From a virus: a stretch of DNA of 48,512 nucleotides. The notes under the pieces were generated by a model. The model was not told the origin of the DNA. It saw only the letters and a program-made list of their open reading frames with translations, and made no database searches. A program made the position numbers and the translations under genes. Positions 1-48,512 of the stretch are shown in pieces. The DNA lies in IMG/VR virus record IMGVR_UViG_3300021168_000006, positions 1 through 48,512 of that record; one strand, 5' to 3'. Each line of letters starts with the position of its first letter. Positions within the stretch are counted from its first letter, which is position 1.

Positions 1-127
1 CGCATTGAATGGCTGTTGCAGCATCGCAGCTTCTTGATCGGCAAACTCGGATTATCTCAATCAAAGAAGCTCGTTGCCGTAATGAAGTATGACGGGCTAA
101 TAGCGAAGTCTACCTATTGGTGCGATT
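1..127. repeat. terminal direct repeat (circular contig overlap), left copy
   Basis: Bases 1-127 are identical to 48386-48512. An exact 127-base end overlap is what a de Bruijn assembler (k=127) leaves when a contig closes on itself, so the molecule is circular or circularly permuted. The window start is then arbitrary, not a physical end. Confidence 0.95.
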
Positions 128-210
128 GCAGTCACGGTTTGGACGAAGCCATCAAGCAGGCAAAGATTCGCTGGTACGCGGAGCACAATGGAAGGGAGAT
201 TACGCCATGA
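1..210 (+). CDS. hypothetical protein, 3' part (gene crosses the contig junction)
   Basis: This frame is open from the first base and ends with TGA at 208-210. On the circle its start is GTG at 48353, giving about 80 residues beginning MSRDKLSTLAQRIEWLL. The product is small, basic and soluble, with a WCDC pair near the middle. No family is recognised. The following ATG at 207 overlaps its stop, as in a tightly packed operon of small accessory genes. Confidence 0.75.
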   Translation, partial: RIEWLLQHRSFLIGKLGLSQSKKLVAVMKYDGLIAKSTYWCDCSHGLDEAIKQAKIRWYAEHNGREITP

Positions 211-235
211 CCCCCACTAAACCAGTAGATTTGCT

Positions 236-361
236 GTGGAGAAGCTGGTGGAGGCAGGAGATAGTTTGCGTGGCGTTTGCGACATGGAAGGTGCTGATGA
301 TAGCGTGAATCGTTGGGACGCCGCCCTCTCCAGTGCCTCGCAGAAGGAAGGGACAAAGTGA
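236..361 (+). CDS. small hypothetical protein, start uncertain, possible frameshift
   Basis: Two frames compete here. ATG 207 overlaps the previous stop and has a GAAGGGAG ribosome site, but its 33-residue product is unusually Trp-rich. The -1 frame from GTG 236 to TGA 361 encodes a more natural acidic stretch (LVEAGDSLRGVC, then RWDAALSSAS) but has no ribosome site of its own. A real gene may start at 207 and switch frame near 230-236, by an indel or recoding. No canonical slippery heptamer is seen. The stop overlaps the GTG of the next gene. Confidence 0.4.
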   Translation: MEKLVEAGDSLRGVCDMEGADDSVNRWDAALSSASQKEGTK

Positions 362-561
362 GCGACCAGCAGCATTACATCAAAATGCATGGCATGAGCA
401 GCATTGTTTCGTGCTCGATTTACTGGTCTGTAGGTCTGCGCTGCCCTTGGTGTGGACAAGACCCCGAGCCAGGATTCTACGGCACAGGCCAAATGACCTA
501 CGAGACAGCCGAGCGGCGCGAGAGTGGCGCTGAGAAGGAGGCTAATCTTGGCAAGTCCTGA
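358..561 (+). CDS. small zinc-finger-like hypothetical protein
   Basis: A 67-residue protein starting at GTG 358, chosen because it overlaps the preceding stop (GTGA) and follows an AAGGAAGGG ribosome site at about 345-352. It holds one CPWC knuckle near residue 39 plus one upstream Cys, so metal binding is possible but not shown. It is likely translated coupled to its neighbours. Function unknown. Confidence 0.65.
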   Translation: MSDQQHYIKMHGMSSIVSCSIYWSVGLRCPWCGQDPEPGFYGTGQMTYETAERRESGAEKEANLGKS

Positions 562-817
562 AGCGATGAAGGCGGCGCGGGAGCAAGAATCAGTCCTGTT
601 CAAATCTTGGCTGGAAGGCAGCGAATGGTGGGACAGGCTCCTCAGCGCAGACGCCATCAACTTTGCTTTTGAAGCGTGGCTCGTAGCTAAACAGGGCGCT
701 CGGGAGCGCGTGCTGGCGGAAGCGAAGTGGTGGCGGCATCTAGTAATCATGCACGAAGAGTCCTATTTTGCGGTCGAAGGCGATAAGCGCATTAAGCAAA
801 TCGAAGGAGAGCACTAA
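548..817 (+). CDS. hypothetical protein, 89 aa
   Basis: The TTG at 548 is preferred because a strong AAGGAGG lies six bases upstream (535-541). The product is charged and rich in Trp and Ala (paired WW at two places) and looks alpha-helical. It overlaps the end of the previous gene by 14 bases. Not recognised. Confidence 0.65.
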   Translation: MASPEAMKAAREQESVLFKSWLEGSEWWDRLLSADAINFAFEAWLVAKQGARERVLAEAKWWRHLVIMHEESYFAVEGDKRIKQIEGEH

Positions 818-820
818 GCC

Positions 821-1033
821 ATGAGCTACAAGATCGAGCGAGCGAAAATGATTCTAGCTGTAGGGGGTACGATTAGTGTCATCGCTATTTTGCTGATGCT
901 CTGCGGCTGCGGCCCGAGGCACTATCAAGCGCATCCGAACGGGCCTCCGGTGCCGAGCTATAACAACAAGTGCGACATGGACGGGTGGAGGTATGAGTTC
1001 CCCGGTCATTGCGTGAAGGACAAAGAGCAATGA
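821..1033 (+). CDS. small lipoprotein or membrane protein
   Basis: A 70-residue protein with ribosome site AAGGAGAG ahead of ATG 821. Residues 10-28 are a hydrophobic segment ending in LMLCGC, which fits a lipobox with the second Cys as acylation site. The short polar, Pro-rich remainder would be periplasmic and has two more Cys. It could be a lipoprotein or simply an N-anchored membrane peptide. Its stop overlaps the start of the nuclease gene. Confidence 0.65.
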   Translation: MSYKIERAKMILAVGGTISVIAILLMLCGCGPRHYQAHPNGPPVPSYNNKCDMDGWRYEFPGHCVKDKEQ

Positions 1034-2046
1034 GCGAACCCAAGCCTTTTTCTTTCTATGAGATTCAACCAAACGGCAAGATTCTTTTCTTCGTTGACGC
1101 CAGCTTGCTGAAAAGCTTCTCTCATTGCGAAGCATATTTCTACCTCAAGCATGTCAAAAACATTCGCCAAAAAGGAACAGCGATTACCAAACCCTTCCCG
1201 ATGGCTATAGGCTCTTGGTGGTCTGACGTCATGGAGGCGTTTTACAACTCGCTCCGTGACAAGCGAGAGCTCGGCCTACAAGACATACAAGACATTGCGC
1301 TTACCGCATGGGCTTCAAACGGCTTGGAGGCTTGCGCTTTGGCGGAGCCCGATAAGTTCGCGCAATTCGGGGACATCGCCGGTGCTGTCTTGATGCTCAA
1401 AGACTACTACGAATCTCAATACCTTATCGACAAACACAACTGGAAGGTCGTGTCGGTTGAGGAGGGGTTTGGACTGAAGAAAGAGGTGTTCATTGGAGAA
1501 ACACCAAGGGTCGTTGTCTATTGGGTCGGTCGACCTGATCTTGTTGTTGTCGAGAACGAACGACTTACTCCTGTCGACCACAAAACTGTCTCACGAATCG
1601 ACGGCTTTACAACAAGTCGTTACAAACCATCTACTCAAATGTCTGGGTACACATATTCATGCGAAGTCATCGCAAAATCCCTTGGTTACGGAGTTAGAGT
1701 CGATAGGTGCATCGTTAATATCTGTTCGCGCGCGAGACCTACTGACAAGCCTCGAAGCGGCCAGAAAAGACCTCGCTTTATTCGAGCTTACCCTAACTTC
1801 ACTCGTGAGGAAATCGAGGAGTGGAGACGTAACGTCGTTGGAATCTGCGAGCGGATAGCGCAGAATCTTCGCTCGAATGAATGGACTTGGATGGAGACAT
1901 CCTGCCACAACTTCTACATGCGTCCCTGTGACTACCTAAAGCTTCACAGCGCAACACCATCTTCGCGAGATATCATCCTTGCAGCCGATTTTGCAGAGGG
2001 GCGTCCTTGGAAGCCCTACGAACCTACGAAAGAAGTGGAGGATTGA
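1030..2046 (+). CDS. PD-(D/E)XK superfamily nuclease (RecB/Cas4-like)
   Basis: A 338-residue protein; ATG 1030 overlaps the previous stop. The nuclease core is visible as GRPDL (D170) followed by PVDHKT (D183, K185), the D-x(n)-D-x-K signature of the PD-(D/E)XK fold, then a QMSGY segment typical of the RecB-type helix. An N-terminal SFSHCEAYFYLKHV segment resembles the first conserved helix of Cas4/RecB nucleases. It lies directly upstream of an ATPase and a DUF669-like protein, an order common in phage recombination-replication modules, so a role in DNA end processing is inferred. Confidence 0.8.
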   Translation: MSEPKPFSFYEIQPNGKILFFVDASLLKSFSHCEAYFYLKHVKNIRQKGTAITKPFPMAIGSWWSDVMEAFYNSLRDKRELGLQDIQDIALTAWASNGLEACALAEPDKFAQFGDIAGAVLMLKDYYESQYLIDKHNWKVVSVEEGFGLKKEVFIGETPRVVVYWVGRPDLVVVENERLTPVDHKTVSRIDGFTTSRYKPSTQMSGYTYSCEVIAKSLGYGVRVDRCIVNICSRARPTDKPRSGQKRPRFIRAYPNFTREEIEEWRRNVVGICERIAQNLRSNEWTWMETSCHNFYMRPCDYLKLHSATPSSRDIILAADFAEGRPWKPYEPTKEVED

Positions 2047-2915
2047 TGCCAACAGAAATGCGTATTATGGCCGAAGAGCCGCCAGTAGCAAAGCTTAAAA
2101 TCGCTCTGGTAGGGAAGGAGAAGAACGGCAAGTCGCGTCTTGCCTCAACAGGCCGACCAAACGTCTTGGTGCATGACTTCGACAATCGTGCCGAAGCCTT
2201 GCAGGGCCGAAAGGGTGTCTACGTCATTTCTTACGTTGAACCTCAATGGCCGAAACAGCCCGAAGCGGCTCAGAAGTTCCTGGACAATCTAGCAAAACTT
2301 GAAGATTCGTTGGACCTTCACGACCTTGGATTCAAATGCCCGAAGGGAACACTCGTCGGTACGAACGTGATCGATTCCATCCAAACCTTCGGCAAAGCTT
2401 TTCAGAACTATGCTCTTTACGGTCAAAAAGACATTCGACGCGAAATTACCTTTGGAGGGATGAAAGTGTTCCTTCCAGGAGGTTGGGACGCCTGGAATGC
2501 AGAAATGGTCCCTGTGGAAAACTGCGTTCTGCGTACTTTGGCATTACCAACCGATACCATCATCGTTCTACACGAAACAGCTGAGGAAACCGCCGATTCG
2601 ACCTCTGAAAAGCCACGCTTTTCGGGACGTGTAGGGGTATTCCCTGTACGCTATCAACGACTCATCAAGTATTTTAATGAGCTATGGCGTGTGAAGCTTG
2701 TTCAACAAACCGTCAACCAGAAGCTCGTCTATCTACCGAAGGTATTTCCTTTTCCGAACTACGAATTTGATAGCGCGACGGCGTTGCTCCTCGACCAAGA
2801 GGAAAACCCAAGCATCGTCGAGATGATTGCGAAGCACGAACAACGCTTGAAGTCAAATGGCCTTCTGCCCTCCGAAGGGGCGAAGAAACAACTACCTGCA
2901 ACTGTAAAACTCTAA
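2046..2915 (+). CDS. AAA/RecA-like phage nucleotide-binding ATPase
   Basis: A 289-residue protein; ATG 2046 shares one base with the upstream stop and follows GTGGAGG. Residues 23-30 (GKEKNGKS) form a Walker A loop. VLVHDFDNR soon after and IIVLHET further on fit the Walker B and sensor strands of the RecA-like fold. Phage ATPases of this size between a RecB-like nuclease and a DUF669 protein usually act as single-strand annealing or recombination ATPases; that role is inferred from context. Confidence 0.72.
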   Translation: MPTEMRIMAEEPPVAKLKIALVGKEKNGKSRLASTGRPNVLVHDFDNRAEALQGRKGVYVISYVEPQWPKQPEAAQKFLDNLAKLEDSLDLHDLGFKCPKGTLVGTNVIDSIQTFGKAFQNYALYGQKDIRREITFGGMKVFLPGGWDAWNAEMVPVENCVLRTLALPTDTIIVLHETAEETADSTSEKPRFSGRVGVFPVRYQRLIKYFNELWRVKLVQQTVNQKLVYLPKVFPFPNYEFDSATALLLDQEENPSIVEMIAKHEQRLKSNGLLPSEGAKKQLPATVKL

Positions 2916-2931
2916 AAAGGAGAATCACGAA

Positions 2932-3390
2932 ATGCCGAAGTTGACTGCATCAAAAGAAGAAGTAAAAGGACTACCAGCGATGAGCGAGGGTATGCTAACC
3001 GTTCGACTGGACGGTTTCGAGCCTCGTTTGTCGAAGGACAAAGGTTCGGTTAACCTTCGTCCTGTTCTCAAGGTTATTAACCACGCCGAGTATAACGACC
3101 GGCGTGTGTTCGAAAATCTCAACACGAAGGGGAAGTGGGTCTGGAAAGACTTCTGCCACGCCTTCGGGGTGCCGATGGCCGCGGACGCGGCAGGGGACTT
3201 CGAGTTCCCTGGTGAGTTCGACGGTCCCGAAGACCAGCCGGACAAGTGGCAGTATCGTGGGCCACTTCTCGGACAGCAAGCACAACTCTATGTCATTCAA
3301 TCGGGTGACAACGGAAACAACAACGCGATTAAGTACTATGTCTGCAAAATCGCCGGCTGTGTCGAGAAGCACTCGTCAAACCTGGCGTAG
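2932..3390 (+). CDS. DUF669-like protein, putative ssDNA-binding protein
   Basis: A 152-residue protein with a strong AAAAAGGAG site before ATG 2932. The order LRPVLKVINHAEYNDRRVFENLNTKGKWVWKDF, split by short loops, matches the DUF669-type proteins found beside phage recombination ATPases, which are thought to bind single-stranded DNA. The middle is acidic (FEFPGEFDGPEDQP). The family assignment comes from pattern and position; no catalytic residues are expected. Confidence 0.6.
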   Translation: MPKLTASKEEVKGLPAMSEGMLTVRLDGFEPRLSKDKGSVNLRPVLKVINHAEYNDRRVFENLNTKGKWVWKDFCHAFGVPMAADAAGDFEFPGEFDGPEDQPDKWQYRGPLLGQQAQLYVIQSGDNGNNNAIKYYVCKIAGCVEKHSSNLA

Positions 3391-3552
3391 CAAAAGCTTG
3401 CTCCGGTTGGCCTCTAGCGCATCTAGGCCACATCCCACCGAGAGCAAAGTCGGAGTCTGGTACGGCTGACATTCCGTAGGATTACGCCTCGTCCCTCCGA
3501 TATTACAGTGCGTAAAGACTGACATAGTACGCCAAAATTTTAGGAGTCAATT
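3391..3552 (+). other. intergenic gap with weak hairpin
   Basis: This 162-base gap separates the recombination genes from the next operon segment. TGGCC and CTAG around 3400-3425 are mirrored by CTAGGCCA, giving a bulged hairpin, but no T-run follows, so it is a poor intrinsic terminator. No tRNA or convincing promoter was seen. Confidence 0.35.
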
Positions 3553-3882
3553 ATGTGTGAAGTCTGCAACGACGAAGCTAAAAGCGAAGAAGTAGGAGTC
3601 GCTGCCATTCCGGGAGTTCCATGCTCGATAAGCTGGTGTCGAAGCTGTCTTGAGCATGAAGCTTTTCCTTCGTGGGTGTTCGATCACGACTTTATCTATG
3701 TCGCAGAAGGAAATCTCGAAGGACTCAACGACTGGGCAAAGCAAAGAGTTACATGGGCCGACGGGAAATATATTGGCTTTCTCGAATACATAAAGAGAAT
3801 CACTCCAGAACAAATTCAAACTGAATTACTTAAATATCGAGACGCTGCCGAAGCCGCACAACGGGATTACTATGGAAGCTGA
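3553..3882 (+). CDS. CxxC zinc-ribbon-like hypothetical protein
   Basis: A 109-residue protein with ribosome site TAGGAG before ATG 3553. It starts MCEVCNDE and has a second WCRSC pair near residues 28-32, so two CxxC knuckles could bind one zinc. The acidic C-terminal half is probably helical. Its last 11 bases overlap the methyltransferase gene. Function unknown. Confidence 0.7.
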   Translation: MCEVCNDEAKSEEVGVAAIPGVPCSISWCRSCLEHEAFPSWVFDHDFIYVAEGNLEGLNDWAKQRVTWADGKYIGFLEYIKRITPEQIQTELLKYRDAAEAAQRDYYGS

Positions 3883-5170
3883 ACAGCTGAGCATCGACCA
3901 AGTAATCGTCGGAGACCGCGTTCGAAAGGACTTCGGCAACCTCGACGAGCTTTGTAATTCCATTACCTCGGTAGGGTTGATTCAACCTATTGTAATCACC
4001 CGAGACCTACAGCTCATCGCCGGTGAGCGGCGCTTACGCGCGTTGAAGAAAATAGGCGTCAAGGAGCTTATTCATGGCAAACTCTTTATCTTTAACGACG
4101 AGCAAGACAAGCTCAAACTCCAAGCGATGGAAATCGAAGAGAACGTCAAAAGGAAGGAACTCAGTTGGCAAGAAACAATCCTTGCCAAGAAACGCCTTCT
4201 TGAAGTTATGGTGCAGATACACGGCGTCGCTCGGCCCGGCTATCCTAGCCGAAGCGATCAACTTGGAATCACGAGTGCGGGATTTGGTATCAACAAACTC
4301 GCTGCACTTCTTGGCGAGTCAAACGCCCAAACTTCAAAAGATATCGAGCTTGCTAATCTCATTGAACAGGTCCCTCAGCTACGAGCAGCCGAAACCAAAG
4401 AAGCCGCGCGTAGGCAAGTCTCGCTCGCGATGACGGTCGCGACTGCGACGCAGCAGCAGGCTTTGAACCCTCCGAAGACGGACCAGAAGTGGGAATTATT
4501 CCCTGGAGACTTCGTTAACAATGTTAACAATATCGAACCGGCAAGTGTTGATTTTGTCGTTGTTGACCCCCCATACGGAGAGGACACTCAAGGCATGGGG
4601 CCAAACTCGAAGCAACTTATCGCCAACCCGTTCAACGACAGTTTGGCCTCCACTAGAGATTTATACATTCTCATGGCTAATGCAGCATGGAGAGTTCTTC
4701 GAGAGAATCGCTTTTCGGCATTCTTTTTTGGATTTGCGGTCTATTCCGACCTCGTTACCGCTTTGCAGGCTACAGGATTCCAAGTCGATTTAACACCTTT
4801 GATTTGGGTTAAGAATACCGTCATAAACACCACTCCCTACACCCGCTACGGTCGTTCCTACGAACCGATACTAATCGCTCGCAAAGGCGAGCCTAAGCTA
4901 ATGAGGCCATCGCAGCGTGATGTTATTGCTGTGCAGAACGTTATAACGCGAGGTACTCAAGAACAAAAGTTCTATCAAGCCCAAAAGCCTGTCGAGCTTA
5001 TCGAAAAGCTCATTCTTGACATGTCGCCTCCTGGCTCAACGGTGTGTGATTTCTGCGCTGGTAGTGGGACTACAGGCGTAGCTGCGCTGAAGAATGGACG
5101 ACGTGTTGTTCTTTTCGAGAAAGACGTTGTGGCCTGTAACATAATCAAAGCGAGGCTTGGTGCTCTATGA
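3872..5170 (+). CDS. ParB-like domain fused to N6/N4 DNA methyltransferase
   Basis: A 432-residue two-domain protein. Residues 1-100 are a ParB N-terminal/Srx-like domain (LCNSITSVGLIQPIVI, then AGERRLRALKKIG with GERR at 51-54). The C-terminal part is an amino-methyltransferase with motif IV DPPY at 232-235 and the AdoMet-binding motif DFCAGSGTTG at 393-402; motif IV before motif I marks the beta class. Such fusions are common orphan phage methyltransferases and probably modify adenine N6 or cytosine N4 to evade host restriction. No cognate endonuclease is nearby. A GTTAAC-N3-GTTAAC palindrome lies inside the gene at 4514-4528. Confidence 0.88.
   Translation: MEAEQLSIDQVIVGDRVRKDFGNLDELCNSITSVGLIQPIVITRDLQLIAGERRLRALKKIGVKELIHGKLFIFNDEQDKLKLQAMEIEENVKRKELSWQETILAKKRLLEVMVQIHGVARPGYPSRSDQLGITSAGFGINKLAALLGESNAQTSKDIELANLIEQVPQLRAAETKEAARRQVSLAMTVATATQQQALNPPKTDQKWELFPGDFVNNVNNIEPASVDFVVVDPPYGEDTQGMGPNSKQLIANPFNDSLASTRDLYILMANAAWRVLRENRFSAFFFGFAVYSDLVTALQATGFQVDLTPLIWVKNTVINTTPYTRYGRSYEPILIARKGEPKLMRPSQRDVIAVQNVITRGTQEQKFYQAQKPVELIEKLILDMSPPGSTVCDFCAGSGTTGVAALKNGRRVVLFEKDVVACNIIKARLGAL
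4514..4528. repeat. dispersed palindrome site 1 (GTTAAC-N3-GTTAAC)
   Basis: Two perfect GTTAAC half sites separated by AAT, inside the ParB-methyltransferase gene between its two domains. This is one of nine copies in the genome. Confidence 0.7.
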
Positions 5171-5493
5171 TATATCTTACCACTCCCTATTCGAGCAAGA
5201 ACCCTGTCATAATGGAAGAGCGTTTCGAGAAGGCTTCGGAGATAAACGCACGACTAATGAATCAAGGTCTCGTTGTGTACTCTCCAATAGCTCATTGCCA
5301 CCCTCTTGCAATGAAGTACGGACTTCCAACAAATTGGGAATTCTGGAAACACTTTGACGAGGACTTGATTGCAAGAAGCGAAAAACTTCTCGTTGTGAAG
5401 ATGGAAGGATGGGAGACGAGTGTCGGTGTTCAAGCTGAGATCCAATATGCAAGGTCCATCGGAAAGCCTATCGAGTTTATGGAGCCTTTATGA
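5167..5493 (+). CDS. DUF1937 / nucleoside 2-deoxyribosyltransferase-like protein
   Basis: A 108-residue protein whose ATG overlaps the upstream stop. The opening YLTTPYSS, then VYSPIAHCHPLA, and the late WETSVGVQAEIQYARSIGKP match DUF1937, which shares the nucleoside 2-deoxyribosyltransferase fold. These enzymes exchange bases on deoxynucleosides; a phage copy may adjust nucleotide pools or process nucleosides for modified DNA. The exact substrate cannot be read from the sequence. Confidence 0.7.
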   Translation: MIYLTTPYSSKNPVIMEERFEKASEINARLMNQGLVVYSPIAHCHPLAMKYGLPTNWEFWKHFDEDLIARSEKLLVVKMEGWETSVGVQAEIQYARSIGKPIEFMEPL

Positions 5494-5909
5494 TAACCGT
5501 AAGTATAATCACAATTCCACATCACGAGCAGAGATATGACACTGTTGGTGATTGGACATTCATCCGCGAAACCGGAGCACTTCACATCCGTGTCAGCGAC
5601 CTCAATAACTGGCGCTACGAACTCCTCGTCGGCGTGCACGAACTTGTCGAAGCCTTACTATGCTCACACGCCGGCATCAAACAAGAAATTGTCGACACCT
5701 TTGACTTTAACTACAAAGGCGATGAAGAGCCCGGCGACGACTATAAATGTCCGTACAGCGGACCTCATTGCATCGCAACCGGCGTTGAGCGTGTGCTTGC
5801 AGCGGTGATGGGTGTTTCATGGTCGAAATACGAAAAAACGCTCGACAACCTACCGAAGTGGAAGGAGAAGAATGTCATCCCAAACGACCCAACCTCAATC
5901 GCCGACTGA
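5490..5909 (+). CDS. hypothetical protein with HExxE motif
   Basis: A 139-residue protein with a 4-base overlap to the previous gene. The central helix GVHELVEALLCSH (residues 48-60) holds H50, E51 and E54 and resembles a metal-binding helix, with H60 close by. It is not a proven peptidase, since the classical HExxH is absent. A CPYSGPHC segment follows. Function unknown. Confidence 0.68.
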   Translation: MITVSIITIPHHEQRYDTVGDWTFIRETGALHIRVSDLNNWRYELLVGVHELVEALLCSHAGIKQEIVDTFDFNYKGDEEPGDDYKCPYSGPHCIATGVERVLAAVMGVSWSKYEKTLDNLPKWKEKNVIPNDPTSIAD

Positions 5910-6090
5910 GGGGCTCTTTACCTGTACGATGAAGTGTGCTATTTGCTTGAAGGTTCTCGGAACGCAGAAGCACATTCCTCATAGTCGCTTTAGCGGCGAA
6001 CCCGTTCGTTGGTCGACCATCAAAGCGAACTACATCCCTTGCGTTGAACATCCCGACTACGGCTTCGTAGTAGAATGGAGTCCGGAATGA
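5872..6090 (+). CDS. small zinc-ribbon hypothetical protein
   Basis: A 72-residue protein. ATG 5872 is chosen for its AAGGAGAAG site; a longer in-frame extension lacks one. CTMKCAICLK carries a CxxC, and a later CVEHPDYG may complete a metal site. It overlaps the previous gene by 38 bases. Not recognised. Confidence 0.62.
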   Translation: MSSQTTQPQSPTEGLFTCTMKCAICLKVLGTQKHIPHSRFSGEPVRWSTIKANYIPCVEHPDYGFVVEWSPE

Positions 6091-6305
6091 GTCTCTTTAA
6101 CGAGACAGGCCATGCGTCAATCGATGATAGAAACACCGAAGCTATCCGTCTTATCGACGAACTTGCGACTCAAACCGAGATGATGCAATCTCATGAACGT
6201 AAGTTCGTCGAGGACATGAACGACCGTCAAACTCGTAACGAACTTCGTTGCTCCGGCAAACAGCTTTTCTGGCTCCGTGATTTGTATCAGAAATACTGCC
6301 TCTAA
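6087..6305 (+). CDS. hypothetical protein, 72 aa
   Basis: ATG 6087 overlaps the previous stop and follows TGGAG. The charged helical product ends in SGKQLFWLRDLYQKYCL, a pattern seen in short phage replication-associated proteins. Its stop codon shares its last base with the start of the polymerase gene, so it is likely co-translated. Function unknown. Confidence 0.65.
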   Translation: MSLFNETGHASIDDRNTEAIRLIDELATQTEMMQSHERKFVEDMNDRQTRNELRCSGKQLFWLRDLYQKYCL

Positions 6306-9016
6306 TGGGTCCAAAAACCTTAGCTCTTAAAGCGCTCTGCGCTTCGCTTGGCCGAAAGTACGTCGGCTTTCGCGGCTCTCCGACAGCGCCGATTTGGATT
6401 GTAGGCGAGGCTCCAGGTGCGGATGAGGATCAGGCAGGAGTGCCGTTTGTTGGTTCGTCAGGCCGTGAGCTTGACAGGATGTTGGCTGAGGCGGGGATAC
6501 CGTCGGGGTTGTGCTGTATGGTCAATCCTTATAAAATACGCCCACCAGACAATGATATATCGAGAATCGAGGAGGTGGGAATTGTCAAAGGAATCTTTGA
6601 GGAGGCTTTTTATGAGGAACTCGTTGAATACAAACCAAGCTTCATCGTACCTGTCGGAGGAACGCCTCTCTCAATTATCTGCCCGACTACCATCGACAAT
6701 CGAGATCACGAGTCTAAGATATCCAAATGGCGAGGGAGTCTGCTTAATTCGGAACAGTCCAGCATTAGATGGCCGCACTACGTCATTCCTAATTTTCACC
6801 CTGCCTACATCCTGCGAGAGTGGTCTGATAGAGATGTCGCAGTCTTTATTTTGCGACGGGTCAAAGAAGAATACGACTACTTCGTCGCCAACGGAAAACA
6901 CCAACCCCTCCCCGAGCGAGAGCTAATCGCAGACCCCTCCTTCGGAGAGGCAAAGGAGTATCTCAATGAATGTCTTAGCTGCGCTACACCCACTTCAGTG
7001 GATATTGAACTTTTGGCTCGTCGAGTTCCCATATGTATTAGCTTCTCTTTTAGTCGTCGTTCTGCTATCAGCGTGTCTCTGCTTGATGGGGAGGTATCTA
7101 ATCTACGAGTGCTTTACCGACTCATGGATAGAATCCTTCGAGAAAAGAGAATTGTTGGTCAAAATTGGACGACTTTTGATGCTAATTGGATGGAAGCTAT
7201 TGGGTTTAGCGACGGTGTGCATCTATGCGATGACACTCTTGTTCGCCATCATGTTTTGCATCCAGAAATGAGTCATAAGCTCGATTTTCAGGTCATGCAA
7301 TATACACGTCAGCCCTACTACAAAGACGAAGGCCGTGGTTGGGTAATGCGCGACGGCATGATAAAGCTCAAGAGGTATAACTGCCTCGACGCCTGCTGCA
7401 CGCTCGAAGTATTCGAAGAACAGAAGCATGAATTTGACGACAACCCTTCCATTAGACGATTTTACACCGACTACGAAATGCCGCTCGCCAGAGCTTTTCA
7501 TTCGGTTGACAAAAGAGGGATTAAGACCTCAGCTGAGGGTCTCCGAGACTTTCGTAAGGATATTGTACGCGAATTGGGCGACAGGTGCGTATCCATATCT
7601 CAAGCGTTGGGAGGACGTCCTGTCGTTTATTCAACAGAGATGGCGGGTAATTTGGCTCGACAGCTCAAAGTCGATAGTAAAGGAATACTCAACATTGCTT
7701 CGGTCCCACAGCTAAAGGAGGTTTTGAAGAATGAGCTTAAAATCAAACTTAAGACAGACAGGAAAACAGGTAAAGAATCGACCGGAGAGGAGTCGCTCCA
7801 AGAAGCCTTCGCCGCTACAGGCAACCCTGTCCTTAAAGACACACTCCGGGTACGGGAACTTAACAAGGTACTCGGAACTAACGTCGACGCCAGACTTGGC
7901 TCTGGAGTGTTGTATTCCTGTTACAGCGTCACGGGAACTGTCACTGGTCGTCGAGCATCTCGAAAGAATTTCCTCGGCCTCGGCTCAAACGGGCAGAACC
8001 AAACGAAGCATAGCGACCTCGGTGACCGGCTCCAACAGGTGTTCGTTGCTAGACCCGGTCATATTTTTATTGCTTGCGATCAAGCATCGGCAGAGGAATG
8101 GGTCGTCTGGGGCATTATTGCCGATGTTTCGGGCGTTGACAGAGGTATTCGAGAACTTCAAGACTCTATCAGTTCCGGGATTTCACGACATGCACGCCTC
8201 GCAAGTCAAATTTTTGGACTCCCTCTCGAAAAAACGAACGACAAAGAATGCTTAGAGTACTTCCTCGGCAAGAAGGTTCGACACGCCGGGAACTACGACA
8301 TGCGTGAGAACACGATGGCCGCACAGCTCGCTGCTGCGGGGAAGCCGGCGCCGGTGTCGTTCTGTAAAGCAATCCTTGACAAGTTTCATCAAGTAGAACC
8401 TGAAATACGTGGAGTCTTTCATAAGTACGTCGAACATGAGCTTCGTACCAAACGATTGCTAAAAACGCCACTAGGCCGTGAACGCATCTTTCACGGCCTA
8501 AGACCTTACGGTGATAACTCCAAGATATACCGAGAGGGTTATGCCTACATCCCTCAATCGACGATTGGCGACAACAACGGCTTCGCCATCCTACATTGCG
8601 AGCGGAACGCTCCGGGCCACGTCTTGCAGGATGGGCACGACTCGATACTACTCGAAGTAGCCGACGACTTTCTAACCGTCGTACTCGGTATCAAGCTACT
8701 CGAACAAGCATACGACCGAGTCCTTCGCTTCCCGAACGGCTACGAAGTACGGATTCCCATCGACCTTAGAATCGGCTATTCCATAAGGGGGCTCAAGAAG
8801 TGCCCAGGAAGCTCAAACATCCTTGGCTCGAAGAATACGTACGACTCTTTAGCGCCACAACGGACAGCCCGCCTCGATATCACTTCTGGACGGGAGCTAC
8901 AGCAATCGCAGCCTCTATCAAGCGTAATGTATGGATTGGGGGAATTGCCAGAATCGTCGAAGAGTGGAAGCTCTTCCCCAATATCTACACCGTCCTCGTT
9001 GGGCGGCCTGGAATAG
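6305..9016 (+). CDS. uracil-DNA glycosylase family 4 - 3'-5' exonuclease - family A DNA polymerase fusion
   Basis: A 903-residue replicative polymerase with three domains. Residues 1-200 are a family 4/SPO1-type UDG: GEAPGADED at 34-42 with VPFVGSSG after it, and NFHPAYIL with H165-P166. A proofreading DnaQ-like exonuclease follows (D233-I-E235; NWTTFDANW; YNCLDA). The PolA part has motif A CDQASAEEW (D592), a motif B region RHAGNYDMRENTMA, and motif C QDGHDSI (H778-D779). The Cys cluster of 4Fe-4S UDGs is largely missing, so glycosylase activity is uncertain. About 72 C-terminal residues after IGYSIRG are Ser/Pro-rich and lie in a second frame over the next gene. Confidence 0.9.
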   Translation: MGPKTLALKALCASLGRKYVGFRGSPTAPIWIVGEAPGADEDQAGVPFVGSSGRELDRMLAEAGIPSGLCCMVNPYKIRPPDNDISRIEEVGIVKGIFEEAFYEELVEYKPSFIVPVGGTPLSIICPTTIDNRDHESKISKWRGSLLNSEQSSIRWPHYVIPNFHPAYILREWSDRDVAVFILRRVKEEYDYFVANGKHQPLPERELIADPSFGEAKEYLNECLSCATPTSVDIELLARRVPICISFSFSRRSAISVSLLDGEVSNLRVLYRLMDRILREKRIVGQNWTTFDANWMEAIGFSDGVHLCDDTLVRHHVLHPEMSHKLDFQVMQYTRQPYYKDEGRGWVMRDGMIKLKRYNCLDACCTLEVFEEQKHEFDDNPSIRRFYTDYEMPLARAFHSVDKRGIKTSAEGLRDFRKDIVRELGDRCVSISQALGGRPVVYSTEMAGNLARQLKVDSKGILNIASVPQLKEVLKNELKIKLKTDRKTGKESTGEESLQEAFAATGNPVLKDTLRVRELNKVLGTNVDARLGSGVLYSCYSVTGTVTGRRASRKNFLGLGSNGQNQTKHSDLGDRLQQVFVARPGHIFIACDQASAEEWVVWGIIADVSGVDRGIRELQDSISSGISRHARLASQIFGLPLEKTNDKECLEYFLGKKVRHAGNYDMRENTMAAQLAAAGKPAPVSFCKAILDKFHQVEPEIRGVFHKYVEHELRTKRLLKTPLGRERIFHGLRPYGDNSKIYREGYAYIPQSTIGDNNGFAILHCERNAPGHVLQDGHDSILLEVADDFLTVVLGIKLLEQAYDRVLRFPNGYEVRIPIDLRIGYSIRGLKKCPGSSNILGSKNTYDSLAPQRTARLDITSGRELQQSQPLSSVMYGLGELPESSKSGSSSPISTPSSLGGLE

Positions 9017-10005
9017 GCAAAGGCGTTGCGATGAATCCTGCTATCTCGCTTTTGAAGAAAGCAGGGACGGCTAACATATTGTCCGACCGCGTTACGATGG
9101 AGTATGTATTGGAGAAGCTCTCTAAAGGGTTTCCAAGGATGTCGCCTGGTGTGAATGGAGCGGGAGGGATGAAGCTCGGCTTGGAATCGGCTGCTATGCT
9201 CGTATCTACCGAGCTCAGTGTTTTTATTACAGCATCTCAGTTCACTATTACGTGCTTGTCGGACCTTTGGGACAGTAAAGAAGGGATATATCAATATGGC
9301 ACTCGTGGCAAGGGTGAGTGGAATATTAATGAGCCTATTGTGTCTCTACTCGGCGGTTCCGCCCAAAATTGGCTTGTTAAGTCTGTCCCTGCTGATGCTG
9401 TCGGGGGCGGTTTTACACGGCGCGTCAATTTTGTCCTCGCTACCAAAAAAGAAACAGTCCCCGACACAACCGGACGCCCACTCATCGACAAAGACGACCT
9501 TGTAGAGGATTTGCGTTACATGGCTCAAATACGAGGGCAGTTCTCTTTAACGAACGATGCTCTCAAACTGCTCAAGATATACCACGACAGTTGCGACCCG
9601 AACGACTTTGACGACGAAGCGTCCGCTGTCTACAAAACGAGCAAATGGGCGAACGCTGGTAAGTTGGCTGAGATTATAGCGATGTCGAGAAGCGACAACC
9701 TTGTTATCGAAGAAGAGGACTTACAAACAGCTATCGACAAGGTCGAGGATGTAGCGAAGGATTTGAAGATAGTCTTTCGTGCGGTAGGTGAGTCGGACTT
9801 GGCGTCGGCGTCGGACAGGGTTATACGCTTCTTGGAGACTCGTGGGTTCGCGTCTCGCGGCGATATACTCGCCTTTAACTGGCGTCATTTTACCTCAAGC
9901 GAGCTTGATGTTATCATAGCGACTTTCCGCGAAAGCGGGATGATTGGTGAGAAGAATGTCGGTAACAAAACACTCTACTATTGGAAGGATTCGGTGAAGC
10001 CATGA
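8800..10005 (+). CDS. replicative primase-helicase-type ATPase (DUF3987-like)
   Basis: A 401-residue protein starting at GTG 8800 behind AAGGGGG at 8784-8790. Residues 68-75 (GRPGIGKG) are a P-loop within a RecA-like ATPase, with the upstream HFWTGATAIAASI segment seen in DUF3987/primase-associated helicases. SLLGGSAQNWL and FTRRVNFVLA fit the core, and the C-terminal 60 residues look like a winged helix (SRGDILAFNWRHFTSSEL). It overlaps the polymerase tail by 217 bases in another frame. A role as fork helicase is inferred from its position. Confidence 0.75.
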   Translation: MPRKLKHPWLEEYVRLFSATTDSPPRYHFWTGATAIAASIKRNVWIGGIARIVEEWKLFPNIYTVLVGRPGIGKGVAMNPAISLLKKAGTANILSDRVTMEYVLEKLSKGFPRMSPGVNGAGGMKLGLESAAMLVSTELSVFITASQFTITCLSDLWDSKEGIYQYGTRGKGEWNINEPIVSLLGGSAQNWLVKSVPADAVGGGFTRRVNFVLATKKETVPDTTGRPLIDKDDLVEDLRYMAQIRGQFSLTNDALKLLKIYHDSCDPNDFDDEASAVYKTSKWANAGKLAEIIAMSRSDNLVIEEEDLQTAIDKVEDVAKDLKIVFRAVGESDLASASDRVIRFLETRGFASRGDILAFNWRHFTSSELDVIIATFRESGMIGEKNVGNKTLYYWKDSVKP

Positions 10006-10310
10006 CAGAAGCAAAGCTGCCGTTCAAACGAGTACTTAACGACCATCTCATCGTGCAAATCGATGAGTTTCGCTATAGCGGAAGGATTCACATCCCGGAC
10101 ACCGCGAAGCGCAGCCCGACGAAAGGAATTGTCGTCGCCGTTGCAGACAACATCAAAGACATCGAGGTGGGCGACAAAATCCTCTACAGCCAGTTCGCTG
10201 GCTATCTCTTGAAATTCGAGGACACCCACCTGATGCGTGTTCTAGGATATAGCGAAGTACTTGCAATCCTTCACGAAGACGCACCAGAAATCGTTACTGA
10301 AGGTGCCTGA
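10002..10310 (+). CDS. GroES-like co-chaperonin (Cpn10 fold)
   Basis: A 102-residue protein; ATG 10002 overlaps the helicase stop. It follows the GroES layout: RVLNDHLIVQID at the start, a mobile-loop-like SGRIHIPDTAKRSPTKGIVVAV, then VGDKILYSQFAG and a closing strand LMRVLGYSEVLAIL. GroES partners with GroEL in folding; phage versions (T4 gp31, for example) redirect host GroEL to capsid proteins. No GroEL is encoded here, so it would work with the host ring. The likely client is the major capsid protein. Confidence 0.82.
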   Translation: MTEAKLPFKRVLNDHLIVQIDEFRYSGRIHIPDTAKRSPTKGIVVAVADNIKDIEVGDKILYSQFAGYLLKFEDTHLMRVLGYSEVLAILHEDAPEIVTEGA

Positions 10311-10627
10311 TGCACGAAAAGGTCGAGCTATTCTGTAAAATTCTTGACGAGCTCAAAGAGCTTCACAAAGCTAAGAGTCATGACTATGCAACCGACATCG
10401 ACCCTCACAGCAACTTTATGAGCGCAGACGACTGGGGAGTCGAGCCGTGGGTCGGAGTGATGCTTCGAATGCAAGACAAGATGAAGCGTTTGCAGACTTA
10501 TGCCAAAAAAGGAAAACTACTCAACGAAGCGGCAGAGGACTCTTTTCGTGATATTGCGGTGTATTCAATCATCGCGTTGATTATCTTTAAGAAAAGAACT
10601 GAAGAAAAGGATATGGAGGGAACATGA
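10310..10627 (+). CDS. DUF1599/Nmad1-like nucleotide-modification-associated protein
   Basis: A 105-residue helical protein whose ATG shares a base with the previous stop. KSHDYATDIDPHSNF, then WVGVMLRMQDKMKRL and EDSFRDIAVYSIIALI match the all-alpha domain linked to phage nucleotide modification, which is related in fold to MazG-type pyrophosphohydrolases. The acidic/DxxD helices would bind Mg and a nucleotide. It lies next to a MazG-like gene, supporting a nucleotide pool role. Confidence 0.65.
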   Translation: MHEKVELFCKILDELKELHKAKSHDYATDIDPHSNFMSADDWGVEPWVGVMLRMQDKMKRLQTYAKKGKLLNEAAEDSFRDIAVYSIIALIIFKKRTEEKDMEGT

Positions 10628-10959
10628 CACTTCAAGAACTTCAAACTCTTTGCAAAAAACAAGCCGACGAGCTCAGCTGGAACGAACGAGAAATACCAGT
10701 CCCTGAACAAATCGCTTTGATTCACAGCGAGGCGAGCGAAGCTCTTGAAGCTTGGCGAAATAAAGAGCCTTGGTCTTGGGAACGACGGGACACCAACGGA
10801 GCCCTGAAACCCGAAGGGCTTGCGAGCGAGTATGCCGACATATTAATCCGAGTAGGGCATTATGCTACCCTACTCGGAATTGACCTTGAGTACGAAGTAG
10901 AAAGGAAGCTTAAATACAACATGACGAGAGGTTATCGTCATGATGGTAAGCTCGGCTAG
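10624..10959 (+). CDS. MazG-like nucleotide pyrophosphohydrolase
   Basis: A 111-residue protein with a 4-base overlap to the previous gene. It has the MazG helices: HSEASEALEAW (E36, E39) and ASEYADILIRVGHYA (E69, D72), the E-x2-E...E-x2-D metal site. MazG enzymes hydrolyse NTPs to NMP and pyrophosphate, and in phages may lower ppGpp or purge non-canonical nucleotides. It is the last plus-strand gene of this arm; its stop overlaps the stop of the converging minus-strand block. Confidence 0.78.
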   Translation: MTLQELQTLCKKQADELSWNEREIPVPEQIALIHSEASEALEAWRNKEPWSWERRDTNGALKPEGLASEYADILIRVGHYATLLGIDLEYEVERKLKYNMTRGYRHDGKLG

Positions 10960-11186
10960 TGACCACGCTTGTGATGCATTCCGCTGAGCTTCTGCGGAGT
11001 CTCCTTCGTGCCTCGGTGACCGGCGTGAGTCTTTTCCCCTCGCGTCACCTTAGCCTGCTTCGCAGTTTTGCCTCCGTGTGCGTAGACATTGGAGGTTTGG
11101 CTTCGATGTGAAGGCGAGACCTCCAACGACGCGCAGGTTGACTTCACCGTAGCGATGTTTGCATTTGCTGTTGAACCGTGTGCCAT
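10956..11186 (-). CDS. small basic hypothetical protein, last gene of minus block
   Basis: A 76-residue protein, Gly/His/Lys/Thr-rich with no predicted core, resembling nucleic-acid-binding or virion-packed basic peptides. AAAGAGG lies seven bases before ATG 11186. It is separated from the upstream ejection-protein gene by a gap containing the best copy of the dispersed palindrome, so it may be separately regulated. Confidence 0.62.
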   Translation of the reverse strand: MAHGSTANANIATVKSTCASLEVSPSHRSQTSNVYAHGGKTAKQAKVTRGEKTHAGHRGTKETPQKLSGMHHKRGH

Positions 11187-11198
11187 GTCGAACCTCTT

Positions 11199-11227
11199 TC
11201 TATAGAAAGTACTGTTAACTTTGTTAA
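11199..11227 (-). promoter_or_regulatory. possible promoter overlapping palindrome
   Basis: On the minus strand TTAACA (-35) and TATAGA (-10) are 17 bases apart, with the -35 inside the palindrome. Against it, the -10 is only 12 bases from the start codon, so the ribosome site would fall at or upstream of the transcription start. Confidence 0.3.
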
Positions 11228-11231
11228 CAGT
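11211..11231. repeat. dispersed palindrome site 2, perfect 9-bp arms
   Basis: ACTGTTAAC at 11211-11219 and its exact inverse at 11223-11231, separated by TTT. This is the most perfect copy of the family and sits in an intergenic gap just upstream of the 10956-11186 gene. Confidence 0.8.
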
Positions 11232-11264
11232 TACAACATCGTCGTGCGTCCACGACGAAACTCG

Positions 11265-13487
11265 TTATTTCTCAAGGTCTTCGAGGATTAGATACTTCAA
11301 GGCCTCGATGTACTCCACGTCGGGAATACCACCTTTCCTCATCTTCGTTAAGCCAGACAAAGCCTTTGGATTCTTCGTTTTGAGGTACTCCTCCATCTCC
11401 GGTATCTGAAGCTGCGACACGTCCATGTGCTGAGCCTGAGCGCGCGCTGCGGCTTCGGTAGCACGAGCTTGCTCAGTTCGCTTCGCAGTACCTCGGTTCT
11501 TCGTAATACGCTCACGAGCTTTGCTCTGCTCAGCGAGCTTGCCGGTGCCGTGTTGCCCTTCTGGATAGACACCAGACTTGGGAACGCTTGTTTGAGGTTT
11601 GGACGATTCAGGACTCACCGTAACATCTTTTCCTTGAGACCTCGCCGCAAGCCTCTTCTTCGCCTCCTCAACTTTCTCAAGCCCCGACTTCTCCGTCCTT
11701 GCTTTATGAGCCGCAATTTCCTCAACCGTTGGCGGAGTAGCTTCGCGACTATCAGGCCCCAAACGGACAAGACGCTCCGACTCAGGCTCGCCTGTAATAG
11801 GCTCCGAAGGACCTTTCGCGCTCGGTTCAGGAAGCTGTGGAGGAGCTTCCTCCGAAGGAAATGTTCCAGGCTCAAACTTCATCTTTCCAGGAAGCTCTCT
11901 CTCCTTCATCATGTGTTCGATGACTTCAGGAGAAAGCTTCATAATACGAGCAAGGCTCACAAGATACGTCGAAGTTAGTCCAACGAGCGCCCCACCTCCC
12001 AACGCCGCTATGTACGGAGCTCCTGACATCCTCAACGACATCGCTGTGGCAAGCCCCGGAGCTGAGCCGTAGACAAGACGAAAGATACTACGGTTCATGA
12101 AGTTCTTTGCGTTCTGAATGCGTTTTGATGTCTTGATGAAGTCGCTTATCTCAGAGGCTTTAAGACCGTACTTCGATAGATTCTTTGACATCTCAAGAGT
12201 TAAGGCCGTATCCTTACCGAGCTTCGCTGCAACCTCCTGACCCGACTTCGCGCTTCCGACATCGTCGGTAATGTCGCTGAACTCCTTGTCCATCTTAGAT
12301 GCAAGCTCGTTATACTGATTCCACGACTTCTCCAGACCATACTGCTTTGCAGCTCCACCAAGCTTCTTGGTCAGGTCGATATAGACTTTGGTAAGCACGA
12401 CCTTCTGAGGCCCAACAACCTTATCCCCACTCATGGCTCTACCAACCGACGAGCGAAACTGCCGAGCCTTCTCCCATGACCAAAGCTTCGGAGCTGTCGC
12501 TTGGGCGTCTTTAACCATCTGAACCAAGACAGGATGAGCCTTCTCAGGAGTCTTGACAACGTCCTGAAACTCCTTCATGATTGTAGCAGCTTCGGCTCCG
12601 GCGTCGACGACTCCTGTTGGTATCTTGGTGTCAATTTGCTCCGCAATTCCAGAGGCATGTAGCTTAACCTCCTCGCTAACAGCTTGAACGGCTTTCGTGA
12701 CTTTCTTCGCGACATCAAGACCCTTTGCATGGACGTATTGGTCCTCGAAAGCTCGTCGTTTAAGGAGACGGCTTGGTGTACCTTCGGTACTAAGCTTGTG
12801 AGCTGTCGAAGCTGCTTCGCCTACGTCTTTGCCAGTCGCTTTAGCGATGTCACTTGCGGCTTTGATAGTTCCGTCAACGATGTTTGCATGAGTATGAAGC
12901 TTCTTAACACCCTCGGCTCCACCAAGGATTCCTCCAATAGAACCGAAGAACTCACCAGCTCCTTCTGCCGGTTGACCGTGAATCATCTTTGATGCGCCGG
13001 ACTCAATACCACGAGCAGGCCCTTCGATAATCTGCGCAGCGTTGAGTGGGTCTTTGAGGACGGAAAGTCCGAAGTTCTTCAAACCTCCGAAAATCTCCTC
13101 ACCCATCTCGGCCCACTGAGCCTCAGCTCCGCTTACGTGTCGTGTTTGACCGCCGACACCTCGAACGTCTTTGCCTTTGAAGGCTGTCGCCATTTTCTCA
13201 GGGTCGACACCGAAGGCTTGTTCAACGCCACGTCCAAACTTGGCGAGTCCTCCTGGACGCTCTTCAGGAGCAAGCCTCGCTGTAGCTCCTTTAAGGTCGG
13301 TAAGAAGCTTCGAAGGGTCAACCTTCGCCATTTCCGACTTCGGAGCCGGCGACTCAGGAGACGTGATTCCCTTCTTCTTGAAATACGAAACCGCCGCCTC
13401 TTTCGTAGTTCCGGCAGGGAATTGGTAGTAACGATTGTCCGGCCCAAAGACACGGACCTTTTTTGGCTCTGCTTGAGGTTCAGGCAT
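11265..13487 (-). CDS. putative internal virion / DNA ejection protein
   Basis: A 740-residue Ala/Lys/Gly-rich protein with long helical stretches, a hydrophobic segment near 475-515 (LVYGSAPGLATAMSL... YIAALGGGALVGLTSTYLV), and a Pro/Glu-rich then highly charged tail. No enzyme motif is visible. Size, composition and position at the end of a podovirus-like structural block match the large internal proteins ejected ahead of DNA. The hydrophobic segment could insert in the host envelope. Function is inferred, not motif-proven. Confidence 0.65.
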   Translation of the reverse strand: MPEPQAEPKKVRVFGPDNRYYQFPAGTTKEAAVSYFKKKGITSPESPAPKSEMAKVDPSKLLTDLKGATARLAPEERPGGLAKFGRGVEQAFGVDPEKMATAFKGKDVRGVGGQTRHVSGAEAQWAEMGEEIFGGLKNFGLSVLKDPLNAAQIIEGPARGIESGASKMIHGQPAEGAGEFFGSIGGILGGAEGVKKLHTHANIVDGTIKAASDIAKATGKDVGEAASTAHKLSTEGTPSRLLKRRAFEDQYVHAKGLDVAKKVTKAVQAVSEEVKLHASGIAEQIDTKIPTGVVDAGAEAATIMKEFQDVVKTPEKAHPVLVQMVKDAQATAPKLWSWEKARQFRSSVGRAMSGDKVVGPQKVVLTKVYIDLTKKLGGAAKQYGLEKSWNQYNELASKMDKEFSDITDDVGSAKSGQEVAAKLGKDTALTLEMSKNLSKYGLKASEISDFIKTSKRIQNAKNFMNRSIFRLVYGSAPGLATAMSLRMSGAPYIAALGGGALVGLTSTYLVSLARIMKLSPEVIEHMMKERELPGKMKFEPGTFPSEEAPPQLPEPSAKGPSEPITGEPESERLVRLGPDSREATPPTVEEIAAHKARTEKSGLEKVEEAKKRLAARSQGKDVTVSPESSKPQTSVPKSGVYPEGQHGTGKLAEQSKARERITKNRGTAKRTEQARATEAAARAQAQHMDVSQLQIPEMEEYLKTKNPKALSGLTKMRKGGIPDVEYIEALKYLILEDLEK

Positions 13488-13493
13488 CTTTGA

Positions 13494-14894
13494 TTACTCG
13501 GGAGGCTTCTCCTCCATATCCTTTGGGTCGATTACAATGTCGGCGTCGACCTCTTCGCTTTCGTCATCTCCGATAGGCTCACCTGAAGCTGTCTTGCCTT
13601 TCTTGTCGGAGCTAGCTCCTAGACCGTCGATGACCGTTTGATACGACTCTTTGTAGTGCTGCAAAGCACCGAGCAAATCCGTAACGTCGTTTTTCCCGCT
13701 CAGCAAATGAGCGGACAGCCAGTTTGTCGGAAGCTTCTTGATAAGCTCGGTCGCGCCAGCAGCACGAAGCTCAGATGCCAAATCACCAAAATCGCTCGCC
13801 GAGAATGAACGCTTCTCGTCTTGAATCTTCGTAACGATTTGGATAGCTTTGTCAATAGCCGACATCTTAAGCTTTGTCGCGAAGGTAACATTCGTTCCTG
13901 CCTTCGTTTTGGTAATAAAAAGCTTCAAACGCTCGCGAGCGATGTCGAGATCCACCAACGACTTCAAATACTTGTTCTTCTCGACATCCGTCGACATTTG
14001 TCCTTTTGTCTTAGCGGTTTCTCCTTCGGTTTGCTTAAGCTTAAGCTCAGCCTCAACCTTTTGAACTTCAAGTTGAGCCTTCTTTACGTCCGAAGCTGCT
14101 TTCTGAATCGCTGCTTCAGCCTTCGCTTCCTCGGCTTTGACCTTCGCTGGCCCCGCACCGAGCTGAGTTTCCCTTACCTCGTCGGACGTAAGCTGTGTCG
14201 GCTTCATCAAGTTGGGGTCTTGCTTGAAGGTCTGCGTCGCAGCTGATGTCTGAGCAGCTTTGAGTTGCTCTTCCTGACTCGGCTGCGGCAACCTAATACC
14301 ACCAGCCGACCCCGGAGGCTGACCTTGTGGTTGTGAGGTTGCTTTTTGGATACCTGCCTCGAATCCAGACACCGTCGGGTCTTTTTCCTTCCCTGACTTC
14401 TGAGCCTCCTGCATTTGGGTGAGCCAGCCTTTGTAGACCTTATTGAGAATCTTCTTCGAGTGGTCGTTGTTTAGGATGTCGTTGATGGTGTCCTTGTCGT
14501 TGTTTCGGATTGCCTGAACGAGGTTCTGCGCGATATTTGCAGCCTCGGCTTCTTCGCCTTTCTTCTTTCGTTGATTCCAATTCATCAACAAGCCGGCGAT
14601 ACTTTGCACGGCTTCGTGAGGCTGAGCGACCGGAGCAGGCATCGTCGCACCCGCTCCCGAAGGGTCGTACTTAATCGGTGGAGGCCCTCCCGCTCCTGGT
14701 GGTGTTCCACTCGGCTGTCCCTGCTGCTGAGGCGTGGCTTGGAACGGAGGTGTTTGCGCCGGCGACTTCGGAGGCTGTCCTTGTGGCTGTCCCGGAGGAC
14801 CTCCAGGAGGAGCCATTCCCATCTTCTGCAAAAGCATCGGAAGGAGGCCCGTCTGTTGCAACTTCTGTAGAAATGCTTGAGGTGCGTTGCCCAT
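13494..14894 (-). CDS. putative internal virion protein, Pro/Gln-rich with coiled coil
   Basis: A 466-residue protein. Residues 25-85 are a Pro-Gly-Gln low-complexity linker; residues 240-310 are a strong coiled coil rich in Lys, Ala and Glu; the C-terminus is acidic (DDESEEVDADIVIDPKDMEEKPPE). It lies six bases from the 740-residue ejection candidate and is probably translated with it. No enzymatic motif is seen; a structural or ejection role is inferred. Confidence 0.6.
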   Translation of the reverse strand: MGNAPQAFLQKLQQTGLLPMLLQKMGMAPPGGPPGQPQGQPPKSPAQTPPFQATPQQQGQPSGTPPGAGGPPPIKYDPSGAGATMPAPVAQPHEAVQSIAGLLMNWNQRKKKGEEAEAANIAQNLVQAIRNNDKDTINDILNNDHSKKILNKVYKGWLTQMQEAQKSGKEKDPTVSGFEAGIQKATSQPQGQPPGSAGGIRLPQPSQEEQLKAAQTSAATQTFKQDPNLMKPTQLTSDEVRETQLGAGPAKVKAEEAKAEAAIQKAASDVKKAQLEVQKVEAELKLKQTEGETAKTKGQMSTDVEKNKYLKSLVDLDIARERLKLFITKTKAGTNVTFATKLKMSAIDKAIQIVTKIQDEKRSFSASDFGDLASELRAAGATELIKKLPTNWLSAHLLSGKNDVTDLLGALQHYKESYQTVIDGLGASSDKKGKTASGEPIGDDESEEVDADIVIDPKDMEEKPPE

Positions 14895-14895
14895 T

Positions 14896-15816
14896 TTAGT
14901 GTCCTGTAATCAACGAAGCTGCACCACTTCCAAGTCCCGAAAGGAAGCTTGTGCCAAAGACTCCCTTTTGATTGCTGTACGTCGGTGGGAACGTCGTACC
15001 AAAGCCAAATTCTTCACCGAGGAGGGGGCTGTACTCCGGTCTCGTCCGAATGAATTCCTGAACGAGGTTATCAATCGATTTTTGGTCAAGACTTTGCTGG
15101 TTCATTCCAGCTTGCTCCATTCCAGGCAAAGCTTGAAGCGTAAGCTGTCCCAAGAGCGCTTCTTGGTCCGCTGCGGTCTGAGCACCAAACGCTTCCATTG
15201 CCATTCCCATCTCGCTTGAGCCAAGTGCTCCACGAGCACCGAACTGCTCTTTGATGTTCGCGAGTTGTTTCTCGATAGGAATCTCCATCGATTTCATCTC
15301 AGACTGCCACATCGGTAGTACGCCGGGGAGAGGGCCGCCAGTTCCTTTCGTGTAGAACTCCAGCAACGATTTCAGGATAGGGTTGTCTGGGGCCGTGAGT
15401 GTACCTGGAGCCGTGGCTTCGCCGGTCGAAGGAAGAATTGCTGACAAATTGAACGGCGTTGCTCCTTGCCCCATCTGCCCTCGAAGCCATGCATCGAGCT
15501 GCGACGTAAAGGAAGGGTCAATCGTTCGGGCTTGGTATTGCTGTCCTGGCAAGCGAGCACCAATGCCAGCAGCATGAAGGTCTCCGGGATTAGCGTTCGC
15601 TCCAGGAAATCCGCTCGGACCTCCAGCTGGAGGGACGATTCCTGGCTGAGTCATGTCAAGAGGACCGCCCGTCGACGGCATTGTCATCGACGGGAAGTTC
15701 ATCCATTGATTCTCGGTACTGCTCATCCCGCCGAGGCTACTTACGTCAAACTGTCCGGGACTAGTCATTTGACTTGACCCACCGCCGTTTCCTGCGAAGT
15801 CTGGTATTGAGTACAT
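14896..15816 (-). CDS. putative virion protein, Gly/Ser/Pro-rich N-terminus
   Basis: A 306-residue protein; GGAG precedes ATG 15816. The first 100 residues are disordered (Gly, Ser, Met, Pro); the rest is helical (EIPIEKQLANIKEQFGARGALGSSEMGMAM), ending in a short hydrophobic Gly-rich segment (SGLGSGAASLITG). This composition is typical of small internal or ejection-associated podovirus proteins. No family recognised. Confidence 0.58.
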   Translation of the reverse strand: MYSIPDFAGNGGGSSQMTSPGQFDVSSLGGMSSTENQWMNFPSMTMPSTGGPLDMTQPGIVPPAGGPSGFPGANANPGDLHAAGIGARLPGQQYQARTIDPSFTSQLDAWLRGQMGQGATPFNLSAILPSTGEATAPGTLTAPDNPILKSLLEFYTKGTGGPLPGVLPMWQSEMKSMEIPIEKQLANIKEQFGARGALGSSEMGMAMEAFGAQTAADQEALLGQLTLQALPGMEQAGMNQQSLDQKSIDNLVQEFIRTRPEYSPLLGEEFGFGTTFPPTYSNQKGVFGTSFLSGLGSGAASLITGH

Positions 15817-15820
15817 GATG

Positions 15821-16591
15821 TTATGCTCCGTACATCATACGTCTGTAAACCGGCCTCAAAGCTTGCTCTGTTCTATGAGCTTCCATCTCGCGTCGTTTCT
15901 TACGTCCTTCGATCAAGCCAGGACGGTCTGGATGTTTTGGGTCTCCGTAGAGGAGTTGATGAACCTTCGTTGCTTTCTCGTATTCGAGATACTCCATGAA
16001 CCCACGTTCGACCGCGGCCCAAACGAGGATTTCGTTCCACTCACGAGGTATTAGAATCTGTGTTTGATTAAGCTGATTGTCGTTGATAGGGTGTTGTCGT
16101 AGAATACGGGCTTGTATCTGGTACGCTTTGTCGGGAACGGGTGTAAAGCCGATTGTGTCGGCAAAGCGATACCATTCAGTCGGCAGAGAAAACGTTGGTT
16201 GAAAGTTGTCAGCTTTCTGATAATGAGACTGTCCGAGCTTCCGACGTATCGAATTCGTCGGAGGGTCTTGCCAGATAAGTACGTCAAGGGTTGCGACGTT
16301 ATAGTCACCTATAGGAACGATATTTGAGAAAGGATACTCCTGTGTTCCTGTGGGAGGTTGTCCCGAAGGAGGAGTTAGATTGAACGTAGGTCCGTATTCC
16401 TCAAGGAGGTCGAACTCGTTACGAAAGTCAGGGTTGCTTGTGATTTCGAGTAGAGCATCGCGAAGCCATATGTCGGTTCGTGAGATATCGCTCACCTTGT
16501 TTTCGCATCTCAAAAGGACCTCGTTTTCCAGTTGTTGAATAGTAAACGTAACCGGAAGCGGTCCTTGCTGTACTGGTCCTAGAACCGGCAT
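15821..16591 (-). CDS. tail adaptor / head-tail connector protein (T7 gp11 / P22 gp4-like)
   Basis: A 256-residue protein. The helical N-terminus (TIQQLENEVLLRCENKVSDI...LRDALLEITS) and the segment with WYRFADTIGFTPVPDKAYQIQARILRQHP followed by IPREWNEILVWAAVERGF match the organisation of dodecameric adaptor proteins below the portal of short-tailed phages. The C-terminus is very basic, as expected for DNA-channel contact. The assignment is by pattern; a gateway protein of another class is possible. Confidence 0.6.
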   Translation of the reverse strand: MPVLGPVQQGPLPVTFTIQQLENEVLLRCENKVSDISRTDIWLRDALLEITSNPDFRNEFDLLEEYGPTFNLTPPSGQPPTGTQEYPFSNIVPIGDYNVATLDVLIWQDPPTNSIRRKLGQSHYQKADNFQPTFSLPTEWYRFADTIGFTPVPDKAYQIQARILRQHPINDNQLNQTQILIPREWNEILVWAAVERGFMEYLEYEKATKVHQLLYGDPKHPDRPGLIEGRKKRREMEAHRTEQALRPVYRRMMYGA

Positions 16592-16623
16592 TTAGTGAAG
16601 CTCCTTACACTCAACTACAAAGT

Positions 16624-16980
16624 CTAATTGACTGTCGCTGCCGGACCAGTAGGTGCATTCGGCAGCACGAATGTGTCCGTGTAGGCCACCCCCGTGACCA
16701 AAGTAGAGCCGCTGATAAGAGTGTAAGGGCCTCCACTTACGGTTCCACGATAGACCTTGTATCCCGCAACGGCAGCGCCTCCAGAAGGGACGATAGCAGC
16801 GACCCAGGTCAGCGAAGTGATATGCTGTCCTTGATTAAAAGAAGCTGTAGTAGACGTCGAGAAAGCAGACTCGAATCCGTTTATGTCAACGGTTGTAACA
16901 ACGTAAACGAAGGATGGTCCTGCTTGAGCGCTACCGACTGCGAACAAAAGCAATGCGAGACAAATCAATGTGCGTTTCAT
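16624..16980 (-). CDS. secreted small protein with fibronectin III-like fold
   Basis: A 118-residue protein. ATG 16980 is chosen because AAAGGTGGAG precedes it and MKRTLICLALLLFAVGSAQA is a full Sec signal peptide with an AxA-type cleavage site. The rest is beta-rich, with AGYKVYRGTVSGGPYTLI typical of FN3 repeats. A signal peptide on a gene in a tail block is odd: the product should leave the cytoplasm. It overlaps the upstream gene by 50 bases. Confidence 0.68.
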   Translation of the reverse strand: MKRTLICLALLLFAVGSAQAGPSFVYVVTTVDINGFESAFSTSTTASFNQGQHITSLTWVAAIVPSGGAAVAGYKVYRGTVSGGPYTLISGSTLVTGVAYTDTFVLPNAPTGPAATVN

Positions 16981-17371
16981 GTTCTCCACCTTTCTTCTTC
17001 CACTGATTGATGCCGAATCCAAGTTGCGCTGCACTCCCGCTGTACGCGAATAGTGAACAGAATTTCTTGCTCTGGTCGCGCCAGCAGCCGCTTGTGCTTG
17101 CGACCACGACGAAGTTGATGCCGGTCGCTGCTCCGTAAGAGGCCCATGCCGCTCCGTATTTCGCTTGGCAGTTCTCTACGCTACCTTGGCGGCAATGTCG
17201 CAAGCCGCCAGCATGGACGCCAGCAGCTACGCCGCCGAGGATAAGAGCCGTCCGCGTGGGATGCTCGCGGAACTGGCTGGCAATCGCCCGCAACACCCGC
17301 TTCGGAGAGGCTTGGGCAGAGCCTGAGAGCAGGAGAAAGGCCAGCAACGCGAGTGTGGGGCGGAGGGTCAT
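16931..17371 (-). CDS. secreted hypothetical protein
   Basis: A 146-residue protein. Residues 1-21 (TLALLAFLLLSGSAQA) are a signal peptide. The mature part has four Cys (HCRQGSVENCQ, CWRDQSKKFC) that could pair in the periplasm, and a hydrophobic middle. It starts one base after the fibre gene stop. Possibly an envelope-acting or superinfection-related protein; not recognised. Confidence 0.6.
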   Translation of the reverse strand: MTLRPTLALLAFLLLSGSAQASPKRVLRAIASQFREHPTRTALILGGVAAGVHAGGLRHCRQGSVENCQAKYGAAWASYGAATGINFVVVASTSGCWRDQSKKFCSLFAYSGSAAQLGFGINQWKKKGGEHETHIDLSRIAFVRSR

Positions 17372-17372
17372 G

Positions 17373-19685
17373 TCAGTTCGTCACCAGCGTCCCTTTCACG
17401 CCTGCAAGAGTTGTAGCGGTCCCTGCGATAACTTCGATTCCTAGGATGTCGCCAGCAACGAAAGTGACCACATGGCCAGTCGCTCCATCAAAACAATTCG
17501 TCACGGCGTTGAGGGAGCACGTCATTGTTTGCGCGACTCCATTTTTCACAACCGTGCAAGCATCTGCTGCCTGATTCCCCGCTGTCGCCGTGCAATAGAG
17601 TCCGTAGACTGAACCCGGCTTACTCATCACGCGGCCAATGCTAACTGTTGTAGAGGTGCAGGTCGTTGCCGTGAATTGTCCTAGCCCGTACAGACCGACA
17701 GTGGTTGCCGAGGTTACGACGCCTGTGCAGGCTCCGGTATAGACCCCATTCCCATCTTGACCGTTGAATACTCCACCAGCGGCGTTGGTGATGCCGTTCA
17801 AGAACGTGTTTCCGTCCTTTACGGTTACGGTCCCCGTTGCGCCATTAGCCAATCCCACGCCACTAGAAGCAGATAGAGCAGTATTCCTTAATATCACCGT
17901 ACCTGCGCTGTTATTTAGCGCTGGCCCAGCGCTGGCACCTATAGAAATGGTAGTTGACTCACCGCCAAAATTACAAATTGCCCCAGAAGTGCAATTTATA
18001 GCCGTGCCTGTACCTGCTCCATTTATTTGGTCATTGGTAGCTATAAAGGTACCTGATATATTCAATACAGTGGCAGCGGCGTTCGCGTCATTGAAACGAT
18101 CGTTATTGGAATAAAGTGTCGTTCCAGCGGCGAGCGTTAAAGCGTTTTGTGAATTGCACAGTGCAATCACGTTGTCGTGCATTCGCACTGTTCCGCCGTT
18201 ATTTACGAGCATACAATTAGTGGCGTTTTGGATTTGATTGTTGTAGAACAGTACGCCATCAGCGCCTAGAATAACCGACTGTTCACCTGAGTTGAGGAAG
18301 ATATTGTTGTGGCATTCAGTGATGGCGTTTGTTACTCCAGCGCACGTGAGCGCTGTGAAATTGACGGATGTGGACGGAAAATAGTTCAGGAACCATACGT
18401 TATAGAACTCACACTGGAAAAAGCAGGTAAATCCGCTTGTGCCCGCCGCACCTGCTGGCGCGGTAACAAAGCTGGCAACTCCGAAATCATGGTAAGTGCG
18501 CCGCTGATTGCTCAACGGGTCTTGAAACATGACGTTCCCAAATGTAGTATCGGGACGCATCAGCAACATCGTGGCGTAAGGGCCTTGTCCTTTGACAGTC
18601 AAGCCGCTTCCTGTATCGTTCCCAGCAGCCGGGCCAGGGCATACTGCCGTTGTATTATTTGGCGGTGTGTGCAACATGATTCCGCCAGCAGGTAGCACTA
18701 AAGTTCCACATGCGTTTCCAGCATCTACCCATGCCGCCTGTACCGAGGCGGTCGCATCCGGCCCCCAAACAAACACGCATCCATCTTGCGCCACGACCGT
18801 ACAAGTCGCCGTGGCATTATTTGAAACGTGAACTTGATGCGCTGAATCGACTGAAGTAATGGTTCCAAGGGCGATATAAATAGACGGAACCTGCACAGAG
18901 TTTTCACCGCCACACTGAGCGTTAGAAGCCCATATTGAATCGCCAATCACGGCGTTCCTAACTGGATTCCCTGTAAACGGTCTTTCTGTCCCCGGAGTCG
19001 TTACGATATTGCTACCATTCGAGATTCCCGCCGCGCACGTCCATTGTGACGTGCCGGGGAAATTGTATTTGGGGTCCCACAGATAAATTGTGGAGGAACC
19101 AGCGTCAGTAGTACCTTTGGGCGAGCTGCTGCCGCCTACGGCAGTCCATGTATTACATACCGTCCCCGTTGAAGCCGTACATTGTCTTTGCGTCGGAGTC
19201 GTTACGTTGTAGTACTGTCCTCCAAGAGAACAACTTACCTCCGAGTCGGCGTAGGCGTTTACTCCTGGTCCGCAGTTTACCGAAATCGTAGGAGGAGTCA
19301 ACGTAACCGTCTGCGAAGCACCAAAAATCGTGACGGTTTGAACAAAACACTGAGTAGGAATCCCTTGCTGCGGACAGACAGAAAACTGCCATCCGCTTTG
19401 CGAAGGTAGAACAGACGCATTCGGCGTAAGCGTTAACGAAGCTCCGCCAGTCGCGCTGAGCGTTCCGCTCTGTGTTTGATTCGGTACCGTCCCCCCACCA
19501 ACGAGGTTAAAAGGAGGACCGAAATTCGTCGCTCCTTGCTGAGATTTCAACACGACGGAGTAAGAACCGTTGTTCCAGCTCTGCGCGCCAGCGTCGGTGA
19601 CTTGTAGGGTCACGGTTGTGGATTGAGATAAAGCAACCGGAACAGAAACAACCATTAACAAAGTTAACAGAAAGAAACGTTTCAT
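17373..19685 (-). CDS. right-handed beta-helix tail fibre/spike-like protein with signal peptide
   Basis: A 770-residue protein starting at ATG 19685 (GAGGGTG upstream). MKRFFLLTLLMVVSVPVALSQ is a clear Sec signal peptide. After about 250 beta-rich residues, a pectate-lyase-like parallel beta-helix follows, with short Asn/Gly/Thr-rich rungs (NNGGTVRMHDNVIALC, LYSNNDRFNDANAA). A compact C-terminal domain has Cys pairs. Phage spikes of this fold bind or cut surface polysaccharide; no catalytic residues were identified. A secreted spike is unusual, since virion fibres normally assemble in the cytoplasm. Confidence 0.7.
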   Translation of the reverse strand: MKRFFLLTLLMVVSVPVALSQSTTVTLQVTDAGAQSWNNGSYSVVLKSQQGATNFGPPFNLVGGGTVPNQTQSGTLSATGGASLTLTPNASVLPSQSGWQFSVCPQQGIPTQCFVQTVTIFGASQTVTLTPPTISVNCGPGVNAYADSEVSCSLGGQYYNVTTPTQRQCTASTGTVCNTWTAVGGSSSPKGTTDAGSSTIYLWDPKYNFPGTSQWTCAAGISNGSNIVTTPGTERPFTGNPVRNAVIGDSIWASNAQCGGENSVQVPSIYIALGTITSVDSAHQVHVSNNATATCTVVAQDGCVFVWGPDATASVQAAWVDAGNACGTLVLPAGGIMLHTPPNNTTAVCPGPAAGNDTGSGLTVKGQGPYATMLLMRPDTTFGNVMFQDPLSNQRRTYHDFGVASFVTAPAGAAGTSGFTCFFQCEFYNVWFLNYFPSTSVNFTALTCAGVTNAITECHNNIFLNSGEQSVILGADGVLFYNNQIQNATNCMLVNNGGTVRMHDNVIALCNSQNALTLAAGTTLYSNNDRFNDANAAATVLNISGTFIATNDQINGAGTGTAINCTSGAICNFGGESTTISIGASAGPALNNSAGTVILRNTALSASSGVGLANGATGTVTVKDGNTFLNGITNAAGGVFNGQDGNGVYTGACTGVVTSATTVGLYGLGQFTATTCTSTTVSIGRVMSKPGSVYGLYCTATAGNQAADACTVVKNGVAQTMTCSLNAVTNCFDGATGHVVTFVAGDILGIEVIAGTATTLAGVKGTLVTN
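19654..19668. repeat. dispersed palindrome site 3
   Basis: ATTAAC and GTTAAC with AAA between them, inside the signal-peptide codons of the 19685 fibre gene; the flanking AG matches the extended consensus on that side. Confidence 0.6.
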
Positions 19686-19734
19686 GGTATCACCCTCACA
19701 ACGTAAGTCTTGGCGAATAGAAGAACTACGATCT

Positions 19735-22290
19735 TCAATTTGCCGTGCATGTTGTTCTCCAAGTATCACTGGCTGCTGGTGCTGTTGCGGCGGCGACATC
19801 GCTAAACAATTGCAGCGTCACAGAAGTCGTGCTCGCTCCGTTGTCGGTTTGCTGGATAATAAAGTTTGTCGTTGAAATAGCGCTTGTGTGATTTGCTTCA
19901 CAGTGCCAATGATGCGCTGCTGCTGGCATTGTGATTGTGCAGCCGCCAGAGGTCGGTGCTGTTCCGGTAAATATATCAAAAGACGCTGTGCCGTTGGCGT
20001 TCTGAATTGCTGCTACTGTACCTCCACAGCCTGCACCAGCGATGGTTGGAGCAGTCGTAGAAAAGAGCAGGGTGTTTGTAGGTCCAAAGGTGATGGGACC
20101 TTGCATTTGTATGTTGCCGCTAGTATTGATAGTAAAGTTCCCGCCAATCAATGAGAATTGACAAGAACCAGTGCTCTGCCAGCATTCAAAGATTCTGCTG
20201 GCGGAAGAAGTTATGCCGCCGACATTATTTAACTGCTGTGTTCCCCACACCCTCAGATTGGTACTAGTAGCATTTACATAGTTTGCGATAGAGGCTACGT
20301 TTGAATTTATTTTTACCGCATACAAATCCAATGTCGAGTTGTTGACAGAAAATACAGATGTTGGGGTCGAACCGCTGGACGGGTCATACTGCACTACTGG
20401 ATTAAACATGGATACAAAAGCCCCGCCACTGATAGCGGCAAAAGGCGTCGTACTGTTAAATCCGTACTCAAAATGAGGCTTGCTTAACCCGACACTTGAA
20501 GCGTTCGAGACAACTAATTCTCCGTTATCAAACGAGCAATTACTAAACCAAATGTCTGTTATGGAGCTCCCTGGACCTATCACTACATCGTTAGCAATTA
20601 CAGCTCCGTAACTTGGAGCGAAAATTACATGGTCTAATTCGACGTTCTCCGTGCCACCACCGGAGTTAGGATTATAAACAAAATCTTGGGTATTCAACGT
20701 GAAAACTGTATGGTCAACTTTCGTTGCCCACGACTGGGAATTTGCCCCCCAAGCCATCCCAAGCGTAAACCCCGCAATGAACGAATTCGACATTTTGAAA
20801 CCTAGAACGGCATGAGATGCGTCTCCGAGAAGAATGCCGGTTCCGGCCTGCCCTGAGCCACTAGGCCAACCGGGGCCATAGATTTGGCAGTTCTCTATGC
20901 CAGTTCCAAATTCGTAGTAAGTACCTGTAGGCGTACCAACATTCCACAAGATTGCAGCGCCAGATGCTCCTGTGAAGGAAATGGCTGTGGACTGAATCGA
21001 ATCACAAGATAATATGATGTCAGCCTGTGGATTCATCACACCAAGCGGGACGCTATATGTTCCAGAGGCGATATGAATTTTCCCGGCTCCATGCGTGTTG
21101 CCACCAGCCTTTGCGGAGTTAAGAGCCAGAGCAGCATTGTTCACTTGTACGCCGAGATTCGCGCCGGGGAACCATAGGGCTTCCACGTTTCCCTGGGCGA
21201 CAACGGCTGTTCCTGTTCCCGTATAGGAAAATATTTGTATTGCTGGAGCCACGATTTGTCCGTTGACCGTCAATGTCACCGCATTGGCAATGGAGAGCAG
21301 ACCGCCACTCTTAGAAACCAGCGTCACTCCAGCAGGAATCGCGGCATTGACACTTACTGGGTAGGTTCCTGGTGTGACTTCGATGCAGCCTGGATTAGAA
21401 ACGGCGGCTAGCGCTTGGGCAAAAGTTTGATTGGCGTTTACATACTGGCAGCCTTGTAAATTAGTTGCCGTCGTCGCTCCCGTTAACGTCGCCGCCCCGC
21501 TGACGGTGAGAGAGCCTGGAGAATTTATAGATACCGAACCTGTAAGAACAAGATTCGACGAACCAAGAATCGGAGCACTCCATACATAAGAATACGTCGC
21601 AAAACCGGTCCCGCTCACACTTACAACGTACTGAAATCCGGCGTTTGCGTAGAAAGTGTAGTTACCATTCGCATCGGCGTTTGTTGGATTTGACAGTATG
21701 TTTGTCAAAGCTGCGTTTGAGTAGATAAGCGTCGTTCCCAGACAAACAGTTCCGGCTGCCGGTAGTGTAGACCCGTTACATACCGTAATCACGGCGTTTG
21801 GAATCGGTTGCGCTACAGGACTAGAAACACCAAGATTGCCTGGGAGCTTTACAGAACCAAAAGCAATGTTTGTATGATTGGCTCCTTGAGCTTCGCTTCG
21901 CTGGACGAACACCCCCAAGAGCAACCCAACAATGAACAAACGCAAAACCGCCGACGCGACCGTTGCTCGAAGAGTAAGCTGCGTGTTCGTCGCCGCTACC
22001 GAACCTGTATAAATATCACATGCTCTGTCTTTTACCATCGGCCAATACCCCACCGGAAGCCTTCCAAGGTTGTGAGTTACTGTAAAGTCGGTATTCGGGG
22101 CGGCTGGAGCAACCACGTTAATCCACGCTCCGTCGATGTTGTCGTGGTTCGTTCCATCGCCGAAGCCGATTTTTCCGTTAATAACATCGGTAAGATGCTG
22201 ATAAACACTTCGAAGCATCGTAACGAACGTCTTCAACGACGGAGCTGTCGGTTCGACAGTCGTGAAATTCAGATTAGGCGTAGCTCTCAA
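19735..22290 (-). CDS. large tail fibre/spike-like protein with internal signal-like segment
   Basis: An 851-residue protein. TTG 22290 is chosen because it overlaps the upstream stop (TTGA) and follows GGAGGA. Residues 1-115 form a small domain common at fibre N-termini (TFVTMLRSVYQHL... THNLGRLPVGYW). Residues 116-135 read like a complete signal peptide, LRLFIVGLLLGVFVQRSEAQ, and could start from TTG 21945. The rest is an immunoglobulin-like part, then a beta-helix of Gly/Asn-rich rungs and a 100-residue C-terminal domain. It looks like a virion-attachment domain fused in frame to a secreted surface protein. Confidence 0.68.
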   Translation of the reverse strand: MRATPNLNFTTVEPTAPSLKTFVTMLRSVYQHLTDVINGKIGFGDGTNHDNIDGAWINVVAPAAPNTDFTVTHNLGRLPVGYWPMVKDRACDIYTGSVAATNTQLTLRATVASAVLRLFIVGLLLGVFVQRSEAQGANHTNIAFGSVKLPGNLGVSSPVAQPIPNAVITVCNGSTLPAAGTVCLGTTLIYSNAALTNILSNPTNADANGNYTFYANAGFQYVVSVSGTGFATYSYVWSAPILGSSNLVLTGSVSINSPGSLTVSGAATLTGATTATNLQGCQYVNANQTFAQALAAVSNPGCIEVTPGTYPVSVNAAIPAGVTLVSKSGGLLSIANAVTLTVNGQIVAPAIQIFSYTGTGTAVVAQGNVEALWFPGANLGVQVNNAALALNSAKAGGNTHGAGKIHIASGTYSVPLGVMNPQADIILSCDSIQSTAISFTGASGAAILWNVGTPTGTYYEFGTGIENCQIYGPGWPSGSGQAGTGILLGDASHAVLGFKMSNSFIAGFTLGMAWGANSQSWATKVDHTVFTLNTQDFVYNPNSGGGTENVELDHVIFAPSYGAVIANDVVIGPGSSITDIWFSNCSFDNGELVVSNASSVGLSKPHFEYGFNSTTPFAAISGGAFVSMFNPVVQYDPSSGSTPTSVFSVNNSTLDLYAVKINSNVASIANYVNATSTNLRVWGTQQLNNVGGITSSASRIFECWQSTGSCQFSLIGGNFTINTSGNIQMQGPITFGPTNTLLFSTTAPTIAGAGCGGTVAAIQNANGTASFDIFTGTAPTSGGCTITMPAAAHHWHCEANHTSAISTTNFIIQQTDNGASTTSVTLQLFSDVAAATAPAASDTWRTTCTAN

Positions 22291-23870
22291 TTTGTTATCG
22301 TTCCTCCACGCTGTTCTCCACCCATGTCCCAGATAGGGCACAGCTCAACAATGGCTGTTGCAGTCAACGCTGGCACCGACACCACGTACTGAAACCGAAG
22401 GCCGGTCATATTGAATTCCTGGATGTAGTTTAGTACGTCGCCTGAGCCAGTCCCGATAGTAAAGGGAAATGACTTCGTTTGCCCTTGCTGATTCGTCAGT
22501 GTAATAGTAAACGTCGTTGAACCAAGGTCGATGAAAGACAAACGAAACTTCTTGACTTGGTGCTCATGCCGACGATCTCCAAAAATAAGCTTCCCTGATG
22601 TTAGACTAGCAGGAACCTCAGAAGTATTCGAGAAATCGACATATCCAGCCGTACCGTCATTAAAACCAAGCAAAAAGCCTTCGAATGGGTTATTTGCAAT
22701 GAGCGTGGCTGGCGTCCAAGTTTGAGCTTGAATCGTTCCAATTAAATCCATAATACGAATCGCCTGATTCTTGAAAAAATTACCAACCGACGCGATTGTC
22801 TTATTGTAGGTAAACGAAGTCCAGTTGCCTTCGTCAAAGTTATAAACCCAAACCGAGACACCGGGAATAACAAGCCAATAAGCTCGGAAAGCTTGACCAT
22901 TAATCGAGTAGGTAACACGACCGTAAATCGTTAGAGGATTTACAGACATAACGTCCGTCAGGATTCGCGAACGTGCTCCTATTCTACGTCGGTTGTCGAT
23001 TGGCATATCTCCAATAGGAGTTACCGACGAACCGTCAAAAAGGTATACATTATCGACACCCAAATACACAGCATACTCACGGCCTTGGTCGTCGAAATGG
23101 TCAAGGCTGTAAGGAGCGATAACACCTTGAGTCGCGTTGATAATCGAGCGAAAGTCAAATGGGGCAAGCCCGATTCCTGTCGGGATGATTTGCAAGATGC
23201 CGTTTTGGTGAAAGCCAAAGCCATACTGTCCAATCTTGAGTAAGCCGTTGATAGGACCAAGATTGTTAACGTTATCGTTCAAGCCGGAGCTGAAGCTTAC
23301 CCAATCGGTCGGGTCGCCTATTCCGCTCCAGTAATAACGTTGAGGGATGGTCGGAGTAACTCCGATTAGATGTAATCCGATCTCAGCAAGATATTTGAAA
23401 GGTTGCGCGGCCGCGACCTGTGTGTAAACAACTCCAATGCCGTCCCACAGAAAAAGCTTGTCAACCCCCTGCGAGAAACAAAGAAAGTAATTCAGCGAAT
23501 CCCAGACAAAAAGCTGTGCCGCTGAGCCTGAAAAGGCTGGACCTGTTATTTGGGTCCAGCCTCCGGCTACGAATTGCCAAAGCTTTGTCGGAGTCAGGAC
23601 GCATTGAATATGAACGCCATTAGCATTGAAGAAGTCAGCAACAGCAAGAATAGGCTCGTTCGGCGTTAGAGGAAAAGGAACTAAAGCTGTCCATCCCGGA
23701 CGGACGTAAGCAGCTCCTTTTCGGAAGAGGAAGTTCTTTACGTCAGCAAAGCCAAACGCCTCAATTTCCGTCAACGGAAGCTCAGACTGCACCCCACCAA
23801 AAGGCCCGGTAAGAGAGGCTTCGAATTGCTCTTCGGAACGTACTAATGTTCTGTCTTGAAGTTGAGGCAT
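22287..23870 (-). CDS. tail nozzle/hub protein, beta-propeller (P22 gp10 / T7 gp12-like)
   Basis: A 527-residue protein with GAGGTAAA before ATG 23870. It is almost wholly beta, with repeated blade-like strands (KLWQFVAGGWTQITG, QLFVWDSLNYFLCFSQG, KLFLWDGIGVVY, VYLFDGSSVTPIGD, VWVYNFDEGNWTSF), as in the stabilisation/nozzle proteins of short-tailed phages. With the 15821 adaptor gene it would form the tail tube below the portal. Its stop overlaps the next fibre start. Confidence 0.68.
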   Translation of the reverse strand: MPQLQDRTLVRSEEQFEASLTGPFGGVQSELPLTEIEAFGFADVKNFLFRKGAAYVRPGWTALVPFPLTPNEPILAVADFFNANGVHIQCVLTPTKLWQFVAGGWTQITGPAFSGSAAQLFVWDSLNYFLCFSQGVDKLFLWDGIGVVYTQVAAAQPFKYLAEIGLHLIGVTPTIPQRYYWSGIGDPTDWVSFSSGLNDNVNNLGPINGLLKIGQYGFGFHQNGILQIIPTGIGLAPFDFRSIINATQGVIAPYSLDHFDDQGREYAVYLGVDNVYLFDGSSVTPIGDMPIDNRRRIGARSRILTDVMSVNPLTIYGRVTYSINGQAFRAYWLVIPGVSVWVYNFDEGNWTSFTYNKTIASVGNFFKNQAIRIMDLIGTIQAQTWTPATLIANNPFEGFLLGFNDGTAGYVDFSNTSEVPASLTSGKLIFGDRRHEHQVKKFRLSFIDLGSTTFTITLTNQQGQTKSFPFTIGTGSGDVLNYIQEFNMTGLRFQYVVSVPALTATAIVELCPIWDMGGEQRGGTITN

Positions 23871-23871
23871 T

Positions 23872-24576
23872 TTACCTCAGCAACTCCACTGTCCACATAA
23901 AAGGGTTGATGGTATCGGTCGGAGCGACATTGTACGTCACCAACAAAGTCTGCGCACCCGCCCAATTCAAACCCGCACCTATTGTTCCGTTGTTATTGAG
24001 ATTGTTCTGGTTGAAAGAGCATTTAGAAAAAGCAGCAGCCGCGGCTCCTATATTCAGTAGGGTGACGATCTCGGAAAGGTCCCCGCCATAACCAAAATTT
24101 GCGAACTGTTGTCCATTCAAACTGTATTTGTAAGTTCCGGCTGCTGCTCCAGCACTTTTATGAGTGACGATGCTGATACGAATGCCTTGAAGATTCGCAA
24201 CAGTGTTCGCCGGAAGATTGTAAGTAAAGACTGTCTGATCGGTGTTGTTCCCGACGACAGGAGCTAAATTAGCTTGCGAGTTAAGCAACTGGCTTCTGGT
24301 AAACGAGGATGAAACATCAGTCCAAGCCGCACCACTCCATTGAAAGATTTGATTGGTGTCAGTCGCGAAGAAGAGCAGTCCAAAACCCGCACCACCCCAA
24401 GTCGCGTTGACGATTTCTGGTGTCGGTCTATTCGCGAGCGTACCGCTCAGCAACGACATTCGTTGCATTACGTCAACACGAAGGTTCCGCAAATCCTGCC
24501 CAAGCAGGTTGGCGAGCTGTGTATCCGGCGGGAACGTTGTGTCCCAGACGTTTGTAAAAGCTGGAGGAAAGGCCAT
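23872..24576 (-). CDS. putative minor tail/fibre protein
   Basis: A 234-residue protein. The opening WDTTFPPDTQLANLLGQDLRNLRVDVMQRM and the following GLLFFATDTNQIFQWSGAAWTDVS repeat are widespread in phage fibre or baseplate-associated proteins; the C-terminal half is beta-rich. It starts at the last base of the ATP-grasp gene stop and lies one base from the nozzle gene. Function inferred from context. Confidence 0.58.
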   Translation of the reverse strand: MAFPPAFTNVWDTTFPPDTQLANLLGQDLRNLRVDVMQRMSLLSGTLANRPTPEIVNATWGGAGFGLLFFATDTNQIFQWSGAAWTDVSSSFTRSQLLNSQANLAPVVGNNTDQTVFTYNLPANTVANLQGIRISIVTHKSAGAAAGTYKYSLNGQQFANFGYGGDLSEIVTLLNIGAAAAAFSKCSFNQNNLNNNGTIGAGLNWAGAQTLLVTYNVAPTDTINPFMWTVELLR

Positions 24577-26174
24577 TAGCTCACCACCAACTCGCCGGTC
24601 CCGGCTTCGACCTGTTTGACACGATCATCATACAGTCTCACCATTTCGGGGTCTTTCTGCGATGTAACCTCAAGAGGCTCACCAATAAAAGCTTCGATCC
24701 AGTCATAAATCTTCATCAACTGAACATACTTAGCTGACTCACCATGACCGTCAACCGAGCCGCGTGCAGTCAAGACACGAACTTCCTTGCCTTCGGCAAT
24801 CCAACGCTTTACACGCTGAACCATCTTCGGGATAGGAGCTCCAATTTCATTACTCCATCCTGAGTATTCTGCAAGCGTTCCGTCCAAGTCCACACCAATC
24901 CACTCGCCTTCGTCGCCTGTCAAGATGCTCTGAAGCTCTCTATAGTCTTTCAAACATTGCTCGGTCATGTCGGTACGATATTGAAGATTTGGTATCTTCA
25001 GTTTCGATATTTGGTGATACACACAAGCGAAGGCTTGACCAATACTTCGCCCTTCGTAATTCATCACACCGAGGATACCAACGCCGTGTGAGCTTGTCAG
25101 CTCGTCCTCGGTAAGCTGTACTCCGTAAGGGTAGAAGTATTCCTTCGCTTCGTCATCAAAACCACGAAGCTGAACACAATCCTCGTTGTGATACTTTTCG
25201 TTGGGCCACGGCGGAATACTCAGCCTAACCCCGGCCCCGAAAGCCTCCATAAGACGTACGCCGCAGCTAGAGCCGCTAGCACAATCAGCGATAAAAACGC
25301 CATAGTCCCAATCACAAAGAGAATGCAGTAGAGTAGGAAACGCGTCATACCCGAAGCGGGGGGTAAACTCCAGTCCATAGACGCCTCCTTTGTTGACAAC
25401 ACAGTTAACGTCGATTGGGCCGACGTATCGATGTTCGCGCAGGGCTTCTGTTAACAAAAGTAACGTTTGTTTCACTAGAGGGTCGTTAGACTCAACAGGC
25501 CACACGACGTTGCCGGTGCAACCTCCGCTCGGGCCGAGGTCACCGTTGAGGAACTGCTTACGCTCGATCGTGTGGTTGAACATCCCTTCGATCCACTCCT
25601 CGCCGTTGAACCATCCCTCGGTCGACACGGCGACGCCCTCGACAAACTCCTGAACAGTAAGCTCGACATCATCCGAGCCGTGTTCTTTCTCGAACTGTTT
25701 TAACATCGTAAGAGCATCCTCAACATCAGATGCAACGTAAGAAGGGATGACGCCACTAAGGGCGCCCTCTGGCTTTAGAACTACCTTCCCGGTACGCTCC
25801 GCAAGCCGTTTCGCCTGCTTAGCAGCGTCCTCCCAGGTCTTAGCGTTTTTCGAGTTCGGACTCTCTATCCCTGCTTTCAGCATCACCTCCTCTGCAAATT
25901 TACGATCGGCCTCGAGCTTGTCGGCAAATGAGCCTCCGCCGAAGATACAAACGCCGGAATCTCGAAAGGAGTCTAGAATCTCTCCAAAGCCGGTACAGTC
26001 AGCTATGACTGTTTGACCCATTTGATACTCGTCTGAGTAGTCGACAAGGCCTTTTCCGTAGGTGTCGTGCATTCGGTCAAATATCTTAATTCGAGCGTCG
26101 TGGCCCTCAAGCTTTAGCCGAAGGGCAAGCCCAACACCGTCACCGCTATCCGAAAGTATTAAGAATCGACCCAT
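24576..26174 (-). CDS. PurD-like ATP-grasp ligase fused to HAD-family phosphatase domain
   Basis: A 532-residue protein; ATG 26174 follows a GAAAG site and overlaps the lysozyme-like gene by 16 bases. The N-terminal 400 residues resemble glycinamide ribonucleotide synthetase: ADKLEADRKFAEEVMLKAGI, VVLKPEGALSGV, VQEFVEGVAVSTEGWFNGEEW, GDLGPSGGCTGNVVW and VYGLEFTPRFGYDAFP. The last 110 residues are a HAD domain: DLDGT (D429, D431), LTARG, and YDDRVKQ. PurD joins glycine to phosphoribosylamine; here the substrate may differ. It is an enzyme gene set among tail and lysis genes, with no other purine genes nearby. Confidence 0.75.
   Translation of the reverse strand: MGRFLILSDSGDGVGLALRLKLEGHDARIKIFDRMHDTYGKGLVDYSDEYQMGQTVIADCTGFGEILDSFRDSGVCIFGGGSFADKLEADRKFAEEVMLKAGIESPNSKNAKTWEDAAKQAKRLAERTGKVVLKPEGALSGVIPSYVASDVEDALTMLKQFEKEHGSDDVELTVQEFVEGVAVSTEGWFNGEEWIEGMFNHTIERKQFLNGDLGPSGGCTGNVVWPVESNDPLVKQTLLLLTEALREHRYVGPIDVNCVVNKGGVYGLEFTPRFGYDAFPTLLHSLCDWDYGVFIADCASGSSCGVRLMEAFGAGVRLSIPPWPNEKYHNEDCVQLRGFDDEAKEYFYPYGVQLTEDELTSSHGVGILGVMNYEGRSIGQAFACVYHQISKLKIPNLQYRTDMTEQCLKDYRELQSILTGDEGEWIGVDLDGTLAEYSGWSNEIGAPIPKMVQRVKRWIAEGKEVRVLTARGSVDGHGESAKYVQLMKIYDWIEAFIGEPLEVTSQKDPEMVRLYDDRVKQVEAGTGELVVS
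25220..25378 (-). CDS. possible embedded single-TM peptide inside the ATP-grasp gene
   Basis: A 52-residue same-strand frame lying wholly within the ATP-grasp gene. AAAGGAGG sits five bases before ATG 25378, a near ideal ribosome site. The product has a polar start, a hydrophobic run of about 30 residues (LLYCILFVIGTMAFLSLIVL and on), then WRLSGPGLG. This fits a holin-like or other membrane peptide close to the lysozyme-like gene. Caution: the same bases encode the conserved GGVYGLEF of the ligase, so the ribosome site may be coincidental. Confidence 0.4.
   Translation of the reverse strand: MDWSLPPASGMTRFLLYCILFVIGTMAFLSLIVLAALAAAYVLWRLSGPGLG
25450..25464. repeat. dispersed palindrome site 4 (imperfect)
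   Basis: GTTAAC, AAA, AGTAAC inside the ATP-grasp gene; the second half site has two mismatches. Confidence 0.45.
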
Positions 26175-26539
26175 ATGTCTTTCAGCAAAGTGCTCGCTTT
26201 GATTGTTTGACCCAAGGCTTGACTCGCCCAATTAGCGACGAAGTCACAATACTCGTGAGTTGGGTTGTTGTCGCTCGGCGGAGCGTAGACATTGAACAAG
26301 TCCAAAAGCGTCGAATCGGGACTGATGCCGTGCCGGTTGTTTCCAGAAAACTTCGCCTTAAGCTCGTTGAGAAGAGCCTGATAGCCGTCGATGAAGGTTC
26401 CGAACACGTCGTAGTTCTTCGCATCGACCTTCTGTCCCCCCTCAAGATTACCGGGGTTTCGGTTTCGGTATGACTTCGTCACCGGATGCCATCCTTCAAA
26501 GCTCTGGATAGCATCCGCTATGGCCTCGAGAGCGATCAT
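26159..26539 (-). CDS. lysozyme-like peptidoglycan hydrolase (putative endolysin or virion transglycosylase)
   Basis: A 126-residue protein. ATG 26539 is chosen for AGAGGA upstream. The helix AIADAIQSFEGW places E15 as a candidate catalytic Glu, followed by SYRNRNPGNLEGG (25-35), the signature of small phage lysozyme-superfamily/transglycosylase proteins. FIDGYQALLNELKAKF and the later YAPPSDNN segment fit that family. It cleaves the glycan backbone. It sits four genes downstream of a head-type protein and close to two possible holin-like peptides, suggesting a lysis cassette. Confidence 0.72.
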   Translation of the reverse strand: MIALEAIADAIQSFEGWHPVTKSYRNRNPGNLEGGQKVDAKNYDVFGTFIDGYQALLNELKAKFSGNNRHGISPDSTLLDLFNVYAPPSDNNPTHEYCDFVANWASQALGQTIKASTLLKDIWVDS

Positions 26540-26546
26540 AAATCCT

Positions 26547-26843
26547 CTATTTAACGTGGATACGAAGGGTTGTCGGGCCGGCACCGAGCGTTGCGACGAT
26601 GAGTCCTTCGAACCAATTCTCTAGATTGTAGGTCTGAATCTCACCAGCAAGAACGGTTTGAAACTGAGCACGCACGATCGACTTACCGTTTCGATCCTGA
26701 ATGTCAGCCATCAAAGCTCCCTGAGCTCCGGCTGCGGCTCCGCCGACAACCTCGATGAATTTGATGTAAACCTGATACGGATAGATAACTAAGGCTCCAG
26801 CCGTGTCAATAAACCATGTCCGCGAGCTAATATCGTTTGCCAT
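26547..26843 (-). CDS. hypothetical protein, 98 aa
   Basis: ATG 26843 follows AAAGGTGGTG and overlaps the stop of the upstream small gene. The product is beta-rich (WFIDTAGALVIYPYQVYIKFIEVVGG...), resembling small virion or decoration proteins. A longer upstream extension reads through another gene and lacks a start signal. Not recognised. Confidence 0.65.
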   Translation of the reverse strand: MANDISSRTWFIDTAGALVIYPYQVYIKFIEVVGGAAAGAQGALMADIQDRNGKSIVRAQFQTVLAGEIQTYNLENWFEGLIVATLGAGPTTLRIHVK

Positions 26844-26995
26844 CACCCACCACCTTTCTTCTGCATCTCGATCGTTTCGAGTCGGGTGATTCTGTCTCTC
26901 ATGTCTTTGAGAATAAACATACCCATTGCCATGAGAACTGTCTGAAAGCCTTGAAAGATTGCAATGACTATTGTCGCTGTCACAGCTCCGTTCAC
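26843..26995 (-). CDS. holin-like small membrane protein
   Basis: A 50-residue protein starting at GTG 26995, four bases after GGAGG, and ending in a TGATG overlap with the next gene. An N-terminal membrane helix (residues 4-30, VTATIVIAIFQGFQTVLMAM then GMFILK) is followed by an amphipathic charged helix (DMRDRITRLETIEMQKK) and a GGG tail. Shape and location two genes upstream of the lysozyme-like gene fit a small class II/III holin-like or haemolysin-XhlA-like protein. Function inferred. Confidence 0.62.
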   Translation of the reverse strand: MNGAVTATIVIAIFQGFQTVLMAMGMFILKDMRDRITRLETIEMQKKGGG

Positions 26996-27006
26996 AAAGC
27001 CTCCAA

Positions 27007-27675
27007 CTAATTAAAGTTGAACTCAACGAGCAAATCAAAGCCGTAGAAGTCAAGCTTTGACGTATTCGGAATCGCGACCGTCATCTCAGCCCAAAGCTCC
27101 TGGTCAGGGGTGATTCGGTAAATCTGCTGAGCGGCTGGCAAAGCCACGTTCGTTACATAGGGATTCGCCTGTACGACCGTTGGGATACCGGTCGCAGCCA
27201 GAACAGCCGTCACCGCCGGAGCGACGTTGTTTGCCTGAAGAGCTTGGTCGACCCGTAAGGTGTTGGTCGTGAGGTTGGCTACCGTCACGCGATAGATAGC
27301 ATCTATCGAAAGAAGCTTAAACCCTTTGAGCTTGAACGCCGTCCGTGGCGTAATGGGCTGTCCAAGAGCCATACTTGCAAGAGTATCAGGACGTCCTTGA
27401 TACTCAGCAGATGCAGGGATTCCCGCCCCGCCAAACTGCTCTTGCAAATCTTCAAAGAAGCCAGTCCGTCGAAGTACCTGATTCATAACGTTGACGGCGA
27501 TGTTTAACGTCTCGGCTCCAGCCGACGTCCTCGTCAACGACCAATCCCCAACCGCGTTCCTCGTTACGGCTGGAGCGGCTGTCGAACCGATAGCCACGAC
27601 GTCGCCAGGGCCGCAGAAGATACGCCCGTCGGTGAATCCCAAATCCTGCATGTATCTTGACTTTGTGTGACTCAT
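27007..27675 (-). CDS. putative virion structural protein
   Basis: A 222-residue protein behind TAGGAGG before ATG 27675. SHTKSRYMQDLGFTDGRIFCGPGDVVAIGS opens a beta/alpha sequence rich in Ala, Thr and Val, as in decoration or minor head proteins. No enzyme motif. The ribosome site lies inside a small hairpin (27681-27698) that could limit its translation. Confidence 0.6.
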   Translation of the reverse strand: MSHTKSRYMQDLGFTDGRIFCGPGDVVAIGSTAAPAVTRNAVGDWSLTRTSAGAETLNIAVNVMNQVLRRTGFFEDLQEQFGGAGIPASAEYQGRPDTLASMALGQPITPRTAFKLKGFKLLSIDAIYRVTVANLTTNTLRVDQALQANNVAPAVTAVLAATGIPTVVQANPYVTNVALPAAQQIYRITPDQELWAEMTVAIPNTSKLDFYGFDLLVEFNFN

Positions 27676-27680
27676 GTCGT

Positions 27681-27698
27681 TAAGGCCTCCTAAGCCTT
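27681..27698 (-). promoter_or_regulatory. hairpin enclosing the ribosome site of the 27675 gene
   Basis: On the minus-strand RNA, AAGGC and GCCTT pair around the TTAGGAG ribosome site, ten bases before the start codon. Such a stem could reduce or control initiation. Confidence 0.4.
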
Positions 27699-27740
27699 GA
27701 GTCTGTCTAGCGACAGCTACTAATCGACCATAAAACCGAA

Positions 27741-27807
27741 GGTGCCCTGTTTATCGAGGCCCTCTACATCGCTTTGTCCCCAAGCTCAGCAAAGGAGACA
27801 GGGCACC
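27741..27807. terminator. long-loop 10-bp inverted repeat, possible terminator or RNA processing element
   Basis: GGTGCCCTGT at 27741-27750 is the exact inverse of 27798-27807, with a 47-base loop that has its own CTTTG/CAAAG stem. It fills most of the gap after the 27809-28072 gene. No T-run follows on the minus strand, so it is not a classical intrinsic terminator. Confidence 0.45.
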
Positions 27808-27808
27808 A

Positions 27809-28072
27809 TTAGAACTGGGGTGAGTCGTCCGCGATAGGTTCCTTCAAAATATCAGCGACTTGCATTTCCAAGTCGGCTGATTGGGCTAGGGTGTCTTGAA
27901 TTACAATGTCACGATAAAACGTAGTTGGGTCGTCAAAGCACTTCGGGCAGACGAGAAGACCTCGTGCCAATCCCGTCTGCCTCCGAAGTTGAGAAGTTCG
28001 GTAATCCTGACCACACCTATCGCACAGATGCCAAGGGTCACCGTGGATTCCCGAATGTGATTGGTTCGGCAT
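27809..28072 (-). CDS. zinc-finger-like hypothetical protein
   Basis: An 87-residue protein with a CDRCG and CPKCFDD pair spaced by about 22 residues, a plausible four-Cys zinc site; the tail is acidic. ATG 28072 lies one base after the stop of the upstream gene, so translation is probably coupled. Function unknown. Confidence 0.62.
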   Translation of the reverse strand: MPNQSHSGIHGDPWHLCDRCGQDYRTSQLRRQTGLARGLLVCPKCFDDPTTFYRDIVIQDTLAQSADLEMQVADILKEPIADDSPQF

Positions 28073-28073
28073 A

Positions 28074-29051
28074 TTACGGCAACGTCACCGCTGTCCAGGT
28101 TCCTGCCGCGCAGGTGTAGATGGTTGAGGTGGTTGTAGCTGCGGCTGTGAAGAACCCAGTGTACGCCGTACATGCACTCGTCGGAGCGACCGGACCCCAG
28201 TAGTTCACGATTGGGTAAGGAAGGTCCGTTAGGGTAAACGTCGTAACCGTCGTGGTATCACCAGCGGTATAAGTCGCGAGGTTAATCGCAACGAAATTAG
28301 CCAAGGCTTGCGAAGGGAGAGCATAGCTCCCAGAGGCAGTACAGGTTATTGTCTGCCCTACGCTCGCTAAAGCCGCGACAGTGGCTCCGGTCTGTATGTT
28401 GAACGTACAAGCCGAAGGCACCGTTCCGGTGATGGTCCAACTCACTATTCGAGTACGATAGTTCGAGTTCTCGAACAGAGCCATGTTTGCTTGATTGGCT
28501 AAAGCTGGAGAGATGAAGGTTCCAGGAGTAGCTGGTCCAATACCAGAACCAGCACTGAAATTCGTCGAGGCAGTAAAAACCGCCGGACTGGTCAACGCGC
28601 AGCTTGCAGTCGAGCTTACGCTCAACGTACAAACCGTCGCGTTGATTGTTTGAAGAGTCTCGGTTGCGGTTGCGCCACCCGAAGCACTTACTCCCATCCT
28701 CCAACCAACTGCGTTTCCTCCAGTGCAAATTGGAGGAAATATAGTGACGGTCGAAGTCGAGCCGGTTGTTGTAAGTACGGACGTGGCTGCTGTGTCAGTC
28801 GATTGAGGGGTTTCCGTGTTGGTAGCAGAGAAGCAAGTAACTGATATTCGATACGAGCCTGCGGCTACCGCGCCTCCGGTTGTAGAAGCCACTGCTCCGG
28901 TAGAGGTCGTGGTAGAGAAGTTCTGCCCAACCACGACAGCCGCAGGAGCAAGGTTAACAACCTCTGTAAACGACTGTGAGATGGTTTGCTGAGCAAACGC
29001 CGGAACGACGCAAAGTGTGAGAAGTGCGAGCAATGAAAGTAGTTTTTTCAT
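28074..29051 (-). CDS. secreted beta-rich protein near the capsid gene
   Basis: A 325-residue protein with AAAGGAAAA before ATG 29051. MKKLLSLLALLTLCVVPAFAQQ is a textbook signal peptide with AFA/Q cleavage. The mature part is Thr/Ala/Ser-rich and beta-sandwich-like, with paired Cys (TVCTLSVSSTASC; PSACTFNIQ; TSACTAYTGFF). It sits directly after the capsid gene in the transcript. Export of a product from the head region is unexpected. It could be a moron-type envelope protein or a captured host surface protein. Confidence 0.65.
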   Translation of the reverse strand: MKKLLSLLALLTLCVVPAFAQQTISQSFTEVVNLAPAAVVVGQNFSTTTSTGAVASTTGGAVAAGSYRISVTCFSATNTETPQSTDTAATSVLTTTGSTSTVTIFPPICTGGNAVGWRMGVSASGGATATETLQTINATVCTLSVSSTASCALTSPAVFTASTNFSAGSGIGPATPGTFISPALANQANMALFENSNYRTRIVSWTITGTVPSACTFNIQTGATVAALASVGQTITCTASGSYALPSQALANFVAINLATYTAGDTTTVTTFTLTDLPYPIVNYWGPVAPTSACTAYTGFFTAAATTTSTIYTCAAGTWTAVTLP

Positions 29052-29088
29052 GTTCGTTTTTCCTTTCGATTAGAATAGGCCGTAACGA

Positions 29089-30042
29089 CTACGGCCCGTT
29101 TGAACCGAAGGTTCCCTCCCAGACTGTAGCCCCCACGCTGATTCGCATGAAGCTCACTTGCTTGATCGACCGTGTGTCGAAGTCATCCGCGAAGTCCTCA
29201 TCGAGTTCGTGGCGAACGAAGAACTTCAGGCGATGAGCCATCTTGTCCGCAAGAACGAACCACGCGCTCTGCGAGGTAAGGTAGTGACAGACGAAGTACT
29301 GCAAATCTTCGGCAAGCACAGCGTTGATTTCATTGTCCGCCGTGTACGGCTTGTGAGGGGAGCCAAGGATTTCACGAGCAATCCACTTGAGCTCCGGTGG
29401 GATTACGACGGTTCGAGGCTTGATGGTAATCGGCAAGCCTTGACTGTCCGGCAAGCGCTCGAAGAAGTTGACCATCAGCTGAATGGCGGTGAAAGAGAGG
29501 TCAACATCGACCAAAGGTCTGTTCGGGTAAGTTCCCGGTGAGGCAATGATGTTGCCGATTCCGGGAGCCACCGACGTTGCAGCCGGTCCGCCGAGTAGAG
29601 GATGGCTCGTGTTGAACAAAGACAAGCCGTCCGTCGTGGTCACCGTGCCGAAGCCAAGGTTAAAGACGTTGAAGGCTTGCTGCTCCTTCACGAAGTGAGC
29701 CGAGCGCGCAAGAGCTTTCGGTACTTGGTTGATAACGTTGTACTGGTCGTCCTCGTAGAGCTCAAAACTACACCGAACCCCAAGACCGTAGGTCAGGTGA
29801 AGATACCGCTTCGAGCCACCTTGAATGGCGTCCGAGTAAGAAATCGCTTCGCCCTCTGGCTTCTCCACGAGCGGAGGCAAGCCGGCGAACTCGACTTCGT
29901 CTTCGTAAGCCATCTTCGAGGTTTCAACGTGGAAGATATGAGAGTACTCTTCATCGCGCTGAAGGAGGTCGATCCAGTGAAGGAACTCGTCGTGCAGACC
30001 GGGTGCCATGAGTTGTGCGAACTGTCCACGAACCATAGTCAT
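29089..30042 (-). CDS. major capsid protein (HK97 fold)
   Basis: A 317-residue protein. The order QFAQLMAPGLHDEFLHWID, EYSHIFHVETSKMAYEDEVEF, GSKRYLHLTYGLGVRCSFELYEDDQYNVINQVPKAL, VIPPELKWIAREIL and the C-terminal FFVRHELDEDFADDFDTRSIKQVSFMRISVGATVWEGTFG (given in pieces) is the layout of Mu/podovirus-type major heads. It is preceded by a small head protein and a scaffold, as usual. The GroES-like protein elsewhere in the genome may help it fold. Confidence 0.82.
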   Translation of the reverse strand: MTMVRGQFAQLMAPGLHDEFLHWIDLLQRDEEYSHIFHVETSKMAYEDEVEFAGLPPLVEKPEGEAISYSDAIQGGSKRYLHLTYGLGVRCSFELYEDDQYNVINQVPKALARSAHFVKEQQAFNVFNLGFGTVTTTDGLSLFNTSHPLLGGPAATSVAPGIGNIIASPGTYPNRPLVDVDLSFTAIQLMVNFFERLPDSQGLPITIKPRTVVIPPELKWIAREILGSPHKPYTADNEINAVLAEDLQYFVCHYLTSQSAWFVLADKMAHRLKFFVRHELDEDFADDFDTRSIKQVSFMRISVGATVWEGTFGSNGP

Positions 30043-30043
30043 G

Positions 30044-30634
30044 CTAGGCCACCAACTGTGCTGCGGCAGGTAGCACGATGAAGTAGACGCCGCGAGTATT
30101 TACACCAATGGTTCCCTGGTCGTTGGGGTCAAGCCGGACGATTTCAACAACCGCCGAAGCCCCTGCCTTGGTTCTGTCAACGTACCAATGACCGTCCGCA
30201 TCGAGGGTCATTCCGTACTGCTTGCCAACGTCGGTTGCAACCGTTGCCTGAGCCGGTCCGACCTGACCGAGGAAAACGGTGTCAGCCACCGCTACCTCAA
30301 AGCCTTGCCTACCGTCACGAAACAACGGTCGTGATATCGAGACTGCCAACGGCTGGAAGGGAATACCCTGACCAGTCGACGGCTGAGGAGATGGATTCAC
30401 CGCAGCGGTCGGCGTAACACCGAGCGCAGCTAGGTTATTTCCAAACTCCTTTGAGAAGCCTGCAATGCCGAACGCTACCGTAACACCATCCCATGCCTTA
30501 ACGCCCCCGTCACCGGCGGCCAACTGCACAGGTGTGCCAGGTAGAAAAGTTTGGCCGGCTTCTTCAGGAAGTCTGCGCATTCTAGGCTGTTGACCTGAAA
30601 CAGTCTGAATGCTGTGGATTTCTGCTGAAGCCAT
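30044..30634 (-). CDS. putative capsid decoration or head-associated protein
   Basis: A 196-residue protein with AAAGGAG before ATG 30634. It is Gly/Ala/Val-rich with beta strands (TPVQLAAGDGGVKAWDG, DADGHWYVDRTKAGASAVVEIVRLD), ends one base from the capsid start, and looks like head-decorating proteins found beside the capsid gene. The region upstream has two inverted repeats that may give the capsid pair its own control. Confidence 0.58.
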   Translation of the reverse strand: MASAEIHSIQTVSGQQPRMRRLPEEAGQTFLPGTPVQLAAGDGGVKAWDGVTVAFGIAGFSKEFGNNLAALGVTPTAAVNPSPQPSTGQGIPFQPLAVSISRPLFRDGRQGFEVAVADTVFLGQVGPAQATVATDVGKQYGMTLDADGHWYVDRTKAGASAVVEIVRLDPNDQGTIGVNTRGVYFIVLPAAAQLVA

Positions 30635-30652
30635 TCGTACTCCTTTCTTTTT

Positions 30653-30667
30653 GTTAACTTTCTTAAC
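30653..30667. repeat. dispersed palindrome site 5, upstream of the capsid gene pair
   Basis: GTTAAC, TTT, CTTAAC in the gap 19 bases before the start codon of the 30634 gene; flanking TT/AA extend the symmetry. Confidence 0.65.
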
Positions 30668-30669
30668 AA

Positions 30670-30691
30670 TTATGACGGGGGCACGTCATAA
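30670..30691. promoter_or_regulatory. 8-bp inverted repeat before the capsid unit
   Basis: TTATGACG at 30670-30677 is the exact inverse of 30684-30691 with a six-base loop. It lies between the upstream gene stop and palindrome site 5. It may be a hairpin terminator without a T-run, or an operator. Confidence 0.45.
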
Positions 30692-30697
30692 ACTCGT

Positions 30698-31303
30698 TTA
30701 GGTGTTGTCCTTCGTTGCGGCGTCGACCTCAGCAAGCGGAGGCACGTACATCGATACCTTATTGCGAATCGCATCGGGAACGTTCAAAGCCTGAGTAGGC
30801 TGCAAACGTCCGTCAGCGGCTTGATGCTCTTTGCCTCCACCTTCGATGGTAACACCGGGCTTCTTCATTCGAAGCCGAGCGTTTTGCTCGTTCCACTTTT
30901 GATTACCGATGTAATCGACACGAGCAATCTTGAGGAGGATCAAATCTCCGTACATAATGCGACCGTCTCGGCAGAGTGACGGAGGGCAAGGATGTCCGAG
31001 GTTGGTGACAACATCCTCAGGCTTCGCCGGAACGAAGCCCATCGCGATGAGTTGGTCGTAGCGAAGCCCAGATTCCTTCTCACCCACGGCTCGATTACCG
31101 AAGAAGAGTGAAAGGTTCGGATTCTTCGGCTTGAGGTTAAGAAAGTTCGGGGAGCGAAGCGGCTTTGCCTCAATCTGCTCCCAAGGAATCTGCTGCTCGA
31201 CGGCGGGCTTAGCGTCTGAGGCTCCAGCCGGCGAAGTCTTAACCGCTCCCGGCTGCATTGCTGGAGGAAGGCTTTTTGAAGTGATTGTCGGTTCGTTAGG
31301 CAT
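30698..31303 (-). CDS. hypothetical head-region protein
   Basis: A 201-residue protein that overlaps the scaffold-like gene by eight bases. The first 45 residues are Pro/Ala-rich and flexible; the core (NLSLFFGNRAVGEKESGLRYDQLIAMGFVPAKPEDV) may fold. The tail resembles a virion-packed peptide. Position suggests a head-assembly role; no motif seen. Confidence 0.58.
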   Translation of the reverse strand: MPNEPTITSKSLPPAMQPGAVKTSPAGASDAKPAVEQQIPWEQIEAKPLRSPNFLNLKPKNPNLSLFFGNRAVGEKESGLRYDQLIAMGFVPAKPEDVVTNLGHPCPPSLCRDGRIMYGDLILLKIARVDYIGNQKWNEQNARLRMKKPGVTIEGGGKEHQAADGRLQPTQALNVPDAIRNKVSMYVPPLAEVDAATKDNT

Positions 31304-32063
31304 TGACCATCACCATCGCTTTCTTACGCTTCGCGTAGTTTTCGTAGCTGACGCCCATCTTGTCAGCCACATGCTTCTCTTGATCCGTCAAAGACTCAGG
31401 ACCGTCCTTCGGCCTGCTGTCGCTTCCAGGACCGTTCGGTCCAGCGGCAGACGAAGCTGCCGGCTCAAGGAAGGCGTACTTCTTCTTTCGAGTCTCGGGG
31501 TCTCTCAACTCGTCACCATGAATCCCTTTCAAGTACCAGTAGATACCAATCCAGGCTTCGGGGGTCATGAGCGTCGTCGGTTGGTACTTACGAGACTCGG
31601 CGTCGATTTCAGCTCCCCAAGCTTGAAACAAACGGCCGTCCATCGTCTTGCCGCCCGACGCCATATCCGCGTTAGCAAGCTGTTGCTGAGCAAGCATCCG
31701 TGAGGTCGTCATGCCGTTGCGAATCGTTGCGGCTTCGAGTGGGCCGAGTCGGGTGTCGAGAACACCCTTTGGATTCTCCAACATGTTCTCGGGAGTAGCC
31801 TCGACACGGTCTGGAGGTTTGGTATCTCCCTTCGGCTTTGCCTCGGCAGCCGCGAGACGAGTCTTGACTTGCTCAAACTCGTTCTGAATCTCCGTGACCT
31901 TCGTATCCTGCTCTGCTGTCTTTGCCTGAGCAGCAGCGAGGTCAGCTTTGAGCTTGTCTGTTTCCTGAAGCTTCTTCACAATGTCTTCCGGCGAAGCATC
32001 CCGTAGTTCGGGAGGAATCTTCTCCAGTTCCTTCTTGTCTTTAATCCTATCAAGCCAACCCAT
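31296..32063 (-). CDS. putative scaffolding protein
   Basis: A 255-residue protein with AAAGGAGGAAT before ATG 32063. Residues 30-75 are a strong coiled coil rich in Lys, Ala, Glu and Gln; the C-terminus is basic (SYENYAKRKKAMVMVNA). A long charged coiled-coil protein between portal and capsid genes is the usual place and form of a scaffold. No protease domain is visible. Confidence 0.65.
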   Translation of the reverse strand: MGWLDRIKDKKELEKIPPELRDASPEDIVKKLQETDKLKADLAAAQAKTAEQDTKVTEIQNEFEQVKTRLAAAEAKPKGDTKPPDRVEATPENMLENPKGVLDTRLGPLEAATIRNGMTTSRMLAQQQLANADMASGGKTMDGRLFQAWGAEIDAESRKYQPTTLMTPEAWIGIYWYLKGIHGDELRDPETRKKKYAFLEPAASSAAGPNGPGSDSRPKDGPESLTDQEKHVADKMGVSYENYAKRKKAMVMVNA

Positions 32064-32064
32064 T

Positions 32065-32358
32065 CTATTCCTCCTTTAAGGGACTGCATTTGCCTTCGAG
32101 TACGTCACGTTCGTATTGCCGTAGGTCGTCTCGAAGGCTTCGAATCAAATCGATAACGCCTATACCACCCTGAGCTCGGTATACTTCCGTACCTTCCTTC
32201 TCCATCAAAATTCGATTCTCCCTCACGCGAATAGCGTCAAGCCACTCACTGAAGAGTCGTGCCGCCGGGTCGTCCAGCCAGTTCAGGACCAGCGCCGAGT
32301 GAGCCAGGAGCCTGTCCCGAGGGCTGAGCTCCATTCGGACTTGCTTGGGCTGAGGCAT
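32065..32358 (-). CDS. small hypothetical head protein overlapping the portal end
   Basis: A 97-residue protein with GGAG six bases before ATG 32358. It is charged and helical (LSPRDRLLAHSALVLNWLDDPAARLFSEWL). Its first 113 bases lie over the Pro/Gly-rich tail of the portal gene in another frame. The fold is helical enough to look real; function unknown. Confidence 0.62.
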   Translation of the reverse strand: MPQPKQVRMELSPRDRLLAHSALVLNWLDDPAARLFSEWLDAIRVRENRILMEKEGTEVYRAQGGIGVIDLIRSLRDDLRQYERDVLEGKCSPLKEE

Positions 32359-34150
32359 TTGGAACTCCGTTCTTTAGAGGGTCAGGTACAAGACGGTCGA
32401 CTTCGTCGTGACCAAAGTTCCTGAGCATCTTCTTCATCAAAAGGTTTGAGGCTATCATGACCTCAATGAAGTACTGCTTAACCGCCGGCGGGGTCATCAC
32501 TGATTGCATTGAGCCAAGGAGTTGAGCGACTGTTTGGTAATGCCTCATCATCACCTGCACGAGCATCATATCGTTCTGCTTCTCGACTTCTTTGTTGATG
32601 CTTGCCGACGAGGAGTAACAAGGCAAGCCCATTCGACGTGACGCAATAAGACTCAGTGCTTCTTTAATCTTCTCGGCTTTCTTGCCGAAGAGAGCCAAAC
32701 GGCCTTCGTGGTGTTTGCTATCGGAACCAAACTTGCCGTATTGAAGCGAGATAAGCCTCATCAACCGAACATGAGAATCTCGCATATCCGACACATTAAG
32801 GTCTTTGCGCGAATTACCTTCTTGAAGAAGGCTAAGTGTTCCCATCGCACTATAGATACCACGCTTCGTCTGCCCTCCAGCTCCCATTCCCTGCTGAGGT
32901 GGAGACACTCCACTTCTTCGTTCAGCCAGCTCAAGGAGGAGCCGAAGCTCATCAAGATTGATATTAGAAACATCTCCATGCGCCAAAGGCTCAATCTCTT
33001 TTTCGTCCGCGGGGAGCATTGCAGACGGATAAATGCGATAGCCCTGATGCAGTTTCGAATCGGGATGGACACGCCATACGCGAGTGTTTGCCACAGTCTG
33101 ATTATCGCGATAGCCATTGTAGGTCTCCGACGCCCCCTCTTGGAACATCCACAGCACCTCGGCAAAGCCGTAGCCAGGATACATATCATCGCGGTGAGCC
33201 ATGCGCGCGCCGACGAACCATTCGCTTTCGAAATTGTCGTAAACGACGCGAAGTATCGTGTCCGACTTTTCGTGGTAGGTTGCTATCATCCGTGGAGCAA
33301 ATGATTCGTCGTTATAGCGCCAAGTGACGTAACACTCCCAAACATCCCATTCTTTATGACCGTAAGAAGCCGTTGTCTTCGCGCCGAGCGTTTCTTCCTT
33401 CTCAACCTGCACGGTCGTTGGATTGGTACGGTCGGGAAGGCCAAGGACTTTGTCTACGGCTGTACGGTCGTAGATGTCGGTAAACTTGCGTTCTTCGAGC
33501 TCGTGCTGGAGCATAATACGCTTGTGACACTTGATATCCATATCCTCAAGCGTCTTAGCCATGACTGGGTAGTAGAAAGCGTCGAAGGGAAGCTTCTCAG
33601 GGCGAGGGCCTTCGTAGAGAGTCTTTGTAAGGAAATCACTTACCTTGCCAGAGCCATCTCCACCAGGAATGAGGAAGGAGCGCGTCTTATGCTCCCAAGG
33701 AGACTTAAAGGTTATCGTTCCGTATTTGATACACTCACGGAAGCCCTCGTTGTAGATTCGGTACAAATCAAGCTCGCTCGGCTCAATAGCGACATACTGC
33801 ATGAATTCTTCGTAAGCTTCCTTGAGCTCGTCGGACTCGGTGCCAAAGTCGCCAAGAATCTTGGCTACGATGATAGGCTGTGTTTTGAAGATAGCGGCCA
33901 TTAACTGAGCGTGGAGAGTGTCAGTATGGATAGCGATGAGCGGGATGATCAGATTCGAAGCGTTTTGGAACGGGAACTGACGTTGCTCCTCCGCAGGCCG
34001 AGCCTCGTAAGCCATCCTCCACTTCGTTATCTTTTCTTCATAGAGCTCCCTCATCGAGTCTTTAAGCTCCAAGACCCGTCGCTTGAGGTAGACGGCAAGG
34101 GCCGTTTTCTTCTCCTCAGAGAGCTTCGCGACGATGAGTTCTTCTGGCAT
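32246..34150 (-). CDS. portal protein
   Basis: A 634-residue protein. The helical N-terminus (ELKDSMRELYEEKITKWRMAYEAR) and FPFQNASNLIIPLIAIHTDTLHAQLMAAIFKTQP, then WEHKTRSFLIPG, EWDVWECYVTWRYND, YPGYGFAEVLWMFQEGASETYNGYRDN and a long helical C-terminal part are characteristic of podovirus-type portals. It forms the dodecameric vertex ring for DNA entry and tail attachment. The last 40 residues are a disordered Pro/Gly/Ala tail read in parallel with the next gene. Confidence 0.85.
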   Translation of the reverse strand: MPEELIVAKLSEEKKTALAVYLKRRVLELKDSMRELYEEKITKWRMAYEARPAEEQRQFPFQNASNLIIPLIAIHTDTLHAQLMAAIFKTQPIIVAKILGDFGTESDELKEAYEEFMQYVAIEPSELDLYRIYNEGFRECIKYGTITFKSPWEHKTRSFLIPGGDGSGKVSDFLTKTLYEGPRPEKLPFDAFYYPVMAKTLEDMDIKCHKRIMLQHELEERKFTDIYDRTAVDKVLGLPDRTNPTTVQVEKEETLGAKTTASYGHKEWDVWECYVTWRYNDESFAPRMIATYHEKSDTILRVVYDNFESEWFVGARMAHRDDMYPGYGFAEVLWMFQEGASETYNGYRDNQTVANTRVWRVHPDSKLHQGYRIYPSAMLPADEKEIEPLAHGDVSNINLDELRLLLELAERRSGVSPPQQGMGAGGQTKRGIYSAMGTLSLLQEGNSRKDLNVSDMRDSHVRLMRLISLQYGKFGSDSKHHEGRLALFGKKAEKIKEALSLIASRRMGLPCYSSSASINKEVEKQNDMMLVQVMMRHYQTVAQLLGSMQSVMTPPAVKQYFIEVMIASNLLMKKMLRNFGHDEVDRLVPDPLKNGVPNASAQASPNGAQPSGQAPGSLGAGPELAGRPGGTTLQ

Positions 34151-34321
34151 TTAGAGTGCAAGTAAAGCTTTGATGTCGTCCTTGTTCTTCAAATCCTGAG
34201 CGTCGGCCATCGCAACGAGCTGCTCAGGCGTCATGCCGGCCTGTCCTTTGATTGACTTAATCAAATTGATTGTCTCATCAAGGACTGTCAAACCAAGCTG
34301 AACTGCAAGATTAGGGTCCAT
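34151..34321 (-). CDS. small hypothetical protein, 56 aa
   Basis: ATG 34321 follows GGAAAG. The helical product begins DPNLAVQLGLTVLDETINLIKSI and ends KNKDDIKALLAL; its stop TAA touches the portal start ATG, so portal translation is probably coupled to it. No family recognised. Confidence 0.68.
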   Translation of the reverse strand: MDPNLAVQLGLTVLDETINLIKSIKGQAGMTPEQLVAMADAQDLKNKDDIKALLAL

Positions 34322-34323
34322 GT

Positions 34324-34758
34324 TCACTTTCCTTTCGCACTCGAAACGGCGAGGCTAACACCGTTGATGGCTGTTTGAACGGCCTTGAGAATATTTTCAG
34401 CGTTGGGATCGTTCACGACCTGAGGGGCGGCTTGAGCACAGGAGACAAAGCCATTGGCGATAGGAAGGAATGACTCCACACCCGTCAAGCCGGCGTTGTG
34501 AGCGTCAACAACTGCTTTACGAAACGTCATATTGCAGTCAGTAACGATGTTGAGCACACCAGCGACTTGAGCTTTCTTCTGGTCATTGAGCTTGCCGGTG
34601 CTATAGTATGAAGCGGTTATCTGAATCGCCGAGTGAACGGCGTTTGAAACATCCGCAGAACCCTTCAGCGACGCGGTGTATGGGTCTTTTGGACAGCCAC
34701 TAAGGAGCAGGAGTAGAGGCAGGAGTGCTAGTGCTTGCAGTCGACGTCGTTGTACCAT
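34324..34758 (-). CDS. lipoprotein, possible outer spanin-like subunit
   Basis: A 144-residue protein. The second ATG, 34758, is chosen because GGAGGAACAA precedes it. Residues 1-23 are a basic start plus hydrophobic core ending LLLLSGC, a clean lipobox. The mature part is a helical Ala/Val/Asn-rich domain with two more Cys. It overlaps the TM protein gene by 59 bases in another frame, an arrangement seen in spanin pairs, but it is larger than most outer spanins and could instead be an exclusion lipoprotein. Confidence 0.65.
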   Translation of the reverse strand: MVQRRRLQALALLPLLLLLSGCPKDPYTASLKGSADVSNAVHSAIQITASYYSTGKLNDQKKAQVAGVLNIVTDCNMTFRKAVVDAHNAGLTGVESFLPIANGFVSCAQAAPQVVNDPNAENILKAVQTAINGVSLAVSSAKGK

Positions 34759-34957
34759 TTGTTCCTCCATTTTTCCAAGGAAGTCTCGAGGCCTGAGTAA
34801 GACCGATATAAGCTCCGAGAACTGTTGTAATCGTTTGCTCGAACCAAGCTACAACCTTATCGTCGGACTTATCTTGGAACCACATCAACACTCCAACAAG
34901 TAGAACGATAAGAAAGACCAAGCAAAGATTGTCGAACTTCGTTTTTACAAAGTCCAT
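34700..34957 (-). CDS. small membrane protein, holin- or spanin-like
   Basis: An 85-residue protein with CAGGAAT before ATG 34957. One strong membrane helix (LCLVFLIVLLVGVLMWF), a short charged loop, a second weaker helix (TTVLGAYIGLTQ), and a Thr/Ser/Pro tail that is probably disordered. With the overlapping lipoprotein gene it makes a compact membrane-active pair. Confidence 0.65.
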   Translation of the reverse strand: MDFVKTKFDNLCLVFLIVLLVGVLMWFQDKSDDKVVAWFEQTITTVLGAYIGLTQASRLPWKNGGTNGTTTSTASTSTPASTPAP

Positions 34958-34974
34958 AGATTCCTGACGCCTCC

Positions 34975-35280
34975 TTAGGCGCCGGGTGTAGTAGGGACCA
35001 GAGCTTGCAACGCCGCCTGCGACGCAGCAATACTTGTTTGGCTAGACGCAAGCGAGGTGTTTACAGAGTCAAGCGTCGCTTGGTCCACAATCTGTGTTAC
35101 CCCACCCTTGAGCGAAGCTACCAACGTCTCGATTGCCGACGCAGTTGCGGCTAAGGAGTTCGCTGCCGAAGCCAACGAAGTTGCAACCGCAACCAACTCT
35201 GCTTGTGTAGACATCTGTTTCCTCCAAATCAAAAGTTGGACTAGAAAGAATAGTCCGAAAAGTGTGTAAACGACATTCAA
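34975..35280 (-). CDS. membrane-anchored coiled-coil protein with a second internal start
   Basis: From TTG 35280, which overlaps the terminase stop (TTGA), the product is 101 residues with an N-terminal membrane helix (VVYTLFGLFFLVQLLIW) and an Ala/Ser/Thr/Gln-rich coiled region. A very strong TGGAGGAAACAG precedes an internal ATG at 35214 that would give a 79-residue soluble form. Both may be made, as with dual-start holins, or the internal start may be the only one. Role unknown. Confidence 0.62.
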   Translation of the reverse strand: MNVVYTLFGLFFLVQLLIWRKQMSTQAELVAVATSLASAANSLAATASAIETLVASLKGGVTQIVDQATLDSVNTSLASSQTSIAASQAALQALVPTTPGA

Positions 35281-36962
35281 TGTACCCTCACCGAGTAAGG
35301 AGAGTTAACCCTCATCGCAGCACGCTGGTTCGCACCAAGCAGCGCTGCGTATTGCTCGTAGCGCTGAGGCGCCTTGATAAGCTGAGGCATGTAGGCAAGA
35401 GCGTCCAGCAAATCAACGAAGCGCCCCTTCGGGAACGTCGTGTACTCTCCAAGAAACTCCTGATGCTTCTTCTGGGCGAAGAACCGTTCGTCCTCAAAGA
35501 TAGGAGCCAGGACGTTGCGAATACGGAACTCTTTCTTTCGAGTAAGCTCTCCATCCTGCCCTTCAACCTCACCACGAAGTTCGATGATAGAAAGGGACTG
35601 GCCCTTCATCTTCGCCATCGTTTGGATATGATGTCCGATGTACTTCTGTGCGGCGATGGTTTCCAATCCGAGCTTACGAAGTCCCCACACTCCGGCGAGG
35701 CGAAAGAGCTCGTTGTAGAACTCGTCATAGCCGCTCGCTTTGAGGAAGTAGTCAAGGAGGTAGTAGTTGTTATCAGCTGAAAGCCCAACGATAGGAACTG
35801 CATGACGGCAACGGCCCATTCCCTGATTCCCGGAGTGGTTCGGGTCGGCGGTCATGCCGAGACGAAGGTGGGAGACGGGAAAGTCTTTGAAGACTCGTCC
35901 GTCCTTGGCATGATGACGAATCATCTTCTTAAAGCCGTTCTTTTCGTTTGGCTCCTCGATATAGAACCAATTAAGCCAAGGCTCTTTGAAGTCTGCATTC
36001 TCGGGGGCGGCGGGGTTGTTGAGGAATTGACAGGAGAAGTTGTAGTTACGAAGGCGAGCCTTCCAACGCATTAGCTTCTCGAAGCTGAACTCTTCGGGAA
36101 AGATAGGCTGGTCGGTTGGGTGAGCGTCGCAGCATCCACCGAGCGCAGAGTGGGTTACGATGTTGAACCAAGGCTCATGCTCTCGTATGTGCGAGTTGAG
36201 GTCGGTGTAAGACCACCGATTGCCGACAACGAACTCGTCGTTTTCGTGTGTTGCTGAGGAGGGGTTCTCAAACGCACCGACAAGGAGTTGATGATACTCT
36301 ATCGTTTTCTCCATGATGCTAACTGACTCAATGGCCTTACGACCAACGAGGTCGTCCTGGACAAGGAGTCCGTCGTAGTGCCTTGACTGAAGCGCACCAC
36401 CCACCCCCAAGAAGTCGAAGGTTCCTTCGCCATGCGAAGAAGCGCCGGGCGTCCGTTTATGATGCAACGAATAGTTGGACCAAGTACAAGAGGAATCAGG
36501 GAGTATCTCTGGGAAGAGCACTCGGAAAATCGCGTTTGAGCCGTAGTGACCACTTATCCTTGAGCCGAGCTTCGAAGCGTTCGTAATGTTCTCCGCTACG
36601 AGTAAGTTGCGACTATCGCGTCGATGCATACGACGCATGAAGGCGATGAAATCGTCACCGTACCCGTTCTGTCGAAAGACATCTTCGTCACGATTGTCGA
36701 ACGGCAAAGAGCGCCACATGGGAAAGCCCTCACTACAAATCGTGGATTTGAAGTGGTCGCGTGGTAGCTCGTAGACGTCTTTGAGATGATCGCGTTCAAG
36801 ACTCTTACACCAATTCTTGTGAAGGCCCTCGGTAAGGCGCTTCCTTCCCAGAGTGTTCTTAACAAAGTAGAACAAGCTGCCAAGAGCATTCATACGCATC
36901 TTCGACAACTTAACGTCGTTAGCGTCGGAAGAAAGAATCTGAACTGGAGCGAAGCTTTGCAT
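35277..36962 (-). CDS. terminase large subunit
   Basis: 561 residues from ATG 36962, chosen because it overlaps the upstream stop (TAATG); a GTG at 36992 would extend it by 10 residues. The ATPase shows a variant Walker A LPRDHFKST (PRDHFKST at 67-74) and Walker B DGLLVQDDLVG. The RNase H-like nuclease shows GMTADPNHSG and, near the end, RFVDLLDALAYM with acidic residues in the expected places. It packages DNA through the portal. Confidence 0.85.
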   Translation of the reverse strand: MQSFAPVQILSSDANDVKLSKMRMNALGSLFYFVKNTLGRKRLTEGLHKNWCKSLERDHLKDVYELPRDHFKSTICSEGFPMWRSLPFDNRDEDVFRQNGYGDDFIAFMRRMHRRDSRNLLVAENITNASKLGSRISGHYGSNAIFRVLFPEILPDSSCTWSNYSLHHKRTPGASSHGEGTFDFLGVGGALQSRHYDGLLVQDDLVGRKAIESVSIMEKTIEYHQLLVGAFENPSSATHENDEFVVGNRWSYTDLNSHIREHEPWFNIVTHSALGGCCDAHPTDQPIFPEEFSFEKLMRWKARLRNYNFSCQFLNNPAAPENADFKEPWLNWFYIEEPNEKNGFKKMIRHHAKDGRVFKDFPVSHLRLGMTADPNHSGNQGMGRCRHAVPIVGLSADNNYYLLDYFLKASGYDEFYNELFRLAGVWGLRKLGLETIAAQKYIGHHIQTMAKMKGQSLSIIELRGEVEGQDGELTRKKEFRIRNVLAPIFEDERFFAQKKHQEFLGEYTTFPKGRFVDLLDALAYMPQLIKAPQRYEQYAALLGANQRAAMRVNSPYSVRVH

Positions 36963-37159
36963 TATCGTTGGGCGAAGCTCTTCCTCCGACACATCGCATC
37001 ACGACGCTTTGCAGGAATCTCTTTCGATGCAAAGCTATCGGTTATAGGATAATCTCGGGGTTGCGCTGACAAACCGTTCGCGCCTTCGCCAGAACGCTTC
37101 GGACGGTTGGGCTTTCCTGTTCGAGTTTTGGGTTGAGCGCTCGGTGTTGCAAAGCCCAT
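36962..37159 (-). CDS. small basic hypothetical protein
   Basis: A 65-residue protein with AAGGAGC before ATG 37159. It is rich in Lys, Arg, Pro and Gln with no hydrophobic core; probably disordered and nucleic-acid-binding. Its stop overlaps the terminase start, giving translational coupling. Confidence 0.62.
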   Translation of the reverse strand: MGFATPSAQPKTRTGKPNRPKRSGEGANGLSAQPRDYPITDSFASKEIPAKRRDAMCRRKSFAQR

Positions 37160-37160
37160 A

Positions 37161-37349
37161 TTAAGCTCCTTGACCCCACTTACCGATACCGCGAGGGTTC
37201 GTCGTTCCGTTGACGCCTACCGAGGCTCCAAAGCCAGGAGTCTGTTGGGCGGTGGGGAGGGCAGGGGCGGAGCCACCAGACTTCGCACCGCCTCCCTTAC
37301 TTCGCAACGTACCTAAAGCTCCGAGTGCTTTGCCTATCCAGCTTGCCAT
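37161..37349 (-). CDS. small Gly/Ala-rich hypothetical protein
   Basis: A 62-residue protein with GAGGTG before ATG 37349. After a short helix (ASWIGKALGALGTL) it is a low-complexity Gly/Ser/Pro/Gln chain. One base separates it from the next gene. It resembles small virion proteins; function unknown. Confidence 0.55.
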   Translation of the reverse strand: MASWIGKALGALGTLRSKGGGAKSGGSAPALPTAQQTPGFGASVGVNGTTNPRGIGKWGQGA

Positions 37350-37436
37350 TTGACACCTCGTACCATACGGCTGCTTTCGGCTGCCTTCGCTTCGCTTCGG
37401 CCGCCTTCAAACCGCAGCCGGACAGCCTCGCCCACT

Positions 37437-37565
37437 TGACCACAAGGTTGTGCCGAACAGCCTCAATGCCTTTAGTCGGATAACGCCTTGTGGTCAGCAC
37501 GGGCACCGGAGCGAGCTGTCAGACCGCCTTCCCGGTTTTGCACTGTTATGTCGCTATCCGACTAA
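37437..37565. ncRNA. interleaved inverted repeats, possible pseudoknot RNA element
   Basis: Two perfect 11-bp inverted repeats interlock: TGACCACAAGG (37437-37447) with 37486-37496, and TTAGTCGGATA (37472-37482) with 37555-37565. The left arm of the second lies in the loop of the first, the order of a pseudoknot. It fills the 212-base gap between the small terminase gene and the 37349 gene on the minus transcript. It could be an RNA fold, a terminator variant, or a DNA site such as pac/cos. Confidence 0.55.
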
Positions 37566-38035
37566 TTCAGTTTCCCTTTATCGACATACGTCGATGCAAT
37601 CTTGTTACCTTCGGTTGCCGCCGCATCCAGAACCGCCGCCGGCACTCCCGGAGCAACTGCTTCCTCCGACGCCGTGGCGGGGAGGGTTCTGTCAGGATCG
37701 CGGTCCAGTATTTCCTTCGCAGCCGCGAACGCAGTTCGCATATCTCGTCTTTGAGTCACAGCGTCCACCAAAAACCTCACCGCGGCGGGAACCGCTTGGC
37801 GGAGTTCCTCATGGATAAGGTTTACCTTTCCTTTGAGCGCAGCATCCATCGCCGTTAGATGACCGTTCATCAGAGCGGCTTCGTAGTCTTGGTATTCTTG
37901 GGTAGCGAGTAGTTGTGCCAGCCCAGAGACTGTCATATGCATCTCTTGGGCAATCATCTTGTCAGAGACACCGGCGATGCGCCAGCGAGCTATCTGGGGA
38001 ATTTTGATGTTACGGATTTTGAGGGTGAATGGCAT
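37562..38035 (-). CDS. putative terminase small subunit
   Basis: 157 residues from ATG 38035, which overlaps the upstream stop. Residues 12-45 (IPQIARWRIAGVSDKMIAQEMHMTVSGLAQLLAT, in pieces) form a helix-turn-helix, followed by YQDYEAALMNGHLTAMDAAL and a long helical oligomerisation region; this is the plan of small terminases. The Ala/Pro-rich tail is flexible. It would bind the packaging site; the adjoining repeat-rich gap is a candidate site. Confidence 0.65.
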   Translation of the reverse strand: MPFTLKIRNIKIPQIARWRIAGVSDKMIAQEMHMTVSGLAQLLATQEYQDYEAALMNGHLTAMDAALKGKVNLIHEELRQAVPAAVRFLVDAVTQRRDMRTAFAAAKEILDRDPDRTLPATASEEAVAPGVPAAVLDAAATEGNKIASTYVDKGKLN

Positions 38036-38283
38036 TAGTCGTCTCGATGCTCGCTGTTGAAGTCCTGAAAAAGCCATTGCTTTGCCATGTCGAGAAGCCA
38101 ATTAATCTTCGACATAGTAACGTCGTCCTGCGTGATAACTCCTCCTGTTGAGGATTTATTATCCTCATGAGTCTCGTAAAGAATGATTACGTGACTCATC
38201 TTGTCAGCGCTTTCCATTGCATGCATCAACGTGTCGGTTACTGTCTTGCCGGCATCGAGGCGCTGTATCTTCACTTCGGCCAC
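38035..38283 (-). CDS. hypothetical protein, 82 aa
   Basis: Starts at GTG 38283 with a weak ribosome site. Charged alpha/beta sequence (MSHVIILYETHEDNKSS...MSKINWLLDMAKQWLFQDF). Not recognised. Its stop overlaps the small terminase start. Confidence 0.58.
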   Translation of the reverse strand: MAEVKIQRLDAGKTVTDTLMHAMESADKMSHVIILYETHEDNKSSTGGVITQDDVTMSKINWLLDMAKQWLFQDFNSEHRDD

Positions 38284-38297
38284 GGCTACTGAACCTA

Positions 38298-38507
38298 CTA
38301 CTTAGTCACAGCCGCTGGTGGCGCGGCGGGCGGTTGGGCCGACGGTGTCGCGGGAACTAGCTGTGGTCCGTTCTGCTTCTTCGCAGCGATAGCCGCTTGA
38401 ACCTCCTGAGGTTTGTGGCTGTCGCAGGCCGGGTTCGGGTTTCGTTGCCAGTCCTCTCGGTGGGAGCCAGCTCCACAAACGACACAGTTCTTAACTTCAG
38501 AAGCCAT
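38298..38507 (-). CDS. small zinc-finger-like protein, first gene of the minus operon
   Basis: A 69-residue protein with GGAGGTTGGT before ATG 38507. NCVVCGAGSHREDW and a downstream CDSH give a possible Cys/His metal site; the tail is Pro/Ala-rich. It follows the best minus-strand promoter by 38 bases, so it is the first gene of the morphogenesis transcript. Confidence 0.65.
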   Translation of the reverse strand: MASEVKNCVVCGAGSHREDWQRNPNPACDSHKPQEVQAAIAAKKQNGPQLVPATPSAQPPAAPPAAVTK

Positions 38508-38532
38508 ACCAACCTCCTGTACGAAGTACACT

Positions 38533-38547
38533 ACGACTGCAAGTCGT
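38533..38547. promoter_or_regulatory. operator-like palindrome at the morphogenesis promoter
   Basis: ACGACT, GCA, AGTCGT: perfect 6-bp arms spanning the predicted transcription start of the minus operon. It may be an operator or a leader hairpin. Confidence 0.5.
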
Positions 38548-38551
38548 GACC

Positions 38552-38580
38552 AGCATACCACAACGGCGCGGGTTTGTAAA
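38552..38580 (-). promoter_or_regulatory. sigma70-like promoter of the morphogenesis operon
   Basis: On the minus strand TTTACA (38575-38580), a 17-base spacer ending TGG, and TATGCT (38552-38557) form a good promoter with an extended -10. Transcription would start near 38545, 38 bases before the first gene. Confidence 0.65.
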
Positions 38581-38954
38581 GGGGTGTAACTTGTTGTAAG
38601 AAAACGACTTACGATGATTCTTAATAAGTGGGAAACTGCCTTCCCGACTCAGTGACAGGACGAAACGAGGCTATTGTTACTTTTGTTAACGAAGGCAAAA
38701 GTCGTGAAATTCCAAAAAAATTTTTTGCGCTCCTAATACTCCTCCTCGTCACCGACCTCGTTTTGAGCCCTGGGTGGGCTTCGCCTTTCCTTCGCCGTCC
38801 CAAGCCGAACACTATATATGAGTACAGGTAGTACGACCACAATCCAGCGATGTATAACTTACTGTACGTCGCGTGTGGTCGGCTTGTGCGACACAACATC
38901 GCGCTCTCTGCGAGACATACTTCGTTGTATGAAGTGTCTTAGAGGAGAAACGCT
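38581..38954. other. divergent control region between the two arms
   Basis: 374 bases without a gene. It holds palindrome site 6 (38676-38690), an A7T6 tract near 38715, an 8-bp inverted repeat (38834-38841 with 38874-38881, CGACCACA/TGTGGTCG), and a hairpin ACTTC/GAAGT at about 38919-38935 just before the ribosome site of the 38955 gene. No plus-strand promoter was convincing, though TATATA near 38810 is a candidate -10. Confidence 0.55.
38676..38690. repeat. dispersed palindrome site 6
   Basis: GTTACT, TTT, GTTAAC in the divergent region; the left half has two mismatches. Confidence 0.5.
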
Positions 38955-39341
38955 ATGTCATCTAACGGTCAAGTAGTTGCAGGTATGTCGGCAGTTGCGA
39001 CGAATGCAGGCACGATTGTAGAAGTGCCAGACCTGAAGGTTCCGACGAATCGTATCTACAACTTCGTCACGACCTACAGAAAGGACTACTTCGAAGATCA
39101 CTCGCTTGACTGGTGTCTCGACGAAATCATCACACGTGGTATCGCTGAGATAACCCGCCAAGTCAAGACCGCACGCAAGGTCGCTATCGACAAAGCCTCT
39201 GGCTCGTTGCTTAAGGAGTTCAACCTATCTCCGAGCGATGCCAAGAAGCTATTGCTCGACATGCTCGCGAAGCAAAAGGCAGAGGCGAACGCGGCGCAAG
39301 CGGCGAAGCCGAACGGCACGACTGCGAAGCAAGCTTCGTAA
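38955..39341 (+). CDS. hypothetical protein, 128 aa
   Basis: AGAGGAGAAA precedes ATG 38955. The middle (RIYNFVTTYRKDYFEDHSLDWCLDEIITRGIAEITRQVKTARK, in pieces) is charged and helical; the tail is Ala/Lys-rich. As the first gene of the right plus arm it may be expressed early. No family recognised. Confidence 0.65.
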   Translation: MSSNGQVVAGMSAVATNAGTIVEVPDLKVPTNRIYNFVTTYRKDYFEDHSLDWCLDEIITRGIAEITRQVKTARKVAIDKASGSLLKEFNLSPSDAKKLLLDMLAKQKAEANAAQAAKPNGTTAKQAS

Positions 39342-39656
39342 GAACGAACCTGCAAGGCGAAACGTGTATCGCGCAAAGCGCGAAGCGCGTCTCGCAGATG
39401 GCGCGATGTTTGTCAGAGAAAATAAAACGTAACTATGTTGCACGCTCATGCTCAATCACAAGTGTAAGTTAAGTGTGAGCGTAAGCAAGGACGGGCGCAA
39501 GTAACCGTAATTTCTCTCTGAAATATATTTTTTTTATTACAGATAATTTAGTGTTGCACACGCTCACTCAGTTTACACTTACGTTTGAGACTGAGCGTGC
39601 AACAGGATTGCACACGGTTGTGTGTTATTGTCTGTAGTAGAGAGGAGGCTTTGTCT
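39342..39656 (+). other. 315-base noncoding region, AT-rich core in nested inverted repeats
   Basis: A 13-bp perfect inverted repeat (TGTTGCACGCTCA at 39436-39448, inverse at 39592-39604) encloses an 8-bp one (AAGTGTAA 39460-39467, inverse 39573-39580), around an AT-rich stretch with a T8 run (about 39520-39550). A third, split copy of the outer arm at 39552-39566 can pair with the right arm instead. It is a candidate replication origin or strong regulatory structure. Confidence 0.55.
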
Positions 39657-39980
39657 ATGACTGGCTCTAACAACGACCGTAAGGTCGTGCGAACGCCTAT
39701 TCAGCGTGCCGCTATCGCGTTGGTGCGAAGAGAGATGCGTGAGTATGACTCGCTATCGCGTCGCTCACGTATCGTCGTCGAACCGCCGAGAGTGAATCTA
39801 CTCGACGTGATTGCTCAAGAGAAGCTCGCTCATCACGAGCACGGTACACGAAGTTGCGCTCATGGCTCTGCGTTGCATGAACCTTGTGCGATGTGCGAAC
39901 GCACTGAGCAAGACTGTCAAGCGTATCGCGTAGCGGCGACGCAGCGTATCAAGGATTTGTTATCTCAATTAGGAGAGTGA
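39657..39980 (+). CDS. small Cys/His-containing hypothetical protein
   Basis: 107 residues; ATG 39657 is preferred for AGAGGAGG upstream. After a basic N-terminus, the segment from HHEHGTRSCAHGSALHEPCAMCERTEQDC has spaced Cys and His that could bind zinc. Function unknown. Confidence 0.62.
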   Translation: MTGSNNDRKVVRTPIQRAAIALVRREMREYDSLSRRSRIVVEPPRVNLLDVIAQEKLAHHEHGTRSCAHGSALHEPCAMCERTEQDCQAYRVAATQRIKDLLSQLGE

Positions 39981-39983
39981 ATC

Positions 39984-40256
39984 ATGAAACAATACCGAAT
40001 TGTCTTGTCGGAAGAGGAGTATCGACTTCTCTCTGACATTCTCAATCAGTACGGAGACAATCCTGACATGATGGATGAAGAAGCAGGAGACTTCGACCTG
40101 CTTTGGCAAGCTGTCATCAAAGACAGGGAAATGATTGACGACGCTCTTTTCATGGGAACCAAACGATATCACAAGCGATTTTGGTTCCCGTCTTGGCTCT
40201 CGATGTTAGTGTTCAAGAGTCGAGTACATAATTGGTTCTACAAAGAACCGTACTAG
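39984..40256 (+). CDS. hypothetical protein, 90 aa
   Basis: TAGGAGAG precedes ATG 39984. Acidic start (EEEYRLLSDILNQYGDNPDMMDEEAGDFD), aromatic and basic end (RYHKRFWFPSWLSMLVFKSRVHNWFYKEPY, shown only by its ends), which may touch the membrane. The stop is inside a strong hairpin. Confidence 0.62.
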   Translation: MKQYRIVLSEEEYRLLSDILNQYGDNPDMMDEEAGDFDLLWQAVIKDREMIDDALFMGTKRYHKRFWFPSWLSMLVFKSRVHNWFYKEPY

Positions 40257-40271
40257 GTTTCAACCTAGTAC
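40250..40271 (+). terminator. perfect hairpin at the end of the 39984 gene
   Basis: GTACTAGGTT and AACCTAGTAC form a 10-bp stem with a two-base loop, including the stop codon. No T-run follows, so it could be a terminator stub, an RNA end protector, or an operator. Confidence 0.5.
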
Positions 40272-40355
40272 TCTCACTCCATAGCAACGTTCTAGAGCTC
40301 TGGCGAAGCGGCGTAGCTCGCTCAGAACGCGCAGCGTCGCAAGATGGGGTGAGAG
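40271..40355 (+). ncRNA. candidate structured RNA
   Basis: CTCTCACTCC (40271-40280) can pair along ten positions with GGGGTGAGAG (40346-40355; one G-U). Inside, CGTTCT/AGAACG (40288-40293 with 40324-40329) closes GAGCT/AGCTC (40295-40299 with 40315-40319). It does not fit a tRNA (no T-loop consensus). It lies between two genes with no long frame of its own. Confidence 0.45.
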
Positions 40356-40368
40356 TAGTGGGTTGACG

Positions 40369-40536
40369 ATGAAATGGTACGCTAAATACCTTATCAACGG
40401 CGTTGTCGTCGAGCGTGAGCTCTACACGACTCCTTTGATATGGTTCAAAAAGCATACCTACAGCGCTGAGAAGGTTTTAGAACTAGCGCTCAATCGTTGG
40501 ATTGACACTGTAGGGCAAGTGCATAAAAAGTACTAG
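40369..40536 (+). CDS. small hypothetical protein, 55 aa
   Basis: From ATG 40369 (weak AGTGGG upstream) to TAG 40536. The mixed sequence (WYAKYLINGVVVERELYTTPLIWFKK, then EKVLELALNRW) looks like a folded small protein, not a random frame. Unknown function. Confidence 0.55.
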   Translation: MKWYAKYLINGVVVERELYTTPLIWFKKHTYSAEKVLELALNRWIDTVGQVHKKY

Positions 40537-40549
40537 TGCAAAATGGTAC

Positions 40550-40578
40550 TTGACTTTCCCATAAAACTATGTTACGGT
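40550..40578 (+). promoter_or_regulatory. sigma70-like promoter
   Basis: TTGACT (40550-40555), 17-base spacer ending TGT, TACGGT (40573-40578): a perfect-spaced promoter with an extended -10, placing the start about 23 bases before the 40608 gene. Confidence 0.6.
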
Positions 40579-40607
40579 AATGGCTTGCAGTAACACGGAG
40601 ACAATAG

Positions 40608-41171
40608 ATGCCAACACCAAGTCAGCACGTCGGCGTTAAAGGCGACGAGTGTCAATGTGGTCGTAGAGCGACGATTCGTCATTGCCCTTCTTGTGGTTCG
40701 TCGAGAGTGTACGCACGAATGAATCGTGCTCATGTACTACTCGACGGTACAAAGAGATTCGTTGATGTTCAGTTTCGCTGTCAGTCATGCGGTCATCTCT
40801 TCATCGACGCGGAGCGGGAGTTCTGCGAAGCTCCTCCTGTCGGTCCCAAACTCGCTGCTCAGAAGGCGAAAGCTTTGTTCGAAGCCAAACAATCAGGCGA
40901 GTACATGAGTCCTAAAGAGGCGAAGATGCTTCGTACCATCGAAGCTCTTACAGGAACAAAAGCACTCACTCCCGAAGAGCGTGAAGACCTTGAAAATAAG
41001 CTCGATTTTCAGATTCGCTCTGCATGGGCAGATGCAAACTTTGCTTTCGAAAGTGGTAAAGGACCAGACCCAGGCAACTGTGATGAATGGGTTGCTGCTC
41101 GAAAGAAGGAATGGCGAGTTGGAGCAGACGGTAATCTTGAAGAGATTAAAACCGAAGAGCAACCAAAATGA
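40608..41171 (+). CDS. zinc-ribbon protein
   Basis: 187 residues; CGGAGACA precedes ATG 40608. Three Cys pairs lie in the first 65 residues: CQCGRR, CPSCGSS and CQSCGHLF, so one or two zinc ribbons. The remainder is helical and charged (FEAKQSGEYMSPKEAKMLRTIEALTGTKALTPEERE, in pieces). It is first in a run of coupled genes and driven by its own promoter. DNA/RNA binding is possible; no catalytic motif. Confidence 0.68.
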   Translation: MPTPSQHVGVKGDECQCGRRATIRHCPSCGSSRVYARMNRAHVLLDGTKRFVDVQFRCQSCGHLFIDAEREFCEAPPVGPKLAAQKAKALFEAKQSGEYMSPKEAKMLRTIEALTGTKALTPEEREDLENKLDFQIRSAWADANFAFESGKGPDPGNCDEWVAARKKEWRVGADGNLEEIKTEEQPK

Positions 41172-41491
41172 CCGACGTATCTCCAGAGCTACTTGCTGCG
41201 TTGCAACGTCTCGGCGTTACGATACCAGAGGCGAAGCCGATTGTCGTACGGAGTAGCGTTGTTCCTACAGTCGACCGTCGTATCTACTGGCGAATAACCT
41301 GTGGATGTTTCGACACATTTGTCGAACCACGCGATGCAAGCGATGCTGAGGCTGCTCTGCGTGTCGCTTGTGAGCCTTTGCATCCTTGGTATGCACGAGA
41401 TAACGGTTTTTCTGTCGACACTGTTCCAATGCATATCGATGTGTCGAATCGAGATGAGTACATCCTTTGGATAAAGAGAGGAGTAAAATGA
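41168..41491 (+). CDS. hypothetical protein, 107 aa
   Basis: Overlaps the previous gene by four bases. The fold appears alpha/beta (SPELLAALQRLGVTIPEAKPIVVRSSVV; IYWRITCGCFDTFVEPR; DAEAALRVACEP). No metal or catalytic pattern that is convincing. Not recognised. Confidence 0.62.
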   Translation: MTDVSPELLAALQRLGVTIPEAKPIVVRSSVVPTVDRRIYWRITCGCFDTFVEPRDASDAEAALRVACEPLHPWYARDNGFSVDTVPMHIDVSNRDEYILWIKRGVK

Positions 41492-41874
41492 AAGGACATG
41501 AAATAGCAGAAAACCTTCGTAATTCGAAGTATCGTTTTACAACAGGTGCTCTACATAAAAAGACACAAGACGGCACGAACGAAGATGCTTTCTGTGTCAT
41601 GGGCCTGAAAGCACTAGAAGCGGGAGTTTCGATAGAACGTTTGGATAAAACATGGAATTGCAGTCACATTCCGAACGCTGCAAAGATATACCAAATCAAT
41701 GACGACGCTGCAAACATAGCCGTGACACACGAGCAGTTCTTCCTACTGACCGACCTCGAAGTCGAAAAGCTTCGTAAGCAGGCCGTTATCGATGCCTTCG
41801 ACTCTCCTCAATGGCATAATTTTGACTTCCCAATGGAACAGTTCATCCAATACCTCAAGGACACAATCGAATGA
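41488..41874 (+). CDS. hypothetical protein, 128 aa
   Basis: ATG 41488 is preferred for AGAGGAG. KGHEIAENLRNSKYRFTTGALHK and DAFCVMGLKALEAG resemble small proteins found in many phages of unknown role. Its last bases overlap the next TM peptide. Confidence 0.65.
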   Translation: MKGHEIAENLRNSKYRFTTGALHKKTQDGTNEDAFCVMGLKALEAGVSIERLDKTWNCSHIPNAAKIYQINDDAANIAVTHEQFFLLTDLEVEKLRKQAVIDAFDSPQWHNFDFPMEQFIQYLKDTIE

Positions 41875-41987
41875 CAAAGATACCTCTAACGAACCGTCAA
41901 TACTATGCTCTGCAAGCAGGTGTCTTTCTGCTTTGCTTCGTCGGTACGATATGTGCCATCATTGTCCTAGCTACGCTTTTTGGCTAG
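41871..41987 (+). CDS. single-TM small membrane peptide
   Basis: 38 residues from ATG 41871, overlapping the previous stop by four bases. A polar start is followed by a membrane helix (VFLLCFVGTICAIIVLATLF). A membrane or host-takeover peptide; function unknown. Confidence 0.6.
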   Translation: MTKIPLTNRQYYALQAGVFLLCFVGTICAIIVLATLFG

Positions 41988-42003
41988 AAAGGAGGAAACG
42001 CTA

Positions 42004-42156
42004 ATGTCAGAAGCAACAATCGCGGGACGTCACGTTGTCGGAGCTCACATTCATCAGAAAGAATGGCGAAGCTATAAAAATGGCAAGGGAGTCATGAAAC
42101 AACTTGCTCGTATTCAACGACGCGACGCACGCAAAAAAGCAAAGGCTTCGCTTTAA
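42004..42156 (+). CDS. small basic protein, 50 aa
   Basis: AGGAGGAAA lies five bases before ATG 42004. His-, Lys- and Arg-rich with a helical end (VMKQLARIQRRDARKKAKASL shown by composition). Likely nucleic-acid-binding or disordered. Confidence 0.6.
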   Translation: MSEATIAGRHVVGAHIHQKEWRSYKNGKGVMKQLARIQRRDARKKAKASL

Positions 42157-42198
42157 CTTCGTACCTACGTAAGTCGTTGCAGGCCAAGACCTTACGGC

Positions 42199-42227
42199 TT
42201 GACAAGCAAACCGAGTTTTGGTACCTT
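42199..42227 (+). promoter_or_regulatory. strong sigma70-like promoter
   Basis: TTGACA (42199-42204), 17-base spacer ending TGG, TACCTT (42222-42227). The -35 is perfect and the -10 extended. The 42346 gene follows after a 112-base leader. Confidence 0.72.
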
Positions 42228-42238
42228 AGCAAGGTACC
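42220..42238. promoter_or_regulatory. operator-like palindrome over the -10
   Basis: GGTACCTT, AGC, AAGGTACC: perfect 8-bp arms that cover the -10 and transcription start. A repressor bound here would block the promoter. Confidence 0.62.
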
Positions 42239-42244
42239 GAAAAG

Positions 42245-42303
42245 CTTCTGTGATGCAGCGTTGGCTGAGACTAATGCTAACAAAGTTAACAGAAGCATCA
42301 CAA
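42245..42303 (+). promoter_or_regulatory. leader with two mutually exclusive helices
   Basis: GCTTCTG (42245-42251) pairs with 42291-42297, or TGTGATGC (42250-42257) pairs with 42296-42303; arms overlap so only one can form. Palindrome site 7 is in the loop. This is the pattern of an RNA switch or a protein-controlled leader. Confidence 0.45.
42277..42291. repeat. dispersed palindrome site 7
   Basis: GCTAAC, AAA, GTTAAC in the leader of the 42346 gene, followed by AG as in the extended consensus. Confidence 0.65.
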
Positions 42304-42345
42304 ACCCCAGGTTCAGCAGTTAAACTCAAAAGGAGATAACACCGT

Positions 42346-42891
42346 ATGAAGACGTTCCTAGCAACAAAGGTTCATTATCACGAAAACGAGCGTGATAAGG
42401 ACAGCAACCTCAAGACGTACATCACCTCCGAGGATGCGTTCAACAAAGCGCTCAAAAAGGCCACTGAAGCCAAAGAGCCTCTACCCGAACTGATTGTCTC
42501 GCAAAGCGCGCAGTACAGCGTGGCCGAGACGGTCGGTGAAGCGCTTCGCTTGAGCGGCGTGACGGTCGACGTTTCGCCAATCGACGACTACATCAAGGAC
42601 AACAACATCGATGTGACGTTGTTCCTTGACACCTACAACAACACGGCTGCGATTCTCAAGCAGCACAATGAGTTCGCAGACACCATTCGCGACAGTACCT
42701 TCACCGCTCAGGAAGGCGCAATCGACCTCGCCCACGCAGTCGCACAGAAGAGCGAGCGCTCGAAGATGACGGTGGAAGACAAGTTCCTCAAGGAACTGTC
42801 GAAGCAGGGTATGACGGTCACCGCAGAGCAGCTACGCGCAGCGTTGGCGAGCATCTCGGCTGCTTCCGCATCGGCTTCGGCGTCGGCTTAA
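42346..42891 (+). CDS. hypothetical protein with Ala/Ser tail, strongly controlled single-gene unit
   Basis: 181 residues; AAAAGGAG precedes ATG 42346. Acidic and helical (EDAFNKALKKATEAKEPLPELIVSQSAQYSVAETVGEAL), ending in a simple Ala-Ser repeat. It has the strongest promoter, a perfect operator-like palindrome, a long structured leader and a strong terminator, so it is a monocistronic, tightly regulated and probably abundant product. Function unknown. Confidence 0.72.
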   Translation: MKTFLATKVHYHENERDKDSNLKTYITSEDAFNKALKKATEAKEPLPELIVSQSAQYSVAETVGEALRLSGVTVDVSPIDDYIKDNNIDVTLFLDTYNNTAAILKQHNEFADTIRDSTFTAQEGAIDLAHAVAQKSERSKMTVEDKFLKELSKQGMTVTAEQLRAALASISAASASASASA

Positions 42892-42955
42892 CTCCTCCCG
42901 ACGTCGTGCAACGCAATCGGCGGTCATAGCGTCCGTCGTTACTCCGTAGCGCCTT

Positions 42956-42986
42956 GTGGGTGTGAATTGCGTCACACCCACTTTTT
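42956..42986 (+). terminator. intrinsic terminator
   Basis: GTGGGTGTGA and TCACACCCAC form a perfect 10-bp stem with a six-base loop, followed by TTTTT at 42982-42986. It ends the 42346 transcript. Confidence 0.9.
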
Positions 42987-42999
42987 ATCTCTGTCTTTT

Positions 43000-43099
43000 T
43001 ATAGCTACGCTCTGTCATCTGAGAAGGTCTGTACGACGACGAAGTCGCAGAGCCAACGACCCTGGTCTAACAGCTCTTGCGAAGCAGAGCGTAGCTATA
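43000..43099 (+). ncRNA. 100-base structured leader/RNA closed by a 15-bp stem
   Basis: TATAGCTACGCTCTG (43000-43014) is the exact inverse of 43085-43099; the 70-base loop has further pairing (CGAC/GTCG). It ends next to the AAGGAGG of the 43113 gene. Perfect 15-bp complementarity in a gap is unlikely by chance, so it is a candidate RNA element or DNA recombination/binding site. Confidence 0.55.
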
Positions 43100-43112
43100 A
43101 GGAGGCAGAAAA

Positions 43113-43343
43113 ATGCCAAAAACAAAAAAGTGGTCGAAAGAACGTCGTCGTATCTTTGAAGCAAAACGAGAAGCAAAGAAAGCCGCGGAGAGGAATCCAG
43201 TCCCTCCAATCGAGCAGCCGACGGACAACCTCGTCGCTCCCAGACCGCAAAGCCCGTTCATGCGTCTGTCGAACGAGCTAGCTCGCTTTCACTCTGACCT
43301 TCAAATAAAGCTCCATGACCTTGCCGATGTCTTTAGGTTCTGA
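43113..43343 (+). CDS. small basic hypothetical protein
   Basis: 76 residues behind AAGGAGG. Lys/Arg-rich helix (WSKERRRIFEAKREAKKAAERN), a Pro-rich linker and a short amphipathic tail. Likely binds nucleic acid or a partner; two bases before the J-domain gene. Confidence 0.65.
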   Translation: MPKTKKWSKERRRIFEAKREAKKAAERNPVPPIEQPTDNLVAPRPQSPFMRLSNELARFHSDLQIKLHDLADVFRF

Positions 43344-43345
43344 GC

Positions 43346-43828
43346 ATGGCCATCAAAGCCCGTATCTTCTGGGATACCAACGCTCAAGCCTACGTTGTAT
43401 CGATGGCCTTTAACGAAAAGCTCGTCGATACTCTAAAGGCTTTGATACCGAGCGGCGACCGCTCTTGGGACCCTCAGGCGAAGATGTGGTACGTCAAGGA
43501 ACCCTACGGAGAGGCTCTTCGGAGCCTCTTTGTAACGGGGTTTGGTATTCATGCCGTGTCGTTTACGAGCAAGACCGTAGCCGAGCAAGCTCAACAAAAC
43601 ACTCAGCAACGGACTTCGTCGCAGGGAGCGATGCTCAATACCTCAGCCGGCTCTACAGAAGACGCGATGGTCGCCTTCTTCATGCTTCTAAGCTACGACG
43701 CAGCGAAGGCTGCATACCGCAGAGCGGCAATGGACCTGCATCCTGACAAACAGTCGGGCGACGGTACAAAGATGTCGAAGCTCAACGATTTGTGGGCTCG
43801 GTTGGAGAAGGAGTATTTTAAGCGATGA
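43346..43828 (+). CDS. J-domain (DnaJ-like) protein with N-terminal HARP/SNF2-associated-like part
   Basis: 160 residues. Residues 110-160 form a J-domain: AAKAAYRRAAMDLHPDKQSG with HPD at 132-134, then KMSKLNDLWARLEKEY. The N-terminal part has RSWDPQAKMWYVKEPYGEALRSL, seen in small phage proteins and in HARP-type DNA-helicase accessory domains. J-domains stimulate Hsp70 ATPase, so it could recruit host DnaK to phage complexes. It lies directly before the VWA and FtsK genes. Confidence 0.78.
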   Translation: MAIKARIFWDTNAQAYVVSMAFNEKLVDTLKALIPSGDRSWDPQAKMWYVKEPYGEALRSLFVTGFGIHAVSFTSKTVAEQAQQNTQQRTSSQGAMLNTSAGSTEDAMVAFFMLLSYDAAKAAYRRAAMDLHPDKQSGDGTKMSKLNDLWARLEKEYFKR

Positions 43829-44073
43829 GTATCTTTGTCAAAATCGCAGACAAATCGCGATGGTGCTCCGCGGCTCTAGAATTTGCTGACGAAAGAGTCG
43901 TTCCTGGAACTACCGTCGAAATCGACCCAAGCTCCATGAAAGTTTTTAAGGACGAGCAGAATAAAGAATATCGCTCCTATTTGTTGGTAGGAGATAGCCT
44001 TGTTTGGCTTCATGAAGTAGAAGGTTTTAATGTAAGTCGTCTTTGCGAACACGTACTTGAAATAGGAGATTAA
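43825..44073 (+). CDS. hypothetical protein, 82 aa
   Basis: Overlaps the J-domain gene by four bases. Mixed alpha/beta (IFVKIADKSRWCSAALEFADERVVPGTTVEIDPS). Unrecognised; tightly coupled to the module. Confidence 0.62.
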   Translation: MSIFVKIADKSRWCSAALEFADERVVPGTTVEIDPSSMKVFKDEQNKEYRSYLLVGDSLVWLHEVEGFNVSRLCEHVLEIGD

Positions 44074-44088
44074 AAAGGAGAAAACGCT

Positions 44089-44865
44089 ATGAACGACAAA
44101 ATAGTACCGTCCAGCGGTCCGCCGACTGGACTATCCCTAACGAAAGGTAAGCTCAAATCAACGAGCACTCCCTTTCAGGCTCGGGTCAACCAAGCGAAAG
44201 CTTCGCAGCCAGACGCTACAGCAATGCCGAACCGTCTCTGCTTAATGCTTGACCGCTCGTCGTCGATGGCTTCGGTAGCGGATTACAAAGACCGTAGCGC
44301 GAGCAAAACGAAGATAGACCTGCTTCGTGAGGCTATTGATAACTTTGTTAACAGATGTGATTTCAACAACACGTCGCTTGCGGTCGAGACGTTTCCCCCG
44401 CAGCTTGAGCTTGCTTTGACGAGCGTTGGCGTGATGATTACCTCAAGCGTCAGCGGCCTGAGCGCAAGCGGCAACACTCCGATGAAAGCGTGTGTCGAGC
44501 GTTGCTTGGAGAAGATACCTATGACACGCGGTATCATCGTAAGCGACGGCGAAGCAACCGACTGGTACGACGCCGTTTACAACTTCGACGATGCTGAGTC
44601 TCCTGAGAGACATCCTGTCGACAACATCTTGTCTAAATACAAACAAGCCGAAATACCAATCGACTGTGTCCACATCGGAGACAGCTCGTCGGGTGAGGAA
44701 CGGCTTCGGCGTATCGCCAAGGAGACGGGCGGTATTTACCTTAAGTTCACCGACGTCAGCGCGTTTGCGAATAGCTTTGGCTTCTTGACACCAGGCTATC
44801 GTGCTCAGCTTACGAATGGCTCTGTAAGCGCGGAGCAGCTTGGGGCGAAGGAGGTGTCGCGATGA
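44089..44865 (+). CDS. VWA-domain protein
   Basis: 258 residues; AAAAAGGAGAAAA precedes ATG 44089. After a disordered start, the VWA metal-ion site is clear: LMLDRSSSM (D55, S57, S59), T130 in GNTPM, and D153 in VSDGEATD; IDCVHIGD and FTDVSAFANSF finish the Rossmann-like fold. VWA proteins act as metal-dependent adaptors, often paired with ATPases. Gene order before the translocase suggests partnership. A copy of the palindrome lies inside at 44338. Confidence 0.8.
   Translation: MNDKIVPSSGPPTGLSLTKGKLKSTSTPFQARVNQAKASQPDATAMPNRLCLMLDRSSSMASVADYKDRSASKTKIDLLREAIDNFVNRCDFNNTSLAVETFPPQLELALTSVGVMITSSVSGLSASGNTPMKACVERCLEKIPMTRGIIVSDGEATDWYDAVYNFDDAESPERHPVDNILSKYKQAEIPIDCVHIGDSSSGEERLRRIAKETGGIYLKFTDVSAFANSFGFLTPGYRAQLTNGSVSAEQLGAKEVSR
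44338..44352. repeat. dispersed palindrome site 8
   Basis: GATAAC, TTT, GTTAAC, followed by AG, inside the VWA gene. Confidence 0.55.
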
Positions 44866-44990
44866 TAGATGACCTCCTTCGTCCCTGCGAAGATTCGAAG
44901 TGCGATGAAATCGGGGAGTGCGTTTGTCCAAAATGCGGACAATGCTATTGCGAAAAACATTATGACGAACACGACTGCAAATCAAACTGA
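44862..44990 (+). CDS. AN1-type-like small zinc finger
   Basis: 42 residues; ATG 44862 overlaps the VWA stop. Cys-rich (C9, C14, C20, C22, C25, C28, C30) with CYCEKHYDEHDC, close to the AN1 C-terminal pattern (C-x2-H-x3-H-x-C). Its 3' end lies over the first bases of the translocase gene. A similar finger occurs in the 47542 protein. Function unknown. Confidence 0.65.
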   Translation: MIDDLLRPCEDSKCDEIGECVCPKCGQCYCEKHYDEHDCKSN

Positions 44991-46107
44991 GGAACAACGT
45001 GCGGTCGTCCTTGTGCTCGCACACAAGCTGACACAGCTTGGCCTCTCCGCTACATTCGTCGACCCAATAAGCGTCGGCCCTATCGTCAGCGTGTACCGAT
45101 TCCAACCTCAAGGCTCGACCAAGGTCTCGCACCTCGAAGGACTGAGCCAAGACTTCGCGGTGACCCTAGGCGCTGAGGATGTAATGGTGAAGAGGATGCC
45201 TGGCGAGTCAGCCGTCGGCGTGTTTGTGCCGAACAAAGTACGCCAGTGGGTCAAGTGGTATAACCACTGTACTATCGACCCTACGAAGTACAAGATACCT
45301 CTGCTCCTTGGTATCGACTATATGGGCAAGCTTGTCGTCGAAGACCTTACGTTGATGCCTCATCTGCTCATTGCCGGCTCGACGGGTGGAGGTAAATCTA
45401 CTCTGCTTAACAGCATCATCGGCGGTGTTATACTGAACTATGGCAAAGACGACGTTGAGCTTGTTATGTCCGACACCAAGGGAGTGGAGTTCACTCAGTT
45501 CGAACGTGCCGAGAACCTTCGCAGCCTCATCGCTACGAGCGTTGCTATGACCATAGAGCGTTTCGACGAGCTTACAGCTGAAATGGAAAGGAGACTCAAA
45601 ACCTTTGGCTCGACATCAACCCGTAACATCCTTGAATTCAATTCAACCCGACAAGGCTCGAAAGCTCGCCTCCCATACGTTCTTGTTGTTATCGACGAGC
45701 TCGCAGATTTGCTTAGCGACCGTCGTCGAGTCCCAGACCCGAACGACCCAGAAGGGAATCGAACTGTTACTCTTGGCTCGCTTACGTCGCGAAAGCTGGC
45801 GTACATCGCTCAAAAGGCTCGGGCTACTGGAATACATGTCATCGCGGCGACTCAGCGGCCAAGCGTTAAACTGCTTGAAGGAGATATCAAAGCGAACTTC
45901 CCTGCTCGGCTTGCCTTCAGGCTACCGAGTGAAGCAGATAGCCGTACAGTATTGGGTTGTGGAGGGGCAGAGCATCTACTTTCCAGAGGCGATATGCTCT
46001 TCATCAACCCAAACAAGCCGGGTTTGCAGCGAGTTCATGCTCCACTCGCTACGGCACAAGACATTCAAGGAGCTATTGAGTTTGCAGCGCAAAGGAGCAA
46101 AGCATGA
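44962..46107 (+). CDS. FtsK/SpoIIIE-type DNA translocase (alpha-beta motor only)
   Basis: 381 residues from ATG 44962; 31 more residues from ATG 44869 would also be in frame. The alpha domain is typical (GPIVSVYRFQPQGSTKV; VAVTLGAEDVMVKRMPGES type region). The RecA-like motor has Walker A GSTGGGKS (139-146), Walker B VVIDELADL (242-250), and IAATQRPSVKLLEGDIKANFPARLAFR. No membrane segment and no gamma winged helix are present. This motor moves double-stranded DNA. A terminase is also encoded, so this is an additional, unusual DNA pump. Confidence 0.85.
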   Translation: MTNTTANQTEEQRAVVLVLAHKLTQLGLSATFVDPISVGPIVSVYRFQPQGSTKVSHLEGLSQDFAVTLGAEDVMVKRMPGESAVGVFVPNKVRQWVKWYNHCTIDPTKYKIPLLLGIDYMGKLVVEDLTLMPHLLIAGSTGGGKSTLLNSIIGGVILNYGKDDVELVMSDTKGVEFTQFERAENLRSLIATSVAMTIERFDELTAEMERRLKTFGSTSTRNILEFNSTRQGSKARLPYVLVVIDELADLLSDRRRVPDPNDPEGNRTVTLGSLTSRKLAYIAQKARATGIHVIAATQRPSVKLLEGDIKANFPARLAFRLPSEADSRTVLGCGGAEHLLSRGDMLFINPNKPGLQRVHAPLATAQDIQGAIEFAAQRSKA

Positions 46108-46202
46108 AGCTCTTACTCTATTTCTTCGTCGGAGTGGGACGTTTCTTCGCGAGAGTCTTCAAAGAAGTAATCAAAGACATGGTAGAGGAGGGTCGTAAAT
46201 GA
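46104..46202 (+). CDS. small amphipathic/membrane peptide
   Basis: 32 residues from ATG 46104, overlapping the translocase stop and led by AAAGGAG. A hydrophobic start (LLLYFFVGVGRFFARVF) and charged end suggest a membrane-bound peptide that could anchor the translocase, which lacks its own membrane part. Confidence 0.58.
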   Translation: MKLLLYFFVGVGRFFARVFKEVIKDMVEEGRK

Positions 46203-46762
46203 GTGGAGATAAAAGAACGGTATCAACAGATGCACTAGAAACGCTCGGCACGATTATCGATGCGAGAGCGGGAAGGGATGCGATTCATCTCGCGGTCGAA
46301 CCGGTGATAGCAGGCTGTCTACTTCGTCCTGGTCAGGACGTTGGACTGTCGAATGGAAAGGCTGTGCATATTCTTGAGCACAATACCTTCACCAAGGCCG
46401 TCGGCATCGTAGACCCTTTCCTCAAAAAACCAGTACAGCCAGGCGAGCGTTTCTGGTTGGTTGTGTATCCACGACAAATCACCTCGCTGCGACACGTATG
46501 GACACATCCTGCGTTCGAGGAAGCCAATACTCCAATCTCCGCCCCAGACTCGAAGAGGTGGCTAGAAAAGTTCTGTGACGAACGTTCTCTTGACTATGAT
46601 GAGACAATCGACGCTGCCCTGCATTCAAACGACGGCGAAGATGTTTGCTTTGGCAACGACATCGACTGTGACCGAAGCATCCCTGTAGAGTTCTGGCGTC
46701 ACATTGAAGCCGTAACCGGCGAGAGACCCCCAAGAGCACTCTACTTTCGCTGTGCTTGCTGA
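46199..46762 (+). CDS. hypothetical protein, 187 aa
   Basis: ATG 46199 overlaps the peptide stop, with GAGGAGGG upstream. Residues 1-105 look like a beta-rich domain (AGRDAIHLAVEPVIAGCLLRPGQDVGL, GIVDPFLKKPVQPGERFWLVVYPRQ); residues 120-175 are helical and acidic. It ends FRCAC. Family not named; coupling suggests it belongs to the translocase module. Confidence 0.65.
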   Translation: MSGDKRTVSTDALETLGTIIDARAGRDAIHLAVEPVIAGCLLRPGQDVGLSNGKAVHILEHNTFTKAVGIVDPFLKKPVQPGERFWLVVYPRQITSLRHVWTHPAFEEANTPISAPDSKRWLEKFCDERSLDYDETIDAALHSNDGEDVCFGNDIDCDRSIPVEFWRHIEAVTGERPPRALYFRCAC

Positions 46763-46832
46763 CTACGAAGGGAACAAAAAGCGAAAAGCCCTGTTTTTGC
46801 GTAAGTTGTTGATAACAAAGCAAATATAGTGC

Positions 46833-46861
46833 TTGACAAGTTAATAAGTGCGTGGTACACT
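46833..46861 (+). promoter_or_regulatory. sigma70-like promoter with extended -10
   Basis: TTGACA (46833-46838), 17-base spacer ending TGG, TACACT (46856-46861). Predicted transcription start near 46868, only a few bases before the GTG at 46871, so the message may be leaderless. Confidence 0.7.
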
Positions 46862-46870
46862 GTTTGAGTC

Positions 46871-47026
46871 GTGCCTACACCCCGACAGAACTACACGACC
46901 ATCAGCTTTGAGCTTCGTCGTGATTTAGCGGCTCGGCTTCGCAAGATACTCCCTAAGTACGGAGAGGTAAGCAAGAAGCTCAGACAGCTTGTTCAGGAGT
47001 TTGTTAGGCGAGAGGAAACAAAGTGA
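46871..47026 (+). CDS. ribbon-helix-helix (CopG/Arc-like) regulator
   Basis: 51 residues from GTG 46871. YTTISFELRRDLAARL is the ribbon strand and first helix; KYGEVSKKLRQLVQEFVRR is the turn and second helix of an RHH fold. Such dimers bind palindromic DNA. Because several operator-like palindromes occur here, this is the leading candidate for the protein that reads them. Confidence 0.72.
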   Translation: MPTPRQNYTTISFELRRDLAARLRKILPKYGEVSKKLRQLVQEFVRREETK

Positions 47027-47280
47027 GTTCTTGTGTAACATGCGGAGCTATTCTTAACGACGAGGGCGAACCAATTGTCTTGTCGAAGAAACTTTTCGTC
47101 GTACTTCGAAGCGAGACTGAGTGGCAAGAGTTTATCGGCGTTTATACGACGAAGGAAAAGGCCGAGCAATCAGCCGAAGCCAATGCAAAACACTATCACA
47201 CGGTAGGTCCGTTGTCGGAAAACTATCACAAAGGATGCGATTTTTGTCATGTCGAAGAGATTGAATTAAACAAAGTTTAA
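47023..47280 (+). CDS. small zinc-ribbon-like protein
   Basis: 85 residues; GTG 47023 overlaps the regulator stop. Begins SSCVTCGAIL and ends KGCDFCHVEE, giving two CxxC pairs for a ribbon. Unknown function; co-transcribed with the RHH gene. Confidence 0.68.
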   Translation: MSSCVTCGAILNDEGEPIVLSKKLFVVLRSETEWQEFIGVYTTKEKAEQSAEANAKHYHTVGPLSENYHKGCDFCHVEEIELNKV

Positions 47281-47281
47281 T

Positions 47282-47379
47282 CCTCCCTCGCCTGCTTCGT
47301 TAGCAGTCTTGCTCATAACAAGACTGGTCGGCTGCCAACCGACAGGTTGCGGGCTTCGAAGTGAGCACGACGAGGGAGG
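47282..47379 (+). ncRNA. tRNA-like cloverleaf RNA candidate
   Basis: A perfect 9-bp outer stem (CCTCCCTCG 47282-47290, CGAGGGAGG 47371-47379) encloses three hairpins: CTGCT/AGCAG (47292-47306), TCTTG/CAAGA with loop CTCATAA (47307-47323), and GTCGG/CCGAC (47327-47343). The CTCATAA loop equals the anticodon loop of CAU tRNAs. A normal T-arm is not formed, so it is not a standard tRNA. The 160 bases that follow, to 47541, hold tRNA-like fragments (GTTCATTGGTAATGGGAC) and no gene. Confidence 0.45.
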
Positions 47380-47541
47380 TTCCCGATACTCGTTCATTGG
47401 TAATGGGACAGGCAAGCCCAAGACCTTACGAGTCGTCAAGTCCGATATTTGTGGGTGGCAAAGACGTTAAAAGTCGAAACCCTCTGAGGTTGTGGGTGCT
47501 GTTCCAAGAGCAACAAAACCCTCAAAAAAGAGGCTCTCCAA

Positions 47542-48186
47542 ATGTCAAACGAAACACCTCACGAACAAAACGGCCTGCCGTCTCAAGAAGACCTCGACGC
47601 GATGGCCGAGGAGCAGCGAGCTGCTGACGCTACTGTTAACTTTAGTAACGAAAACGTCAGCGGTGTCTGCATCACCTGTGGTCGCGTTAGCCTTCGTATC
47701 TGTACCCACTGTGGTCAGGAATACTGCGCTCAGCATTATTGCATCACCCACGAGATGTCAACCGAACGCGTCGCTATTATCGACGACGATGGTACTGAAC
47801 ACCGTGGACAGCGCGTTAAACTCATAGGCGAAGGCTGGCCCAACCATCTCCTCCTTATCAAAGACCTCTCCGACGAAGAGCTTGACTTCCGTATTGGTGA
47901 CCTTCAAAAAGCCCTCCAACAAGCCATCCGCACCCAGGACTACACTCAAATAAGCCTCGCTGCACATGAGTATGAAAAGGGCTACCGACAGCACAGTCGC
48001 TACGTCGCTGCGATGAAGAGGCGCGAGAAGCTTCAGCAAGGCACGCTTCGCTTGAACAACAAGAAACACAGAATGACTTCGGCTGGAGTGTCGATACCTC
48101 CAGACATCGCTGCGTTGATGAAGATAGGCAATATGAGCTATGAAGATGCTGTCAAGATGAAGGCGTTGCTCGGGAAGAAAGCATAA
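47542..48186 (+). CDS. AN1-like zinc-finger protein with helical C-terminus
   Basis: 214 residues from ATG 47542. Residues 40-70 hold CITCGRVSLRICTHCGQEYCAQHYCITHE, an AN1/B-box-like finger spread over several Cys and His, related to the 44862 finger. The rest is helical (DEELDFRIGDLQKALQQAIRTQDYTQISLAAHEYEKGYRQ, in pieces) and basic. Palindrome site 9 lies inside at 47635. Function unknown. Confidence 0.68.
   Translation: MSNETPHEQNGLPSQEDLDAMAEEQRAADATVNFSNENVSGVCITCGRVSLRICTHCGQEYCAQHYCITHEMSTERVAIIDDDGTEHRGQRVKLIGEGWPNHLLLIKDLSDEELDFRIGDLQKALQQAIRTQDYTQISLAAHEYEKGYRQHSRYVAAMKRREKLQQGTLRLNNKKHRMTSAGVSIPPDIAALMKIGNMSYEDAVKMKALLGKKA
47635..47649. repeat. dispersed palindrome site 9
   Basis: GTTAAC, TTT, AGTAAC, preceded by ACT, inside the 47542 gene. 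Confidence 0.55.
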
Positions 48187-48214
48187 CCGAGCGCGAGCAA
48201 AGCGGAGGAGAGCG

Positions 48215-48322
48215 ATGAGTCACAGGCTATGGTTAATTTTGAAATGGACAGTGATTATCGTGACAGCACCGCTTTGGCTTCCTTGTTACTGGTTTTCGCT
48301 AATCATAGCAGATTTGAATTGA
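48215..48322 (+). CDS. single-TM small membrane peptide
   Basis: 35 residues; GCGGAGGAGA precedes ATG 48215. Mostly hydrophobic (LWLILKWTVIIVTAPLWLPC, then YWFSLIIADLN), with two possible short membrane spans. Unknown function. Confidence 0.58.
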   Translation: MSHRLWLILKWTVIIVTAPLWLPCYWFSLIIADLN

Positions 48323-48352
48323 GCGCCTAGAGCGTGAAGCGGGAGGAAAACG

Positions 48353-48512
48353 GTGAGCAGGGATAAACTTTCGACGTTGGCGCAGCGCATTGAATGGCTG
48401 TTGCAGCATCGCAGCTTCTTGATCGGCAAACTCGGATTATCTCAATCAAAGAAGCTCGTTGCCGTAATGAAGTATGACGGGCTAATAGCGAAGTCTACCT
48501 ATTGGTGCGATT
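48353..48512 (+). CDS. hypothetical protein, 5' part (gene continues at window base 1-210)
   Basis: GTG 48353 follows GGGAGGA at 48341-48347. The frame is open to the window end and continues without shift at base 128 of the window, once the duplicated 127 bases are merged. See the 1-210 entry for the product. Confidence 0.75.
   Translation, partial: MSRDKLSTLAQRIEWLLQHRSFLIGKLGLSQSKKLVAVMKYDGLIAKSTYWCD
48386..48512. repeat. terminal direct repeat (circular contig overlap), right copy
   Basis: This is the exact copy of bases 1-127. The gene starting at 48353 reads through it and continues at the window start. The non-redundant genome length is 48,385 bp. Confidence 0.95.

Follow-up and report, generated by a model that had tools for sequence, protein, structure and literature searches.

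A J domain works together with a hexameric viral DNA motor in polyomavirus large T, where both are carried on one polypeptide with an SF3 helicase. Motors of a different type, the FtsK-like pumps, are found in 250 phage records of the isolate collection, and VWA and J proteins occur in phages too, mostly without known function. In N4-like phages, the AAA ATPase gp24 and the vWFA protein gp25 form a core pair of the podovirus group and belong to the middle genes (PMC4193335, PMC2784036). MoxR-vWA pairs, which have been proposed as assembly chaperones, are encoded by jumbo phages and by Acidianus two-tailed virus; the jumbo group with these pairs also has DnaJ proteins, and a jumbo-phage vWA is fused to a metallopeptidase (PMC7824862). 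Finally, the lytic podovirus AP-20-A of Sinorhizobium, with a genome of ~49 kb, carries an FtsK of PHROG_1358 (PMC13299392).

Here, we analyzed a viral DNA of 48,512 nucleotides (IMG/VR record IMGVR_UViG_3300021168_000006, positions 1 to 48,512; hereafter the window) that encodes a J protein, a VWA protein and an FtsK-type motor in this order. The motor shares the alpha and RecA-like motor domains, the Walker A/B motifs and other motor residues with cellular FtsK and the phage FtsKs of PHROG_1358 and PHROG_3551, but it has neither their membrane domain nor the gamma winged helix. Neither its VWA partner nor its J partner was matched by tblastn in the collection of isolate phages, which sets the triad apart from the FtsK/SpoIIIE translocases and, for the VWA protein, from the N4-like pair. 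The latter is likewise a core ATPase and VWA gene pair; however, gp24 belongs to the AAA superfamily and not to FtsK, and a J protein is unmentioned there. With MoxR-vWA, the triad has in common a VWA cochaperone adjoining an ATPase, whereas MoxR is lacking in the triad phages and assembly, not replication, was proposed for the MoxR-vWA pairs. AP-20-A is alike as a podovirus of ~49 kb with a PHROG_1358 FtsK, but VWA and J proteins are unmentioned in its paper, and its TerL belongs to PHROG 2 instead of PHROG 38. In a profile search, the solved J domains nearest to the phage J protein were those of polyomavirus large T, ahead of cellular DnaJ; we claim a resemblance only, not a common origin, and the phage J and FtsK are separate genes with the VWA gene between them. 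The N-terminus of the J protein matches the SMARCAL1 HARP domain and the XPB damage-recognition domain weakly but consistently in both sequence and fold; such a domain is fused to a helicase in SMARCAL1/XPB and to a J domain in the triad phages. The earlier note on this DNA knew of no described system with this set, and none combining a J-domain protein, a VWA protein and FtsK was found in the literature searched.

Operon structure and accessory genes

The genes are tightly packed on the plus strand, with gaps of +2, −4, +15, −4, −29, −4 and −4, as the earlier note had described for its six-gene module. The operon itself starts one gene before that module, at 43113, and includes an 82-aa gene as well (Table 1). 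The upstream gene g181 is perhaps not co-transcribed with it. The leader hairpin reached a fold z of −6.6 in the window and −8.8 in the nearest relative (L004), and its stem sequence covaries in eight close relatives, with both sides changed in 9 of 16 pairs. A search of Rfam gave no match, and the window holds no tRNA genes.

Table 1. Positions of the features discussed, numbered along the window.
Feature	Position	Strand	Remarks
Replication/recombination block	1009..10005	+	PD(D/E)XK nuclease, Sak4, g152, ParB-methyltransferase, UDG-PolA, primase
g181	42346..42891	+	function not assigned; constant neighbour, always upstream of J
Strong terminator	42956-42981		between g181 and J
Leader hairpin	42990..43109	+	long stem occludes AGGAGG upstream of first operon gene
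First operon ORF, 76 aa	43113..43343	+	basic; only in closest relative; accessory
J protein, 160 aa	43346..43828	+	HARP/XPB-DRD-like N-terminal domain (~1-75) joined by a linker to a minimal J domain (HPD at 132-134)
82-aa ORF	43825..44073	+	lies between J and VWA; accessory, with weak relatives confined to L002, L005 and L006
VWA protein, 258 aa	44089..44865	+	complete MIDAS D55-x-S57-x-S59, T130, D153; conserved N-terminal peptide PFQxRVxQAK
Cys/His finger, 42 aa	44862..44990	+	resembles g214 finger; accessory, not conserved
Soluble FtsK/SpoIIIE-type motor, 381 aa	44962..46107	+	alpha and beta domains only; Walker A GSTGGGKST, Walker B VVIDE
32-aa peptide	46104..46202	+	hydrophobic/amphipathic; otherwise only in L004; accessory
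187-aa protein	46199..46762	+	accessory cargo of PHROG_11912 (N4-like and jumbo phages), missing from the close family relatives
g214, zinc-finger protein	47542..48186	+	invariant EGWP motif; constant downstream neighbour

Among ten close relatives, the 32-aa peptide was present in the nearest one alone and the 187-aa gene in none, while the sole counterpart of the finger was the N-terminal finger of the g214 protein, encoded downstream. The assignment of this finger to the AN1 type found no support in Pfam, and N4-like and jumbo phages carry the 187-aa protein as a separate gene. With three of its six genes not conserved, the six-gene module was rejected; the J, VWA and FtsK genes stood, and the finger, the 32-aa peptide and the 187-aa gene dropped out. 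The true unit is J-VWA-FtsK.

The three conserved proteins

The FtsK assignment is clear from Pfam, with matches to the FtsK_SpoIIIE motor (E=1.3e-30) and to the alpha domain (PF17854, E=9.3e-14), and from comparisons with Pseudomonas aeruginosa FtsK (E 1e-74) and PHROG_1358 (E 4e-70). Residues G139, T141, G144, K145, D245 and E246 are invariant in 76 sequences. The longest open reading frame begins at 44869; the relatives support the ATG at 44962. The protein is soluble, as proposed, since only ~10-40 residues precede the alpha domain and an N-terminal membrane domain is absent. The gamma winged helix (KOPS reading, XerD activation) gave no match, the chain ending with the motor domain, and a tyrosine recombinase is absent from 22 of the 23 records checked. 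By its domain content, FtsK is predicted to be a duplex DNA pump.

Both partner proteins were recognized through their families. The window J protein alone matched DnaJ in Pfam (0.00047) below the gathering score, but was accepted as a J protein because DnaJ was matched by 14 of 16 family members (best 5e-6) and the HPD motif is invariant in all 50 J proteins. The family profile also matched solved J domains (E 5e-7), the structural model places helices 117-131 and 140-156 on either side of the HPD, and the fold search gave a weak match to the Sis1 J fold. The chain stops after the J domain and thus lacks the G/F region and the C-terminal substrate domains of full-length class A/B Hsp40. For the N-terminal domain, Pfam (HARP in 7 of 16 family members, best 1.7e-4), the profile search against the PDB (SMARCAL1 HARP 4o66, E 0.046) and the fold search (XPB, prob 0.92, E 0.13) agree, each with a weak match. 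With regard to the Hsp70 that a J-domain protein would bring, the partner is likely the host's, since the HPD is invariant and an Hsp70 gene was found in none of the 23 records checked.

The window VWA protein was likewise under the Pfam gathering scores when taken alone (VWA_2 0.0039, VWA_3 0.0025). The assignment holds nevertheless because VWA_2 was matched by all nine relatives (best 9e-6) and every MIDAS residue (DxSxS...T...D) is invariant in 52 of 52 VWA proteins, which bears out the predicted metal site. The model shows a Rossmann-like VWA fold (pLDDT 82) with 166 PDB fold matches at E<=0.001. A profile search against PDB sequences returned nothing useful, and no relatives were confirmed in the genome collection of sequenced bacteria and archaea. 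The MoxR AAA+ partner (PF07726) was found in none of the 23 records checked, with positive controls.

Conservation and genomic context

The order J-VWA-FtsK on the same strand recurs in 47 distinct sequences of IMG/VR, among which FtsK identity falls to ~34%, and this excludes chance; the scattering or loss of these genes in relatives, which the earlier note had named as evidence against a module, was not observed. The triad is present in all six TerL-anchored contigs with sufficient flanking sequence and is core in all checkable members of the phage family. The dN/dS values are 0.04-0.22. In some relatives, the spacing between the genes reaches 2.1 kb and is filled with shuffled small genes; these accessory genes turn over constantly, whereas J, VWA and FtsK persist.

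The triad is part of a fixed block, g181-J-VWA-FtsK-g214-PD(D/E)XK nuclease-Sak4-g152-polymerase. The last four are constant neighbours and are encoded opposite to the structural genes; in the window, joining the 127-bp terminal repeat places the replication/recombination block behind the module. The conserved neighbours are genes of replication and recombination and not of defence or lysogeny. TerL (PHROG 38) and portal are present in the oppositely transcribed structural block, and a GroES-like Cpn10 is encoded as well.

The FtsK history is not one of clean single inheritance, because in a quick tree with moderate supports the triad spans two FtsK clades and the non-triad FtsKs of L042, L043 and L116 lie beside one of them. 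Furthermore, the VWA and J proteins of the window phage and L004 are 93-95% alike, whereas FtsK residues 150-300 are only ~55-63% alike, so that a partial exchange of FtsK without its partners is possible. Other viruses contain 16 distinct FtsKs without J or VWA. In the isolate phage Courthouse, the annotation of the FtsK neighbourhood lists neither a VWA nor a DnaJ product, and most products there are hypothetical. L140, which has an unrelated TerL and no J protein, has an FtsK that belongs to the same clade, with a VWA gene lying 0.7 kb upstream of it, and the pairing of a VWA protein with an ATPase, already put forward in the earlier note, is supported.

Possible roles of the triad

We tentatively favour, at somewhat less than an even chance, that the triad acts at the replication/recombination stage of the phage as a machine that is bound to DNA and remodels proteins. 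This reading draws on the fixed order, the replication neighbours, the invariant HPD, MIDAS and Walker residues, the low dN/dS and the lack of MoxR and Hsp70, together with the HARP signal, the large T-like J domain and the VWA gene beside FtsK in L140. Counted against it are the gaps of up to 2.1 kb, the partial exchange of FtsK without its partners and the weak HARP matches, and a conserved phage backbone would yield synteny of the whole block too. The latter leads to a rather unlikely alternative, in which three independent core genes are adjacent owing to that backbone: the flanking core genes likewise keep their order, and FtsK occurs without J or VWA elsewhere, but the three genes stay while the accessory genes between them change, and the unrelated L140 again has VWA beside FtsK.

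Roles in virion assembly or DNA packaging were also considered. VWA and J could act in the folding or assembly of structural proteins, for which FtsK would be recruited as the ATPase, as was proposed for MoxR-vWA and DnaJ proteins in a jumbo-phage survey (PMC7824862) and in line with the phage Cpn10. We consider this unlikely, as MoxR is missing, the module lies among replication genes opposite to the structural ones, and FtsK is by its alpha and motor domains predicted to be of the dsDNA pump type. That predicted pump activity would in turn suit an FtsK that disentangles concatemers or delivers them to the terminase, VWA and J having accessory parts, a role suggested for the AP-20-A FtsK (PMC13299392); however, the phage has TerL and portal in the oppositely transcribed block, a gamma domain for directional reading is lacking and the tyrosine recombinase is nearly always absent, so that this role appears similarly improbable. 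Less probable still is counter-defence or host takeover, with FtsK stripping defence complexes off phage DNA or acting on the host chromosome, helped by J and VWA. PHROGs classes FtsK-like proteins as 'moron, host takeover', and the middle region of FtsK is an allelic mosaic, but morons are patchy, whereas the triad is core in every checkable family member. PADLOC returned only generic FtsK/HerA motor matches, and a defence system was rejected for lack of its support; with replication and recombination genes as neighbours, the attack on the host chromosome or guarding of phage DNA suggested in the earlier note was not borne out.

For the favoured remodelling machine, we infer a physical interaction of the three proteins and DNA binding by the J protein, as well as the following substrates and timing. 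The J protein would dock on viral DNA via its HARP/XPB-like domain, probably at branched or single/double-strand junctions, and its J domain would load host DnaK onto proteins on this DNA. The soluble FtsK hexamer would track duplex DNA and strip, push or feed substrates, while VWA, through its metal site, may couple the motor and the co-chaperone or bind their shared client. As a net effect, complexes on replicating, concatemeric phage DNA would be cleared or rebuilt before the nuclease, Sak4 and the polymerase act. A more specific version is doubtful, though it deserves mention: three proteins would form a chaperone machine that is guided by DNA and belongs to the core of a phage family not yet described. 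Its J protein, binding branched DNA through a domain of its own, its metal-dependent VWA coupler and its soluble FtsK pump would together be the phage counterpart of the one-protein J domain/hexameric helicase of large T.

The triad marks a sizeable uncultured phage family without an isolate. With J, VWA and FtsK invariant in the core gene set and next to the replication block, three vague annotations become one testable hypothesis, and at stake in it is a route by which a phage may bring host Hsp70 onto its own DNA.

Conservation of the J-VWA-FtsK gene order

The earlier note had described six coupled genes, for a J-domain protein, a VWA protein with a metal site, a Cys finger, an FtsK, a 32-residue peptide and a 187-residue protein, as one module, and had proposed a search for their co-occurrence. 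IMG/VR viruses were scanned with VWA, J, FtsK and TerL as anchors, and the resulting contigs, all of them metagenomic, were then read with profiles of each gene. J, VWA and FtsK occur in this order in all ten close relatives (those found through FtsK), whereas the other three members are not conserved: the 32-aa peptide is present in one relative (L004, the nearest to the window), the 187-aa gene is missing from all ten, and a counterpart of the 42-aa finger appears solely at the N-terminus of g214, encoded further downstream. What is kept on either side of the triad is g181 (upstream) and g214 (downstream). A member of PHROG_11912, the 187-aa protein shows strong conservation in its N-terminal part and has relatives in N4-like, jumbo, Sinorhizobium, Caulobacter and other large phages.

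Each VWA-anchored contig with enough sequence carries, in one constant order, g181, J, VWA, FtsK, usually g214, a PD(D/E)XK nuclease, Sak4 and g152, followed by the polymerase where the contig reaches that far, with TerL on the strand opposite to the triad. Of the TerL-anchored contigs, those that extend over the site all carry the triad (6/6); the sixth, L060, and L012 are one and the same contig. In total, the ordered triad recurs on one strand in a set that comprises 47 distinct FtsK sequences and as many distinct VWA genes, a few of them from a single shared contig or from nearly identical ones; the most divergent FtsK of the set is about 34% identical to that of the window. The scattering or loss among relatives that the earlier note named as counter-evidence was not seen for these three genes.

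FtsK alone does not imply J and VWA, since neither was nearby for 16 distinct FtsKs of other viruses. In the 71-kb phage L140/G023, the gene for a DUF2786-VWA fusion protein (L140:7910-9253) lies 0.7 kb upstream of FtsK, and a quick tree places this FtsK among those of the triad; a J protein was not found in this phage, and its TerL has no detectable relationship to that of the triad phages. This single case suggests that VWA and FtsK are the tighter pair. Among 50,697 isolate phage records, neither the J nor the VWA protein gave a tblastn match; FtsK-like proteins matched 250 isolate records. A VWA profile search of the genome collection yielded no confirmed relative.

The three proteins

The J and VWA domains of the window proteins by themselves stay below the Pfam cut-off. 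At the family level both assignments are firm: DnaJ was matched by 14/16 J relatives and VWA_2 by all nine VWA relatives scanned, HPD stands unchanged in all 50 J proteins, where few other columns are invariant, and 52 VWA sequences all keep D55, S57, S59, T130 and D153. Predicted structures agree with both domains, the fold search for J being weak on its own. From its sequence, the identity of FtsK is certain (Pfam motor domain, E 1.3e-30; alpha domain, 9.3e-14; P. aeruginosa FtsK, 1e-74; PHROG_1358, 4e-70); the gamma and membrane domains are both absent. The J-domain, metal-site VWA and soluble FtsK-type calls of the earlier note thus hold.

Both HARP and the XPB damage-recognition domain bind DNA in a structure-specific manner. 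The J protein N-terminus matched HARP in 7/16 members (best 1.7e-4), the SMARCAL1 HARP structure with E 0.046, and XPB by fold with a probability of 0.92 but an E of 0.13. Among solved structures, polyomavirus T antigens match the J-domain sequence best and outrank cellular DnaJ.

Comparison of the window with L004 gave dN/dS values of 0.04 for J, 0.08 for VWA and 0.22 for FtsK. J and VWA are 93-95% identical; in FtsK, identity is 55-63% over residues 150-300 and about 90% in their flanks, which indicates that part of the motor has been exchanged between phages without its J/VWA partners.

Genome and operon layout

Features of the window and their positions
Feature	Position	Observation
Terminal direct repeat	1-127, 48386-48512	Exact, 127 bp
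ParB-methyltransferase	3872-5170	DNA methyltransferase fused to ParB-like nuclease domain
UDG-polymerase A	6305-9016	Family A DNA polymerase fused to uracil-DNA-glycosylase domain
GroES/Cpn10-like protein	9981-10310	E 9e-12; cochaperonin gene also in phage
Structural genes	11-37 kb	Minus strand; TerL (PHROG_38), SU10-type portal, major head protein, others
ATP-grasp protein	24576-26231	GARS-type domain, within structural block
g181	42346-42891	Followed by strong terminator
Terminator	42956-42981	
Leader hairpin	42990-43109	3' arm holds ribosome-binding site
Packed gene block	43113-46762	4-base overlaps or gaps of a few bases
J protein	43346-43828	Plus strand
VWA protein	44089-44865	Plus strand
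FtsK	44962-46107	Plus strand
Motor variant region	45400-45860	DTK-GVEF and DIKEGVEF types between window and L004, module backgrounds otherwise near-identical (allelic exchange)
187-aa protein	46199-46762	
Promoter	46833-46861	Sigma-70-like, ahead of gene after block
Ribbon-helix-helix-like protein	46871-47026	Short, 3' of promoter; conserved in 8/15 sampled relatives
g214	47542-48186	Zinc-finger

With its identical ends, the record of 48,512 bases very likely represents a whole genome of about 48.4 kb, assembled as a circle, although IMG/VR lists no completeness estimate for it. Its plus strand encodes an exonuclease, Sak4 and a primase along with the ParB-methyltransferase and UDG-polymerase A; no tRNA and no Rfam family match was found in the window, the leader hairpin included. 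No ParB-methyltransferase fusion turned up in those of the more distant triad phages that were checked.

The terminator after g181 and the promoter before the next gene make the packed block look like one operon, and the ribbon-helix-helix-like protein is a possible regulator. The long hairpin between terminator and first gene (fold z -6.6; -8.8 in L004) would, as predicted, occlude the ribosome-binding site of that gene. Close relatives keep the structure of the hairpin rather than its sequence: among eight of these, window included, the stem is changed on both sides at 9/16 pairs, a count biased towards structure as the arms were picked by complementarity. In a simple stem scan, 16/49 regions lay above their own shuffles, and many of the more distant members show no clear hairpin.

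Possible function and novelty

VWA cochaperones usually have MoxR as their ATPase partner. As neither MoxR nor Hsp70 was found in the phages checked, the most likely partner of VWA is FtsK, and that of J is host DnaK. The simplest model is that the triad would form a DNA-associated remodelling machine acting in replication or recombination, whose order of events, substrates and physical contacts we infer. The weak HARP/XPB-like matches and those of the J domain point to it, as do the triad's constant location ahead of the nuclease, Sak4 and polymerase genes and an orientation opposite to that of the structural genes.

The whole phage backbone is conserved, which speaks for independent core genes that merely stay adjacent, a reading we nevertheless hold to be unlikely. 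For the MoxR-vWA of jumbo phages and an archaeal virus, a role in virion assembly was proposed, and DnaJ occurs in jumbo phages as well (PMC7824862); however, the position of the triad and its ATPase type speak against such a service to particle assembly, which we consider rather improbable here. We hold packaging or concatemer resolution by FtsK, as suggested for podovirus AP-20-A (PMC13299392), to be similarly improbable, and a counter-defence role, for which no positive evidence was found, to be slightly less likely still.

As in the triad phages, an ATPase gene is paired with a VWA gene in N4-like phages, where the pair gp24/gp25 is core and of unknown function (PMC4193335, PMC2784036). 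ATPase-VWA chaperone-like pairs and phage FtsK are thus of already known kinds; new here is the J-VWA-FtsK combination, which was not found in the literature searched, and there is a real chance that this set is more than a variation on them.
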